Source of the DNA: Magnetococcales bacterium
Lineage (GTDB): Bacteria > Pseudomonadota > Magnetococcia > Magnetococcales > JADFZT01
Assembly: GCA_015232395.1 (NCBI GenBank)
Contig: JADFZT010000019.1
Span: forward strand, 15,375 to 67,685
DNA length: 52,311 nt
Direction of reading: 5' to 3'
Below the pieces are notes generated by a model, which made no database searches, was not told the origin of the DNA, and worked only from the letters and a program-made list of their open reading frames with translations. This document shows, piece by piece, positions 1 to 52,311 of the stretch (its first letter is position 1; every line of letters starts with the position of its first letter). The position numbers and the translations under genes were made by a program.

Positions 1-410
1 GCTAGGGCTTTAGCTTGTGCCTCCGCTTTAGCTTGGGCCTCTGCTTTAGCCTTAGCTTCCGCTAGGGCTTTAGCTTGTGCCTCCGCTTTAGCTTGGGCCT
101 CTGCTTTAGCCTTAGCTTCCGCTAGGGCTTTAGCTTGGGCCTCCGCTTTAGCCTTAGCTTCCGCTTTAGCCTTAGCTTCCGCTTTAGCCTCAGCTTCCGC
201 TAGGGCTTTAGCTTGTGCCTCAGCTTCCGCTAGGGCTTTAGCTTGTGCCTCAGCTTCCGCTAGGGCTTTAGCTTGTGCCTCAGCTTCCGCTTGAGCTTTA
301 GCTTGTGCCTCAGCTTCCGCTTGGGCTTTAGCTTGGGTCTTTGCTTTTGCTTCAGCTTCCGCTTTAGCTTGGGCCTCCGCTTTAGCCTCAGTTTCCGCTT
401 GGGCTTCCCC
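1..410. repeat. In-frame low-complexity repeat array (30/60-bp units)
   Basis: Bases 1-60 and 61-120 are identical. The array then continues with diverged 30-bp and shorter units made of gctttagcttgggcctcc-like blocks until about 410. All unit lengths are multiples of three, and the minus strand reads Ala alternating with Glu, Lys, Gln or Leu. It is the helical repeat of the partial gene described above and is probably prone to expansion and contraction. Confidence 0.9.
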
Positions 411-1376
411 TGGGGATTTGGTTTGGATTTCGGTTGGGATTGCCGCTGGCGGTTTCAGCGTATTTTTCTCACCCGGTTTGGGCATGGCCATGAGCTTGGC
501 GATCATCCGGGCTCGGGCGCTGGATTCTTCATCCTTTTGAGGATCGGATGGGAGGTCGCTTTGGGAGTTGGTTTGCAGGTCGCTCGTGAGTTTGGTGACC
601 TGAAATTCAACCACTGTTTTTGGCGCTGGGTTGATGGCTTCCAAGGGGGAGGGCGGATGCCGGGGGGGCTCAGGTTCTCCAGCCATCGCTTCCAGTTGGG
701 CCGCTTCCCGCATCAGGGAGGCCATGGCCGGGACCGGCTCGGAGACCTCGGGGGGAGGGGGGGGTGGTTGCGGGATGGTGGCCGGAGGTGGTGGAGGCTT
801 CACTGCCGGTGGGGGGTGGGATGGGGTTTTGGTCAGATAAGGGGAGCGCTTGGGGATGGGTCTGTTGACAAAATCGGGCCGGACTTCATGTTGATTCACT
901 GCGGTGTTGATCCCGGGGCTCTTTTTGTCCTCTCCACCCAAGGTGAAAATCAGTGTCAGGCCGAGAACCGTGATACCGGCAACCCCCCCCCACAGGGGCA
1001 AATTGCCTTTGAGTCTCCACTTTTTAGTGCTTTTTGGCGGCGAAATGCCTAGATCCCGGTAGACTTCCAATCGCTTTTCAGCAATGGCTTGTTGCCAGCT
1101 TTTTCCCTGAATTTTGTTTTCATACGCTTCCCGCCCGCCAAACAGATCGTGGAGGGCATAGACGATGGTATCGACCCCATGGCCGCCAGAATAATCGATG
1201 AGGGGTTTGCCGGTTTTGCCGGAAACCTCCAGGCGGGCCAGAAAGCCGACCACAGCCAGCTTTTGCTTGCGCACATCCCCGCTTTGCAAAGCCGCCAGAT
1301 AACGCCCAGCCGGGATGGTTTCCATTCTGGTTGTGGGTTTGGCAGGCTGATTTCGAACTGTGGTCAATGCATTCAT
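1..1376 (-). CDS. TolA-like repetitive single-pass membrane protein (partial, C-terminus beyond window)
   Basis: An uninterrupted minus-strand frame runs from a stop at 1536-1538 to the window edge. I place the start at the ATG whose first base is 1376 (protein begins [14 protein letters not shown]), with a GGAG about 12 bases upstream. In order it encodes a soluble N-terminal region of about 120 residues that I do not recognise, one hydrophobic segment near residues 130-150 ([19 protein letters not shown]), a Pro-rich stretch with PPPPP runs, then from about position 410 to base 1 an Ala/Glu/Lys/Gln repeat ([13 protein letters not shown] type). This order (cytoplasmic part, one membrane helix, Pro-rich linker, long helical repeat) resembles TolA/TonB-like envelope-spanning proteins, which is inference. 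The N-terminal domain differs from TolA. Codons stay in frame through all repeats, so the repeat is coding. Confidence 0.75.
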
Positions 1377-2188
1377 GATGGCGTCCAACTCCAGGGTCGT
1401 CCTTGTGAAACACTGCTCCGACCATCGGCATTTTTGTGCCGGTAGGGGGCGTGAGGCGAATCCATGATCTTGGGGCTCGGGCCAACGTGAGCCGGTTGAT
1501 GGCGTGAACAGTTCAAACCATTCTCGCCGAAGATATCAAACCGATCTTGGTGATGACCATGATTTTTGCCATGATTGCCTTTCGAGGGCTGATTATGGTC
1601 GATATGGTTCAGGAGTGAGTGGACCCTGCAGGACTGGAAAAAGTGGCTTGGTTTCAGTGGCAAAAGCTACAACCCAATCGGTTGATTTCAGCCTCAAGCC
1701 ACCGGCTGAATGATGGGTCGCTCTGTTCAGGCCACGGGATTCGGTGTTTTAAAAAAAGTGGCACTAAACGTGCATTGAATTTATCGTGCTTGGGTCTATT
1801 TTGTTGCGTTTCAGCCATTTTTGACGATTTTTGCGATGCACGCAGGTTTTTTTTGGAAAATAATGGGCAAAAAGGGATCCGTTTTGGTTTGAATCGGTGT
1901 AGAATGTCCACTTTTGTTCCGTAGATTTTTGTGTGCCAATATCTGTGTGGGTGTGAAATAATTCACCTCTTTGCTGGACAACAAAGGCCGGACTCAAGAA
2001 AATTTCTGACCAACCGATCAATAACTGGTTGGGGCGGCTGGGGAAGTGGGGCCGCCGCTGATTTTTGACTGGAAACTACTTTTCAAAAGCAGTTGTTTTG
2101 AACAGGGCAGAGAGTCGTGGGGGGAAGAGGCTCTCGAAGATTGGGTCTGTCTTGGCGAGAATTAACTGCTGTACCGGAAACGGAGAAC
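1377..2188. other. Long intergenic region upstream of cheR
   Basis: No convincing gene is seen. The frame of the leftward gene stays open to 1538, but no better start codon lies there. The stretch 1740-1960 is AT-rich compared with its surroundings and holds one candidate sigma-54 promoter (listed separately). Short open frames here lack ribosome binding sites and recognisable protein sequence. Confidence 0.5.
1759..1774 (+). promoter_or_regulatory. Candidate sigma-54 (-24/-12) promoter
   Basis: The sequence TGGCAC-TAAAC-GTGCA has the GG and GC dinucleotides separated by exactly 10 bases, as in sigma-54 promoters (consensus TGGCAC-N5-TTGCA, one mismatch in the -12 box). It points towards cheR, but the start codon is about 400 bases downstream and no activator-binding site was recognised. 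Low confidence. Confidence 0.25.
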
Positions 2189-3016
2189 ATGGGTATCACG
2201 CCCCAGGAATTTAAACTGATCGCCTCATTTTTGCATGAGCACAGCGGCATCCTCATCGCTGAGGGTAAGGAGTATCTCCTTGAAAACCGTCTGACCGTGC
2301 TGATGGCGCAAAACGGCTGCAACACCTTTTTGGAGCTGCACGAAAAGCTACAGAAGGATTCGGGGCCGCTCTGCACCAAGGTGATTGATGCTCTGACGAC
2401 CAACGAAACGTTGTGGTTTCGGGACGATTCATTCTTTAATGCCCTGAACGATTTTATCGTACCCCATCTATTGGAAAAGGCCAAACGCCAGTCCAAGGTA
2501 CGCATCTGGTCTGCAGCTTGCTCCACCGGGCAGGAACCCTATTCAGTGGCGATGTTGTTGAACCATGTTGGCGGTGCAGGCGTTAATTTTTCACCGGAAA
2601 AATTTGAGATTCTGGCGACCGATATCTCTCCTTCGGCCATTGTCATGGCTACCCGGGGGCGATATAGCCAACTGGCGATCACCCGGGGTATGCGCAAGGA
2701 TTTTTTGAATCACTATTTTACCAAGAAAAACATGGCCTATGAGATCAATCCGGCTATCCGCCAAATGGTGACTTTTAAACGGTTCAACCTGAAGGGGCCT
2801 TTTGATTCTTTGGGAAAATTTGATTTTGTTTTGTGTCGCAACGTGTTGATCTATTTTTCTGAGCAGCTCAAGTGTGAGATTTACGACAAGATTCACCGCG
2901 CCCTGAACCGGGATGGCTTTTTGGCCATCGGTGCGTCAGAATCCCCGAGAGGCTTGACCACCGCCTTCCGGCAGAAGCGGGTGGGCAAGGCGGTGCTGTA
3001 TAAACCCGTGGGTTAA
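2189..3016 (+). CDS. cheR: Chemotaxis protein methyltransferase CheR (copy 1)
   Basis: A SAM-dependent methyltransferase (275 residues) that methylates receptor glutamates. After a short helical N-terminal domain (MGITPQEFKLIASFLHEHSG) come the SAM-binding motif WSAACSTGQEPYSVAM, ILATDISPSAI, and FDFVLCRNVLIYF, all typical of CheR. The frame is open further upstream, but I chose the ATG at 2189 because the family starts here and GGAG sits just before it. The beta-subdomain loop between the YFTKK and INPAIRQMV segments is shorter than in E. coli CheR, so this copy looks like the pentapeptide-independent type (inference). It is the first gene of chemotaxis block 1 and is followed 99 bases later by a CheY. 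Confidence 0.93.
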   Translation: MGITPQEFKLIASFLHEHSGILIAEGKEYLLENRLTVLMAQNGCNTFLELHEKLQKDSGPLCTKVIDALTTNETLWFRDDSFFNALNDFIVPHLLEKAKRQSKVRIWSAACSTGQEPYSVAMLLNHVGGAGVNFSPEKFEILATDISPSAIVMATRGRYSQLAITRGMRKDFLNHYFTKKNMAYEINPAIRQMVTFKRFNLKGPFDSLGKFDFVLCRNVLIYFSEQLKCEIYDKIHRALNRDGFLAIGASESPRGLTTAFRQKRVGKAVLYKPVG

Positions 3017-3115
3017 GAGCAGTAAGAGCAGGCGCGTTTGCTTGGGGGGTTGGCAGGGCAACAGTCCGGAGTCATCCACAAAACACAAAGTGGACGCCGG
3101 GTCTGGGAGAGAGTG

Positions 3116-3499
3116 ATGAAGCTTTTATCCATAGACGATTCCAGGATCATCCGGCGCATCATCAGCGGCGTCGGTGCCATGCTGGGTTATGAGACCCTGG
3201 AGGCAGAGCATGGGGAAGCCGCCTTCATCCTGTTGCGGGAGCGTGCCGACGAGGTGGGCTTGATTCTCCTGGACTGGAACATGCCGGGACTCAATGGTCT
3301 GGAAGTATTGATTGAGCTGAAAAAATCACCGGCTTGGCAGCACATTCCTGTCATGATGGTGACGACTGAAGGCGAGAAGGAGTATATCGTCAAGGCGATT
3401 CAGGCGGGAGCGGCCCATTATATGACCAAACCCTTTTCCCAGGAGGAGATGGCCGCTAAAATCATGGAAGTTCTCGGTAAGGGTACTATTCAGGAATAG
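3116..3499 (+). CDS. cheY: CheY-type single-domain response regulator (copy 1)
   Basis: A 127-residue stand-alone receiver domain. Visible features: acidic pair in LLSIDDSRIIRR, phospho-acceptor Asp in LILLDWNMPGLNGLEVL, Thr in MMVTTEG, and the Lys in AAHYMTKPFS. The start is the ATG at 3116, preceded by GGGAGAGA. The same frame is open upstream to 3038 but has no receiver-like sequence there. The next gene, a CheX-like phosphatase, starts four bases after its stop, so the pair is probably co-translated and the phosphatase may act on this CheY (inference). Confidence 0.9.
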   Translation: MKLLSIDDSRIIRRIISGVGAMLGYETLEAEHGEAAFILLRERADEVGLILLDWNMPGLNGLEVLIELKKSPAWQHIPVMMVTTEGEKEYIVKAIQAGAAHYMTKPFSQEEMAAKIMEVLGKGTIQE

Positions 3500-3503
3500 C
3501 TTG

Positions 3504-4007
3504 ATGACCCAATCGAAATGGCCGCTGAATGGAGATCTCTATCGGCAAAAGGTGTTGGATGATCTGAAAAATTCCACCATTGAGGTGTTGGCCACCATGG
3601 CGATGGTGGAGGCCTCCTTGATCGACAGCCGGGAAAAAGCGGTTTTTTCTCTTTCCGGCCCAGTGGGTGGGCTCATTCATCTCACCGGTTCCGGGGAAGG
3701 GGTGTTTCAGGAGGGTATGTTTGGCATTGCCGGGGAGGTTGGCCTGATCAGCGACCTGGTGGCTCGGATCGTCGGCTTGGATGCAGGGGAGTTGACCAAA
3801 GAAGATCTGCTGGATGGTGTTGCTGAACTGGCCAACATGATCTGCGGAGGCATGAAGAGCAAGGGTGGCATCGGGCCAGGGCGACTTTCACCTCCCATGG
3901 CGGCTTTGGGTGACGGCATGTTGTTATTGTGGAAAACCAGCAAGCCTACACGCCTGATGCGCTTTCAAATGGCAGCGGGTGTGTTGGAAGTGCATGCCAG
4001 CGTGTGA
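3504..4007 (+). CDS. cheX: CheX/CheC-like CheY-P phosphatase
   Basis: A 167-residue protein of the CheC/CheX/FliY family, which dephosphorylates CheY-P. The visible hallmark is the E-x2-N motif in DLLDGVAELANMICGGMKSKGG near residue 110-125, followed by a second half containing the LSPPMAALGDGM segment; only one clear active-site motif is present, as in CheX. It directly follows a cheY (4-base gap). I use the ATG at 3504; a TTG at 3501 in the same frame is an alternative. With two other possible phosphatases in the window, the species probably uses several phosphate sinks. Confidence 0.85.
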   Translation: MTQSKWPLNGDLYRQKVLDDLKNSTIEVLATMAMVEASLIDSREKAVFSLSGPVGGLIHLTGSGEGVFQEGMFGIAGEVGLISDLVARIVGLDAGELTKEDLLDGVAELANMICGGMKSKGGIGPGRLSPPMAALGDGMLLLWKTSKPTRLMRFQMAAGVLEVHASV

Positions 4008-4404
4008 GTTTTGATTGTTGGCGTTTTATTGTTTTTTTTGTTTACGCACGAATCATTTGAGTTCGGTTTTTGCTTGGAATAGTGTCGCCTGTGGTGCTGG
4101 ATCAGGTGGAAATGATCCGGTTGGATCATGGCCGAAGGGTGTTCGGTTTTGAGTCCTGACTGCTTGAAATGGATCAGGTTGTGCTTGAAGCTTGGCCATT
4201 AAGCTTGTAGAATATCACTCTTTCAATGGGTTGCATCCAGTTCTGGGTATGGCTTTCACAAACCAGGGAGAGCTGTGGGATGCAGATCGAATTGCACCCT
4301 TGTGTCTGAAAAAACAGATGGGCTAAACTAATCCTGAACGGGCTGCTCTGGCCTGACCAAGTCCGTGAATGGGGCATGGGGATTAATCATTTACGAGGTG
4401 TAAC
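4008..4404. other. Intergenic region between cheX and second cheY
   Basis: About 400 bases without a supported gene. A short perfect hairpin ATGATCC-GGTT-GGATCAT lies at 4112-4129 without a T-run. No recognisable promoter was identified, although a separate transcription start for the downstream cheY is likely given the distance. Confidence 0.4.
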
Positions 4405-4776
4405 ATGCGTGTTCTGATTGTCGACGACTCTTCGGTGATGCGGAAGATCGTTCAGCGGAGTCTCCGTCAAGCTGGATTGATGGCGGACGAAGTGCGGGAG
4501 GCTGGAAATGGGATGGAGGGGGTTAACGCTCTCAAAGCTGGGCCGGTCGATCTGATCCTGTGTGACTGGAACATGCCGGTGATGGATGGCCTCACCTTCG
4601 TTAAAACCGTGCGAAGCGGCCCCCCGCAAGTTAAGGGGATTCCCATCGTCATGGTAACCACCGAAGGGGGCGAAGATCGTATGGCTGCCGCCAAAGAGGC
4701 TGGAGCCAGTGGCCACATCAAAAAGCCCTTCACCACCACCGTCATGCAGGAAACTTTGGGGAAATATTTCAAATAA
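4405..4776 (+). CDS. cheY: CheY-type single-domain response regulator (copy 2)
   Basis: A 123-residue receiver with all key residues: LIVDDSSVMRK, acceptor Asp in LILCDWNMPVMDG, MVTTEGGEDR, and Lys in GHIKKPFT. GAGGTG stands three to eight bases before the ATG. It is isolated by almost 400 bases upstream and by a strong terminator downstream, so it is probably a monocistronic cheY. Sequence similarity to the first copy (NMP-x-(M/L)-(D/N)-G and VTTEG) suggests both belong to the same CheY group; which copy binds the flagellar switch cannot be told from sequence. Confidence 0.92.
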   Translation: MRVLIVDDSSVMRKIVQRSLRQAGLMADEVREAGNGMEGVNALKAGPVDLILCDWNMPVMDGLTFVKTVRSGPPQVKGIPIVMVTTEGGEDRMAAAKEAGASGHIKKPFTTTVMQETLGKYFK

Positions 4777-4840
4777 GGCTGCGTTGTCGGGGTGATTAAT
4801 CCCCCCTATGAATCAAAGCATTTGCCTGCTGGATATCCAA

Positions 4841-4875
4841 GCCTCTTCCACCCCCCCGGTGGAAGGGGCTTTTTT
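4841..4875 (+). terminator. Rho-independent terminator after cheY copy 2
   Basis: Stem GCCTCTTCCACC / GGTGGAAGGGGC (one G-T wobble), five-base C loop, then TTTTTTG. It lies 65 bases past the cheY stop and separates that gene from the receptor gene downstream. Confidence 0.88.
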
Positions 4876-5348
4876 GTTTTTTCGCTCCTTGTCCAAAGCC
4901 CCGCTCCCACCCATTTTATTTTTGAATGAGACCTGTTAACAAAATCCTTACAATATGGTGACTTTTTTGTTAAACTTATCCGGGATTTTCGTTGAGATGC
5001 GCTCTATTGTATCTCATGTGTCACTATTTATAGCTGCATGAGCGGTCTATTGGGGAGTCTTTTTTCTCGTCGCTCTTTCTTGTTTGTTTCACCCTTTTGA
5101 AAGCTCGTTTTGGTGGGGGTACCCCCTGTTTTTTCTGGAATGATTCTCGTTTACTGACATTAGTCACTTTTTTGACTGATGCCTCTGGGGTAAAGAGCGT
5201 TCTGACCAGGAAAGTGTGTTAATGGGGGTGGCTGAACGGAAGGTATTAAACCAACTGGCCTGGATGTCTGGGATGAGGTCATAGATGAATGAAGGAAATG
5301 ACAAACCGGCCTTGATGGTTTAGGAGTGGGGCTACAGAGGGGGCGACG
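4876..5348. other. Intergenic region upstream of first receptor gene
   Basis: About 470 bases, AT-rich around 4920-5110, with no gene I can support. It must carry the promoter for the receptor-to-cheA run, but I could not identify a convincing sigma-28 or sigma-70 element by eye. Confidence 0.4.
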
Positions 5349-7616
5349 ATGGGAATCGTCAATGGTTTTAAAAATCTCAACATCAGTGCCAAAATTGGCG
5401 TCAGCTTTGGTTTGATCGGCATCCTGTTCATTGGGGTGGTGACTCTTTACCAGACCACTCTGAACCAAACCCGGGATAACTACCAAAAGCTGCTCACTCA
5501 GGCCGAGGCGGTGAAGAGTCACGCCATGGGAGTGGGGGAGTTGATGCTCCAGGCCCGCCGGGCAGAGAAGGATTTTTTGCTGCGCAAGAAGATCAAATAT
5601 ATTGATCGGGTTGCAGAGCTGGGAAATCAGGTTAACATGAAAGCGGCTGCCATCGGTGAAATCGGCCAGGTCATGGGTGGGGATATTGGCCACATGCTGG
5701 TGGGAGATGCCAGGAATATCCAGGCGGCGATGGATTCTTACGTGGCTTCCTTCAAGGCCATGGCCCACGCCTGGGAGGTGAAGGGGCTGGATCCCAAATC
5801 GGGGCTCCAGGGAGAGTTCCGAAGCGCGGCCCACAGCCTGGCTACGCGGCTGAACGATTTTGACACCGCCAAGCTCAAGATTATCGCTTTGCAGTTGCGT
5901 CGTGCAGAGAAGGATTTTCGGCTGAGGGGTAAGGATAAATATATCGAGAAGCATCGCTCGTTGATGTCTGATTTTGCCGGAACCCTCAAAGCGAGCAGCT
6001 TGAACGACAGCCTGAAAAGTCAGCTGACGGCAGCCATGGTCCCTTATGGAGAGGTTTTTGCCCGTACGGTGGCGGAAAAGAGGCGGGATGGTGCGGCATC
6101 CTCCGCCACGGCGAATAAATTGAGTGCCACCGCCAAGGTGGTGGAAAAGCTTTTGGATGCCAACTATGTGACAGGCGTCTGGCGGGACTATCTGGAGGTG
6201 CGCAAGCACGAAAAGGACTATCTGCTGAGGGGGGCTGACAAATATATCGGCAAACTGGACAAAACCATTGCCGCTATCGTTAAAAATACCCAAGCTTCCG
6301 TTTTGCCTGAAGGGGGCCGCAATGCGGTGCTGGATGACTTGGCCGTTTACCAGGGGGCCTTTCACAAGCTGGTGGCTGAGGACGGTAACATTGCCGGGAT
6401 GACCGCTGCCATGCGGGAGGCGGTGCACCGCATTGAGCCAATGGTTGCGGATTTGGTGGAAGATGGTGAAAAAATGATGGGGGATACCGCCATCGCTACC
6501 GAACAGGAGGTGGCGCAAGGGTCACGACAGGCCTTGATCGTCAGTGGTGTCATTCTTCTGCTGGGAGCCTTTTTTGCCGTGGTGATCGGTCGAGCTGTTT
6601 CCGGTCCTCTGGTGCGGCTGAAGGGTATGTCCGACCAGTTCAGCCAAGGAGATCTGACCGTTACCACTGATATCAGCCGTTCTGATGAGGTGGGGATGAT
6701 GGCGCAAGGGTTGAGCCGTACGGTGGCCAAGCTGCGGGAGGTGATGTCCCAGGCCAAATCCGCCTCGTCCAACGTCGCTGCTGGCAGTCAGGAGCTTTCG
6801 GACGCTTCCCAGCAGCTTTCCCAGGGGGCGACCCAGCAAGCAGCCGCCATTGAGGAGACCTCTTCGGCCATGGAAGAGATGGTTTCCAATATTCAGCAAA
6901 ATGCCGATAATGCCCAGACCACCGAGCAGATTTCCCAAAAGGCCTCCAAGGATGCCGTGGAGAGTGGTGATGCGGTCAACGAGGCCATGAGCGCCATGAA
7001 GATGATCGCTGAAAAGATTTCCATCATTGAGGAGATCGCCCGCCAGACCAATCTTTTGGCCTTGAATGCCGCGATTGAGGCGGCCCGGGCCGGGGAGCAC
7101 GGGAAAGGGTTTGCAGTTGTGGCTGCAGAAGTGCGAAAATTAGCCGAACGGAGTCAGTCGGCAGCTGGTGAGATCGGCGGGCTTTCCGCTTCCAGTGTTT
7201 CGGTGGCGGAGCGAGCTGGGGGCATGTTGGAGCAGCTGGTGCCGGATATCCAGAAAACAGCCGAGCTGATTCAGGAAATCACCGCTGCGAGTATCGAGCA
7301 GAACCAGGGGGCCACCCAGATCAACAAGGCCCTGCAACAGCTGGATCAGGTCATTCAGCAAAATGCCGGACAAGCGGAGGAGATGGCCGCTACTTCCGAG
7401 GAGCTTTTCGCCCAGGCGGATACCCTGCAATCGGCGGTGGGTTTTTTCCATACGGGAGAGGAGGGGGGCGCTGTCAGGACCACACCCAGGTCCAGGCTCC
7501 CCAGGCAAAAAGCATTGGGCGCACCACCCCAGCGAGCCCGGCCCACCGGTGCTCTGCTGGAGATGAATGCCGGACCCGGAGGTGGTTCGGGGGATGACGA
7601 ATTCGAAAATTTTTAA
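5349..7616 (+). CDS. Methyl-accepting chemotaxis receptor with three HBM-type motifs
   Basis: A 755-residue transmembrane receptor. TM1 about 16-36, periplasmic sensor about 37-393, TM2 about 394-414, HAMP about 415-468, then the signalling domain with the hairpin tip [20 protein letters not shown]. The sensor carries the [10 protein letters not shown] motif typical of helical bimodular (HBM) sensors three times, near residues 70, 184 and 285, each followed by K/D-x-K-Y-I; HBM domains normally show two. The last residues are [12 protein letters not shown]: a flexible linker ending in EFENF, which fits the x-aromatic-x-x-aromatic pattern of CheR-tethering pentapeptides. Known HBM receptors detect small organic acids; the ligand here is unknown. 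cheW follows closely. Confidence 0.93.
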
Positions 7617-7654
7617 GGCGGCCCATGGATCAGGCTGACGAGGGAGGAAGTGAG

Positions 7655-8170
7655 ATGAGTGTTCCCGGTATTACCGAAACAACCCAGTTTTTGACCTTTA
7701 CCCTGGCGGACGAGGTCTTTGCAGTAGACATTTCCCAGGTCAAGGAGGTGCTGGAATGGACCCCCATGACCAAAGTCCCCCGCACCCCTGCCTTCATGTG
7801 TGGCGTGACCAACCTGCGGGGCAGCGTTGTCCCGGTGGTGGACATGCGGCTCAAGTTTGGCATGTCCAAGGGAGATCGGACGGTCAACACCTGCATTATC
7901 ATCGTCGAAGTAAATGTCGAGGATGGCCAGACGGTTCTGGGAGCCATGGCTGACTCGGTTCGTGAAGTGATCGGTCTGGAACCCGACCAGATCGAACCTC
8001 CCCCAAAAATTGGAACCAAGCTGCGTACCGAGTTTATCAAGGGTATGGGCAAGCGGGATGGGCAGTTCATCATCATCCTGGATACCGACAAGGTGTTTTC
8101 CGCTGAAGAGTTGAGCCTGATGGGTGAAGCAGGGGATGGCAGGCCGGGCGAGAGTGCCGCTGCAGCCTAG
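7655..8170 (+). CDS. cheW: Chemotaxis coupling protein CheW
   Basis: A 171-residue CheW that links receptors to CheA. Visible family features: FLTFTLADEVFAVDISQVKEVL at the N-terminus, CGVTNLRGSVVPVVDMRLKFG in the middle, and FIIILDTDKVFS near the C-terminus. An earlier in-frame ATG exists at 7625, but GGAGG at 7643-7647 with seven-base spacing favours the start at 7655. It lies between two receptor genes, 38 bases after the first. Confidence 0.93.
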   Translation: MSVPGITETTQFLTFTLADEVFAVDISQVKEVLEWTPMTKVPRTPAFMCGVTNLRGSVVPVVDMRLKFGMSKGDRTVNTCIIIVEVNVEDGQTVLGAMADSVREVIGLEPDQIEPPPKIGTKLRTEFIKGMGKRDGQFIIILDTDKVFSAEELSLMGEAGDGRPGESAAAA

Positions 8171-8394
8171 TCACTCTTTCTGCTTGGTGAATGTGCAGGC
8201 TTGCTTTCCTGAAGACAGATCTCCTCCCCGGTCGGATCTGTCGATGGAGTATGCCCAATCGAAAGCCTGGCCTCTCGGCTGTTGGCGCCTTGGGGGGAGA
8301 GATGGGCGTACGGTTGACGCAGGTCTGTTTCCTGAAGTGATACCAAAACAAAACAACGACTTGATTGCAATGATCCGGCTCCAGTTCGACGCAT

Positions 8395-8420
8395 ATGCCC
8401 ACGGGAGCGGGCATCATTTT
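8395..8420 (+). other. Short hairpin with T-rich tail upstream of second receptor
   Basis: ATGCCC-acgggagc-GGGCAT followed by cattttt, about 25 bases before the receptor start. It could be a weak terminator or attenuator for cheW read-through. Another small inverted repeat ACAGATC/GATCTGT lies at 8215-8241 in the same gap. Functional meaning is uncertain. Confidence 0.3.
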
Positions 8421-8443
8421 TGATCAAGAAAGGTGGTTGCGCC

Positions 8444-10834
8444 ATGGGATTCCTGAAAAACATCCAGTTGAGTACCAAATTTTTCATCATGCTTCTCATC
8501 CCTCTGCTGGGGTTGATCATTTTCGGTGTTCAGGGGGTGATGGATCGACAGGAGATGGCCAATCGCATGACCAGCATGGGGGAACTTTCCGGGCTGGGGG
8601 TGCGTATCAGCGCCTTGCTGCATGAGACCCAGAAAGAGCGGGGTATGACGGCGGGATTTTTGGGCAGCAAAGGCAAAAAATTTCGCTCCGAGCTTCCCAA
8701 GCAGCGGGGGGAGACCAACAAGCGGGGTGGGATTCTCAAAGAATATCTCGAAACCTTTGATGCCCGCTCCTTTGGTCAGGAACTCTCCTCCCCCTTGGCA
8801 GATGCCTTGAGCCGTTTGGAAGGGCTGGATGATATTCGCCGCAAGGTGGACGGTCTCAATATTGCCGGTAAAGAGGCGATTGGCTATTACACCAAAATGA
8901 ACGCGACGTTTCTGGACACGGTGGGGAATCTTTCAAAACTGGCCGGTAACGTGGAAATGGCCGCCCTCTCCAACGGCTACGTCAATTTTTTGTTGGGTAA
9001 GGAGCGGGCCGGAATTGAGCGGGCGGTGTTGACCAATACCTTTGCCCGGGACAGCTTTGGGCCGGGGATGTTTCATAAATTCGGGGTATTGGTGACTGAG
9101 CAAAACACCTTTTTCCGGGTATTTCGTTCCCAGGCCAGCCCCTCTCAGATCGCCTTTTTCAATGAAAAACTCTCTGCCCCCCCCGTGGCAGAGGTCCAGC
9201 GGATGCGGGATATCGCTTTTTCCAAGGGTACGGCGAGCGAAAAGGGGGATCTGCTGAACACCCTGTTTCGTCACATCGGCTACGGTGGGATGATCCATGA
9301 TTTTAAAAACCTGGTCCTGCGGATGGACCCCATGTATCTGGAACGGGCCAAGGACAACCATCAGCAGGCGATGGCCGTCCTGGATCGGTTTGAAAAAATT
9401 GCCACCTCCGAGGAAAAATCCCAGCTGGCTGTTGTGCGTTCCACCCTGGATAAATATCGCGCCGGCCTGGATGTTGTCATGGGGTCATCGGGGGGTGATC
9501 AAGGGGATGTGACGACTCGGGACAAGGCGGTCAAGGTGAATGACGGCCCCGCTCTGAAGGCGTTGGAAGCCCTCTCCATGGCCAATCTGTCCAGCAGTAT
9601 GGGGGTGGAGCCTGCCTACTGGTTTAAAACGATCACCGCCAAGATCAATCTGCTGAAGGAGATCGAGGATCGGCTTTCCACGGATCTCGACGCCCGTTCT
9701 ACCGAGCTTAAGTCTACTGCCAACCAGGCCTTCTGGGCGACTCTGATCTTTACTGTGGTAGTGGTTTTGATGGCTTCGCTGTTGGGAATTCTCTTTGCCC
9801 GGCAGATTTTGGCCCAGGTGGGGTGTGAGCCTGCTGAAGTGATGGCGATTGCCAACCGGGTGGCCCAGGGGGATCTGACCATGAGTTTTGAGGAAAGATG
9901 TGACCCACGGGGTATCTATGGCTCCATCAAAAACATGGTGGAAAATTTAAGCCGCACGGTACGCACCTTGAACATCGTGGCTGAAGAGGTGGTATCAGGC
10001 AGCAGCACGGTGAGTACCGGCTCCCAGAGGGTGTCCGAAGGAGCGACCGAACAGGCCGCCTCTGTGGAAGAGACCTCGGCGGCCATGGAGCAGATGACTT
10101 CCAATATCGCCCAAAACACCGAAAATGCCCAAACCACCGAAAGCATGGCCGAAGTGGCCTCCAAGGATGCCGCCAGCGGTGGCAGTGCCGTCAGCCAGGC
10201 GGTGGGGGCGATGCGGGAGATCGCTGAAAAAATTTCCATCATCGAGGAGATCGCCCGTCAGACCAACCTGCTCGCCCTGAATGCCGCCATTGAGGCCGCT
10301 CGGGCGGGTGAACACGGCAAGGGCTTTGCGGTGGTGGCTGCCGAAGTGCGCAAGCTGGCGGAGCGCAGCCAGACTGCGGCTGGTGAGATCACCGGGCTTT
10401 CCACCTCCAGTGTGGCGGTGGTGGAGGAAGCGGGGGGTATTCTGGCCAAGCTGGTCCCGGATATTCAAAAAACCGCCGGGCTGGTGCAGGAAATTTCCGC
10501 CTCCTCTCTGGAACAGCAATCGGGATCCCAACAAGTCAACCAGGCGATCCAACAACTGGACCAGGTGATTCAGCAAAATGCCTCCACTTCTGAGGAACTT
10601 TCGGCCACGGCGGACGAATTGGCAGGACAGGCGGAAAAATTGGTCACCTCACTGGCCTTTTTTAAACTCAGTGATAAACGGGGTGCGGCCATGCCGGCCC
10701 AAACCCGAAAAAACCGCGCCACTCCCCGGATTGCCTCTGGTGGAGCCAGGCCGAAAGCCCTGCCCCAACCCGCCTCAAGAGGAGGTCAGGGGGCGCAGAT
10801 CGACATGGGTGATGACGCCTTTGAAAAATTTTAG
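8444..10834 (+). CDS. Methyl-accepting chemotaxis receptor with NIT-type sensor domain
   Basis: A 796-residue receptor. TM1 lies near residues 10-33. The periplasmic part begins with [23 protein letters not shown], the ERGMTAGFL signature of nitrate/nitrite-sensing (NIT) domains. TM2 lies about 428-450, followed by a HAMP of the [18 protein letters not shown] type, then a signalling domain with the same hairpin tip as the first receptor. It ends in MGDDAFEKF, again matching the CheR-docking pentapeptide pattern (AFEKF). I chose the ATG at 8444 with AAAGGTGG upstream over a TTG at 8420. NIT domains are associated with nitrate/nitrite signalling, but the ligand is not proven here. Confidence 0.9.
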
Positions 10835-10844
10835 CTGGGCTGGA

Positions 10845-10909
10845 CTGCATTTGCCGGGTAACATGGGGCGATTGAGCTGAAAAAATTACCTACATGGGGG
10901 CAAATGCAG
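10845..10909. repeat. 11-bp perfect inverted repeat between receptor and cheV
   Basis: CTGCATTTGCC at 10845-10855 is exactly complementary to GGCAAATGCAG at 10899-10909, with a 43-base loop. It fills the gap between the receptor stop and the cheV ribosome binding site and has no T-run. It may stabilise or segment the transcript; this is inference. Confidence 0.5.
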
Positions 10910-10931
10910 TTGGTTTGCAGGAGTGAAGGCT

Positions 10932-11867
10932 ATGGATGATGTTTTAAACGAGGTACAGCAGCGCGCCAATCTTGCCATGAGCAACGAGATGGAGATGCTG
11001 ACCTTCTATCTGCGAGACGAACAGCTCTACGGCATGAACGTCTTCAAGATTATTGAAATCCTGGAACACAAAGCCATCACCAAAATTCCAGGGTCTCACG
11101 ACGCCATTCTGGGAACCATCGACTTTCGGGGTAGACCCATCTCCCTGATCGATCTTTCCTATGCTCTGGACCTGGGCTATACCGACTACGAAAACAACCT
11201 GGCCTATATCCTGGTTTGCGAATACAGCGACACCACCCAGGGTTTTTTGGTCAGCCGGCCCAATGTTCTCATCACCAAGGGGTGGAAGGATATCATCAAG
11301 CCGGATGGCATGTTCTATGATTCCACCTATCTGACGGCCATCACCTATCATCAGGATGAGACGGTTCAGATTCTGGATGTGGAAAAAATTCTGGTAGAGA
11401 TCACCGGCATCACCATGCAAGTGGACGAAAGCCTGCTCCAAGAGGCCCAACGCCTCCACGCCGAGAGACACCACGTTCTCTGTGTTGACGACTCCAAGGC
11501 CGCCTGTGAGCTGTTACGTACGACCTTGGATCAGATGGACATTCAGCATACCATTTTGGAAGATGCCCAAAAGGCCTATGATACACTGGAAAAATCGGTC
11601 GAGGATGGGGGAAAGAGTCCTTACACCATGGTAATTTCCGATCTGGAAATGCCGGGGATGGACGGCTTCAGCTTAACTCGGAAGATCAAAGCCAACCCCA
11701 AGCTGGCAGGCATCCATGTAGCGATTCACTCATCCCTTTCCAATCGCTCCAATCAGGTCAAGGCTCAGCAGATGGGGGCGGACGATTTTATCCCGAAATT
11801 CATGCCCAACAGCATCGTCAAATCGGTGTTGGCGCAAATCACGAAATCGCAAGAGGCAGCCAACTGA
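10932..11867 (+). CDS. cheV: Chemotaxis protein CheV (CheW-receiver fusion)
   Basis: A 311-residue protein: N-terminal CheW-like domain (LTFYLRDEQLYGMNVFKIIEILEH, GTIDFRGRPISLIDLSYAL) about residues 15-165, then a receiver domain (VLCVDDSKAACELL, acceptor Asp in MVISDLEMPGMDGFSLT, Lys in DDFIPKFMP). CheV couples receptors to CheA and is thought to tune signalling through phosphorylation of its receiver. The GGAG at 10920-10923 overlaps a GTG at 10923, so the ATG at 10932 with eight-base spacing is the better start. It is followed by STAS, cheY and cheA genes. Confidence 0.93.
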   Translation: MDDVLNEVQQRANLAMSNEMEMLTFYLRDEQLYGMNVFKIIEILEHKAITKIPGSHDAILGTIDFRGRPISLIDLSYALDLGYTDYENNLAYILVCEYSDTTQGFLVSRPNVLITKGWKDIIKPDGMFYDSTYLTAITYHQDETVQILDVEKILVEITGITMQVDESLLQEAQRLHAERHHVLCVDDSKAACELLRTTLDQMDIQHTILEDAQKAYDTLEKSVEDGGKSPYTMVISDLEMPGMDGFSLTRKIKANPKLAGIHVAIHSSLSNRSNQVKAQQMGADDFIPKFMPNSIVKSVLAQITKSQEAAN

Positions 11868-11965
11868 TAGCAGTGCTGGGAGCTCCCGGTTTTTTATGAC
11901 GAAGAGCTGAACGGCTTCTCCGGTTGAACCCGAACGGTTGGTTTGACATCCTATAGGGGGTGGCA

Positions 11966-12301
11966 GTGATTGAATTTACTTTGGACAATGCAGATGGAAA
12001 CGGTACTCTAACCCTCTCTGGGGACATTACCATTCAGGTTGCCACAGAGTTGAAAGAGAACCTGATGAAAGCCCTGGACGACGAGGTGAAACATCTGATC
12101 TTAAGCCTGGATCAGGTTAGCGCCTTGGATCTGACCGGGTTGCAGCTCATCTGTGCCGCGCAGAGGAGTGTGAAAAATGCAGGAAAGAGCTTTACATTGG
12201 CGGGTGCGGTTCCCGACGCCGTAAGGCAAGCGGTGGTGGAGTCCGGCTATGTCGGATGCGGGGGGGCCGAGGACAACAGCAAACTCTGGACGGGAGAATA
12301 G
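11966..12301 (+). CDS. STAS-domain protein (anti-sigma-antagonist-like)
   Basis: About 111 residues forming one STAS domain: IEFTLDNADGNGTLTLSGDITIQVATELKEN-type start, then LILSLDQVSALDLTGLQLI. The phosphorylatable position of the family (D-S/T-x-G) corresponds here to ALDLTGLQ, where Thr rather than Ser is available. I prefer the GTG at 11966 because a GGGGG run ends five bases before it; a GTG at 11960 is possible. STAS genes next to cheY-cheA occur in several chemotaxis operons, but the partner of this one is unknown. The next cheY starts five bases after its stop, so the genes are probably co-transcribed. Confidence 0.85.
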   Translation: MIEFTLDNADGNGTLTLSGDITIQVATELKENLMKALDDEVKHLILSLDQVSALDLTGLQLICAAQRSVKNAGKSFTLAGAVPDAVRQAVVESGYVGCGGAEDNSKLWTGE

Positions 12302-12306
12302 TAGGC

Positions 12307-12672
12307 ATGGCCAAGAAAATCATGACGGTAGACGATTCCTCCAGCGTGCGGCAAATGGTGGGCCTTACGTTGAAGGGGGCTGGCTATGATGTGGTGGAGG
12401 CTGAGGATGGTGTGGATGCCCTCAATAAATTGAAGGCATCCCCCGTGGACATGGTGATTACCGACCTGAATATGCCCAATATGGATGGTCTCACCCTGAT
12501 CAAAAATCTTCGGGCGCTGCCCCAATATAAGTTTATCCCCATCGTCATGCTCACCACGGAATCCCAGGCCGGGCGCAAGGCGGAAGGTAAATCTGCCGGT
12601 GCGACGGGTTGGATCGTCAAACCCTTCAAGCCACCCCAGTTGTTGGGTGTGATCAAGAAGGTACTGCGTTAG
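12307..12672 (+). CDS. cheY: CheY-type single-domain response regulator (copy 3)
   Basis: A 121-residue receiver: IMTVDDSSSVRQM, acceptor Asp in MVITDLNMPNMDG, MLTTESQAGRK, and Lys in GWIVKPFKPPQL. The ATG at 12307 follows the STAS stop by five bases. Its position directly upstream of cheA, in the same direction, makes it the most likely cognate output of this CheA among the three stand-alone CheYs (inference). Confidence 0.92.
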   Translation: MAKKIMTVDDSSSVRQMVGLTLKGAGYDVVEAEDGVDALNKLKASPVDMVITDLNMPNMDGLTLIKNLRALPQYKFIPIVMLTTESQAGRKAEGKSAGATGWIVKPFKPPQLLGVIKKVLR

Positions 12673-12880
12673 CCTCCTCTTCCCCAGGGGTCGATGGATC
12701 CGGGGATATGAAGAGGTTATCGGTGGAAGCTGCTTTTGAAATGAAGGCAATTGCCGGTCTGACGATGTGTTGGATGGTAAACCTCGTGGTACCTTCGGGC
12801 TCTCTCCCGGGTGACGTGTGTGCGGGGTGAGCCACTGGTAAACAGGAAAAGGGTTGCAGCCCTTTGGAGGAGTGGGGGAA

Positions 12881-14974
12881 ATGGAAATCGATACCAGTGC
12901 GTTTACAGAGGAAGCGTACGAACTCCTGTCAGAACTGGAGGATTCTCTGCTGACGCTGGAGGAGGTCCCCGATGACCAGGATCTCATTGGCCGGGTTTTC
13001 CGGGCCATGCACACCATCAAGGGCTCCGGAGCCATGTTTGGCTTCGACGAAGTGGCGGAATTTACCCACGATGTGGAAACGGTCTTTGATCTGGCGCGCA
13101 ACGGTACCATTCCCGTCACCAAGAAACTCATCGATCTGACTCTGGCTGCCAGAGATCAAATTCGCTCCATGCTGGATGCCGCTGCCGGTGGCCCTCCTGC
13201 AGATGTCGAAAATGCCAAGCAAATCACTGCAGGCCTGAGAACCTTGGTTCCCGGTGCTGAGCCTGCCGCCGATACCTCGGCAGAAGCGCCTGGTGCTGCA
13301 CCTGATATTCCTGATCAGGATGGTCCCCTCCCTTACCGCATCCGGATCAAACCCCAGCCGGACATCATGGCCAACGGCACCAACCTCCTGTTGCTGCTGG
13401 ATGAGCTTCGGGAGCTGGGAGACTGTCGGGTGGTGGCTTTTACAGATGCCCTGCCGGATCTTGCCGAGCTTGACCCGGAACACTGCCACACCAGCTGGGA
13501 GGTGTTTCTCACCACAGATGGCGGCGAAAACGCCATTCACGATGTCTTCATTTTTGTCGAGGATGAGTGCGAGATCAATATCCGCATCCTCGACCGTGGG
13601 GAAGAGGATGAGGATTCTCCCCCCAAGAAGATTGGTGAAATTCTCATGGAGAGGGGGGATATCTCCAAGGATCAGCTGGAGCGGGAGCTGCAGCCCCTGG
13701 GAGACCGGCTGGTGGCTTCAGGAGCAGCTCCTGCCGCCAAGGTCAAAGCCGCCCTCGCTGAGCAGGATGTGCTCCGAAAACAGAAAGAGGTGCGCCAAGC
13801 CACGACAGCCGCCGCCAGTGTTCGGATTCCCGCTGATCGCCTGGATGGTCTTGTAGACCTGGTGGGAGAGCTGGTGACCACTCAAGCCCGCCTCCACCAG
13901 ACATCCAACTCTCTGGACAACCAAGATCTACAGCTCATCTCTGAGGAGATTGAGCGCCTGACCAACGAGCTGCGGGACTCCACCATGAGTATCCGCATGC
14001 TCCCCATTGGTGCTACTTTTAATAAATTCAAACGCTTGGTCCGGGATCTCTCCAAGGAACTCAGTAAGGAGATGGAACTGACCACTGAGGGGGCGGACAC
14101 TGAGCTGGACAAGACCGTTATCGACCAGCTTAACGATCCTCTGGTACACATTATCCGTAACTCCATTGATCACGGTGTTGAGTCTCCTGATGAGCGGGAG
14201 GCCGCTGGTAAATCCCGTTCCGGAACGATCCACCTTTCCGCTGTTCACTCCGGCGCCAACGTGCTGATCAGCGTGAAAGACGACGGCAAGGGGTTGGATG
14301 CGGACAAGCTGCGCGCCAAGGCGATCGAAAAAGGGATCCTCTCCCTTGACGACAATATTTCCGATCATGAGGCCTACCAGCTGATTTTCGCCGCCGGTTT
14401 TTCCACCGCCGAAAAAATCACCAACGTTTCCGGTCGCGGTGTGGGAATGGACGTGGTGAACAAGTCTATCGACGCCTTGCGAGGATCTATTGATGTTTGG
14501 AGCGAGCTGGGTGTGGGGACTGAGATCACACTCAAGCTGCCTCTGACTCTGGCGATCATTGAAGGGTTGTTGGTGGAGATCAACGACCAGCGGTTTATTC
14601 TGCCCTTGGCATCCGTGGAGGAGTGTGTGGAGCTATCCCGGGAGGATATTGCCCAGACCCATGGCCGTCATGTGGTCAACGTTCGGGATGAAATCGTGCC
14701 TTATATCCGCATTCGGGATCGCTTTAACGTGGAGGGCGAGTCTCCAGAGATCGAGCAGATCGTGATCACCGAGGTACAGGAAAAACGGGTCGGTTTTGTG
14801 GTGGATGGGGTGATTGGTCAGCATCAGACAGTGATCAAGAGTCTGGGTAAACATTTTTCCCATTCCGATGAGCTTTCGGGGGCGACTATCCTGGGAGATG
14901 GCTCTGTCGCTTTGATCTTGGATCTGGGCAAAATGGTCCGTCTGGTGGAGGATGAAGAGATCGTAGCGGGCTGA
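12881..14974 (+). CDS. cheA: Chemotaxis histidine kinase CheA
   Basis: A 697-residue kinase. P1 (Hpt) has the phospho-accepting His44 in HTIKGSGAMFGF. A P2-like region (PYRIRIKPQPDIMANGTNLL...) covers about 145-235, followed by an acidic/charged linker with IGEILMERGDISKDQL and a P3 dimerisation region (RLDGLVDLVGELVTTQARL). P4 carries HIIRNSIDHGVESPDER, DDGKGLD and GRGVGMDVV; P5 is CheW-like (EGLLVEINDQRFILPLASVEE). The start at 12881 is supported by GGAGG at 12866-12870. The segment IGEILMERGDISKDQLERELQ between P2 and P3 resembles a two-helix domain also seen in other bacterial signalling and secretion proteins and is not in E. coli CheA. A terminator follows directly. Confidence 0.95.
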   Translation: MEIDTSAFTEEAYELLSELEDSLLTLEEVPDDQDLIGRVFRAMHTIKGSGAMFGFDEVAEFTHDVETVFDLARNGTIPVTKKLIDLTLAARDQIRSMLDAAAGGPPADVENAKQITAGLRTLVPGAEPAADTSAEAPGAAPDIPDQDGPLPYRIRIKPQPDIMANGTNLLLLLDELRELGDCRVVAFTDALPDLAELDPEHCHTSWEVFLTTDGGENAIHDVFIFVEDECEINIRILDRGEEDEDSPPKKIGEILMERGDISKDQLERELQPLGDRLVASGAAPAAKVKAALAEQDVLRKQKEVRQATTAAASVRIPADRLDGLVDLVGELVTTQARLHQTSNSLDNQDLQLISEEIERLTNELRDSTMSIRMLPIGATFNKFKRLVRDLSKELSKEMELTTEGADTELDKTVIDQLNDPLVHIIRNSIDHGVESPDEREAAGKSRSGTIHLSAVHSGANVLISVKDDGKGLDADKLRAKAIEKGILSLDDNISDHEAYQLIFAAGFSTAEKITNVSGRGVGMDVVNKSIDALRGSIDVWSELGVGTEITLKLPLTLAIIEGLLVEINDQRFILPLASVEECVELSREDIAQTHGRHVVNVRDEIVPYIRIRDRFNVEGESPEIEQIVITEVQEKRVGFVVDGVIGQHQTVIKSLGKHFSHSDELSGATILGDGSVALILDLGKMVRLVEDEEIVAG

Positions 14975-15005
14975 CCCTCTGTTTATTCAGCTTATTTCAA
15001 AAAAA

Positions 15006-15035
15006 GCCTCCGATTGAATGGTCGGGGGCTTTTTT
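15006..15035 (+). terminator. Rho-independent terminator after cheA
   Basis: Stem GCCTCCGA / TCGGGGGC (one wobble), eight-base loop, flanked by an A-run upstream and TTTTTT downstream, so it may work in both directions. It lies 30 bases after the cheA stop and closes block 1. Confidence 0.9.
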
Positions 15036-15063
15036 GTGTCCTGATTTTCAATGGCCGAAAATG

Positions 15064-15232
15064 ATCCTAAATCCGGCAGTTGGACGTACGCACATGCCCC
15101 CCAGCTTCTTGATCCACCAAGGCAATCGGGAGAAAGTCTTGTGACCAACATGGTGCCGGCGATTCCTCCCAATTCACTCTGCGAACCAATATCCTGCACC
15201 ATCCACACACGCCCAACTGCCGGATTTAGGAT
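15064..15232. mobile_element. MITE-like inverted-repeat element, copy A (169 bp)
   Basis: The ends are ATCCTAAATCCGGCAGTTGG and its exact reverse complement (20/20). Complementarity continues imperfectly further in. A second element with about 70 percent identity over its whole length and near-identical ends is at 46900-47066. It has no transposase, so it is a non-autonomous (MITE-like) or structural repeat. No clear target duplication was seen; both copies are flanked by ATG on the left and GAT on the right. It sits just downstream of the cheA terminator. Confidence 0.8.
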
Positions 15233-15391
15233 GATCGGTTCGATACGGCCTGTCTCCTCGGAAAAGTGGATGATGAAAAACCCGATGGGACAGCCCGTCA
15301 GGCCGTTGTGTGAAATGGATATCTCTATTCCATCACTCCATATGCCATGCTATATTGATCAGGTTGAAGTGAACCAAACCAAGGAGCTTTT

Positions 15392-15463
15392 ATGAAAAGC
15401 AGGACACTTGTCCCCGGGCCCGGGCTACCGGACCACTGGATGAGGTGGGACAGTTACCTCTGA
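15392..15463 (+). CDS. Possible 23-residue leader peptide upstream of rsgA
   Basis: A short frame ATG AAA AGC AGG..., encoding MKSRTLVPGPGLPDHWMRWD and three further residues, begins seven bases after AAGGAG, a better ribosome binding site than rsgA itself has. A TATATT at 15351-15356 could be its -10 element. There is no family match I know of, and the peptide may be chance. Low confidence. Confidence 0.25.
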   Translation: MKSRTLVPGPGLPDHWMRWDSYL

Positions 15464-15548
15464 CTGGTTTTTCCGGTCTGCCCGGCTTGATGAGCTGGGC
15501 TTCTTTCCTGGAAGCCCGATCTTTTATTCCTGATCGAGGTTTCAGACC

Positions 15549-16604
15549 GTGTCGAATGCGTTTACTTCGCTTTCCAAGCTGGGCTTGCGCCCATTTTTCC
15601 AACAACAACTGACCCTTGACGAATTGAATGACAGCCGCCTGGTTCGGGTGACTGGTCGTCATGGTGATTGGCTGACCCTGGTGGGTAAAAACGGCCAGAG
15701 CCAGCTAAAACTACCAGGCAAATGGCGATTGCACGCCCCAGATGAGCAACCGCTCATTGGTGACTGGCTTGTCGTCAACCAGAATGATCAACCGGTTCGT
15801 CTGCTGGATCGGATTTCGCTGCTTTCCCGCAGAGCATCCGGGCATGGTCAACATGCCCAACATATGGCCGCGAATATCGATACGCTGTTCGTCGTTTCCT
15901 CCTGCAATCGGGACTTCAACCTTTCCCGCATTGAACGCTATCTGGCTCTGGCCCATGAAGGGAAAGTCCAGCCAGTTGTTATCCTGACCAAGGCAGACTT
16001 GGTGGATGACCCGGCATTTTATCGTCGGGAAACTGAAAACCTTCACGGGGGGGTTGTCGCTGTCACCATGGATGCCCGCAGCCAAGAGGTTCAGCATCAT
16101 CTGGCTCCTTGGATCAATCCAGGGGAAACAGTCGCCTTTTTGGGCTCATCCGGTGTTGGAAAATCGACCCTGATCAATTCCCTTCTGGAAAAAGAAACCA
16201 TCCCGACCCAAGCCGCGCGCTCCCAGGATAACAGAGGGCGACACACAACTACGGCCCGTTCCATGTTTCAGATGGCCGGCGGCGCTTGGTTGATTGATAC
16301 CCCTGGAATGCGTGAGTTGCGTCTTGGAGAGAACAAGCAGGGTTTGCAGGAGGTGTTTGGGGAAATTGAGGAGCTGGCCAAAGGATGTCAATATCGTGAT
16401 TGCGACCATGAAGAAACATCAGGATGTGCGGTGTTGGCTGAGGTCCAGGCCGGTACAGTGGATGCCAGGAGGCTCCAGAATTATCTCAAGCTACAACGTG
16501 AACAGGGTTATTTGAAAGAAACCGTGTGGCAACAACGAGATCGGCACCGTCGTTTTGCCCGGATGGTCAATCAGGCCAAAAAAACCAAATATGGCTGGCG
16601 TTAA
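15549..16604 (+). CDS. rsgA: Ribosome small subunit-dependent GTPase RsgA
   Basis: A 351-residue circularly permuted GTPase that acts in late maturation of the 30S subunit. Order: OB-fold (RVTGRHGDWLTLVGKNG, about 35-100), G4 motif TKAD near 147-150, G1 GSSGVGKST near 199-207, G3 DTPGMREL, and a C-terminal zinc-binding motif CQYRDCDHEETSGC. The circular order G4-G5-G1-G3 is as in the family. The start is a GTG at 15549 with CGAGG about nine bases upstream. It is flanked by terminators and is a single housekeeping gene between the two chemotaxis blocks. Confidence 0.95.
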   Translation: MSNAFTSLSKLGLRPFFQQQLTLDELNDSRLVRVTGRHGDWLTLVGKNGQSQLKLPGKWRLHAPDEQPLIGDWLVVNQNDQPVRLLDRISLLSRRASGHGQHAQHMAANIDTLFVVSSCNRDFNLSRIERYLALAHEGKVQPVVILTKADLVDDPAFYRRETENLHGGVVAVTMDARSQEVQHHLAPWINPGETVAFLGSSGVGKSTLINSLLEKETIPTQAARSQDNRGRHTTTARSMFQMAGGAWLIDTPGMRELRLGENKQGLQEVFGEIEELAKGCQYRDCDHEETSGCAVLAEVQAGTVDARRLQNYLKLQREQGYLKETVWQQRDRHRRFARMVNQAKKTKYGWR

Positions 16605-16680
16605 CCATTTGGGGTTGGGCAGAAAAAGCCTGAGAGAGTTTTGTTTGGGCTCCTTCCCCTGGAAAAAATGCGGCAAGATG

Positions 16681-16710
16681 AAACGGCTCCCTTGGGGGCC
16701 GTTTTTTTTC
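16681..16710 (+). terminator. Rho-independent terminator after rsgA
   Basis: Stem AAACGGCTCCC / GGGGCCGTTT (one bulge) with a short TTG loop and a run of eight T. Lies 76 bases past rsgA. Confidence 0.85.
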
Positions 16711-16858
16711 TTCATTCCAGTTCAGAAGAGCACGCACGTTTGGCCCTGACAGGCCATTTCCAGGAGGAACCAGCGTAGGATACGGTAAGGCCGCCCGAAC
16801 CGCATCTATCCGGATGTTGATCTTGACTTTATTCCCACGGGTGCAGGGTAATTATTAC

Positions 16859-17060
16859 CCTGCCGGGTGTGGGCAGCGCCCACGGTTTGTCTTTTGATCT
16901 TGTCTTACATATCCAGCGGGTTTGGGGCGCAGCCCCAAGGTCTTATCTTTTGCTCTTGTCTTACCATATCCAGCGGGTTTGGGGCGCAGCCCCAAGGTCT
17001 TATCTTTTGCTCTTGTCTTACCATATCCAGCGGGTTTGGGGCGCAGCCCCAAGGTCTTGA
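16859..17060. repeat. 57-bp tandem repeat with internal palindrome
   Basis: Three copies starting with ccagcgggtttggggc begin at 16913, 16970 and 17027, exactly 57 bases apart and almost identical. A more diverged fourth copy precedes them from about 16859. Each unit contains TTGGGGC-GCA-GCCCCAA, a strong hairpin. The unit length is a multiple of three, so a minus-strand frame reads a 19-residue repeat across it; I do not believe this is a gene. It lies between rsgA and the convergent chemotaxis gene. Confidence 0.92.
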
Positions 17061-17175
17061 TTTTGTTTTTCGCCTTTTCATCAAAGCGACCATGATGTGC
17101 CATATTGGTTTAGAATAACGATATAAAACAAAGTGCCATCAAAAACGGGGCAAAACACCGAAATCAGTCCAGACC

Positions 17176-17228
17176 AAAAAAAAGTCGAGACCTGAAGGAG
17201 ATTCCCCTCCAAGTCCCGACTTTTTTTG
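17176..17228 (-). terminator. Terminator for the leftward chemotaxis operon
   Basis: An A-run, GTCG...GGAG, a short loop, CTCC...CGAC, then a T-run. Reading leftwards this is an extended hairpin followed by U-rich RNA, 42 bases beyond the stop of the leftward gene. It is symmetrical enough to work from both sides. Confidence 0.8.
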
Positions 17229-17269
17229 ATTTCCATCCGGGGAAGAGGATCCCCCGGGAAGGAGAGAGC

Positions 17270-18988
17270 CTAGAATAGTTCGATATCCAGGTCGTCGTCC
17301 TCACCGTTTTCAACATTCAGAGCGGCATCATGGACCCGCCGTTCGCTGGCCATGGTGTAGAGGCTTGCCAGATCATCGAACTCCGATGCCAGGGCGGTAA
17401 TGTCGGTGTCGAGACTCTTGAAGAGTTTTTCTCCGGCTTCAAATTCCAACACCTCCTCCAGAACCCGATCAGATCGGTCACAAATACGCTTGATGACTTT
17501 TTGGAACGTCATCTCTGCGGCAAGCAGCATGATTTGGTTGAAGGTGGCGTGGGTATCGCCAAACGTTTCATTGAGTTGATCCAGCACGTCGCTGTTGCCG
17601 GTATCCATCTGCCGGGTGGTGAGCGGGATGCGCCGAAGCATGGAGTTGGTTCGCATCAGCTGGGGGGTCACCTGGCCTGCATAGTCGGTGCTGATCTCCT
17701 GAATTTGATCAGACATGGTGTTGATGGTCTGATTTTTTTCTTTGGTTTCAGTCTGGATACGCTGAGCCAGCATGGTGATGCTTTCCGCCAGGGTGCGAAG
17801 ACGCTCATTGCCCTGGGTATCCATGGTGTCGGACAGCTTTTCCAATCGTTCCGTGGTCATTCTCAGCATATCCATGGCCCGACGGGTCTGAAACAGGCTG
17901 TTTTCGGCCTGGGAAAAGGTGCGCAATACCTCGGAGGAGAGCCCTTCGTCGAAGATGGGCAGGCGTAGCAGGGCAGTGAGGTGATAGGTGACGTTGTCGT
18001 TATCCTGATGGAAAGTCATGCTGGCGCTACGGGCTTGGGAGATGTCCGATTTTTGGGCATCGGTCTCGCCGCTGATCAGGTCGAGGTTTTCGGTCAGGGA
18101 GTCAACGGCTTTGACCAGGTCGGCGCTGATCTCTTTCAGTTGATTGATGGTGAGTTGGGTGGCGATGGCAAACCAGCGCTTCCGGTTTTTTTTGTCCGTT
18201 CCACCGGGTTCCAGTTTTTGAGCAGCCTGACTGAGAATTTCCACCACGTGGCCGATACGCTGGGCGGTGATGTCGTCATACTGCATGGAGCCCACCATTT
18301 CGAACACCAGGGTGTTCACAGTGTCGGTGTGGGCTTCCATTTGGCCGCACGCCTTGTCCATCCCCTTGACCGACTGTTCCATCTGTTTGAAGGTGGTGGT
18401 GATGGTTTTTTTCAGGGCCATCAAACCGTGCTGGGAGGTGTCCAGGTCGGTGGAGAGGCGACGGACCAGATGATTCATGACATTGCCTCCCTCCTGGCTG
18501 GAGGTGACGATCTCCCGGAGCAGCAGGCGTACCTGGCGCATGAGGTTGTCGATTATGGCCCCCAGGGATTGCCGCTCCACCTTTTGACCCCCCTTGGCTC
18601 GAATCTGATCCACCATGGCGGGGAGAAAGGCATCCTGCTCCAGGGGCAGAGCCCAGGCGGTGATCTCCTCCATACGGCTGATAAACTGACTGTTGCTTTC
18701 GGTCAGTTTGTCGATGGATTCGAAGACACCGTTGATGGCCTTTTGAATGTCCTGGAAATCTTTGCGTACGGGAGCCAGGCTCAGACCACCGTTGTCAGCA
18801 GCGATGCGTTCCCGGATGGAGGCGGCCCGGCTGGCGCTGGCGGCAAAGGCCGCTGAAAAATTGCCCATGTGATCGGCCACGTTCATGAACCCGGCCTTGC
18901 TCAGGTCAGGAACCTGCTCCAGGGCGGTGATCTGCTGTTGGAGGCGGTTGATGGATTCTTCTGTGGACGAGGTGATATCCGAACTCAT
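17270..18988 (-). CDS. Soluble coiled-coil chemotaxis protein with CheZ-like motif and acidic C-terminal tail
   Basis: 572 residues, almost entirely helical, with no membrane segment and no classical receptor hairpin tip. Near residues 236-243 it reads QYDDITAQ, followed by RIGHVVEIL. CheZ phosphatases carry Q-D-L-T-G-Q at their active site, with the Asp and the Gln four residues later essential; here Asp239 and Gln243 have that spacing. The protein ends in GEDDDLDIELF, comparable to the acidic CheY-binding tail of CheZ (DDLL-x-SLGF). The start at 18988 is chosen for GGGAG eight bases upstream; the frame is open to 19036. It is downstream of cheD in the same direction. A CheY-P phosphatase or sink role is inference; it may be a receptor-like scaffold. 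Confidence 0.7.
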   Translation of the reverse strand: MSSDITSSTEESINRLQQQITALEQVPDLSKAGFMNVADHMGNFSAAFAASASRAASIRERIAADNGGLSLAPVRKDFQDIQKAINGVFESIDKLTESNSQFISRMEEITAWALPLEQDAFLPAMVDQIRAKGGQKVERQSLGAIIDNLMRQVRLLLREIVTSSQEGGNVMNHLVRRLSTDLDTSQHGLMALKKTITTTFKQMEQSVKGMDKACGQMEAHTDTVNTLVFEMVGSMQYDDITAQRIGHVVEILSQAAQKLEPGGTDKKNRKRWFAIATQLTINQLKEISADLVKAVDSLTENLDLISGETDAQKSDISQARSASMTFHQDNDNVTYHLTALLRLPIFDEGLSSEVLRTFSQAENSLFQTRRAMDMLRMTTERLEKLSDTMDTQGNERLRTLAESITMLAQRIQTETKEKNQTINTMSDQIQEISTDYAGQVTPQLMRTNSMLRRIPLTTRQMDTGNSDVLDQLNETFGDTHATFNQIMLLAAEMTFQKVIKRICDRSDRVLEEVLEFEAGEKLFKSLDTDITALASEFDDLASLYTMASERRVHDAALNVENGEDDDLDIELF

Positions 18989-19110
18989 GGATGATTCTCC
19001 CGAAATTGAGTAGGGCGCAATCTGTTTTGGATGCATGAACAGGGGTGGTTTTGCTCCAATGCCCCTGATCCGATTGTTTGTCTTGGTGCTTTTCTGGTTG
19101 TCTCTCCTCC

Positions 19111-19143
19111 TTTTCCAAGTAAACGCTGCTTGGGCTTGGAAAA
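19111..19143. repeat. 9-bp perfect inverted repeat between cheD and the coiled-coil gene
   Basis: TTTTCCAAG at 19111-19119 pairs with CTTGGAAAA at 19135-19143. There is no T-run after it in either reading direction, so it may be an operator or an mRNA hairpin rather than a terminator. Confidence 0.4.
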
Positions 19144-19194
19144 GGTTGCCCAGGGGGTGTTTCTGTCGGGTTGGGAGGAAATCCCCAACGCCAG

Positions 19195-19668
19195 TTAGCG
19201 TGGCTGGGCTTTTTTCATCATCACCGAGCCATCGGAGGTGATGAATAAAATTTTGCGGCTTGAGTCTCCCCCTACGTTAGAGGCGGTGACAGCGATTTTT
19301 TCTTTGGTGAGCAGTTCCTTGGCCACGGCAATGTTGCGTTCGCCCACTTTCAGCATGCCGTCGGAGGTTTTGAGTACCGCCCCCCCACCAAACACCTTGG
19401 CCTGGAGATTTGCCCTCTGGCAACCCATTCCCAATAACGCCTCAATCAGATTGGCGATGGCGATGTTGCCATACTTGGGGGAGGGGAGTCCTTCACCGTT
19501 CCAGTAGGGGAGTTTGTAGTGGTTCATGCCTCCCCGTTTCAGTCTATTGTCCCAAAGGCAGACGGCGATGCAGGAACCAAGCACCGTGGTGATGGCACTG
19601 TCTTCATCCTTGGCGTAGATCGCACCAGGAAGTAGAAAATGTTGGGTGTGATTGGGGGGGAGGGCCAT
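19195..19668 (-). CDS. cheD: Chemoreceptor glutamine deamidase CheD
   Basis: A 157-residue CheD, which deamidates receptor glutamines and in some bacteria is stimulated by or binds CheC/CheX-type proteins. The catalytic Cys33 is in TTVLGSCIAVCLWD and the His50 in RGGMNHYKLP, both family hallmarks, and GGGAVL follows further on. The start codon lies two bases after the stop of the kinase-like gene, so the two are translationally linked. Presence of both CheD and a CheX in one window is consistent with a CheC/CheD-style control loop (inference). Confidence 0.93.
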   Translation of the reverse strand: MALPPNHTQHFLLPGAIYAKDEDSAITTVLGSCIAVCLWDNRLKRGGMNHYKLPYWNGEGLPSPKYGNIAIANLIEALLGMGCQRANLQAKVFGGGAVLKTSDGMLKVGERNIAVAKELLTKEKIAVTASNVGGDSSRKILFITSDGSVMMKKAQPR

Positions 19669-19670
19669 GG

Positions 19671-20561
19671 TTAGAAAGCTTCGGAGGAATCGTCGTCATC
19701 GAAGAAAAATTCTCCCCCATCCACGGAAAAGGCATCCGCCTCGACATCCACTTCCACTTCGGAGATGGTGACACTGAAGATGGAGCCTCCTCCCTCGTTG
19801 TCCTCGACCTTGATGCTTCCTTCCAGGGTTTCCAGAAGTGCCTTGATAATGGTGAGTCCCAGTCCGTGACCTTTGAAGGATTTGCTGACGCCGGATTGTC
19901 CCTGACTGAATCGGTCGAAGAGGCGACCTGTTCGGGTGACATCCACACCAACGCCGGTATCGGCTACCGCCAGGCTCAACTCGCCGTCGGCGACGGTGGC
20001 TTTGATCTCGACGCTGCCGTCCTGGGTGTTGTATTCGATGGCATTGGCGACCAGATTGCTGGCGATCAGGTGGAGTTTTTCCCGGTCGGTCTTAAACTTT
20101 AGACCTTCCTCGGCGACCACGGTGCAGGTGAGGTTTTTTTCCGGAAGCAGATGCTCGAAGGAGTCTCTGACATCGTTGAGTACGGCGGGAATATCCACCA
20201 GGGAAAACTGCATTTCCGCTTCACCGGATTCCAGTTCGGCGGTGATGAAAATATTGCGCAGCTGATAGTCGAGGCTGAAGGATTCCTTGTAGATCATGGC
20301 GGAGATGGGACTCACCATGTCAAGGGTGGCGGAACCGCTGCGAAGTTGGTCGGCCAATCCCAGGATGGAGGTCAGGGGATTGTTGATTTCATTTTTAACC
20401 AGGGAGACGAATGTGGATTTGATTTTTTCGCTTTCCTGAAGCCTGCGATTCATCTCCTCCAGTTTTTTGGTGATCATCTGGACGTCGTGGAGGGCTTTCT
20501 TCGTGGTATCAAAACGCTTTTTCAGCTCAGCGATCAGTTCATCATCACTCATTGCTTCCAT
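19671..20561 (-). CDS. Histidine kinase-like protein lacking the phospho-accepting His
   Basis: 296 residues: N-terminal coiled coil about 1-50, a DHp-like helix about 50-115, a HATPase_c domain about 155-265, and an acidic tail FFFDDDDSSEAF. The ATPase looks complete: N box NLVANAIEYN, DTGVGV, GHGLGLTI. In the DHp helix, where kinases have H-E-x-x-x-P, this protein reads VKNEINNPLTSI, so Asn57 replaces His (codon AAT; one base from CAT). It therefore cannot autophosphorylate in the usual way, though it could phosphorylate or dephosphorylate another protein or act as an ATP-responsive regulator. GGGAG stands eight bases before the ATG. It overlaps nothing but sits two bases ahead of cheD. Confidence 0.85.
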   Translation of the reverse strand: MEAMSDDELIAELKKRFDTTKKALHDVQMITKKLEEMNRRLQESEKIKSTFVSLVKNEINNPLTSILGLADQLRSGSATLDMVSPISAMIYKESFSLDYQLRNIFITAELESGEAEMQFSLVDIPAVLNDVRDSFEHLLPEKNLTCTVVAEEGLKFKTDREKLHLIASNLVANAIEYNTQDGSVEIKATVADGELSLAVADTGVGVDVTRTGRLFDRFSQGQSGVSKSFKGHGLGLTIIKALLETLEGSIKVEDNEGGGSIFSVTISEVEVDVEADAFSVDGGEFFFDDDDSSEAF

Positions 20562-21990
<1,429 letters not shown>

Positions 21991-22021
21991 GGGATCCGTC
22001 AGGGAGTAGGGTTTGATCGGG

Positions 22022-22891
22022 ATGAAGGGCCATTTCAGGGAAGGAGAGGAAGCTGAATTTTCAGACCGGGATTTCGACCGGCTGAGCCGCTTCCTATACA
22101 AGCAGTGTGGCATTCAGCTGCCCCTCACCAAAAAATCCATGCTCTCCTCAAGGCTGCAAAAGCGGATTCGTCTGCTGGGGCTGCCCACTTTTACCGCCTA
22201 TGTGGATCGGGTGGTGGACCCCAAGATGGGGGATGAGGAGCTGATCCAGTTTTTGGATGCCGTGACCGCTACCAAAAGCGATTTTTTCCAGGATCCAGGC
22301 CAGTTCGAATATCTCACCCGGGATGTGGTGCCGGGATTGATTCAAACCAAAGGGGTGGGGGTGCGCCGTCCCCTGGTGGTTTGGAGCGTGGGGTGTGCCA
22401 CCGGAGAAGAGCCTTACACCCTGAGTATCGTGCTCAAGGAGTTTTCCGAGCAGGTGCCCGGGATCAACTTTAAAGGGCAGATTTTAGCCACCGATATCTC
22501 CGCCCGGGCTCTGGAAAAGGCTTCCACAGCTATCTACGAGATGGAGCGGGTGGCGGCTATTCCGCTGCCGATCAAGAAAAAATATCTCCTCAAAAGCAGA
22601 GACCCCCGCAAGCAGATGGTGCGTATCTCTCCCGATCTGCGGGCCATGGTGCGTTTTCGTCAGCTCAACCTGATGGATCCCCGTTTTGGCCTGCGGGAGC
22701 CCCTGGATGCGATTTTTTGCCGCAACGTCGTGATCTACTTCGATCAGCCTACCCAGGAGCGGGTGATCAACAAACTATGTCAACATTTGGCTCCTGGAGG
22801 TCATCTTTTTGTCGGCCAATCTGAAAAGCTCGATAAACTCCACACCCCCCTGGTCAAGGTCGCCCCCACCATCTATCGCCTGCCGGAATAA
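22022..22891 (+). CDS. cheR: Chemotaxis protein methyltransferase CheR (copy 2)
   Basis: 289 residues with SAM motif WSVGCATGEEPYTLSIVL, ILATDISARALEKA, and DAIFCRNVVIYF. The loop LLKSRDPRKQMVRI is as long as the E. coli CheR loop that contacts receptor pentapeptides, while copy 1 at 2189 is three to four residues shorter. That suggests copy 2 may be the tail-dependent enzyme, which fits the pentapeptide-like tails of the two receptors in block 1 (inference). The start is taken as the ATG at 22022; a TTG at 22013 is in frame. It forms an operon with cheB. Confidence 0.92.
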   Translation: MKGHFREGEEAEFSDRDFDRLSRFLYKQCGIQLPLTKKSMLSSRLQKRIRLLGLPTFTAYVDRVVDPKMGDEELIQFLDAVTATKSDFFQDPGQFEYLTRDVVPGLIQTKGVGVRRPLVVWSVGCATGEEPYTLSIVLKEFSEQVPGINFKGQILATDISARALEKASTAIYEMERVAAIPLPIKKKYLLKSRDPRKQMVRISPDLRAMVRFRQLNLMDPRFGLREPLDAIFCRNVVIYFDQPTQERVINKLCQHLAPGGHLFVGQSEKLDKLHTPLVKVAPTIYRLPE

Positions 22892-22949
22892 CCGTCTTAT
22901 CCCTCGCCAATCGTCGGTCAGCTTGTGTCGCTTTGTCGCTTTGTCGTTT

Positions 22950-23128
22950 TGTAGGGTGTGGTGAGCAACGCGAACCGCACCGCTCGAAAGTTGTCACACC
23001 TGTTTGAACCAGAGCCTCTATTCCTTGGGTTGGTTTTGAACTCGATGAGGTGATTGATGGGGGGAGTGATTTGGATGATGCGATGTGGTCTTGATCGATG
23101 CGGTTCGCGTTGCTCACCGCATCCTACA
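22950..23128. mobile_element. MITE-like element with about 30-bp inverted ends (179 bp)
   Basis: Left end 22950-22979 and right end 23099-23128 are inverted repeats matching at 28 of 30 bases, sharing GGTGAGCAACGCGAACCGCA exactly. Sequences of this GTAGGGTGYGGTGAGC type are dispersed repeats in many bacterial genomes. No transposase lies inside. It sits between convergent genes, where its hairpin could also help end transcription. Just left of it, gtcgctttgtcgctttgtcg is a short tandem repeat. Confidence 0.75.
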
Positions 23129-23218
23129 GGTTGCGTGGGTTGTGCAGGGGTTAAAAATTTGGGCGGAGCAGGGGGGGGAGAGCAGGTGTAAGGTGTAAAG
23201 TGTGAGGTGTGAGGCAGG

Positions 23219-24280
23219 TCAGAAGAGTTCGATATCCCCTTCGTCCAGGGAGTCTTGCCGTACCGGCCGGTTGATCGACTCATATTCGCTCTTGCGGTTT
23301 TCCAGGACATTTTGGATGGCAGCCAGGCGTTCTTCTTCTGTTGACAGAGAGGGGTCGTAAAAGCAGGAAAAAACCTCTTCTACCAAGCTGTGCATGATGT
23401 TCAGCTTGTTTTCCATGGCATGGGTTACCTGGGTGACCATATCCTCAAACTGCAGGGACATGACCGCCAGACCCACACTGTTGGTCAACTCTTCGGAGAT
23501 GGATGAGATGTCCTGGAGGCTTTGGGACATGACTTTGTTCATATTGCCGATCTCTTCCATCATGGCATCAATCTGACCCTTGGAGTCCACCGCAAAGTTC
23601 ATGTCCTTGGTGGCCATTTTTTGGATGAGATTTTTGATGGAGCCGAGTTTTTCCAGGGAGTGGTTGGCCACCCGGTCGATCCGTTCACCGAACTGTCCGG
23701 AATCCTTGGCGAGCTTTCGCACCTCCCCAGCCACCACCGCAAAGGCACGACCGGCGGTGCCAGCCCGGGCTGACACGATGTTGGCATTCAGCGCCAAGAC
23801 GTTGGTCTGTTCCGAGATCGATTTGATCTCCTGGAGCATGGTGGTGATATCGTGCATGTGGCCGGAAAGCTCGTCCACCTTGTAGACCATGTCCATGGTC
23901 TGCTTGGAGACGTGGAGGACGTAATCCATGAAATAGTGGAGAATCCGGTTGGTCTCATCCAAAAATTCCTGGATGTTGATGCGTTCTTTATCCTCCCCCT
24001 CGGTGGGGGCGGGAGGTGGAACGGGTTCGGCCTCTTCCTCCTCCGTTTCGCCCTCGTCGGGCTTGTTGGAGACGCTCGACTCCATGGAGGAGATGAGGAT
24101 ACCGACCTTGGCGCTCTGGTTTTGGGTTTGATCCCGCAGTCCGTTGAAGCTTTCGGTAAGCTTGATGATGGCGTCCTGGACCAGACCCCGGACCTGCTGG
24201 AGTTCCATGTCCAGGTCTTCTTTCTCGAATCGGATCTCGTCCCTGACCTGTGCGATCAGGTTTTCCATGGATTTATCCAT
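23219..24280 (-). CDS. Soluble receptor-like protein with MCP hairpin tip, CheZ-like motif and acidic tail
   Basis: 353 residues without a membrane segment. N-terminal coiled coil about 1-70, an acidic Pro-rich linker about 71-100, a receptor-type region with a hairpin tip [19 protein letters not shown] near 156-174 and [13 protein letters not shown], then [15 protein letters not shown] near 276-290. The last resembles the CheZ active-site pattern, with Asp280 and Gln284 four residues apart, as in the coiled-coil protein at 17270-18988. Both proteins end in DIELF. The tip departs from canonical receptors ([10 protein letters not shown] against [10 protein letters not shown]), so it may still couple to CheA/CheW. 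Function is inferred only; it could be a cytoplasmic receptor, a CheY-P phosphatase, or both. Confidence 0.75.
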
Positions 24281-24554
24281 TGGATGTTCCGGCTCCGAGA
24301 AATGAGATGAAAAGGTAGACGATCTAAAATATCAAACCAGACAGAGGAGAACGTTCCCCGCCCACTGAATTTTTCAAACCAGCACAAATCCTAAGCGATC
24401 CTCAAGAATGACGCAAGATCATATGGATGTTTTGTACCGGAAGTTGTTCGAAATCAGGTAAATGCAAGTGGCAGGCCAGTATTTTCATAGAAGAGATGGC
24501 CAGTTGATCCGGTATCAGACCGGCTGTTTATCACTGCAATGGCCCTGTCTTTTG

Positions 24555-26369
24555 TCAATAGCGGCTGTCACAGGGGTTGAAACGCCTTTTGAGCGGGGTG
24601 AGGCGACCATTTTTTTTCAACTCTGCACACTCTCGAAAGATGCGATCCTGGCAGGTTTGGCAGCGTTCCCAGTCGAGATTGGCAACCATGGCGTGGATGG
24701 TCTCCTCTTTGGTGCGGAAAAACTGGTCGGGACTCAGGCGGCCCAGAAACCCTCGTTTTTCAAAGACGTTGCACACCCGGGTCTTGGCCCCGTAAAAATA
24801 GAGATTTCCTCCCAGCTTGCGGCGCCGTTCCGCTTCGTTTTCAAGCATTTCCGCCCCCGAAAGATCGACAAAATTGATGCCGTTGCCAAGAATGATCAGG
24901 TTGATCTGTTCGGGATTGACTTTGTCTACCTCCCGGAAAATCCGATCCAATAGATCGACGTTGGCAAAAAAGATGGAGCCATCCACTCGCAATATTTTTC
25001 CCTGGGGGCACTCCGGGAGTTCGGGGTCGGTGACAAAGTGGCGGTTAAGATCTTGGGGGTCGGGCACCCTGGCTACGACGTTGGGCCGGGTGGTCTGGCG
25101 CAGATAGCCCATCAGGGAGAGGAAAACCCCCACATAGATGGCAAAGACCAGATCCAGAATCAGGGTGGCCAGAAAGGTGACGATCATCACCGCTGCCTCC
25201 CAGCGGCTGGTTTTGATGATCCGTCGGATATGGAGAAAATCGATGAGATTGTAGGCGACCAAAAGCAAAATGCCACCGAGAGCGGCAATGGGAATGTGGG
25301 CCGTCCAGGGGGAGAGTGTGAGGAGTATCACCAGCAACAGAAGCGCTGCAAAAATGGCCGCCAGGGGAGTGACCGCCCCTGCACGAAAGTTCAAGCCGGT
25401 GCGGGTGAAGGAGCCTGAGGAGGCGTAACAGGAAAAAAAGGAACCGATAATGTTGGCCATGCCCTGACCGACAAACTCCTGATTGCCGTCAATGCGCTGT
25501 TGGGAGCGAAAGGCTACCGAACGGGCAATGGAGACCGCTTCCACCAAACCCAGCAAGGCGATGGCCAGGGCGCTGAAAGAGAGATTTTGAATGGTGGTCA
25601 GGGAGATATCCGGGGTGACATAGGGGGGGATGCCTGAGGGAATGGCCCCTATCAGGGTGAGTTGATTTTCTTCCGGTCCCATCCAAGCGGCCAGCACACT
25701 GCCGACGATCATCGCCAGCAGCATTCCCGGCCAGCGGGGGAGCAGCACCTTGAAAAGCACCGCTGTCCCCAGAGTTGCAAGCCCGACAACCACCGCCGCC
25801 GGGTTGATTTCATCGATATGAGAGGCAAAGCTGAGCAGGGTGTGGAGAAAGGTCAGCCCGTCGGGCAGGGGAACGCCCAGCAGATGTTTCATCTGGCTGG
25901 TGGCGATCAACACCGCAGCGCCTGCAGAAAATCCGACCACCACCGAATGTGAGATAAAATTAATTAATACCCCAAGGCGGGCGTTGGCCATGGCCAGTTG
26001 CAGGATGCCTACCATGAGGGTCAACGTCATGGCCATGGCCACATAGGGGGCGGTGCCTGGTTCGGCAAAGGGGACCAAGGCGTTGAACACCACGATGGAG
26101 ATGGCAGTGGTCGGGCCGGAAATCAGATGCAGGGAGGAGCCGAAGAGGGCGGCGATGATGGGGGGAATGATGGCGGTATAGAGGCCATATTCCGGGGGCA
26201 GCCCGGCGATCATGGCAAAAGCCACCCCTTGGGGCAGCACCACCACCGCACCAGTCAAGCCCGCTCCCAGATCCCGGCGCAGGCTGTTGGCATCCACCAG
26301 TTTGAGCCAGTTGCGAAACGGGCAGAGCCGGATCCAAAGTATGGCGCAGTCGGAGGCGCTCAATCTCAC
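24555..26369 (-). CDS. SulP-family anion permease with STAS domain
   Basis: A 604-residue SLC26/SulP transporter of the inner membrane. The conserved N-terminal signature is PQGVAFAMIAGLPPEYGLYTA with SGPTTAISIVVFNAL; ten or more hydrophobic segments follow to about residue 420. A C-terminal STAS domain (ILRVDGSIFFANVDLL, INFVDLSGAEML) covers about 440-560. The tail has three nearby Cys (CQTCQDRIFREC). The start is a GTG at 26369 with a weak ribosome binding site, and no ATG precedes the first membrane helix, so the exact start is uncertain. The family carries sulfate, bicarbonate or dicarboxylates; the substrate here cannot be told. Confidence 0.92.
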   Translation of the reverse strand: MRLSASDCAILWIRLCPFRNWLKLVDANSLRRDLGAGLTGAVVVLPQGVAFAMIAGLPPEYGLYTAIIPPIIAALFGSSLHLISGPTTAISIVVFNALVPFAEPGTAPYVAMAMTLTLMVGILQLAMANARLGVLINFISHSVVVGFSAGAAVLIATSQMKHLLGVPLPDGLTFLHTLLSFASHIDEINPAAVVVGLATLGTAVLFKVLLPRWPGMLLAMIVGSVLAAWMGPEENQLTLIGAIPSGIPPYVTPDISLTTIQNLSFSALAIALLGLVEAVSIARSVAFRSQQRIDGNQEFVGQGMANIIGSFFSCYASSGSFTRTGLNFRAGAVTPLAAIFAALLLLVILLTLSPWTAHIPIAALGGILLLVAYNLIDFLHIRRIIKTSRWEAAVMIVTFLATLILDLVFAIYVGVFLSLMGYLRQTTRPNVVARVPDPQDLNRHFVTDPELPECPQGKILRVDGSIFFANVDLLDRIFREVDKVNPEQINLIILGNGINFVDLSGAEMLENEAERRRKLGGNLYFYGAKTRVCNVFEKRGFLGRLSPDQFFRTKEETIHAMVANLDWERCQTCQDRIFRECAELKKNGRLTPLKRRFNPCDSRY

Positions 26370-26434
26370 GATAAACGGTGCTTTCGGGTTGGGATTGACT
26401 GGAAACGCAAAAATAACATATCAACCATAACCTA

Positions 26435-26509
26435 TTTTAATGGGTTTTTAGAGGGATGAGCCGGTCTCTTCCCACTTTTAATGGTTTTTTTTGCGGGATG
26501 AGCCGGTCT
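26435..26509. repeat. Two-copy direct repeat upstream of SulP gene
   Basis: ttttaatggg...gggatgagccggtct occurs at 26435-26467 and again, slightly changed, at 26476-26509. It lies 65 bases upstream of the SulP start and downstream of phhB, so it could contain regulatory sites or be a recent duplication. Confidence 0.6.
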
Positions 26510-26650
26510 TTTTCAACGAATTTTTTTCATCGTGGCCCGGCAGCGCCTTTGGTTTTGTGAGGGAAAGCTTTGAAACATGGGAAAAAATGTTTTGCTGGTG
26601 GGGTGGCGCCTGTCTGAAATTCAGGCAGGTTGGGTTGACGTGGATCCGGT

Positions 26651-26989
26651 TCAGGTTGGGAGGAGGAGTCCCTCCACCTTGGCCGCACAAATAAAATCGT
26701 TTTCCGACAGCCCCCCAATGGCATGGGTGGAAAAACGCACCCGGCACTCTTTATAGCTGATGGTGAGTTCCGGATGGTGATCTTCCTGATGGGCAATCCA
26801 GGCGACAGCATTGACAAAAGCCATGGTTCGGTGAAAATCAACGAAGGTAAAGGTTCGCTCAATCCAGGTCTCGGCACCATTCATCTGCCAAGGGGGGAGT
26901 TGATCGAGAAACAGCTTGGCTTCCTCTCCCTTGAGAGGGGGAATCCCTCCTTCACAGGGGCGGCAACGTTTGGATGTCAGTGTGGTCAT
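26651..26989 (-). CDS. phhB: Pterin-4a-carbinolamine dehydratase
   Basis: 112 residues. This family dehydrates 4a-hydroxy-tetrahydropterin, recycling the cofactor of aromatic amino acid hydroxylases, and is also widespread in bacteria without them. The motif IAHQEDHHPELTISY carries the active-site His residues, and FSTHAIGGLSENDFICAAKVE is the usual C-terminus. An N-terminal CRPC pair precedes the domain. No phenylalanine hydroxylase is in the window, so it may serve another pterin route. Confidence 0.93.
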   Translation of the reverse strand: MTTLTSKRCRPCEGGIPPLKGEEAKLFLDQLPPWQMNGAETWIERTFTFVDFHRTMAFVNAVAWIAHQEDHHPELTISYKECRVRFSTHAIGGLSENDFICAAKVEGLLLPT

Positions 26990-27177
26990 ATGAAAGCCTC
27001 CGATATCGTTGGTATGACACTCTGGCCGGTGGGGGGGGTAACTCTTCTGACAGGTTTGAAAAAGATTGGTTCGCTAGAGGGTAGGGGAATGCTGGAGTCG
27101 GTAGGGGGATTGGTCTGGGATATCGGCTGTTTTGAGATAAAAGTGTCGCATCAGGGTGGAAAAAGGAGGGTAGGACG

Positions 27178-27462
27178 ATGGCTGGATGGGCTGTGCAGGT
27201 GACAGGGAATGGTACGGGGGATCCCATGACCTTTGGGGTGACGGTGCGGGAAGGGGGCGGTGAAACCCGCCATCAGGTCACCCTGAAGCGGGCCACCTAT
27301 GATCGATTGGCCGGGGGCGTCCAGCCCCAGCGGTTTGTTGAGGCCGCATTTGGTTTTCTTCTCGAGCGGGAGCCCAAGGAAGCGATTTTGGGCCGCTTCG
27401 ATGTGGATGTGATCTCCCGCTATTTTCCGGAATTTCCCCGGGCGATTGGTGACTATCTGTAG
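27178..27462 (+). CDS. Conserved small protein of unknown function
   Basis: 94 residues with a good ribosome binding site (GGAGG at 27165-27169). The sequence MTFGVTVREGGGETRHQVTLKRATYDRL, then FLLEREPKEAILGRFDVDVISRYFPEF, resembles small conserved proteins of proteobacteria that I cannot name by function. No signal peptide and no membrane helix. It is divergent from phhB, 188 bases away. Confidence 0.75.
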   Translation: MAGWAVQVTGNGTGDPMTFGVTVREGGGETRHQVTLKRATYDRLAGGVQPQRFVEAAFGFLLEREPKEAILGRFDVDVISRYFPEFPRAIGDYL

Positions 27463-27704
27463 GATTGGTCGAGAGAGTGTCTGAAATGGATGCGGTTGCG
27501 CAAAGCTGTTTATTTCTTGGGTGGCTGGAACCCTCTTTGATCGAACCAGAATTGTGGGTCAAAAATAAAATTGTATTTATTCGAGATTTTGGTTAATCTA
27601 ATGTTGGCCTGAGAGATCCTAAGGATCGGTGGGTTCCACCCGCTCGGGCCTCCATTTTTACAACCTCCCGAATTACAACCTTCCGAAATTCCCCCTCTCC
27701 ATTC

Positions 27705-28588
27705 ATGTTCTTCCTATATCTTGACGCATCAGGTTCTGGAGGAGACACGAGGGAACCTGGTTTGCTCTAGAGAAGCGCATTCAAGGACTGAAAAATAAAT
27801 TTCAATTGCCGGATGGGTCAGAGCTGCATGCCCGGGACTTCTGTTGCTCATACAATAAGCAGGATAAAACAAACAATTTCGGGCAACTTTCCTGGCCTGA
27901 TCGGCGTTTGGCGATGGAAGCCTATTGGCAAAGCCGGATCGCCTCTGCTTCAGACCCAAGACAGGCTCGGGCAAGAAGGCGCAAATACCAGACAAGAAAG
28001 CATTTTTTTCATTTGAGCAGAGCAGAACGCTCTGGATTGTTTGAAGAAATTCTCGATCATATTGGTAACCATAGAGGCATTTCCCTGTTTGGAGAAGTCG
28101 CCGACGTTGACCGAATTCCCGACCATACGGGTCACTCCTTCACTCAAGTGGTTACCCGGTTTGATGCCTTCCTAAAGCGTTTCAACGCCAACTCCCCCCC
28201 TGGTCAAATCGATAATGGCATTGTTTTGATGGATCGTGAAACATCCAAGGAGAGGCAACTACACGAAATGCTTGTTGCATATCGTGAGCAAGGTCATCCT
28301 TGGGGGCAGCTGAAACACGTATTGGAGATGCCATTTTTTGTGGACAGCCATACGGTCTTGTCGGTGCAGCTGGCGGATATTGTCGCTTATGCGATTCGTC
28401 GCTATGTAGAGCATAATCCGCAACCGGGTAGCCCGGAAGAGAACAATTTCAGGAGAATTTATCACCTGTTTGATCGTGATGGTCACAAGTTGCATGGCTT
28501 GAGGCACTATTGTGAACCAAACAGCTGTATTTGCCTCATTTGTCGTGATAGAGGCCATTCAGATCTGCCCTCCAGAGAGACTTCTTGA
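27705..28588 (+). pseudogene. DUF3800-family gene with frameshift/deletion near the 5-prime end
   Basis: The ATG at 27705 begins MFFLYLDASGSGGDT, a typical DUF3800 N-terminus (the catalytic-looking D-x-S-G), but this frame stops at 27768. From about 27750 a different frame continues with EGTWFALEKRIQGLKNKFQLPDGSELHARDF and runs to 28588, including the LFGEVADVDR region and a C-terminal part with HTVLSVQLADIVAYAIRR. In intact relatives a HFVLGG-like segment joins the two, so a short stretch seems deleted, with loss of frame. The downstream frame has no ATG, only a TTG at 27806. DUF3800 proteins are often linked to mobile or defence regions. A pseudogene is most likely. Confidence 0.7.
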
Positions 28589-28623
28589 AAATTCCTCAAG
28601 CTGGGCGTGGGGATGCCTTCCAA

Positions 28624-28660
28624 ATGGCTCCATGCTTTGGCTGTCTAATCATGGAGCCAT
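28624..28660. terminator. Hairpin between convergent genes
   Basis: ATGGCTCCATG at 28624-28634 pairs exactly with CATGGAGCCAT at 28650-28660 with a 15-base loop. It lies between the DUF3800 remnant and the leftward typA stop, so it probably ends transcription from both sides, though the T-run is poor. Confidence 0.5.
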
Positions 28661-28668
28661 CCAACTGT

Positions 28669-30498
28669 TTATTCCTCCACGGGTTTTTTGGCCCGGCCAG
28701 CTTTTTTGCGCTCGTGTTCCTTGCGGAGTTTTTTCCGCAGGCGAATCACTTTTGGGGTGATCTCCACCAGCTCGTCGTCATCGATAAACTCCATCGCCTG
28801 CTCCAGTGAATAGCGTATGGGCGGGGTGAGCATGATGTTTTCATCGGTGCCTGCGGCGCGAATGTTGGTGAGTTGTTTGGCTTTCAGGGGGTTCACCACC
28901 AGGTCGTTGCCTCTGGAGTGGATGCCGATGATCATCCCCTCGTAAACATCCTCGCCCGGGCCAATGAAGAGCTTGCCCCGCTCCTGAAGATTGAAGAGGG
29001 AGAAGCCTACCGAACGGCCCAGATCCATGGCTACCAATACACCGTTTTTGCGCTGTCCAACGTCGCTGGACACGACTGGGCCGTAGTGGTCGAACAGGTG
29101 ATGCATGATTCCGGCCCCGGAGGTCAGGGTGCGAAACTCGGTGAGAAAGCCGATAAGGCTGCGGGCGGGAATGATATAGTCCAGACGCACCCGGCCCTGA
29201 CCGTCGGGGGTCATGTTGGTGAGTTCTCCGCGCCGCAGTCCCAACGCTTCCATCACGGCTCCCTGGTTGGCATCGGGGACATCCACCACCAGCTGCTCGT
29301 AGGGCTCTTTTTTAACCCCGTCCTCTTCCTTGATGATCACCTCCGGGCGGGAGACTGCCAGCTCATACCCTTCCCGACGCATGTTTTCGATGAGAATCCC
29401 CAGATGCAGCTCTCCCCGGCCCGAGACCCGAAACTTGTCGGCCTCTTCGGTCTCTTCCACCCGCAAGGAGACGTTGTGCTCCAGCTCCTGCATCAGTCGG
29501 GAGCGAAGCTGGCGGCTGGTGAGATATTTGCCGTCTTTGCCGGAGAGGGGGGAGTCGTTGACCTGGAAGGTCATGCTCACCGTGGGCTCATCCACCGACA
29601 GGGGAGGGAGGGCTTCCACATGGTCCGGATGGCAGAGGGTGTCAGAGATGCCCAGACCCGTCAGTCCTGTGATGGCGATGATGTCCCCGGCACTGGCAGA
29701 GGACTGCTCGACCCGATTCAAGCCCATAAATCCCAAAATCTGCAAAATCCGTCCCGGTCTTTGCAGCTTGTTGGCATCGATGATGGTGATGGGGGTGTTG
29801 GTGGTGATCTGGCCCCGCTCCACCCGGCCAATGCCGATGAGGCCCACATAGCTGTTGTGGTCGAGGGCGGAGATGCGCATCTGGAATGGGCCGTCCGGGT
29901 CCACCTTGGGGGGGTGCACCTTATCCAGAATGATTTCAAACAGCGGGGTCATGTCCTGGCCGGGTTGGTCGGCTTCCAGGCTGGCATACCCTTGCAGGGC
30001 GGAGGCGTAGATCACCGGAAAGTCGAGCTGCTCGTCGGTGGCGCCCAAGCGGTCAAAAAGTTCGAAGGTTTGATCCAGCACCCAGTTGGGGCGGGAGCCT
30101 TCGCGGTCGATTTTGTTGATCACGACGATGGGGGTAAATCCCATGTCGAATGCTTTTTGGGTGACAAAGCGGGTCTGGGGCATGGGGCCTTCCACCGCAT
30201 CCACCAGCAGTAGCACCGAATCCACCATGGAGAGCACCCGCTCCACCTCGCCGCCAAAATCGGCATGGCCGGGGGTGTCGACAATATTGATGTGCTTATC
30301 CTGCCAGCGGATGGCGGTATTTTTCGCCAGGATGGTGATGCCCCGTTCCCGCTCCAGGGTGTTGGAATCCATCACCCGCTCTTGGGGAGCGTTGCGGCTT
30401 TCCAGGGTGCCGGATTGTTGCAGGAGTTTATCCACCAGAGTGGTCTTGCCATGGTCGACGTGGGCGATAATGGCGATGTTGCGAAGATTTTCAATCAC
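28669..30498 (-). CDS. typA: Translational GTPase TypA/BipA
   Basis: 609 residues, the full family length. GTPase domain with AHVDHGKTT near residue 12, [15 protein letters not shown], and [10 protein letters not shown]; then EF-Tu-like domain 2, EF-G-like domains ([48 protein letters not shown]) and a C-terminal domain with [22 protein letters not shown]. It is a ribosome-associated factor that supports growth and ribosome assembly under stress such as cold. The last residues are basic. Confidence 0.97.
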
Positions 30499-30710
30499 GG
30501 ATCAAGCTGCCTCGAACGTTAATTTTGCAGGGAAAAAAGGGGGTGCGCTTCGAAGGGGAAGTTTTCACTTCAACAGGAACGAAACGATTGGCCTTGAAAG
30601 GGGATAAGCTGTCGAAAACGCTATGGTCTGATAACAGGGCGGATAGCGGGCCGCCGGTGTTTATGCGCTGATCTTTGGGAGTGGGTCAAGTGATTACCTT
30701 GAAAAAAGGA

Positions 30711-31157
30711 CTAATAATCCCCATCTCCTGATCCCCGACGGGACACTTTTCGCTGACTTTGACGGCGTTTGGCCTCCAGGCGGCGCTCCTTGGAGGCCCG
30801 GCTGGGGCGGGTGGCGCGACGGGTTTTGGGGCGAATCAACGCTTGTTGGATCAAGGTGACCAGTCGTTCCCGGGCGTCGGCACGGTTTCGTTCCCGGGAG
30901 CGAAAGCGTCGGGCCTCAATGAGGATTTCCCCTTGCCGGGTCATGCGGCTGCCAGCCAGCTGTACCAGGCGGTTGAAAACCTCCGGTGTCAGGGCAGGGG
31001 CATTTTTGGCATCAAAGCGCAGCTGAACCGAGGTTGCCACCTTGTTGACATTTTGCCCCCCGGGGCCTCCGGCCAGGACAAAGCTTTCTTGAATTTCTCC
31101 TGGTGTAATCACGATCTCCGGCGTGACCTGGAGCGGGGTATGGCCTATAGTGTCCAT
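30711..31157 (-). CDS. arfB: Alternative ribosome-rescue factor ArfB (peptidyl-tRNA hydrolase, GGQ)
   Basis: 148 residues. The catalytic GGQ motif is at about 33-35 in LAGGPGGQNVNKVATSVQLRFD, and the C-terminal tail is Arg/Lys-rich (KERRLEAKRRQSQRK), which in ArfB enters the empty mRNA channel of stalled ribosomes. The short length and missing release-factor codon-recognition domain separate it from RF1/RF2. It is transcribed towards typA with 212 bases between the genes. Confidence 0.94.
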   Translation of the reverse strand: MDTIGHTPLQVTPEIVITPGEIQESFVLAGGPGGQNVNKVATSVQLRFDAKNAPALTPEVFNRLVQLAGSRMTRQGEILIEARRFRSRERNRADARERLVTLIQQALIRPKTRRATRPSRASKERRLEAKRRQSQRKVSRRGSGDGDY

Positions 31158-31320
31158 GGAACCATTTCACACCCATTGCGCGCCTCTGGACAAGGGTTTG
31201 TTTTTTCGATGCATTCCAGATGGGGTGGGAGGGGGCGGAAGAGCCCATGTTTCTTTTCCCCTTGGAGGGGGCGGGGAGGGGCTTTTTCGACAGGGGGCAA
31301 GGATTAGGGGGATTGGGAAG

Positions 31321-31599
31321 ATGGCCAAGGAGAAAGCCAAAGCCAAGTGGGAACAGGTCGGGGTCTGTTCCATCACATCGGGCCGACTCTGGATCGGTGA
31401 CCCCAGCTTTTGTGCGTTTGGGACCAAGGGGGGGAAAACCAAAAAAACAGTCATGACCGAACCGGATAAATCGAGCAAAGCCTCCAAAAAAGGCAGCTGG
31501 GTCTGCTTGGCCACCCCCATGCCGGACGGCAACTATCCGGTGGAGGTGCGCCGAACCGATGGCGGCAAAATCCGCTCAGTTCGGGTTCGGTTGATGTAG
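31321..31599 (+). CDS. Small conserved hypothetical protein
   Basis: 92 residues beginning MAKEKAKAKWEQVGVCSITSGRLWIGDP, with GGGAAG just before the ATG. The frame is open much further upstream but without protein-like sequence. It has the pattern SGRLWIGDPSFCAFG...GSWVCLATPMPDGNYPVEV, which looks like a beta-rich fold. I do not know its function. The gene is divergent from arfB. Confidence 0.65.
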   Translation: MAKEKAKAKWEQVGVCSITSGRLWIGDPSFCAFGTKGGKTKKTVMTEPDKSSKASKKGSWVCLATPMPDGNYPVEVRRTDGGKIRSVRVRLM

Positions 31600-31676
31600 A
31601 ATGTCAGGCGGGTAGACTGGCGTTTGTCTCGTGGTATCGATGGATATCGATGGCTCAATTTCGGATAAAGTGAAAC

Positions 31677-32003
31677 GTGATCAGCGAAAAAACCATCCGT
31701 GAGGCTGTGGATCGGTTGGTCGCCGTGGCCAAGCCTATCAAGGTCATTCTGTTCGGCTCTTATGCGACCGGAAAGGCCACAGACGATTCCGACTTGGACT
31801 TCATGGTGATCCAGCCGACTGAAAGTGGGGTTGAGGGGGATCGCGTGATTCTTCGGGATGCCGTTGGCGATGTGGGTGCCGGGGTTGATGTGTTGGTTTT
31901 TTCCGAAGAGGAAACCTGCCGACGGGGTCAGGTGCCAGGAACGCTTATCTATTGGGCTCTCAAGGAAGGACGGGTGATGTATGAAGCCTCCTCACACGGA
32001 TGA
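31677..32003 (+). CDS. MNT-type nucleotidyltransferase (MNT-HEPN toxin-antitoxin component)
   Basis: 108 residues with the minimal nucleotidyltransferase motif GSYATGKATDDSDLDFMV, that is G-S-x9-D-x-D, and a further Asp in GAGVDVLVF. The start is a GTG at 31677. Such proteins are antitoxins that AMPylate or otherwise silence a partner HEPN RNase toxin encoded immediately downstream. Here a HEPN-like frame does overlap its end by 23 bases but is cut short (next entry). The MNT protein itself looks complete. Confidence 0.9.
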   Translation: MISEKTIREAVDRLVAVAKPIKVILFGSYATGKATDDSDLDFMVIQPTESGVEGDRVILRDAVGDVGAGVDVLVFSEEETCRRGQVPGTLIYWALKEGRVMYEASSHG

Positions 32004-32058
32004 GGCCTTGCGCTCCCTTCGTTTGGCGGATGGCCGGAATTTGAGACTTTATTATTAG
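31981..32058 (+). pseudogene. Truncated HEPN-domain gene
   Basis: From the ATG at 31981, inside the end of the MNT gene, a 25-residue frame reads MKPPHTDEALRSLRLADGRN and stops at a TAG after LRLYY. Its start resembles HEPN toxins that follow MNT genes with just this kind of overlap, but the catalytic R-x4-6-H region and the remaining helices are missing, and the DNA after the stop shows no HEPN-like continuation in other frames. It is probably the leftover of a lost toxin. Confidence 0.5.
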
Positions 32059-32078
32059 CTCATCTCAGGCCTGAGCCA

Positions 32079-32477
32079 CTACATGCAGACCTCTCGATAC
32101 TGCCGGGATTTTTCGATAAAGCACTCCTTCCCACAGGGCATCACCTCATAGACCATGGACCAGTGACCCCGGGGCATGCGCTGGCAGTGGCGGGTGTTGC
32201 AGTGTTTGTTGATGAGCCTCTCCACCTGCCCCCGGGAGCCGGCCACCTGCTCCCAGGCTTGACCCCTCACCCCGATGGTGGTGCCAAACCAGCGGCATTC
32301 GTTGCTCTGGGGAAATCCCGACAGGGCTTGAGCCGGGGGGGAGAGCCAGAGCATCCCGCCAAAGAGCAGCCCAGCCAACATCACCACTCCGATCCATTTC
32401 ATGCGCCATGATCCCCACCAACCGGTACTCAGAGTGTGTGGTGAGGGGGCGATGTTTTTGCTGTCATGGTGTTTCAT
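32079..32477 (-). CDS. Small Cys-rich exported protein
   Basis: 132 residues starting at the ATG at 32477, which is one base after the stop of the upstream membrane-protein gene (TAG-A-ATG) and has GGGGGGAT five bases upstream. An internal ATG at 32402 is a second option. Residues about 26-52 form a signal-peptide-like segment ending PPAQA, and the mature part carries seven Cys, including CNTRHCQ and CGKECF, suggesting disulfides in the periplasm. No family was recognised. Confidence 0.7.
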   Translation of the reverse strand: MKHHDSKNIAPSPHTLSTGWWGSWRMKWIGVVMLAGLLFGGMLWLSPPAQALSGFPQSNECRWFGTTIGVRGQAWEQVAGSRGQVERLINKHCNTRHCQRMPRGHWSMVYEVMPCGKECFIEKSRQYREVCM

Positions 32478-32478
32478 T

Positions 32479-33786
32479 CTATCCCCCCAATCCGGCCTGT
32501 TGCAGAGGGTGGACCCAGGGAGTGTGGTACCAGCTCATGATCGAATGGACCGACCAGGCCAGGGTGATCATGGCCAGGGTGGGTTTGACCATCTGGTTGG
32601 GTAGTTTTGGCGTGACCCACTGCCAGGCCAGCATGGCCAGCCCCACCGTGACAAACCAAAAATCAGCGCTCATATAGGGAAAATAGCGGTTGGCAAAGAG
32701 GGCCTGGAGCACCAAAGTGATGTGGAACAAAAGGAGAAAATAGATCGTTCGGTTCTGTTTTTTATGCAACAAAATCAACAATCCAGCCATGGCGGCAAAC
32801 TGCCAGAGGCTGTGAAACTGCGCCATGTGGCCCATAAAATATTTAATGTTGGCCCAGATCAGCAGCAACCCTTTGGCGGTATCGGGATTGTTCAGCAGCT
32901 GCACCATCCACACCCCTTGGCCGTGGGTGGTGACCGCCTTGCTGAAATAGGGGATGTCGATGAGATCAATATATCCCAGCCACAGCAGCAAGGGGAGCAG
33001 GTGGACCCCGGCGCTCAAAAATACCCACCGAAACCGGCCATGGAAAAAGCCAAACCCCAATGCTGCTACATAAGCGGCATAGTTGGGTTTGGCGAGCATT
33101 AAAATCCCTACCAACACCGAATATCCCAAGACCGTTTTGGTGGCAGGCCGCCCCAGCTGCTCCAGATCGGTGATGCGCATCAGGAACCAGGCGATGTAGA
33201 TCGGGGTGATAAACTCCAGATCCATCACCGGAAAGAGGGAAAAGCTGTAGAGGGAAAAGGGGTGGAAAAAGAGAATCCAGACCCCTGCCAGCGCCGTGGT
33301 GCGTTCCACATAACGGCTGAATAGCTGAAAAGCCGCCACCATTCCCATGCCAAAGAGCAGCAGCTTCAGGGTGAGATAGCCGAGCAGGGTGGTGACCACC
33401 TGCAACCCTTCGCCCATGGTGAGCACATGGGCATAGGCGTAGCTTTTTTCGCCTTTGAGGTTGATGGTGGGAAAGGGGCTGAAGGCATAAAAGGGGCTGG
33501 CCAGGGTGTGGTAGGTTTCGGCGATGAGGTTGACGACCAGCAAGGTGGCGGGTCGCTCCACCCGGGCCGGGCTCTGGCGAAAATATTCCGGAAAGCGGGC
33601 CGCAGCCTGAAAATTATTGGGGGCGTCGGAGTTGTCGTACTGCCACATGAAGGGAATTCTGGGCAGGGGACGCATGGAGGGGGGCTCCCCGGGGGTGGGG
33701 TTGAGCCATGCCAGATTGGTGGAGATGACCGCCACCAGAAGCAGAAGCAGGGGGAGGACGATGCGATGCAGTGAAAAGGGCTTCAT
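32479..33786 (-). CDS. Multi-pass inner-membrane protein of unknown function
   Basis: 435 residues from the ATG at 33786 (MKPFSLHRIVLPLLLLL); the frame is open to 33864 without membrane-like sequence. About ten hydrophobic segments are visible, with a large first extracytoplasmic loop (about residues 27-110). The layout resembles GT-C-type or polymer-assembly membrane proteins, but no catalytic motif was recognised. It is followed one base later by the Cys-rich exported protein, so the two probably function together. Confidence 0.8.
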   Translation of the reverse strand: MKPFSLHRIVLPLLLLLVAVISTNLAWLNPTPGEPPSMRPLPRIPFMWQYDNSDAPNNFQAAARFPEYFRQSPARVERPATLLVVNLIAETYHTLASPFYAFSPFPTINLKGEKSYAYAHVLTMGEGLQVVTTLLGYLTLKLLLFGMGMVAAFQLFSRYVERTTALAGVWILFFHPFSLYSFSLFPVMDLEFITPIYIAWFLMRITDLEQLGRPATKTVLGYSVLVGILMLAKPNYAAYVAALGFGFFHGRFRWVFLSAGVHLLPLLLWLGYIDLIDIPYFSKAVTTHGQGVWMVQLLNNPDTAKGLLLIWANIKYFMGHMAQFHSLWQFAAMAGLLILLHKKQNRTIYFLLLFHITLVLQALFANRYFPYMSADFWFVTVGLAMLAWQWVTPKLPNQMVKPTLAMITLAWSVHSIMSWYHTPWVHPLQQAGLGG

Positions 33787-33919
33787 GGGGTCTGAAATTT
33801 CCTTCGGCTGCCAGGGATAACGATTCCGGGTGACGCCGGGCGTTTCCCTCGGTGGAGCAACCATGTAAAAATGACCAATTCAGATAAGAATACCAGTTCA
33901 TTCCAGAGGGCGACCAGAG

Positions 33920-34006
33920 ATGATGGTTGGAAATAGCAAAGATGGGTGGTTGGTCGTGGTGGGAGTGGGGCTGGGGTATTGTTTCATTGTGGGGAGTTTT
34001 GAATGA
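33920..34006 (+). CDS. Possible small membrane protein (about 28 residues)
   Basis: A short frame encodes MMVGNSKDGWLVVVGVGLGY then CFIVGSFE, one hydrophobic segment. Its TGA overlaps the ATG of the next gene in an ATGA arrangement, which is typical of translational coupling, and GAGGG lies upstream. There is no homolog I recognise, so it may be spurious. Confidence 0.3.
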   Translation: MMVGNSKDGWLVVVGVGLGYCFIVGSFE

Positions 34007-34548
34007 TGGCCCATGACTATCCTGTCACCATCCTGCGCAAGCCGGAGCGTATTCATCTACATCAGCAACAGCTGGGTATTTTGGTGGATGGAGCGGATAT
34101 CGCTACTGCTTTTGAGCGCTATCGTGAGGAGGAAACCCGGATTCTGGCGCGCTACCAGGAGCTGGAGATCACTCCACCACCTCCCCCGGGCAAGGGCAGA
34201 GGGGGCGGTGGGCGGGAACCCTTGCGCCCCTTTATGATCAAATCCGCAGTGGTGCTGGTGGTGGTGCTGGTTCCCACCATTCTCCTGGGTGCCGCCATTC
34301 GGGAGGCCCCCCGGGTGATGGCTTATAATCTACCCACCGCTTTGCAGCGGGTGATCGACACCGGGCGTGGGGCTTTCGAAACCGTCCTCGACCGTCTGGA
34401 AAAAATGTCTCCGAAGAGTCGGGAGGCGCTGCGCAAGGATATGCGGCGTCTGGCGCAAAATCTGGAGCCGGTGGTGGGGGAGTTGCGGCCTCTTTTGACC
34501 GGCCCACCCCCTGAAAACCAAGAGACAACCCCTCGGAAACCGGAGTGA
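34003..34548 (+). CDS. Single-pass membrane protein of unknown function
   Basis: 181 residues, with GGGGAG eight bases before the ATG. N-terminal cytoplasmic part with a helical E/R-rich stretch, a Pro/Gly linker (PPPPPGKGRGGGG), one membrane helix near 78-98 (SAVVLVVVLVPTILLGAAI), then a helical part and a Pro-rich end. No family recognised. Confidence 0.65.
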   Translation: MMAHDYPVTILRKPERIHLHQQQLGILVDGADIATAFERYREEETRILARYQELEITPPPPPGKGRGGGGREPLRPFMIKSAVVLVVVLVPTILLGAAIREAPRVMAYNLPTALQRVIDTGRGAFETVLDRLEKMSPKSREALRKDMRRLAQNLEPVVGELRPLLTGPPPENQETTPRKPE

Positions 34549-34631
34549 TTGGTTCGGGGATTTCCGAATAAAATCAACCTCTCTGGATCCGGAAAATGTC
34601 GGAATTTTCAACCCATCTTCAAGGAATCGTC

Positions 34632-34970
34632 ATGAAAAAACGTTTTTTTCTGTTGGCCGGGATGGTGCTTTTGGCAGGCTGCACCCAGGAAACCCAAAAC
34701 AAGCTCGGGCGCGCTGTGCAAAACTGGACCGGTACCAACGGGGTGCTGGAGGTGTATGCCGGAGATAAGGTGGTACGGCGTTTTATCAAGGTAGACAAGC
34801 TCTCCACCGCCTATGGCACCGATGAGGCCCGCTCCCGGCCCTACCGTTATGGTTACGGCTATCTGGACAGCAATCTTAACTTTGAGCTGGACAAGGAAGA
34901 GAAGAAAAAGATCTATTTTGAGGTGAGCGACTATTCCACCAACTATGTCTTTTTCGAAAATCCCTTCTAG
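34632..34970 (+). CDS. Small lipoprotein
   Basis: 112 residues with an obvious type-II signal peptide: MKKRFFLLAGMVLLAGC, lipobox LLAGC with Cys17 as the lipidated residue. AAGGAA precedes the ATG by six bases. The mature part (VLEVYAGDKVVRRFIKVDKLSTA, YRYGYGYLD, YFEVSDYST) looks beta-rich. Function unknown. Confidence 0.8.
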   Translation: MKKRFFLLAGMVLLAGCTQETQNKLGRAVQNWTGTNGVLEVYAGDKVVRRFIKVDKLSTAYGTDEARSRPYRYGYGYLDSNLNFELDKEEKKKIYFEVSDYSTNYVFFENPF

Positions 34971-35108
34971 CAGTCGTCCATCAGGCCCTTGGCTGGGGAA
35001 GGGCCGTTTGGTTGGGGAGGTTTGTTTGAATATCTGGCTGGGATGGTTGGCCTGATTGGGAGGCCTGCAGTTGGGCCGGGGTTGAAGCTGGAGGGGGAGG
35101 TGAGCGTG

Positions 35109-36431
35109 ATGGATCGACTGAAAAAAGGGATGGTTGGGCTTGGGAGCGCTATCGGTTCCGGGGTGGGTCGGATTCCGGCACTGCTGGGGCGTCTGGCAGG
35201 ATTGGTCGTGGCACTCTTCAAGATCGGCGTGGTGGTCTCAGGGGTGGGGATTGCCGGGGTGCTTTTTTTGGCTGTCCTGCCCAACCTGATGGATGAGCTG
35301 CCCTTTTGGCAGGGGCTTGACAGCACCGGCTCCCTCTATTTTTTGATGGGCCGTGACGCTGCCGGATATTTGCAGAATGCCGGGCCGGTGGGGACTTTCC
35401 TGGCCTTGGGGCTCTCGTTGCTCATGCCCTTTTTGATCTGGTGGACGGTCTCGGCGGATCGTTCGGCGGGTGCCCTGGCGCACCAGGCCCGCACCGCCCG
35501 AGAGGGGCTGCTCAGTGATCGGTTGACCCAGGCGGTGGCGCTTTTGGGTAGCGATCAGAGTGCGGTGCGTTTGGGGGGAGTGCATATCCTGGAGCGCATC
35601 GCCCGGGAGGAGGCTGAGACCCATCACTTTTTGATCCTGGAAATTCTATCCGGCTTTATCCGTGGCACGGCCCCCTGGCCTCCCAAGGAGTCGGATCGGG
35701 CGGCGTTGGAAGGGGAGGAGGGGGAGAGCGCCGAGTGGGTGCAGCCCCGCAGACCTTCCGCTGACATTCAGACCGCTTTGACCCTGCTGGTGGAGCGCGA
35801 CCGGAGCTGGGAAAAGGGCCGGACGGTGCGTTTGGATCTCAGCCGCAGTGATCTTCGGGGAGCGGATCTGGCCGGGGCGAACCTGGAAGATGTGAATTTG
35901 GAAGATGCCCATCTGGAGGGGGCGCGCCTGGAGAGCGCCAACCTGCGGGGAGCGGATCTGGAGCGGGCGCATCTGGATGATGCCGATCTGGAAAATGCCG
36001 ATCTGCGAGAGGTGGAGCTGAAGGAGTCCTATCTGATCGGCACGGTGCTCCGGGGAGCGAGACTTTCGGATACCGACTTTGAAAAAGCCCACCTGGATGG
36101 GGCGGACCTGGGAGAGGCGGATTTGACCCGCACCCGGATGTGGGGGGCCAAACTACGCGGGGCTGACCTGATGGAAGCCACCATGGAGGGGGCCAGCCTG
36201 CTGGGAGCGGATCTGGAGGATGCCAATTTGTGGAAGGCCAACCTGAAAAATGCCGACCTGCGCAAGGCCAACCTGAGGGGCGCTCGTCTTTGGGGGGCGC
36301 AACTGAAGGGGGTCAATCTCTGGACCGCCCGTCTCGAAGAAGCCAATCTGGGCGAAGCTCTGGATCTCACCTCCAAGCAGATGGAAGAGGCGATCACCAA
36401 CGAAAAGACGGCGCTACCGGATTATCTGTAA
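35109..36431 (+). CDS. Membrane-anchored pentapeptide-repeat protein
   Basis: 440 residues. Two membrane regions (about 25-58 and 93-113), then a cytoplasmic segment REGLLSDRLTQAVALLGSDQSAVRLGGVHILERIAREE (a common linker of this type), then about 35 A(D/N)Lxx pentapeptides from residue about 241 to 420, expected to form a right-handed quadrilateral helix. The ATG at 35109 follows GGAGGTGAG. Function of membrane pentapeptide proteins is poorly known. The HicB-like frame starts 13 bases after its stop. Confidence 0.88.
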   Translation: MDRLKKGMVGLGSAIGSGVGRIPALLGRLAGLVVALFKIGVVVSGVGIAGVLFLAVLPNLMDELPFWQGLDSTGSLYFLMGRDAAGYLQNAGPVGTFLALGLSLLMPFLIWWTVSADRSAGALAHQARTAREGLLSDRLTQAVALLGSDQSAVRLGGVHILERIAREEAETHHFLILEILSGFIRGTAPWPPKESDRAALEGEEGESAEWVQPRRPSADIQTALTLLVERDRSWEKGRTVRLDLSRSDLRGADLAGANLEDVNLEDAHLEGARLESANLRGADLERAHLDDADLENADLREVELKESYLIGTVLRGARLSDTDFEKAHLDGADLGEADLTRTRMWGAKLRGADLMEATMEGASLLGADLEDANLWKANLKNADLRKANLRGARLWGAQLKGVNLWTARLEEANLGEALDLTSKQMEEAITNEKTALPDYL

Positions 36432-36444
36432 TCAAGGGGGTGGT

Positions 36445-36618
36445 GTGAAACGGACAGCCGTTTTAGAACCCTCTGATGAAGGAGGGTATACGGTCACAGT
36501 CCCTGCTCTGCCCGGCTGCATCAGTGAGGGAGAAAGTCGGGAAGAAGCGGTTCGCAATATCCGTGAGGCGATAGAGTTGTATCCGGAGCCGGTGGAATGG
36601 GGGCGGGCTGCCGGGTAA
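36445..36618 (+). CDS. HicB-like small protein (orphan, shortened)
   Basis: 57 residues from a GTG at 36445, with AAGGGGG just upstream. It reads MKRTAVLEPSDEGGYTVTVP then ALPGCISEGESREEAVRNI, the HicB_like antitoxin fold signature (GGYTVTVPALPGC), and REAIELY. It lacks the C-terminal DNA-binding part of classical HicB, and no HicA toxin lies next to it. It may be an orphan partial HicB or a member of the short HicB-like family. Confidence 0.75.
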   Translation: MKRTAVLEPSDEGGYTVTVPALPGCISEGESREEAVRNIREAIELYPEPVEWGRAAG

Positions 36619-36658
36619 GCGTCTTTCTTTCCCATTCCAGTCTGTATTTTCTGTCCAT

Positions 36659-37510
36659 TCAGCGCTTTCGGGAGATATCCACCGATTCGAAGAGGCGTCG
36701 GCTCATTTCTCGGCGGTTGGGTTCGTCCCTGAAGTTGACCATCACAAACCAAAGGGTGTTTTTATCCAAGATTCCCAATATCTGCAGGTGATATTTTTTC
36801 TGTCTCACCTGGTATAGGGTGCCGCCTTCGAAGGCTGGATAATTCCGAAAGGTGATCTCTTTCATATCGATCAATTCAAAGTCGATGCGCCACTCCCCTC
36901 GATGGTTTTGGATCAACTCCTCACCGAGATTTTCCATCAGGCGTATGAAGGGGGTGTTGTCATCGACGGCTCTGTTGGATCTCATCCGGATGTGGCCCAG
37001 GGTGATTTTGAACCGGGGTATGAGACACTGATAGAGCCGCAATCGCTTGTCTTTGAATGTCCTTTCGATGGGGGTGTAGATTGTGTTCCGGTCGGGTGTG
37101 CAGGGCGCTTCCAGCGTCAGGTGCGGAGTGACCTCGGGGTAGGTGACGATATGCCAGACGGTCTCTTCCTTGAGCAGATGTCTGGTCAAATGATCACGGA
37201 AAACAAGGTAGAGAGCGCCCGTGAGGCTCAATACCAGTATGACACGCCACAACAGCGGGGTTTTCCATTTGCCGGGAGCCCATGAGCGTTTTCCGGTGGG
37301 TCTTTGAATATCGGTGACGCCCTCATGACCTCGAACAGAACCTCCGGGGGAAAGCCCTTTGCCGGTGGTCTGAATCAACCGCTCCTTTTCCTGCCGTTCC
37401 TTGTTCATCCGGGCGATGATATAGGCGACTTTGCACTTGGGGCATTCGTAGGCGGGGGCGTTATCCCGGGGTCGGCGTTGATAGTGGCATTGGGGGCAGA
37501 CGATGGACAT
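36659..37510 (-). CDS. Zinc-ribbon membrane protein (paralog 1)
   Basis: 283 residues. N-terminal zinc ribbon with CPQC and CPKC (Cys5, 8, 23, 26), a basic linker, one membrane helix near 87-105, then an extracytoplasmic domain with FRNYPAFEGGTLYQV and a C-terminus EPNRREMSRRLFESVDISRKR. The same domain layout and the same C-terminal motif occur in the adjacent gene at 37646-38437, so they are tandem duplicates. No known function; a role in redox or envelope sensing is only a guess. Confidence 0.8.
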   Translation of the reverse strand: MSIVCPQCHYQRRPRDNAPAYECPKCKVAYIIARMNKERQEKERLIQTTGKGLSPGGSVRGHEGVTDIQRPTGKRSWAPGKWKTPLLWRVILVLSLTGALYLVFRDHLTRHLLKEETVWHIVTYPEVTPHLTLEAPCTPDRNTIYTPIERTFKDKRLRLYQCLIPRFKITLGHIRMRSNRAVDDNTPFIRLMENLGEELIQNHRGEWRIDFELIDMKEITFRNYPAFEGGTLYQVRQKKYHLQILGILDKNTLWFVMVNFRDEPNRREMSRRLFESVDISRKR

Positions 37511-37645
37511 GGCTGACTCTGAAAGAGAGGTTACACATAATATATCTCTTTCGTTTTTATCGGATCAGAACGTGAAGAGTCAAATCAGTCGAAGGCGGGT
37601 TATGGTATAATCGTAATTATTGTGCGCCCCGCTTCGACGGGTTGA

Positions 37646-38437
37646 TTATTTTTTTCGGGAAATATCCACCGACTCGAAGAGACGCTGGCTCATCTCCCGG
37701 CGGTTGGGATCGTCCATGATGCCCACCAGCACCATCCACAGCTCCTGTTTATCCTGAATCGCCATCGCTTCCAATCGATGGCTGCGACCCCACACCTTAA
37801 AATCAACGTTACCCTCGAAGGCCGGATAGTTTTGGAAGGTGATCTCTTCCAGATTGATCTTGCGATCGGTCACTCCACCCATGTGTTGCTGGATATAGAG
37901 CTTGATGACATTCTCCACCCAGCGGTTCAGATCGATGGTCCAGTCAGGTTTCATCTTCATGTAGGCCAGCCCGGTTTTAAAATCCAGCACTTCGCAATGC
38001 TGGATGGGGGGGAATTTTTCCAGGGCTTCCATAAACTGGGAATTGTCGTGATTTTTTTCCGGTTCAGGGGAGCAGGGCAGCTCCACCGTGAGGCGACGGT
38101 TTAGCTCGGAGCTGTTGAAGGTTTGCCACTCGGCGAGACTGTTTTTGAGATAGGTCCCGGTAATCTGATCCCAAAAGCCGGTAGCCAGAGCCCCACCCAT
38201 GAGGCCCCAGATGAGCATTTTGGTGACCCACGGGGAGCTGTCCCGGCTGCCGGGGCCGCGAATTTTGGAGCCGGCAGGCGGTCCTTTGCTGGCGGTTTTG
38301 CGCCAGGCCTCCTTCTCCCGCTTATCCTTGCTCGCCTGGGCTTTTTTATAGATCACCCCACACTGGGGGCATTCGTAGGCGGGGCCGGTGTCGGCGGGTT
38401 GCCTTTGGTATTGGCACTGGGGGCAGATGGTGGCCAT
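37646..38437 (-). CDS. Zinc-ribbon membrane protein (paralog 2)
   Basis: 263 residues with N-terminal CPQC/CPQC zinc ribbon (Cys5, 8, 23, 26), a membrane helix near 70-90, and a C-terminal domain with FQNYPAFEGNVDFKV and DPNRREMSQRLFESVDISRKK, matching the neighbour at 36659-37510. The identical ends and diverged middles suggest an older duplication. Transcribed in the same direction, 135 bases upstream of paralog 1. Confidence 0.8.
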   Translation of the reverse strand: MATICPQCQYQRQPADTGPAYECPQCGVIYKKAQASKDKREKEAWRKTASKGPPAGSKIRGPGSRDSSPWVTKMLIWGLMGGALATGFWDQITGTYLKNSLAEWQTFNSSELNRRLTVELPCSPEPEKNHDNSQFMEALEKFPPIQHCEVLDFKTGLAYMKMKPDWTIDLNRWVENVIKLYIQQHMGGVTDRKINLEEITFQNYPAFEGNVDFKVWGRSHRLEAMAIQDKQELWMVLVGIMDDPNRREMSQRLFESVDISRKK

Positions 38438-38675
38438 GGCAAGCTCCGTAAAGGGAGTGGGGCTCTCATTGGATGATCTGATTTTTATCGGTCGGGAAAG
38501 GGTTGTGTCAAACGGGTTTGGGGGTCATCCGGGGGAATGGCGCAGGGTTGGGTGGATTTTGGGCAAGCAAGACCGTTGATTTTACTTCCCATGAAACCCT
38601 ATGCTGATAAGCGGAATCAAACGGGAAATGGGGCCTGGGTGCAGCGGGCCTGAAACTTGTGAATAAAGAGGCGTA

Positions 38676-38822
38676 ATGGCTGACTATTCGGGATATGTGA
38701 CGGCGGTCTATGGGATCGCGCTGGCGGTTTATGGCGGCTTGACGCTGCTGTGGCAGATGCGCCTGCGTCAGGCGGAAAAACAGTTGCAGGAGGAGATGGA
38801 TTCCCATGAACCCTCCCAATAA
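38676..38822 (+). CDS. ccmD: Heme exporter protein CcmD
   Basis: A 48-residue single-helix protein, MADYSGYVTAVYGIALAVYG, then a WQMRLRQAEKQLQEE basic/acidic tail, the classical CcmD layout (periplasmic YxxYVxxxYG-like start). It overlaps the ccmE start by 17 bases, as in many ccm operons. CcmD assists release of holo-CcmE from the CcmABC complex. Confidence 0.8.
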   Translation: MADYSGYVTAVYGIALAVYGGLTLLWQMRLRQAEKQLQEEMDSHEPSQ

Positions 38823-39264
38823 AAACAAGCGGATCTTTATGGTCTTGACCCTCCTGGCGGTGGGAGGCGCGCTGATCACCCTGGTCTTCACCTCTTTCAC
38901 CGGCTCCCTGGTCTATTTTCACACTCCCACGGAGATTCAGGCCAAATCCGGTGAATTCATCGGGCAAAAGATTCGCATCGGCGGCATGGTGCAGGAGGGC
39001 ACTCTGGAAAAGGCGCCTGATTCCCTGAAGATTCGCTTTCAGGTGACCGATGGCCATCTGCTCATTCCGGTCAAGTATGAAGGCATGGTGCCGGATCTGT
39101 TCCGGGAAGGGCAGGGGGTTGTGGTGGAGGGGGTTTGGCAGCCGGGACAGGATTTTGTCGCCTCGACCATTTTGGCCAAGCACTCCGAAGATTATATCCC
39201 GGTGGAGATGAGCGAGGAGGGGATTTCCAAAGCCAAGGAGTCGATCCTCAAGTCTCTACAGTAG
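38806..39264 (+). CDS. ccmE: Cytochrome c maturation heme chaperone CcmE
   Basis: 152 residues: N-terminal membrane anchor (about 9-30), then an OB-fold domain IGQKIRIGGMVQEGTL and FQVTDGHLLIPVKYEG. The heme-binding His is in ILAKHSEDYIPVEM, in place of the usual AKHDENYMP. It receives heme in the periplasm for cytochrome c assembly. A terminator lies right after the gene, so ccmF/ccmG/ccmH are not in this operon. Confidence 0.93.
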   Translation: MNPPNKNKRIFMVLTLLAVGGALITLVFTSFTGSLVYFHTPTEIQAKSGEFIGQKIRIGGMVQEGTLEKAPDSLKIRFQVTDGHLLIPVKYEGMVPDLFREGQGVVVEGVWQPGQDFVASTILAKHSEDYIPVEMSEEGISKAKESILKSLQ

Positions 39265-39317
39265 GGTTTTTCCCTGACAGCGTGTTGGGAGGATGAATCA
39301 CCCAACTGCCAGATCAT

Positions 39318-39355
39318 AAAAAAAGCCAGCTCTCTTGACGGGGCTGGCTTTTTTT
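39318..39355 (+). terminator. Rho-independent terminator after ccmE
   Basis: A-run, GCCAGC, twelve-base loop, GCTGGC, T-run. The symmetry also lets it serve the small leftward gene ending at 39425. Confidence 0.9.
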
Positions 39356-39424
39356 ATAGGTGTGGGAGACGCTTTCCCTCCACCCAATATTCTTGAGAGC
39401 GCGGTCCTGTCTGGTTGGATGGTG

Positions 39425-39547
39425 CTATTGGTTTGAAGGCGAGGATTCATCCTGGGAGCTGGTTTTTTTTGAGTTGCGGGAGAGGGTCACAATGACCAAA
39501 ACGGGCACGATCACAACAAAGAACCAAAGCAGCAGGTTGGCGTTCAT
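39425..39547 (-). CDS. Small single-pass membrane protein (40 residues)
   Basis: MNANLLLWFFVVIVPVLVIV then TLSRNSKKTSSQDESSPSNQ: one membrane helix (about 5-22) and a hydrophilic tail. GAGGAG stands six bases before the ATG, which is strong support for translation. Positive residues after the helix suggest a cytoplasmic C-terminus. No family recognised. It is divergent from the porin. Confidence 0.6.
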   Translation of the reverse strand: MNANLLLWFFVVIVPVLVIVTLSRNSKKTSSQDESSPSNQ

Positions 39548-39852
39548 GGTTTTCTCCTCAATCAGTCGCAATTATTCACCCCATTTTCTATACTTGGGGA
39601 TATCCTAAGCCATAGGGAGGGCTATCCTGGCGTGAAGCCGGGGGAATAGCAACTCAGAAAAACGCCGGATTCCATCCTTCTCCTATCTCTTTGGAGCGTG
39701 TTTATCGGGTTTGAGTTCCATCGGTTTGGTGGGGAGAAGCGTCAGGAATGCGGCCTCTGGAAGCAAGCCGGAATGGCTTCGGATCGAACTCTTCGGAGGA
39801 AGAGTGCCGAGGTCTCCGGGAGGGGCGTTTTACGTCCAAAAGGGGAGGGAAG
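39548..39852. other. Divergent intergenic region before the porin
   Basis: About 305 bases with no supported gene. It probably holds the porin promoter; I did not recognise a Pho box or other operator by eye. Confidence 0.4.
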
Positions 39853-41298
39853 ATGAACAAGCCGATGCCGGGGTGGGCGGCTCTTCTGCTTGGGGCTTTG
39901 CTGCTGGGCGTGCCTGGGGGTGGTTGGGCGGGTGAAGCCAAACTCCTGCAACTGATCGGCTATCTGCGGGATAACGGTAGCCTGACCCAGGCCCAATATG
40001 AACTCCTCACCGAAGCGGCCCGCACCCCCGATGAGGCCGCTCCCCCCCCTTCTGATCCTCCCCCCACGGCCAAGCCTGGGTTTTCTGAACATTCCGCCGC
40101 ATCCCAAACACCGGCCATCACAACCCACCAGGCCGAGGCAGCCCCGTCAAAAAATTCCAGGGAAACCACCCCAAAAGGGGGCCGCTCTGATGTCAAAGGG
40201 GTGGAAATCAAGACCAAAGGGGGGATCAAGGTCACCTCAGGGGATGGCGATTTTCAAGCCAAGCTTGGTGGTCGGATCATGGCGGATGCGGTGTTTGCCA
40301 ACGACGACCAAACCGATCTTCTGGATGGCACCGAATTTCGCCGGGTTCGATTGCATCTGAAAGGCCGACTCTACGACGACTGGACATTCAAGAGTCAGAT
40401 CGAGTTTTCCGACAACGAGGTGGATCTCAAGGATATGTGGTTGGGGTATGATGGCTGGGAGCGGTTTGGCCTCCAGATGGGTCAGTTTAAAACCCCCTTC
40501 AGCCTGGAAGAGAGCACCAGCTCCAAATATATCACCTTCATGGAGCGGGCCATGCCCAATGAATTGGCTCCGGGATATGGCATCGGCGTCAACCTCTCCA
40601 GCCATGGGGATAACTGGTTTTGGGGCGGGGCGCTCTTTGGCGAGGATGCCGACTCGGGAGATGATCGCAATGAGGCGTGGGGGGTGAGCAGTCGGTTGGC
40701 CTGGGCACCGGTTTTGGCAGAGGGGAGGGTGCTGCATCTGGGGTTGGGCCTGGCCTGGCTTGATAACGACGATGGTGAGGTGAGCTTTGGCCCCCATCCG
40801 GATGCCCACATGATTCCCGCCTTGATCGAGGCGGAAATGATGGATGTGGATCATCACAGCCTGCTGGGATTGGAAGCGGCGTTGGTTTGGGGGGCCTTTT
40901 CCCTCCAGGGAGAGGCCATCTGGGCGGATGTGAAGCGGGATCTCAACCCGACGGCCAGCCTCAACGGCGCCTACGGCTATGCCAGCTGGTTTTTGACCGG
41001 GGAGTCCCGGCTCTATGAAGGGGATGCCGGGGAATTTGGCCGGGTGAAGCCGGAGCGTGACTTTAACCTCGATCAGGGGGGCTTCGGGGCCTGGGAACTG
41101 GCCGCCCGCTACAGCCTGATGGATCTGAACGATGTCGGGGTGGCGGGGGGAGAAGAGGATAACATCACCTTGGGGCTCAACTGGTATCTCAATCCGCAAA
41201 TTCGCCTGATGGCCAACTATATCCTGGTGGATACCGATGAGGTGGCGGGCAACGACGATCCTGATATTTTCCAGATGCGCATGCAGGTTGATTTTTAA
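39853..41298 (+). CDS. Phosphate-selective-type porin (OprP/OprO family)
   Basis: 481 residues with a signal peptide (MNKPMPGWAALLLGALLLGV, cleavage near GWAGEA), a helical trimerisation-like N-terminus (LLQLIGYLRDNGSLTQAQYELL), a Pro/Ser-rich spacer, then a beta-barrel: FQAKLGGRIMADAVFAND, FRRVRLHLKGRLYDDWTFKSQIEF, GLQMGQFKTPFSLEESTSSKYITFMERAMP, and a terminal strand MQVDF ending in Phe, as outer-membrane proteins do. GGGGAGGGAAG precedes the ATG at 39853. The family admits phosphate, polyphosphate or similar anions in some bacteria; selectivity here is not shown by sequence. Confidence 0.9.
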   Translation: MNKPMPGWAALLLGALLLGVPGGGWAGEAKLLQLIGYLRDNGSLTQAQYELLTEAARTPDEAAPPPSDPPPTAKPGFSEHSAASQTPAITTHQAEAAPSKNSRETTPKGGRSDVKGVEIKTKGGIKVTSGDGDFQAKLGGRIMADAVFANDDQTDLLDGTEFRRVRLHLKGRLYDDWTFKSQIEFSDNEVDLKDMWLGYDGWERFGLQMGQFKTPFSLEESTSSKYITFMERAMPNELAPGYGIGVNLSSHGDNWFWGGALFGEDADSGDDRNEAWGVSSRLAWAPVLAEGRVLHLGLGLAWLDNDDGEVSFGPHPDAHMIPALIEAEMMDVDHHSLLGLEAALVWGAFSLQGEAIWADVKRDLNPTASLNGAYGYASWFLTGESRLYEGDAGEFGRVKPERDFNLDQGGFGAWELAARYSLMDLNDVGVAGGEEDNITLGLNWYLNPQIRLMANYILVDTDEVAGNDDPDIFQMRMQVDF

Positions 41299-41314
41299 GG
41301 AGTTGGAGAGGGCC

Positions 41315-42301
41315 ATGACGCATTGGCAGGGGATGGCTGGGTCTGGGAGGGTGTTCTTCGCAACGGGGCTTGCGTGGCTGTTGCTGATGGCGGTGGGGCC
41401 TGCCTTGGCTGAGGAAATTCGAGGGGAAGCGCCTGGCCTCAAGCAAGGGGAAAAACGCGCTGAAACCCTGGTGATCGGTCGGGTGACCAATCGTCCCAAA
41501 AAGCATATCGAGGGGCTTCGGGGGATGGTCAACTATGTGGTTCCTCATCTGGCCCGGGCAGGCATTCGCCAGGGGCGGGTGGTTTTTGCCCGGGATAATG
41601 CCCAGATGCAACGTTATCTGGCTGAGGGGCGGGTGGATTGGGTCTCTGAGTCGGCCTTTTCAGCCTTGGAATTTCGGGAACGCAGTGGGGCTCAATTGTT
41701 GCTGCGCCGCTGGAAGGGGGGGGTGGCGGAATATCATACGGTTTTTATCACCCGCATCGATTCTCCCATTCAAAGCCTGGCTGATCTCAAAGGTCGCCGG
41801 ATCGCTTTTGAGGATGCCGGTTCCACCTCCGCTTTTCAGGTGCCAGCGGCGACCCTGCTTGAGGAAAATTTGGAGTTGGTGGAATTAAATACCCCTCGGG
41901 AGAGTCCAGCTGCGCACCAGGTGGGATATGCCTTCGCCGGGGGAGAGATCAACGTGGTCACCTGGGTCTCCCGGGGATTGGCGGATGCCGGGGCGGTGAG
42001 CAATCTGGACTGGCATGATTCTGAACGGGTGCCGGAGGGGATTAAAAAACAGCTGCGGATTTTTCATCGCACCGACTCTTTTCCCAGAGGGGTCGAGTTG
42101 GTTCGGGGGGGGCTCGATCCAGCGGTTAAGGCGGGGCTCAAAGAGCTTCTTTTGCAGGCCCATCTCGATCCGGAAGGAGTCAAAGCGCTGAAAGGTTATA
42201 ACAAAACCTCCCGTTTTGATGATTTTTCCGGTGGTGTCGAGGCTTTGATGGCCCCAGCCTACCGATTGTGGCCTCTTTTGAATAAAGCGACGGATCAATG
42301 A
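41315..42301 (+). CDS. PhnD-like periplasmic substrate-binding protein
   Basis: 328 residues with a signal peptide (residues about 1-32, ending PALA). The mature part follows the phosphate/phosphonate-binding (PhnD) fold: VIGRVTNRPKKHIEGLRGMVNYV, DWVSESAFSALEF, HTVFITRIDSPIQSLADLKGRRIAFEDAGSTSAFQVPA. It begins 17 bases after the porin stop and is followed by the giant hybrid kinase. No ABC permease or ATPase gene is present, so it may be a ligand-presenting partner of the kinase, like TorT with TorS (inference). Confidence 0.88.
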   Translation: MTHWQGMAGSGRVFFATGLAWLLLMAVGPALAEEIRGEAPGLKQGEKRAETLVIGRVTNRPKKHIEGLRGMVNYVVPHLARAGIRQGRVVFARDNAQMQRYLAEGRVDWVSESAFSALEFRERSGAQLLLRRWKGGVAEYHTVFITRIDSPIQSLADLKGRRIAFEDAGSTSAFQVPAATLLEENLELVELNTPRESPAAHQVGYAFAGGEINVVTWVSRGLADAGAVSNLDWHDSERVPEGIKKQLRIFHRTDSFPRGVELVRGGLDPAVKAGLKELLLQAHLDPEGVKALKGYNKTSRFDDFSGGVEALMAPAYRLWPLLNKATDQ

Positions 42302-42359
42302 TCAACGATTCCCCACCACGGCTTCCAGGACGAAGGCCAGGACGAAGGATCTTCATCCC

Positions 42360-45300
42360 ATGACCCTGCGGCATCGCTATACCTTGATTATCCTGGGACT
42401 GGTGATCTCTGCCACGTTGGTGGTAGCGGGGGCGCTCTTGATGCAGTTTCGGGAATCGATGCATCAGGTCACCACCCTGAGTGCCGATTCCGTGGCCCCC
42501 ATGCTCCGGGAGCAGTTGCGCCAGAGGGGGGAACTCCTGACCCGGGTTTTGGCCGATAATCTGGTCAATCCGGTTTATCAATACGACATGGAGACGGTAT
42601 CGGAGTTGATTGCTGCCGCCCGGGAGCGGGAAGATGTATTGGAGATTGTGCTCTATGACCCCCGGGGGCGTGTTGTTCATGATGGCCAGGCGGAGATTCC
42701 CTCCTATGGCAAAACCATCGACGACATCACTCCAGCCCTTTTGGCGCTTACCGATTTGAAGGTATTGGAAGAGCCGCAGAGGATGGTTTTTTTCATGCCT
42801 GTGCAATTGGCTGAGGAAAATCTGGGGGGGGTTCGGGTTGCTTTTTCCCTGGCACGCATTACAGGCCGGATCGACGCCATGCGAGAGGGGATCGGTGAGA
42901 TCAAAACCGCAGGCCTCAAGGGTAACCTCATCGCCATTGCGCTGATCACCCTGCTATTGACCGGGCTTGGCATCGTCATGGCGGTGTGGGTGGCCCGGGG
43001 TTTGAGCCGCCCCATCGGCAAGCTGGCCAAGCAGGCCGAAGCGTTGGGTCAGGGGGATCTGGAGACAGCCATCACCCTGGAACGGCAAGATGAGCTGGGG
43101 CAGCTGGCAGGGGCTCTGGATGTGATGCGCCGGGATTTGGGACATTCCTACCACGAAATTCAGCGGCAAAACGAGGAGTTGAAAGCCCTCGACCGGATGA
43201 AGGATGATTTTTTGGCCAATGTCACCCACGAGTTCAAGACCCCCCTGAACGGCATTCTGGGACTGGGGCGGGCCATGGGGGACGGGGCTTATGGGAAGGT
43301 GCCCCAGGCGCTTGATAAACCGATCACCCAGGTGGTTGATTCCGCAGATCGCCTGTTAAAACTGACCCTGCAAATTTTGGCCTTTTCACCGGCTGGTGCC
43401 TCCTCTGGCCGGATGGAAAAGATTTCCATTCGGGGGTGGCTGGCTCATTTTCTGGAAACGTTTGAATACCAGGCCCGGGAAAAACAGATCTCTCTGCAAT
43501 ATCAGGCCCCGGAAAATTTAACCCTGCACACCGATCCGGATCAGCTGGAAACGATCCTCATGAACCTGGTGGGCAATGCCGTCAAGTTTACCCATCGGGG
43601 TTTGGTGCGGGTTCAAGCCCAGGCTCTGGGAGAGGTGGGGGTGGCTCTCTCTGTGGCGGATACCGGTATCGGTATTCCCAAGGAACTCCACGACAAGGTG
43701 TTTGATCGCTTTCAGCAGGGGTTTGAATCCGAACGACGCCTTTATGAAGGTTCCGGATTGGGGTTGGCCATCATGAAACGGGCGGTGGGGGTGCTCCAGG
43801 GGGCAGTGCATCTGGAAAGCGTTCCCAAGCGGGGTTCCACCTTTACCGTTCTTTTGCCTGTGGGAGAGGGGGTGGCCAAAGAGGATCTGCTGGCTCTCTG
43901 GCCGCCAAAGCCGGGGATGCCCACTCCAGTGGAGGGGCCGATCTCTCTGGTGGCGGGGCCGATGGTGCTCAAAGAGGCGGCCATCCTTCAGCCTGGGGAG
44001 TTGTCTGGAGATTCTCCCGACACTGAGGCTGCCAGTGCCGACCCATTGGCTTTGGAAGGGGATCCAGCTTTGGCATCGGCTTCTTCAGAACCTTCCAATC
44101 CAAGTATTCACCCCCCCTCGACGTTGCTGGAGATCTCCCCGGAGGAGGAGGTGGATTGGAAACCCCTCTATACCATCCTGGTGGTGGATGACGATCCCAT
44201 CAACCGGGAGGTGGTGCGGGCCAATCTGGGGCGGGATTTTCATGTGGCTGAGGCGGCTACGGGAGCAGAAGGTCTGGAAAAAATTCGCGCTCGTCCCTAC
44301 GACCTGATTTTGTTGGATCTGATGATGCCGGGGCTTTCGGGGTATGATGTCTTGAACGCCTGGAAAAAGGAGCAGGCGACCCACCGGATTCCACCGGTGA
44401 TCGTGCTTTCGGCCAAGGATCAGATTCCGGCCATCACCCGGGCGTTTGAGTTGGGGGCGGTGGATTATGTCTCCAAACCCTTCCATCGGGAGGAGCTGAG
44501 GGCTCGGATTTACGCCCATGTGCAGCTGCGGCAAAATGCCATGGAGATCATGGAGCGCAAGCTGGCCGAATCCCGCTTGCGGGCGGAAAAAGCCATTGCC
44601 GAGGCTGCGGACAGCGCCAAGAGCGAATTTTTGGCCAACATGAGCCATGAAATTCGCACCCCCATGAATGCCGTCATCGGCCTGACCGATCTGGCTCTGC
44701 AAGCGGAGATTTCTCCCAAGGGACGGGACTATCTCACCAAGATCGCCCATGCGTCTCACTCTCTGCTGAGAATTTTGAACGACATACTCGATTTTTCCAA
44801 GATCGAAGCGGGGCGTTTGGAGTTGGAGCAGAGCGATTTTTATCTCCGGGATGTTTTTGATCACCTGGCGGATCTTTTTCGTAATCAGGCGGCTGAACAG
44901 GGGGTTGAGTTGATCCTGAGCCTTTCCGATGCGTGTCGTTATCGGATCACCGGGGATCAGCTGCGCCTGGAGCAGGTTTTGATCAACCTCACCGCCAACG
45001 CCCTCAAATTTACCGAAGCGGGTGAGGTGGAGTTGGGGGTGACCACGGTGATGGCCTCGGAGGAGGGGGTGCTGCTGGCCTTTTTCGTTCGGGATACCGG
45101 TATGGGCATGAGCCGGGAGCAGATGGAAAAGCTCTTCTCTCCTTTTACCCAGGCGGACGCTTCCACCACCCGTAAATTTGGTGGTACTGGTCTGGGTTTG
45201 GCCATCTGCAAACGGCTGGTGGAGATGATGGGGGGGCGTATCCAGGCGGAGAGCGTGCCCCGGGAGGGGAGTATTTTTAACTTTACCGCCCATTTTGCCC

Positions 45301-46886
45301 GCCAGGTGGCGGGGGAAGGGCCGCATCTGACGCCACCTGAGGATTTTGCTCCCCTCAACGTCCTGGTGGTGGATCGCAATCCCGCCACCCGCAAGGTGTT
45401 GGTGGAGATGTTGGGGGCGTTGACTTTTTCGGCCCACGGGGTGGATTCCACCGAGGCCGCTTTGGCTGCACTCAGGCGTGAGGAGGAATCCCCCTATCAA
45501 TTGGCCATGGTGGATTGGTTCATGTCCGATGGTGATGGCATTGAGACCGCCTTGGCTTTGCAATCCCTCTTTTCCAAAGGTGGATTGTCGGGACAAGCCC
45601 CTCGGGTGGTGCTGATGCTGCCAGCCCATCGGGAGGGGGAGATCCGCCATCTGGCCCTGGAGTCGGGTTTTTCCCAGGCTCTGGTCAAACCGGTCAACTG
45701 TTCCATTTTGTTCGACACCATCATGGAGACTTTTGGTCGTCAGCTGACCAAGCTCTACCGGTCGGGAGAGAAGGGGGTGGATGGCGCGGGGGTGACTGAG
45801 CGGGTAGGGGGGGCTCGGGTGTTGTTGGTGGAGGACAATCCCATCAATCAGCAGGTGGCCAGGGAGGTGCTGGAAAATATCGGCCTGGAGGTGGAGCTGG
45901 CGGAAAATGGTCTGGAAGCGGTTCAGATGGTGGGGATGGAAGCGTATGATCTGGTGTTGATGGATATTCAGATGCCTCAGATGGACGGCTATGCCGCCAC
46001 TCGGAAAATTCGGGAAAATCCCAAGCGTCGGAATCTGCCCATCATCGCCATGACCGCCCACGCCATGCACCGGGATCGGGAAAAGAGCCTGGCGGCTGGA
46101 ATGGACGCCCACATTGCCAAACCCATCGATAGAAAAGAGCTTTACGGGACGCTGATGACCTGGATCGAGCCGGGGGAGCGGGAGATTAAAAAAAGAGCGG
46201 GTGATTCCTTCAGCGGCCTGGGGATTGAACAACAGGTGCCGGAGGATCTGGTGGGGGTGGATGTGCCTGCCGCTCTCAACCGGTTGGGGGGCAACCACCA
46301 TCTTTTTCGTTCCCTGCTCTACGAATTCCAACGGGATTTTGCCAACTCCGCCGAACAGGTCCGGGATTGCCTGAGGGGGCGTCGTCAGGATGACCTGCTG
46401 CGGGGGGCCAATCTGGTGCATGCGGTCAAGGGGTTGGCGGGCAATCTGTCCGCTACGGATCTTTTCCTGGCGGCCCAGGCTTTGGAGGTATCTATTCGGG
46501 AAGAGCGCCACGAAACCTGGCCTGGGCTGCTGGCTGATTTTGACATGGGGCTTTCAGCTGTGATCAAGGGGATTGGTCGCATGCAGGAGGCCCAGGCCAA
46601 GCAGGCCGATGAGGCGCGGCAAGCCTTCGAAGGCAAGGGGCGGATGGATCGGCAGAAGGTGGCTGATTTAATGGCAGCGTTGTTGGATGCTTTGGAAGAG
46701 GCCCGTTTGGATGCCCAGACTGTTTTTGGTCGTTTAAAACCCCTCCTGGCAGGGGTTCCTGATGAGACGAAAGGGTTGATTGCTGAGCTTGAGGCCTGCA
46801 TATTCCGTTTGGATTTTGGCAAAGGGCGGGATCTGCTTTTGCAACTGGCAGAAGCGTTGGAGATCACCCTGACGGGAGAAGGGTGA
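42360..46886 (+). CDS. Giant hybrid sensor histidine kinase with two kinase modules
   Basis: 1508 residues. TM1 about 8-28, periplasmic sensor about 29-190, TM2 about 191-213, HAMP about 214-266, first kinase (NVTHEFKTPLNG, His290; ATPase with VADTGIGI, GSGLGLAI), REC1 about 600-720 (LILLDLMMPG, Asp653), second kinase (NMSHEIRTPMNA, His763; GGTGLGLAI), REC2 about 1000-1120, REC3 about 1155-1275 (LVLMDIQMPQMDG), and a C-terminal Hpt domain with NLVHAVKGLAGNLS. REC2 lacks a normal acidic pair (VVDRNP) and reads MVDWFMSDGDG, so it may be degenerate. The layout allows a phosphorelay with two input kinases. The upstream PhnD-like gene probably shares its promoter. Confidence 0.93.
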   Translation: MTLRHRYTLIILGLVISATLVVAGALLMQFRESMHQVTTLSADSVAPMLREQLRQRGELLTRVLADNLVNPVYQYDMETVSELIAAAREREDVLEIVLYDPRGRVVHDGQAEIPSYGKTIDDITPALLALTDLKVLEEPQRMVFFMPVQLAEENLGGVRVAFSLARITGRIDAMREGIGEIKTAGLKGNLIAIALITLLLTGLGIVMAVWVARGLSRPIGKLAKQAEALGQGDLETAITLERQDELGQLAGALDVMRRDLGHSYHEIQRQNEELKALDRMKDDFLANVTHEFKTPLNGILGLGRAMGDGAYGKVPQALDKPITQVVDSADRLLKLTLQILAFSPAGASSGRMEKISIRGWLAHFLETFEYQAREKQISLQYQAPENLTLHTDPDQLETILMNLVGNAVKFTHRGLVRVQAQALGEVGVALSVADTGIGIPKELHDKVFDRFQQGFESERRLYEGSGLGLAIMKRAVGVLQGAVHLESVPKRGSTFTVLLPVGEGVAKEDLLALWPPKPGMPTPVEGPISLVAGPMVLKEAAILQPGELSGDSPDTEAASADPLALEGDPALASASSEPSNPSIHPPSTLLEISPEEEVDWKPLYTILVVDDDPINREVVRANLGRDFHVAEAATGAEGLEKIRARPYDLILLDLMMPGLSGYDVLNAWKKEQATHRIPPVIVLSAKDQIPAITRAFELGAVDYVSKPFHREELRARIYAHVQLRQNAMEIMERKLAESRLRAEKAIAEAADSAKSEFLANMSHEIRTPMNAVIGLTDLALQAEISPKGRDYLTKIAHASHSLLRILNDILDFSKIEAGRLELEQSDFYLRDVFDHLADLFRNQAAEQGVELILSLSDACRYRITGDQLRLEQVLINLTANALKFTEAGEVELGVTTVMASEEGVLLAFFVRDTGMGMSREQMEKLFSPFTQADASTTRKFGGTGLGLAICKRLVEMMGGRIQAESVPREGSIFNFTAHFARQVAGEGPHLTPPEDFAPLNVLVVDRNPATRKVLVEMLGALTFSAHGVDSTEAALAALRREEESPYQLAMVDWFMSDGDGIETALALQSLFSKGGLSGQAPRVVLMLPAHREGEIRHLALESGFSQALVKPVNCSILFDTIMETFGRQLTKLYRSGEKGVDGAGVTERVGGARVLLVEDNPINQQVAREVLENIGLEVELAENGLEAVQMVGMEAYDLVLMDIQMPQMDGYAATRKIRENPKRRNLPIIAMTAHAMHRDREKSLAAGMDAHIAKPIDRKELYGTLMTWIEPGEREIKKRAGDSFSGLGIEQQVPEDLVGVDVPAALNRLGGNHHLFRSLLYEFQRDFANSAEQVRDCLRGRRQDDLLRGANLVHAVKGLAGNLSATDLFLAAQALEVSIREERHETWPGLLADFDMGLSAVIKGIGRMQEAQAKQADEARQAFEGKGRMDRQKVADLMAALLDALEEARLDAQTVFGRLKPLLAGVPDETKGLIAELEACIFRLDFGKGRDLLLQLAEALEITLTGEG

Positions 46887-46899
46887 GGCCATGGGGATG

Positions 46900-47066
46900 A
46901 TCCTAGATCCGGCAGTTGGGCATACACACATGCCGTAGCCTCTTGATCCGTCAAGCAAATCAGGAAAAAATCTCATGACCAATAAGGTCACCACGATTTT
47001 TCCTAATTCACTATACGAACCAATAGGCTACAGCAGCCGCATACGCCTAACTGTCGGATCTAGGAT
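46900..47066. mobile_element. MITE-like inverted-repeat element, copy B (167 bp)
   Basis: Ends ATCCTAGATCCGGCAGTTGG and the near-complement CTAACTGTCGGATCTAGGAT; the paired ends extend about 40 bases inwards with some mismatches. About 70 percent identical to the element at 15064-15232. It lies between the hybrid kinase stop (14 bases away) and the acyltransferase start (7 bases away), so it now forms the upstream region of the following operon. Confidence 0.8.
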
Positions 47067-47073
47067 GATTGGC

Positions 47074-47685
47074 ATGACAGGAAAACAGCGTTTGGCCGAG
47101 TTTCTTTTAAACCCGGAAAAATATTGGAATTTGCTCCTCTCTCCGCTTCGGGCCCGGCTACTCTGGCTTTATGATGTGCAAATGGGGCCGGGAGTGGGGG
47201 TGATCGGCAAGCCTCTGATCATCAACCGGGGAGCGGGGATTCGCCTGGGGATGGGGGTGCGGCTCTATTCAGCCCAATCCAACCACGAAATAGCTCTCCC
47301 TTCCCGGGTGGTGTTGACCACCCGGGGGGAGGGGCGCATCGAAATAGGTGACCATGCCATGATCAACGGCTCCACCATCCGCAGCTTTCACCGGGTGACA
47401 GTGGGCAAGAATGTCTGGATATCCAGCAACTGCACCATCATGGATTCCCACGGCCACGCCCTGGATCCCGATACCCGGCTGAACAAGCCCGACGAGCATG
47501 GTGAGGGAGCCCCTGTCACCATTGAGGATAATGTCTGGATGGGGATCGACTGCAAGGTGCTGCCAGGGGTGGTGATCGGTAAAAATTCTGTCATCAGCCT
47601 GGGCAGTATGGTCACCCAAAATATTCCCCCCAACTCCCTGGCCGCAGGTGTTCCGGCCAAGGTGATCTCCAAGTTGACGATATAG
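47074..47685 (+). CDS. Hexapeptide-repeat (LbH) acyltransferase
   Basis: 203 residues. Left-handed beta-helix pattern: IGKPLIINRGAGIRLG, IEIGDHAMINGSTIRSFHRVTVGKNVWISSNCTIMDSHGH, VTIEDNVWMGIDCKVLPGVVIGKNSVISLGSMVTQNIPPNSLAAGVPAKVI. This is typical of O-acetyltransferases or serine acetyltransferase-like enzymes acting on sugars. The frame is open from 46975, but that part is the mobile element; I choose the ATG at 47074. The catalytic His is likely in MDSHGH. It is two bases ahead of the E1 gene. Confidence 0.88.
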   Translation: MTGKQRLAEFLLNPEKYWNLLLSPLRARLLWLYDVQMGPGVGVIGKPLIINRGAGIRLGMGVRLYSAQSNHEIALPSRVVLTTRGEGRIEIGDHAMINGSTIRSFHRVTVGKNVWISSNCTIMDSHGHALDPDTRLNKPDEHGEGAPVTIEDNVWMGIDCKVLPGVVIGKNSVISLGSMVTQNIPPNSLAAGVPAKVISKLTI

Positions 47686-47687
47686 CC

Positions 47688-49766
47688 ATGGGTCATACCA
47701 GCGATAGGCGAGACACGCCCCCTGAAAATTCCCCGGAGAGACCCGCCAGGGAGGGATCCTCTCTCCCAGCTGGAGAGGGTGCTGGCCAAAAGAATGCACC
47801 CTGGGATGAGGCTTTCCCCAAGGGTGTGTTCACGGATGGTCAATTCATTCGCACCGTGGAGCAATCCTTTCTGGATCTTTTTTCTCAGGGGCGGTTGTCG
47901 GGCACGGTGCACACCTGTGTGGGGCAGGAGCTTTCGGCCCTGGCCTTTGCCGGGCAGCTTGAGGCGGGGGATTTTATCTTTTCCAACCATCGCTGCCACG
48001 GCCACTTTTTGGCTTTCGACAACAACATCGCCAAGGGCCACCATCGGGGCCTGATGGCGGAGATCATGGGGCTTGGCGAGGGGGTGTGTGGTGGGGTTTC
48101 CGGCAGCCAGCACCTCTGCTGGAACCGGTTTTTTTCCAACGGCATTCAAGGGGGGATCGTTCCCGTTGCGGCGGGTCACGCCCTGGCGGAAAAGCTCTCT
48201 GATAAAGCGCACATCGGCATTGTCTTCATCGGTGACGGCACCTTGGGGGAGGGGGTGGTTTATGAAACCCTCAACCTGATCGCAAAATGGTCGATCCCGC
48301 TGCTCATCGTCTGCGAAAACAACCGCTACGCCCAATCCACCCCCACCGAGAGCGCTTTGGCCGGGGATATCGTCGCCCGGGCTCAAGCTTTCGGTATTGA
48401 GAGCTGGTCCGGGAGTACGGAACAGCCGGAAGCGCTTTTTGCCTCGGCACGACAGGCCATCGATCATGTCCGCAGTCAGGGCCAACCCGCCTTCCATCTG
48501 GTGGAGACCTATCGTTTGGTCCCCCACTCCAAAGGCGACGACAACCGGGATCCCCGGGAGATCGCCCGTTTTGCCGAGCGGGATCCCCTGACCCTGTGGA
48601 GCCGGGAAGAACCAGAGGCCGCTGGGGAGGCTCGGGAGGCTGCAGACCGGGCGGTAGCCCAGACGCTGGCTGGGCTCGAACAAGCCCAACCCATGACCAT
48701 AGCCGACTATTTTCCGATACCTCCCCAGCCGGAGCCCATCCAGTGGCGTGAATTGGTTTTTGATTCCGATCTCAAGGGGAAGCGCCTGGTCAAACTGCTG
48801 AATCGGTTTTTGGCGGAGGAGATGGGGCGTAACCAAGATCTCGTGCTTTTGGGGGAGGATATTCGTTCTCCCTATGGCGGGGCTTTCAAGGTGACTCTGG
48901 GGCTGTCGGATCAATACCCCGACCGGGTGTTTGGCTCCCCCATCAGCGAGGCGGGGTTGGCTGGTGTTGCCAATGGTCTGGCACTCGCAGGCAAACGCCC
49001 GGTGCTTGAGATCATGTTTGGGGATTTTATCATCCTGGCCTTGGACCAGATCATCAACCACGCCTCCAAGTTTCACCACATGTACAACCGGCAAGTCACC
49101 TGCCCGGTGGTGATTCGCACCCCCATGGGGGGAGGTCGGGGCTATGGTCCCACCCATTCCCAAACGTTGGATAAATTTTTGATCGGTATCGACAACGTAT
49201 CGGTGGTGGCGTTGAACCGTCTTTTTGATCCGGGGGAGATCTACGAAGGGGTGATGGCTCAGGCGCATCCGGTGATCGTGATCGAAAACAAGCGGGATTA
49301 TGCCTTGCCGGTGCTGAGGGAGCGTCAGGATCATTGGCGTTATTTACGCAGTGGCGGTGATTTTCCCTGGGCGCGCATCACCCCGGCCCTCTCCAAACCG
49401 GATGTAACGGTGGTCACCTATGGGGGGATGGTGGCCGGGGTGCTGGAGCTGCTGGAGCCGCTTTTTTTGGATCATGAACAGCTCCTGGAGGTGATTGTTC
49501 CCAGCCGGATTCATCCCCTGGATATCACCCCCATTCTGCAATCGGTGGAGGAGACGGGGGCGCTTGTGGTGGTGGAAGAGGGCACCCTGTTTGCCGGGCT
49601 GGGGGCGGAGATCATCGCCCGGGTGGCGGAGGAGATCCAACGCCCCTTCCGGGCCAAGCGAATCGGGGCGTTGCCAGCACCCATTCCAGCCGCCCGCTCC
49701 CTGGAAGAGGAGGTGTTACCCAGCCATGATGCCATTCTCCGGACCATTGGGGAGTGGCTGACATGA
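47688..49766 (+). CDS. 2-oxoacid dehydrogenase E1, fused alpha and beta subunits
   Basis: 692 residues. A disordered N-terminus (about 1-45), then an E1-alpha module: HTCVGQELSALAFA, FSNHRCHGHFLA, TPP-binding GDGTLGEGVVYETLNLIAKW...ENNRYAQSTP. From about 365 an E1-beta module: FLAEEMGRNQDLVLLGEDI, GSPISEAGLAGVANGLALAGKRPVLEIMFGDF, TPMGGGRGYGPTHSQ. It resembles acetoin/branched-chain/pyruvate-type E1 enzymes, which decarboxylate a 2-oxoacid and pass the acyl group to lipoyl-E2. The acid used cannot be read from the sequence. The start codon follows the acyltransferase stop by two bases, and its stop overlaps the E2 start (ATGA). Confidence 0.92.
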   Translation: MGHTSDRRDTPPENSPERPAREGSSLPAGEGAGQKNAPWDEAFPKGVFTDGQFIRTVEQSFLDLFSQGRLSGTVHTCVGQELSALAFAGQLEAGDFIFSNHRCHGHFLAFDNNIAKGHHRGLMAEIMGLGEGVCGGVSGSQHLCWNRFFSNGIQGGIVPVAAGHALAEKLSDKAHIGIVFIGDGTLGEGVVYETLNLIAKWSIPLLIVCENNRYAQSTPTESALAGDIVARAQAFGIESWSGSTEQPEALFASARQAIDHVRSQGQPAFHLVETYRLVPHSKGDDNRDPREIARFAERDPLTLWSREEPEAAGEAREAADRAVAQTLAGLEQAQPMTIADYFPIPPQPEPIQWRELVFDSDLKGKRLVKLLNRFLAEEMGRNQDLVLLGEDIRSPYGGAFKVTLGLSDQYPDRVFGSPISEAGLAGVANGLALAGKRPVLEIMFGDFIILALDQIINHASKFHHMYNRQVTCPVVIRTPMGGGRGYGPTHSQTLDKFLIGIDNVSVVALNRLFDPGEIYEGVMAQAHPVIVIENKRDYALPVLRERQDHWRYLRSGGDFPWARITPALSKPDVTVVTYGGMVAGVLELLEPLFLDHEQLLEVIVPSRIHPLDITPILQSVEETGALVVVEEGTLFAGLGAEIIARVAEEIQRPFRAKRIGALPAPIPAARSLEEEVLPSHDAILRTIGEWLT

Positions 49767-51208
49767 GTGCGGATGACCTTCTCGAAATCCTGCGGGTTCC
49801 CCAGGAAGGGGCCAACGACGAATTTGTGGTGGTGGTGGAGCTACCGGTGGCCCATGGCAGCCGGGTTGAAGTGGGAGAGTTGATCGCCGAGATCGAAACC
49901 TCCAAGGCGGTGGTGGAGGTGGTGGCCGGGGAGGCGGGTCATCTGGCGCTTCTCTGCCATCTGGAAGATCAACTCCCCATTGGCCGGGAGATCGCCCGGA
50001 TTCAGCGTGGACCGGTCACCACTCCCCAGGGGCCACTGGCTGAGGGGGATGCTGCCATTGGGGAGCCTCAAGGGCCACTGGCATCACCTATGGTCTCCTC
50101 TGGGGCTGCTACGGCTTCGGCTGTCTCCTCAGCTCCGGCTCCGGCTGTTTCTCCCCCCAAACCGACCACTCCCCCCCTTGCAGCGGATATCCGTGATCTG
50201 GAACCGGTTTTTTCCCGGGAGGCGGTGGGGTTGATCCAGGAAACCGGCTTGGCTCGGGACACCTTCAAGGGGCGGGATTTTGTTCGGGTCCACGATGTCC
50301 GGCTGGCTGCAGGCCTGGTCCCTGCCACATCAGCAGCTTCCACACACACACCTGTTAGGGGCGCCACACCCGCTACCGAACTGTCGCCAGCTCCACCCGT
50401 CGGCGTGACGGTCAAACCACTCACCGCCACCAAGCAGGCGGAGATACGCCACCTGGAGCAGGTCCAGTCAGCCGGCCTCAACAGCCAGGTCCACACCCTG
50501 GTGGATCCCAAAGGGTGCCTGGCGATGATGGCCCGGGAGCTTTCGGTCTACGCCAACACCATCGCCCCGGAGGTGATTCGACTGTTGCCGGCGTTGCTGG
50601 GGGAATTTCCGGAGTTCAACGCCCGTTTCCTGGGAGGGCAAGAGGGGATCGGCTTTCATGATCAGGTGCAGGTGGGGCTCGCCCTCAACCTGGAAGATGG
50701 CCTGAAAGTGGTCGGGGTGCCGGGGGAGGCGATGGCTACTCTTCAGGGAATTGAAGGGGCGCTTTTTGAGCTTGTCGAAAAATATATGCAGCGCAAGCTC
50801 AAGCCTGCTGACATGAATGGCATCACCTTTACCCTGACTGATCTTTCCATGAGCGGGGTGTTTTTGTTCAATCCCCTGATCGGTGCCCAGCAGTCGGCGA
50901 TCTTGGGGATTTCCAGCCTGGACGATGGGCTGGGGCGGTTGGTGCTCTCCCTCACTTTTGATCACCGGGTGGCGGATGGCAAACGGGCGGCAGAATTTCT
51001 CGGCGCATTGAAAGAGCGGATCGAGGCGTTCAATGGGGAGGTTTTCACCGGCCAAGCCCCTGCCAGCGAGACGATGGCGATTCATTGTCACCGATGTCAC
51101 AGGAGCCTTCGGGATGAAAAGCGGGATGGTGGGGTGGGACTCTTGCAGGTGGTGACCCCGGATGGTTCGGCCAAACATCTCTGCCGTTTGTGTCTGGAAG
51201 GGTGGTAG
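49763..51208 (+). CDS. 2-oxoacid dehydrogenase E2 acyltransferase with C-terminal zinc ribbon
   Basis: 481 residues. Lipoyl domain with IAEIETSKAVVEVV (Lys48 lipoylated), an Ala/Pro linker, an E3-binding domain FSREAVGLIQETGLARDTFKGRDFVRVHDV about 150-180, a second Ala/Thr/Pro linker, and a catalytic domain with FDHRVADG near His401. The unusual addition is a C-terminal tail with CHRCHRSL about 442-449 and CRLCLEGW at the end, a zinc-ribbon-like pair of Cys motifs not usual in E2. No E3 (dihydrolipoamide dehydrogenase) gene is in the window. The ATG at 49763 overlaps the E1 stop. Confidence 0.92.
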   Translation: MSADDLLEILRVPQEGANDEFVVVVELPVAHGSRVEVGELIAEIETSKAVVEVVAGEAGHLALLCHLEDQLPIGREIARIQRGPVTTPQGPLAEGDAAIGEPQGPLASPMVSSGAATASAVSSAPAPAVSPPKPTTPPLAADIRDLEPVFSREAVGLIQETGLARDTFKGRDFVRVHDVRLAAGLVPATSAASTHTPVRGATPATELSPAPPVGVTVKPLTATKQAEIRHLEQVQSAGLNSQVHTLVDPKGCLAMMARELSVYANTIAPEVIRLLPALLGEFPEFNARFLGGQEGIGFHDQVQVGLALNLEDGLKVVGVPGEAMATLQGIEGALFELVEKYMQRKLKPADMNGITFTLTDLSMSGVFLFNPLIGAQQSAILGISSLDDGLGRLVLSLTFDHRVADGKRAAEFLGALKERIEAFNGEVFTGQAPASETMAIHCHRCHRSLRDEKRDGGVGLLQVVTPDGSAKHLCRLCLEGW

Positions 51209-51217
51209 GAGGGGGCC

Positions 51218-52018
51218 ATGGGAAATCATCCAGAGCAGGTTCAACAGCTGAAAGCCATTCTATCCGCCTTTACCGGTCTTTCCGAGCAGGAGATCGATGA
51301 AGGGAGCCCGGCCAATCGCCAGGCCATCGGTGCCTCCTCCATTCGCTACCACCAATTTTTGGCAGCGGTGGGAGGGGTGGTGCCGGTTTCCCTCGGGGAG
51401 TGGAAGGGGGTGGAGACTTTTGGGGATTTGTTGCGGGTGGCGGGGCTTCAGGAAGGGGGGGGCGTTCCAGCGGGCAGAGCGGATGAGGCTTTGGCTGACT
51501 TGCCTGATGATAAATTTACCTCCCGGCAGCACTTTTCCGGTGCGACTCCGCCGACGCTGATCCCCCGTGAGTCGGGTGGCCCATCTGCTCCCTTGGGAGA
51601 GGTGGTGGTGGGGATCGATCTGGAAGAGCTGGATCGGTTTGGCCGGGTGGATGATTATGGCTCGGACCCTTTTTATAAAGACAACTTTACCCCTGAAGAG
51701 ATGGCCTATTGCCAGCAACAGCCCGATCCCATCGCCTCCTTTGCGGGACGGTTTGCGGTGAAGGAGGCCTTGGTCAAAGCGGACAACGGATTGGGTCAAA
51801 CCCCCTTCAACCAGATCGGCATTTCGGTGGATGGGGAGGGACGGCCCACCTATCCCGGCTTTTCGATCTCCCTCTCCCACTCGGAAAAGAGCGCGGTGGG
51901 GGTGGCGGTAAAAGTGGTCGGGGGGAGCGCTGAAGCTCAATCCACAGGTGGGAAAACGCCCCTGATCCTGTCGGTTGCTGCCCTGGTGATTTCCCTTTTG
52001 GCCCTTTGGGGGGGATGA
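51218..52018 (+). CDS. ACP-like domain fused to a holo-ACP synthase (AcpS-type), with tail anchor
   Basis: 266 residues. Residues 1-80 look like an acyl-carrier domain: QVQQLKAILSAFTGLSEQEIDEG, then GASSIRYHQF where carriers have D-S-L; the Ser is present but the Asp is not, and VETFGDLLRVAG is the ACP helix IV. After a linker, residues about 128-230 are AcpS-like: VVGIDLEELDRFGRV, FTPEEMAYC, ASFAGRFAVKEALVKA, and FSISLSHSEKSAVGVAV. The last 20 residues (PLILSVAALVISLLALWGG) form a membrane helix. GGAGG stands five bases before the ATG. A carrier and its modifying enzyme on one membrane-anchored polypeptide is unusual. Confidence 0.85.
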   Translation: MGNHPEQVQQLKAILSAFTGLSEQEIDEGSPANRQAIGASSIRYHQFLAAVGGVVPVSLGEWKGVETFGDLLRVAGLQEGGGVPAGRADEALADLPDDKFTSRQHFSGATPPTLIPRESGGPSAPLGEVVVGIDLEELDRFGRVDDYGSDPFYKDNFTPEEMAYCQQQPDPIASFAGRFAVKEALVKADNGLGQTPFNQIGISVDGEGRPTYPGFSISLSHSEKSAVGVAVKVVGGSAEAQSTGGKTPLILSVAALVISLLALWGG

Positions 52019-52311
52019 TTCCGATCCTGGATTGAATCGACGTTCATCCCTGTTGGGTGGGATTGGTTTTTTTCTCTCATCTCTTGAGCAATATGCCCCT
52101 GATCGAACAGGCATGCTGATACAGTCATTCACATCAAGAATTGGACGTATGCCGTTGCACTTTTTTCGTCATTCCCGCGAATGCGGGAATCCAGGGCGTC
52201 TGGCACGAAACTTTCCAAATATTATTTCATTTTCAGCAAAATACCGGCCTTGCTGAAGATTTGGTTTTTCTTTGAGGGCAATCATCAGCTCCCTGACTCG
52301 TCATCCCCACA
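52019..52311. other. End-of-window intergenic region with a dispersed palindrome
   Basis: About 290 bases with no supported gene. A perfect hairpin ATTCCCGC-GAAT-GCGGGAAT at 52171-52190 belongs to a REP-like CATTCCCGCGAATGCGGG family common in proteobacteria. I saw no obvious terminator after the ACP/AcpS gene. Confidence 0.6.
52171..52190. repeat. REP-like palindrome
   Basis: Eight-base perfect inverted repeat (ATTCCCGC / GCGGGAAT) with a GAAT loop, followed by ccagg, the usual form of a dispersed extragenic palindrome. Only one clear copy in the window. Confidence 0.65.

Follow-up and report, generated by a model that had tools for sequence, protein, structure and literature searches.

A four-gene operon near the 3′ end of the window (the whole 52,311 nt stretch of Magnetococcales DNA analysed) is likely, judging from its domains, catalytic motifs, predicted ACP fold, co-conservation and the glycan clusters that hold its relatives, to form a dedicated acyl-supply line for glycan modification. 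The genes run head to tail: a hexapeptide acyltransferase comes first, followed by E1 (alpha and beta in a single chain), then E2 and last an ACP.AcpS fusion. A gap of 2 bp (47686–47687) separates the first two, E1 and E2 share an ATGA overlap (ATG at 49763, TGA at 49764–49766), and 9 bp (51209–51217) lie between E2 and the fusion. Both the junctions, which can be read directly in the sequence, and the gene identities (hexapeptide repeats, single-chain E1, lipoyl-E2 and ACPS, supported by Pfam and NCBIfam) are as given in the preliminary description. The features, all on the + strand, are:

47074–47685, + strand, WbbJ/LacA-like acyltransferase of the hexapeptide type, a left-handed beta-helix (Pfam Hexapep 4.8e-10; alternative start 46975)
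47688–49766, + strand, E1 alpha-beta, single-chain 2-oxoacid dehydrogenase/transketolase-like, 692 aa (Pfam, motifs)
49763–51208, + strand, E2 acyltransferase with lipoyl domain, catalytic core and zinc-ribbon tail (GTG alternative start 49754; Pfam)
49790–50002, + strand, lipoyl domain of E2 (Pfam, residues 13–83)
51086–51193, + strand, zinc ribbon CHRC...CRLC at the E2 C-terminus
51218–52018, + strand, fusion of ACP, AcpS and a transmembrane helix (Pfam ACPS 2.6e-12; AF2 pLDDT 82; alignment A1, 22 sequences)
51218–51457, + strand, ACP domain (AF2 domain model pLDDT 87; Foldseek PDB matches)
51338–51340, + strand, codon of Ser41, the residue opening helix II at which phosphopantetheine is predicted to be attached
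51599–51919, + strand, AcpS domain with catalytic Asp134, Glu183 and Lys187 (Pfam PF01648, alignment, Foldseek)
51956–52012, + strand, C-terminal transmembrane helix, residues 247–265 (AF2 helix, pLDDT 84–87)
52043–52063, + strand, weak terminator-like hairpin 3′ of the operon (9 such matches found against 6.5 ± 2.5 expected, close to chance level)

The E1 chain carries the Pfam domains E1_dh (9e-40), Transket_pyr (8.5e-26) and Transketolase_C (9.7e-18), with the ThDP motif (GDG..NN) and active-site histidines of a canonical PDH intact (RLVPHSKGD, GPTHSQ). Members of its family share a GSQHL...NGIQGG-like motif and RLxxHSKGD, and the nearest E1, at locus L019, is 57% identical. In E2, Biotin_lipoyl (5.8e-8) and 2-oxoacid_dh (2.9e-30) are recognized, with the lipoyl-Lys motif EIETSKA and the core motif FDHRVADG. 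A canonical PDH E2 consists of a lipoyl domain, a subunit-binding domain and an HxxxDG core with nothing further; here Pfam finds no subunit-binding domain, of which a degenerate copy is possible, and the zinc ribbon is extra. Both proteins score far under the curated cut-offs of the PDH, OGDH and acetoin dehydrogenase models. The hexapeptide enzyme is LacA/WbbJ-like by NCBIfam with a score under the equivalog cut-offs, and it has both the repeats and the active-site His of left-handed beta-helix (LbH) sugar acyltransferases (His161, numbered from 46975 and invariant in 10 homologues).

The N-terminus of the fusion is not recognized by Pfam, yet AlphaFold2 predicts an ACP four-helix bundle for it, with Ser41 opening helix II. 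Foldseek searches with this domain alone returned acyl carrier proteins as nearly all of the listed PDB matches (TM ~0.6–0.7, every E-value >0.001). Ser41 is invariant in a 17-sequence ACP alignment (A3) and is conserved at 90% or more in A1 by the tool's count. The earlier proposal of an ACP-like domain is borne out on the predicted fold. The AcpS domain has the fold and the Asp/Glu/Lys active site of AcpS-type phosphopantetheinyl transferases; D134 is invariant in A1, E183 and K187 are conserved at 90% or more, and the best Foldseek matches are AcpS and the fungal FAS PPT domain. A hydrophobic C-terminal tail, read by eye, is found in about 15 of 21 full-length fusion homologues. Neither the transmembrane helix of the fusion nor the zinc ribbon of E2 had been noticed in the preliminary description.

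An ACP.AcpS gene lies beside an E2 gene in 23 loci, distributed over the window's genome, the genome G015 and several other phyla. E1 also adjoins in all of these except a paralogue in the window's genome (C20), and about 13 have the identical four-gene order, so that the set sought in other genomes does exist there. The loci come from scattered members of Bacteroidota and Myxococcota/Thermodesulfobacteriota as well as from the window's genome, and variants occur in several further phyla; this conservation excludes chance adjacency. Cultured carriers of the operon include Pinibacter aurantiacus and Pollutibacter soli. A search of a plasmid collection gave AcpS-domain matches only.

Most ACP.AcpS loci are placed within glycosyltransferase clusters. 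Among 102 neighbouring proteins there are at least 19 GT1/GT4 glycosyltransferases, 8 GT2 enzymes, 9 NDP-sugar epimerases/dehydratases and 4 CpsB/CapC proteins, counts that are approximate, the simple gene caller used having predicted shadow ORFs where GC content is high (L133, L032). Wzy- and Wzx-like proteins are also found as neighbours. The window's operon itself is preceded by a hybrid kinase and, more distantly, a chemotaxis cluster; no glycosyltransferase was found adjoining it on the readable upstream side, and downstream the contig ends (52311) 293 bp after the last gene.

Relatives of the same E1 family add to this picture. In nine loci checked by Pfam, and in about 20 more by pattern, E2 is replaced by fusions of a lipoyl domain with a PglD/LbH acyltransferase. 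L019 adjoins PglF/PglE/PglD-type genes, a sister E1 (L045) adjoins NeuB, and at L035 a discrete ACP lies beside an E1/E2 pair of the same type. The ACP-like regions of one related group (L047, L048, L053) lack a Ser where Ser41 would lie, and the carrier step would therefore be absent or replaced there; a pattern search found no discrete ACP near these loci or near L056.

The zinc ribbon is present in all 23 E2s adjoining ACP.AcpS and in none of four complete E2s from genomes lacking the fusion (row L005 of this comparison being the E2 of G015). The two traits change together in 4/4 independent pairs, a number of pairs that cannot give p<0.05 in a sign test.

With its motifs intact, E1 would acylate the lipoyl arm of E2, either by decarboxylating a 2-oxoacid or with two carbons drawn from a ketose phosphate. 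The next acceptor may be the phosphopantetheine arm on the membrane-anchored ACP, to which the E2 core would hand the acyl group in place of free CoA or in addition to it; docking of the carrier is a possible role of the zinc-ribbon tail. The arm itself would be installed by the fused AcpS, in cis or between neighbouring copies. The hexapeptide enzyme could then move the acyl group from the carrier onto a sugar linked to a nucleotide or lipid, attaching it to an amino or hydroxyl function on the inner membrane face, and dihydrolipoamide may be reoxidized by the genome's Lpd or by an E3-like flavoprotein of the paralogous cluster. A relay from E1/E2 through an ACP-like carrier and the hexapeptide enzyme to a surface sugar, as originally put forward, is the best fit to the comparative data: the set is conserved in glycan clusters, the Ser is kept outside one group, and sister loci encode lipoyl-PglD-like fusions.

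The donor of the hexapeptide enzyme is probably acyl-ACP. Alternatively, E2 could deliver its acyl group to CoA and the hexapeptide enzyme use acyl-CoA, the ACP.AcpS bearing a different group such as an FkbH-loaded glyceryl; this is considered unlikely. Known PglD/NeuD/WbbJ-type hexapeptide acyltransferases do usually use acyl-CoA, and L039, which has E1-E2-MBOAT without a carrier, indicates that transfer from E2 to CoA is possible in the family. An FkbH-E1-E2-ACP.AcpS arrangement is found in G015; however, FkbH adjoins only this one of the ACP.AcpS loci. The strict pairing of ribbon-bearing E2 with ACP.AcpS points instead to direct contact, and the known precedents are proposed to load a carrier directly (PMC6335953, PMC5384830).

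It is less likely still that the operon simply provides the cell with its pyruvate or branched-chain dehydrogenase for producing acyl-CoA, with the ACP.AcpS and hexapeptide genes as passengers. The window's genome contains neither a second E1_dh of this kind nor, apart from the C20 paralogue, a second E2, which makes the operon the sole 2-oxoacid dehydrogenase system of this type there, and it does encode a true Lpd (GGTCLNEGCIPSK). However, the same operon occurs in genomes already holding ordinary E2s (at least one separate copy in 12/13 host genomes), and the window's E2 is both divergent (2e-30 to PF00198 vs ~1e-80 for ordinary E2s) and ribbon-bearing. The link to ACP.AcpS is moreover kept across phyla, and the partners of sister E1s are fusions of lipoyl domain and acyltransferase. 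Least likely is a small-molecule (NRPS/PKS-like) product in place of a decorated polysaccharide: known E1/E2/ACP modules do serve NRPS products (PMC6335953, PMC5384830, PMC7570522) and L041, without ACP.AcpS, has E1-E2 beside a C-PCP-KS-AT megasynthase, but it is the only such relative seen with NRPS/PKS, and the commonest neighbour families of the ACP.AcpS operons include none of these, consisting rather of glycosyltransferases, NDP-sugar enzymes and Wzy-/Wzx-like proteins.

No description of the exact four-gene set was found in the literature searched, and to that extent the earlier view that no such system had been described stands; charging of a carrier by E1/E2 is, however, already known from antibiotic pathways, in NapB/C/D, QncN/L/M and, as proposed, pepteridine (PMC6335953, PMC7570522, PMC5384830). 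NapB/NapC/NapD and QncN/QncL/QncM (also SclQ1-4 and DinS/T/U) are PDH-like carrier-charging modules of NRPS pathways, in which a ketose phosphate supplies the two-carbon (glycolyl) unit that is finally bound to ACP (PMC6335953, PMC7570522). Like the window's operon, they combine an ACP with lipoyl and E2 domains and with both parts of E1 (alpha and beta); in the window, E1, lipoyl-E2 and ACP are likewise encoded together and conserved in other genomes. Their ACP is free (~76 aa), E1 beta is fused to E2 (NapD/QncL) and the product passes to an NRPS, whereas the flanks here are mostly glycan genes; an ACP.AcpS fusion, a membrane anchor and a hexapeptide enzyme are undescribed for Nap/Qnc in the literature examined. 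In the pepteridine system of Photorhabdus, an E1 and an E2-T-C fusion are likewise proposed to prime a carrier-domain arm rather than CoA, using an E3 of the host, but there a single chain joins E2, carrier and condensation domain, and the acceptor is a pterin (PMC5384830). New here are the ACP.AcpS with its membrane anchor, the zinc ribbon and the glycan context.

The last enzyme resembles PglD/NeuD/WbbJ-type sugar acyltransferases in fold and genomic setting, yet differs from them in its probable donor, acyl-ACP, a role probably taken in sister loci by a lipoyl domain of the same chain. Acyl-ACP is the donor of LpxA and LpxD. In D-alanylation by DltA/DltC/DltB, a carrier protein hands the acyl group to a membrane acyltransferase, and an MBOAT similarly accompanies the E2-ACP.AcpS of the C20 paralogue; DltA, however, adenylates its substrate at the expense of ATP, whereas here a 2-oxoacid dehydrogenase would charge the carrier.

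The usual view is that capsules, O-antigens and amino sugars receive their acyl groups from acyl-CoA or fatty acyl-ACP. The family suggests a dedicated route from 2-oxoacid (or ketose phosphate) to glycan acyl group via carrier-bound intermediates in many phyla, with an ACP that has an AcpS and a membrane anchor of its own, and with a zinc ribbon on the E2s paired with it. The chances are about even that this is a general bacterial route of glycan decoration, in which acyl groups made by E1 reach hexapeptide or MBOAT acyltransferases via ACP.AcpS or a fused lipoyl domain, supplying groups that CoA metabolism offers poorly, e.g. glycolyl. Glycan acyl substituents so far not looked for are predicted, and thanks to the lipoyl-PglD fusions two purified proteins would suffice to test the idea.

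The preliminary description placed a hexapeptide acyltransferase, a single-chain 2-oxoacid dehydrogenase component (E1), its lipoyl acyltransferase partner (E2) and an acyl carrier/AcpS fusion in one operon. Coordinates, Pfam/NCBIfam domains and junctions (in gene order a 2-bp gap, an ATGA overlap and a 9-bp gap) all agree with this layout:

47074-47685 (alternative start 46975), + strand, hexapeptide acyltransferase (Pfam and NCBIfam)
47688-49766, + strand, E1 (Pfam and NCBIfam)
49763-51208 (alternative GTG start 49754), + strand, E2 (Pfam and NCBIfam)
51218-52018, + strand, ACP-AcpS fusion (Pfam and NCBIfam; ACP part by model only)

E1 has an intact ThDP motif (GDG...NN) and intact motifs for both active-site histidines, and E2 retains both the lipoyl-lysine motif ETSKA and FDHRVADG. 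Asp134, Glu183 and Lys187 are retained in the AcpS part; the ACP domain has no Pfam match. The AlphaFold2 model of the fusion (21 sequences, pLDDT 82) shows an AcpS fold besides the ACP-like bundle and, at the C-terminus, a helix (247-265) that from its sequence is likely a transmembrane segment. Modelled alone, the N-terminal domain reached pLDDT 87, and nearly all PDB matches listed by Foldseek are acyl carrier proteins (probability 0.99-1.00, TM mostly 0.6-0.7, no E-value <0.001). Ser41, invariant across a 17-sequence alignment, is predicted at the N-terminal end of helix II, the position that carries the phosphopantetheine arm in ACPs. By predicted fold, Foldseek matches and Ser41 position, the domain previously called ACP-like would be a real ACP. 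Separately, three loci within one E1 clade (Acidobacteriaceae, Beijerinckia, Rhodobacteraceae) encode an ACP-like N-terminus lacking the carrier serine (L047:13340-13978, L048:13076-13852, L053:13094-13786); these loci may have lost the carrier or use another in its place.

An E1-based scan of 84,980 species genomes returned 80 loci, and the set recurs in other genomes. The fusion adjoins E2 in 23 loci, counting the window, its paralogue on contig C20 and a second genome of the phylum (G015); in all except the C20 paralogue it also adjoins E1, and about 13 have the identical hexapeptide-E1-E2-fusion order. Fusion loci occur in Bacteroidota, Planctomycetota, Acidobacteriota, Verrucomicrobiota, Ignavibacteriota, Chlorobiota, Myxococcota/Thermodesulfobacteriota, Alphaproteobacteria and the window's own order. 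Among 299 genomes of the window's phylum the set is present only in the window's genome (two copies) and G015, and in Bacteroidota in 2 of 296, both already known to carry it. This rare, patchy occurrence suggests horizontal spread. Most neighbours are glycan genes. The 102 proteins flanking the operons include at least 19 with matches to GT1/GT4, 8 to GT2, 9 to epimerase/GDP-mannose dehydratase and 4 to CpsB/CapC, and single loci have Wzy- and Wzx-like proteins near the operon.

All E2s adjoining the fusion end in a C-terminal CxxC...CxxC zinc ribbon. The ribbon is missing from all four complete fusion-less E2s (L035, L038, L039, L041), whose genomes encode no ACP-AcpS fusion anywhere. On the E1 tree, ribbon and fusion change together on 4/4 independent pairs, too few for significance; the ribbon may dock the carrier.

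The operon is not a usual pyruvate dehydrogenase, because in 12 of 13 other host genomes the divergent E2 is accompanied by one or more ordinary, high-scoring E2s. The window's genome has one further E2 core, three biotin/lipoyl domains in total and a true Lpd. A profile search of it found no second E1_dh protein of the operon's kind; two weak PF00676 matches are probably transketolase/DXS-type enzymes. The further cluster is:

L004:6950-12414 (contig C20:52949-58413), E2, ACP-AcpS fusion, flavoprotein and MBOAT, no E1

Its E2 carries the ribbon, its fusion is without the membrane helix, and its flavoprotein has an E3-like GGTCLHHGC motif (CxxxxC). The window's E1 may serve both E2s.

In the E1 tree (77 rows), a single 37-row clade (SH-aLRT 99) contains all fusion loci. 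Most E1s outside it (Chloroflexota, Actinomycetota, Bacillota, SAR324) have, as second protein, a hexapeptide acyltransferase with a fused lipoyl domain; L019, L036 and L045 show such fusions nested within it. These are often PglD-like (nine checked by Pfam, about 20 more by pattern). The nine, across many phyla, lie directly 3′ of E1 (alpha/beta fused or split):

L019:5916-6980
L036:12016-13185
L045:11890-12975
L062:9362-10408
L083:2421-3581
L090:1059-2336
L050:7857-8903
L060:11921-13480
L095:3124-4596

The lipoyl-acyltransferase fusion looks like an enzyme for direct lipoyl-to-sugar acyl transfer, and in the lipoyl-PglD form a single chain joins the lipoyl arm to the sugar acyltransferase; this wider pattern may merit separate study. 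At 57% identity the L019 E1 is the closest to that of the window; it adjoins PglF-, PglE- and PglD-type genes, and the L045 locus adjoins NeuB. Elsewhere the same E1 family is paired with a discrete ACP, GNAT and FemAB (L035), a condensation/PCP/ketosynthase megasynthase (L041), MBOAT (L039) or FkbH (G015). From these varied pairings it follows that E1 output repeatedly goes to a carrier or acyltransferase. At L133:3280-4971 and L095:2-1225 the E1 operon lies beside genes for FkbH-type proteins, which elsewhere act as glyceryl-carrier synthases; in G015 the FkbH-type gene overlaps the E1 start codon, with a 2-hydroxy-3-oxopropionate-reductase-like gene further upstream.

The data show the domains, motifs, predicted fold and co-conservation, and these fit the relay proposed in the preliminary description; with moderate confidence, E1 to E2 to ACP to hexapeptide enzyme to sugar is most likely the path, in which we infer transfer direction, acyl group and acceptor. 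E1 would convert a 2-oxoacid (or ketose phosphate) to acyl-lipoyl-E2, E2 would move the acyl from the lipoyl arm to give acyl-S-ACP, and the hexapeptide enzyme would use acyl-ACP to form an acyl-sugar at the inner membrane face. AcpS would prime its own carrier, and Lpd or the E3-like protein would reoxidise lipoamide.

ACP-loading E1/E2 modules are known: NapB/C/D, QncN/L/M and relatives SclQ1-4 and Din (PMC6335953, PMC7570522), the pepteridine pathway (PMC5384830) and a branched-chain acyl-ACP enzyme (Craig and Brady 2011, as cited in PMC5384830). The window's set resembles NapB/C/D, QncN/L/M and pepteridine in its proposed working, E1/E2 loading of a carrier. Unlike them, it has a membrane-anchored ACP-AcpS, a ribbon E2, a hexapeptide or MBOAT acceptor and glycan clusters. 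By context and architecture it falls outside the known modules and is a novel form of carrier-charging 2-oxoacid dehydrogenase module. As the preliminary description held, no system with this exact set was found described in targeted searches of 5.39 million open-access papers.

Upstream, a putative 1508-aa hybrid histidine kinase (42360-46886, identified by reading), preceded by a phosphonate-binding-like protein, is separated by 187 bp from the first gene of the operon (47074). A chemotaxis cluster at 5349-24280 encodes CheA, CheB, CheR and three MCPs, one with a NIT (nitrate/nitrite-sensing) domain. Just before the contig end, the palindromic intergenic repeat CGTCATTCCCGCGAATGCGGGAATCCAG at 52167-52194 may have caused the assembly break.
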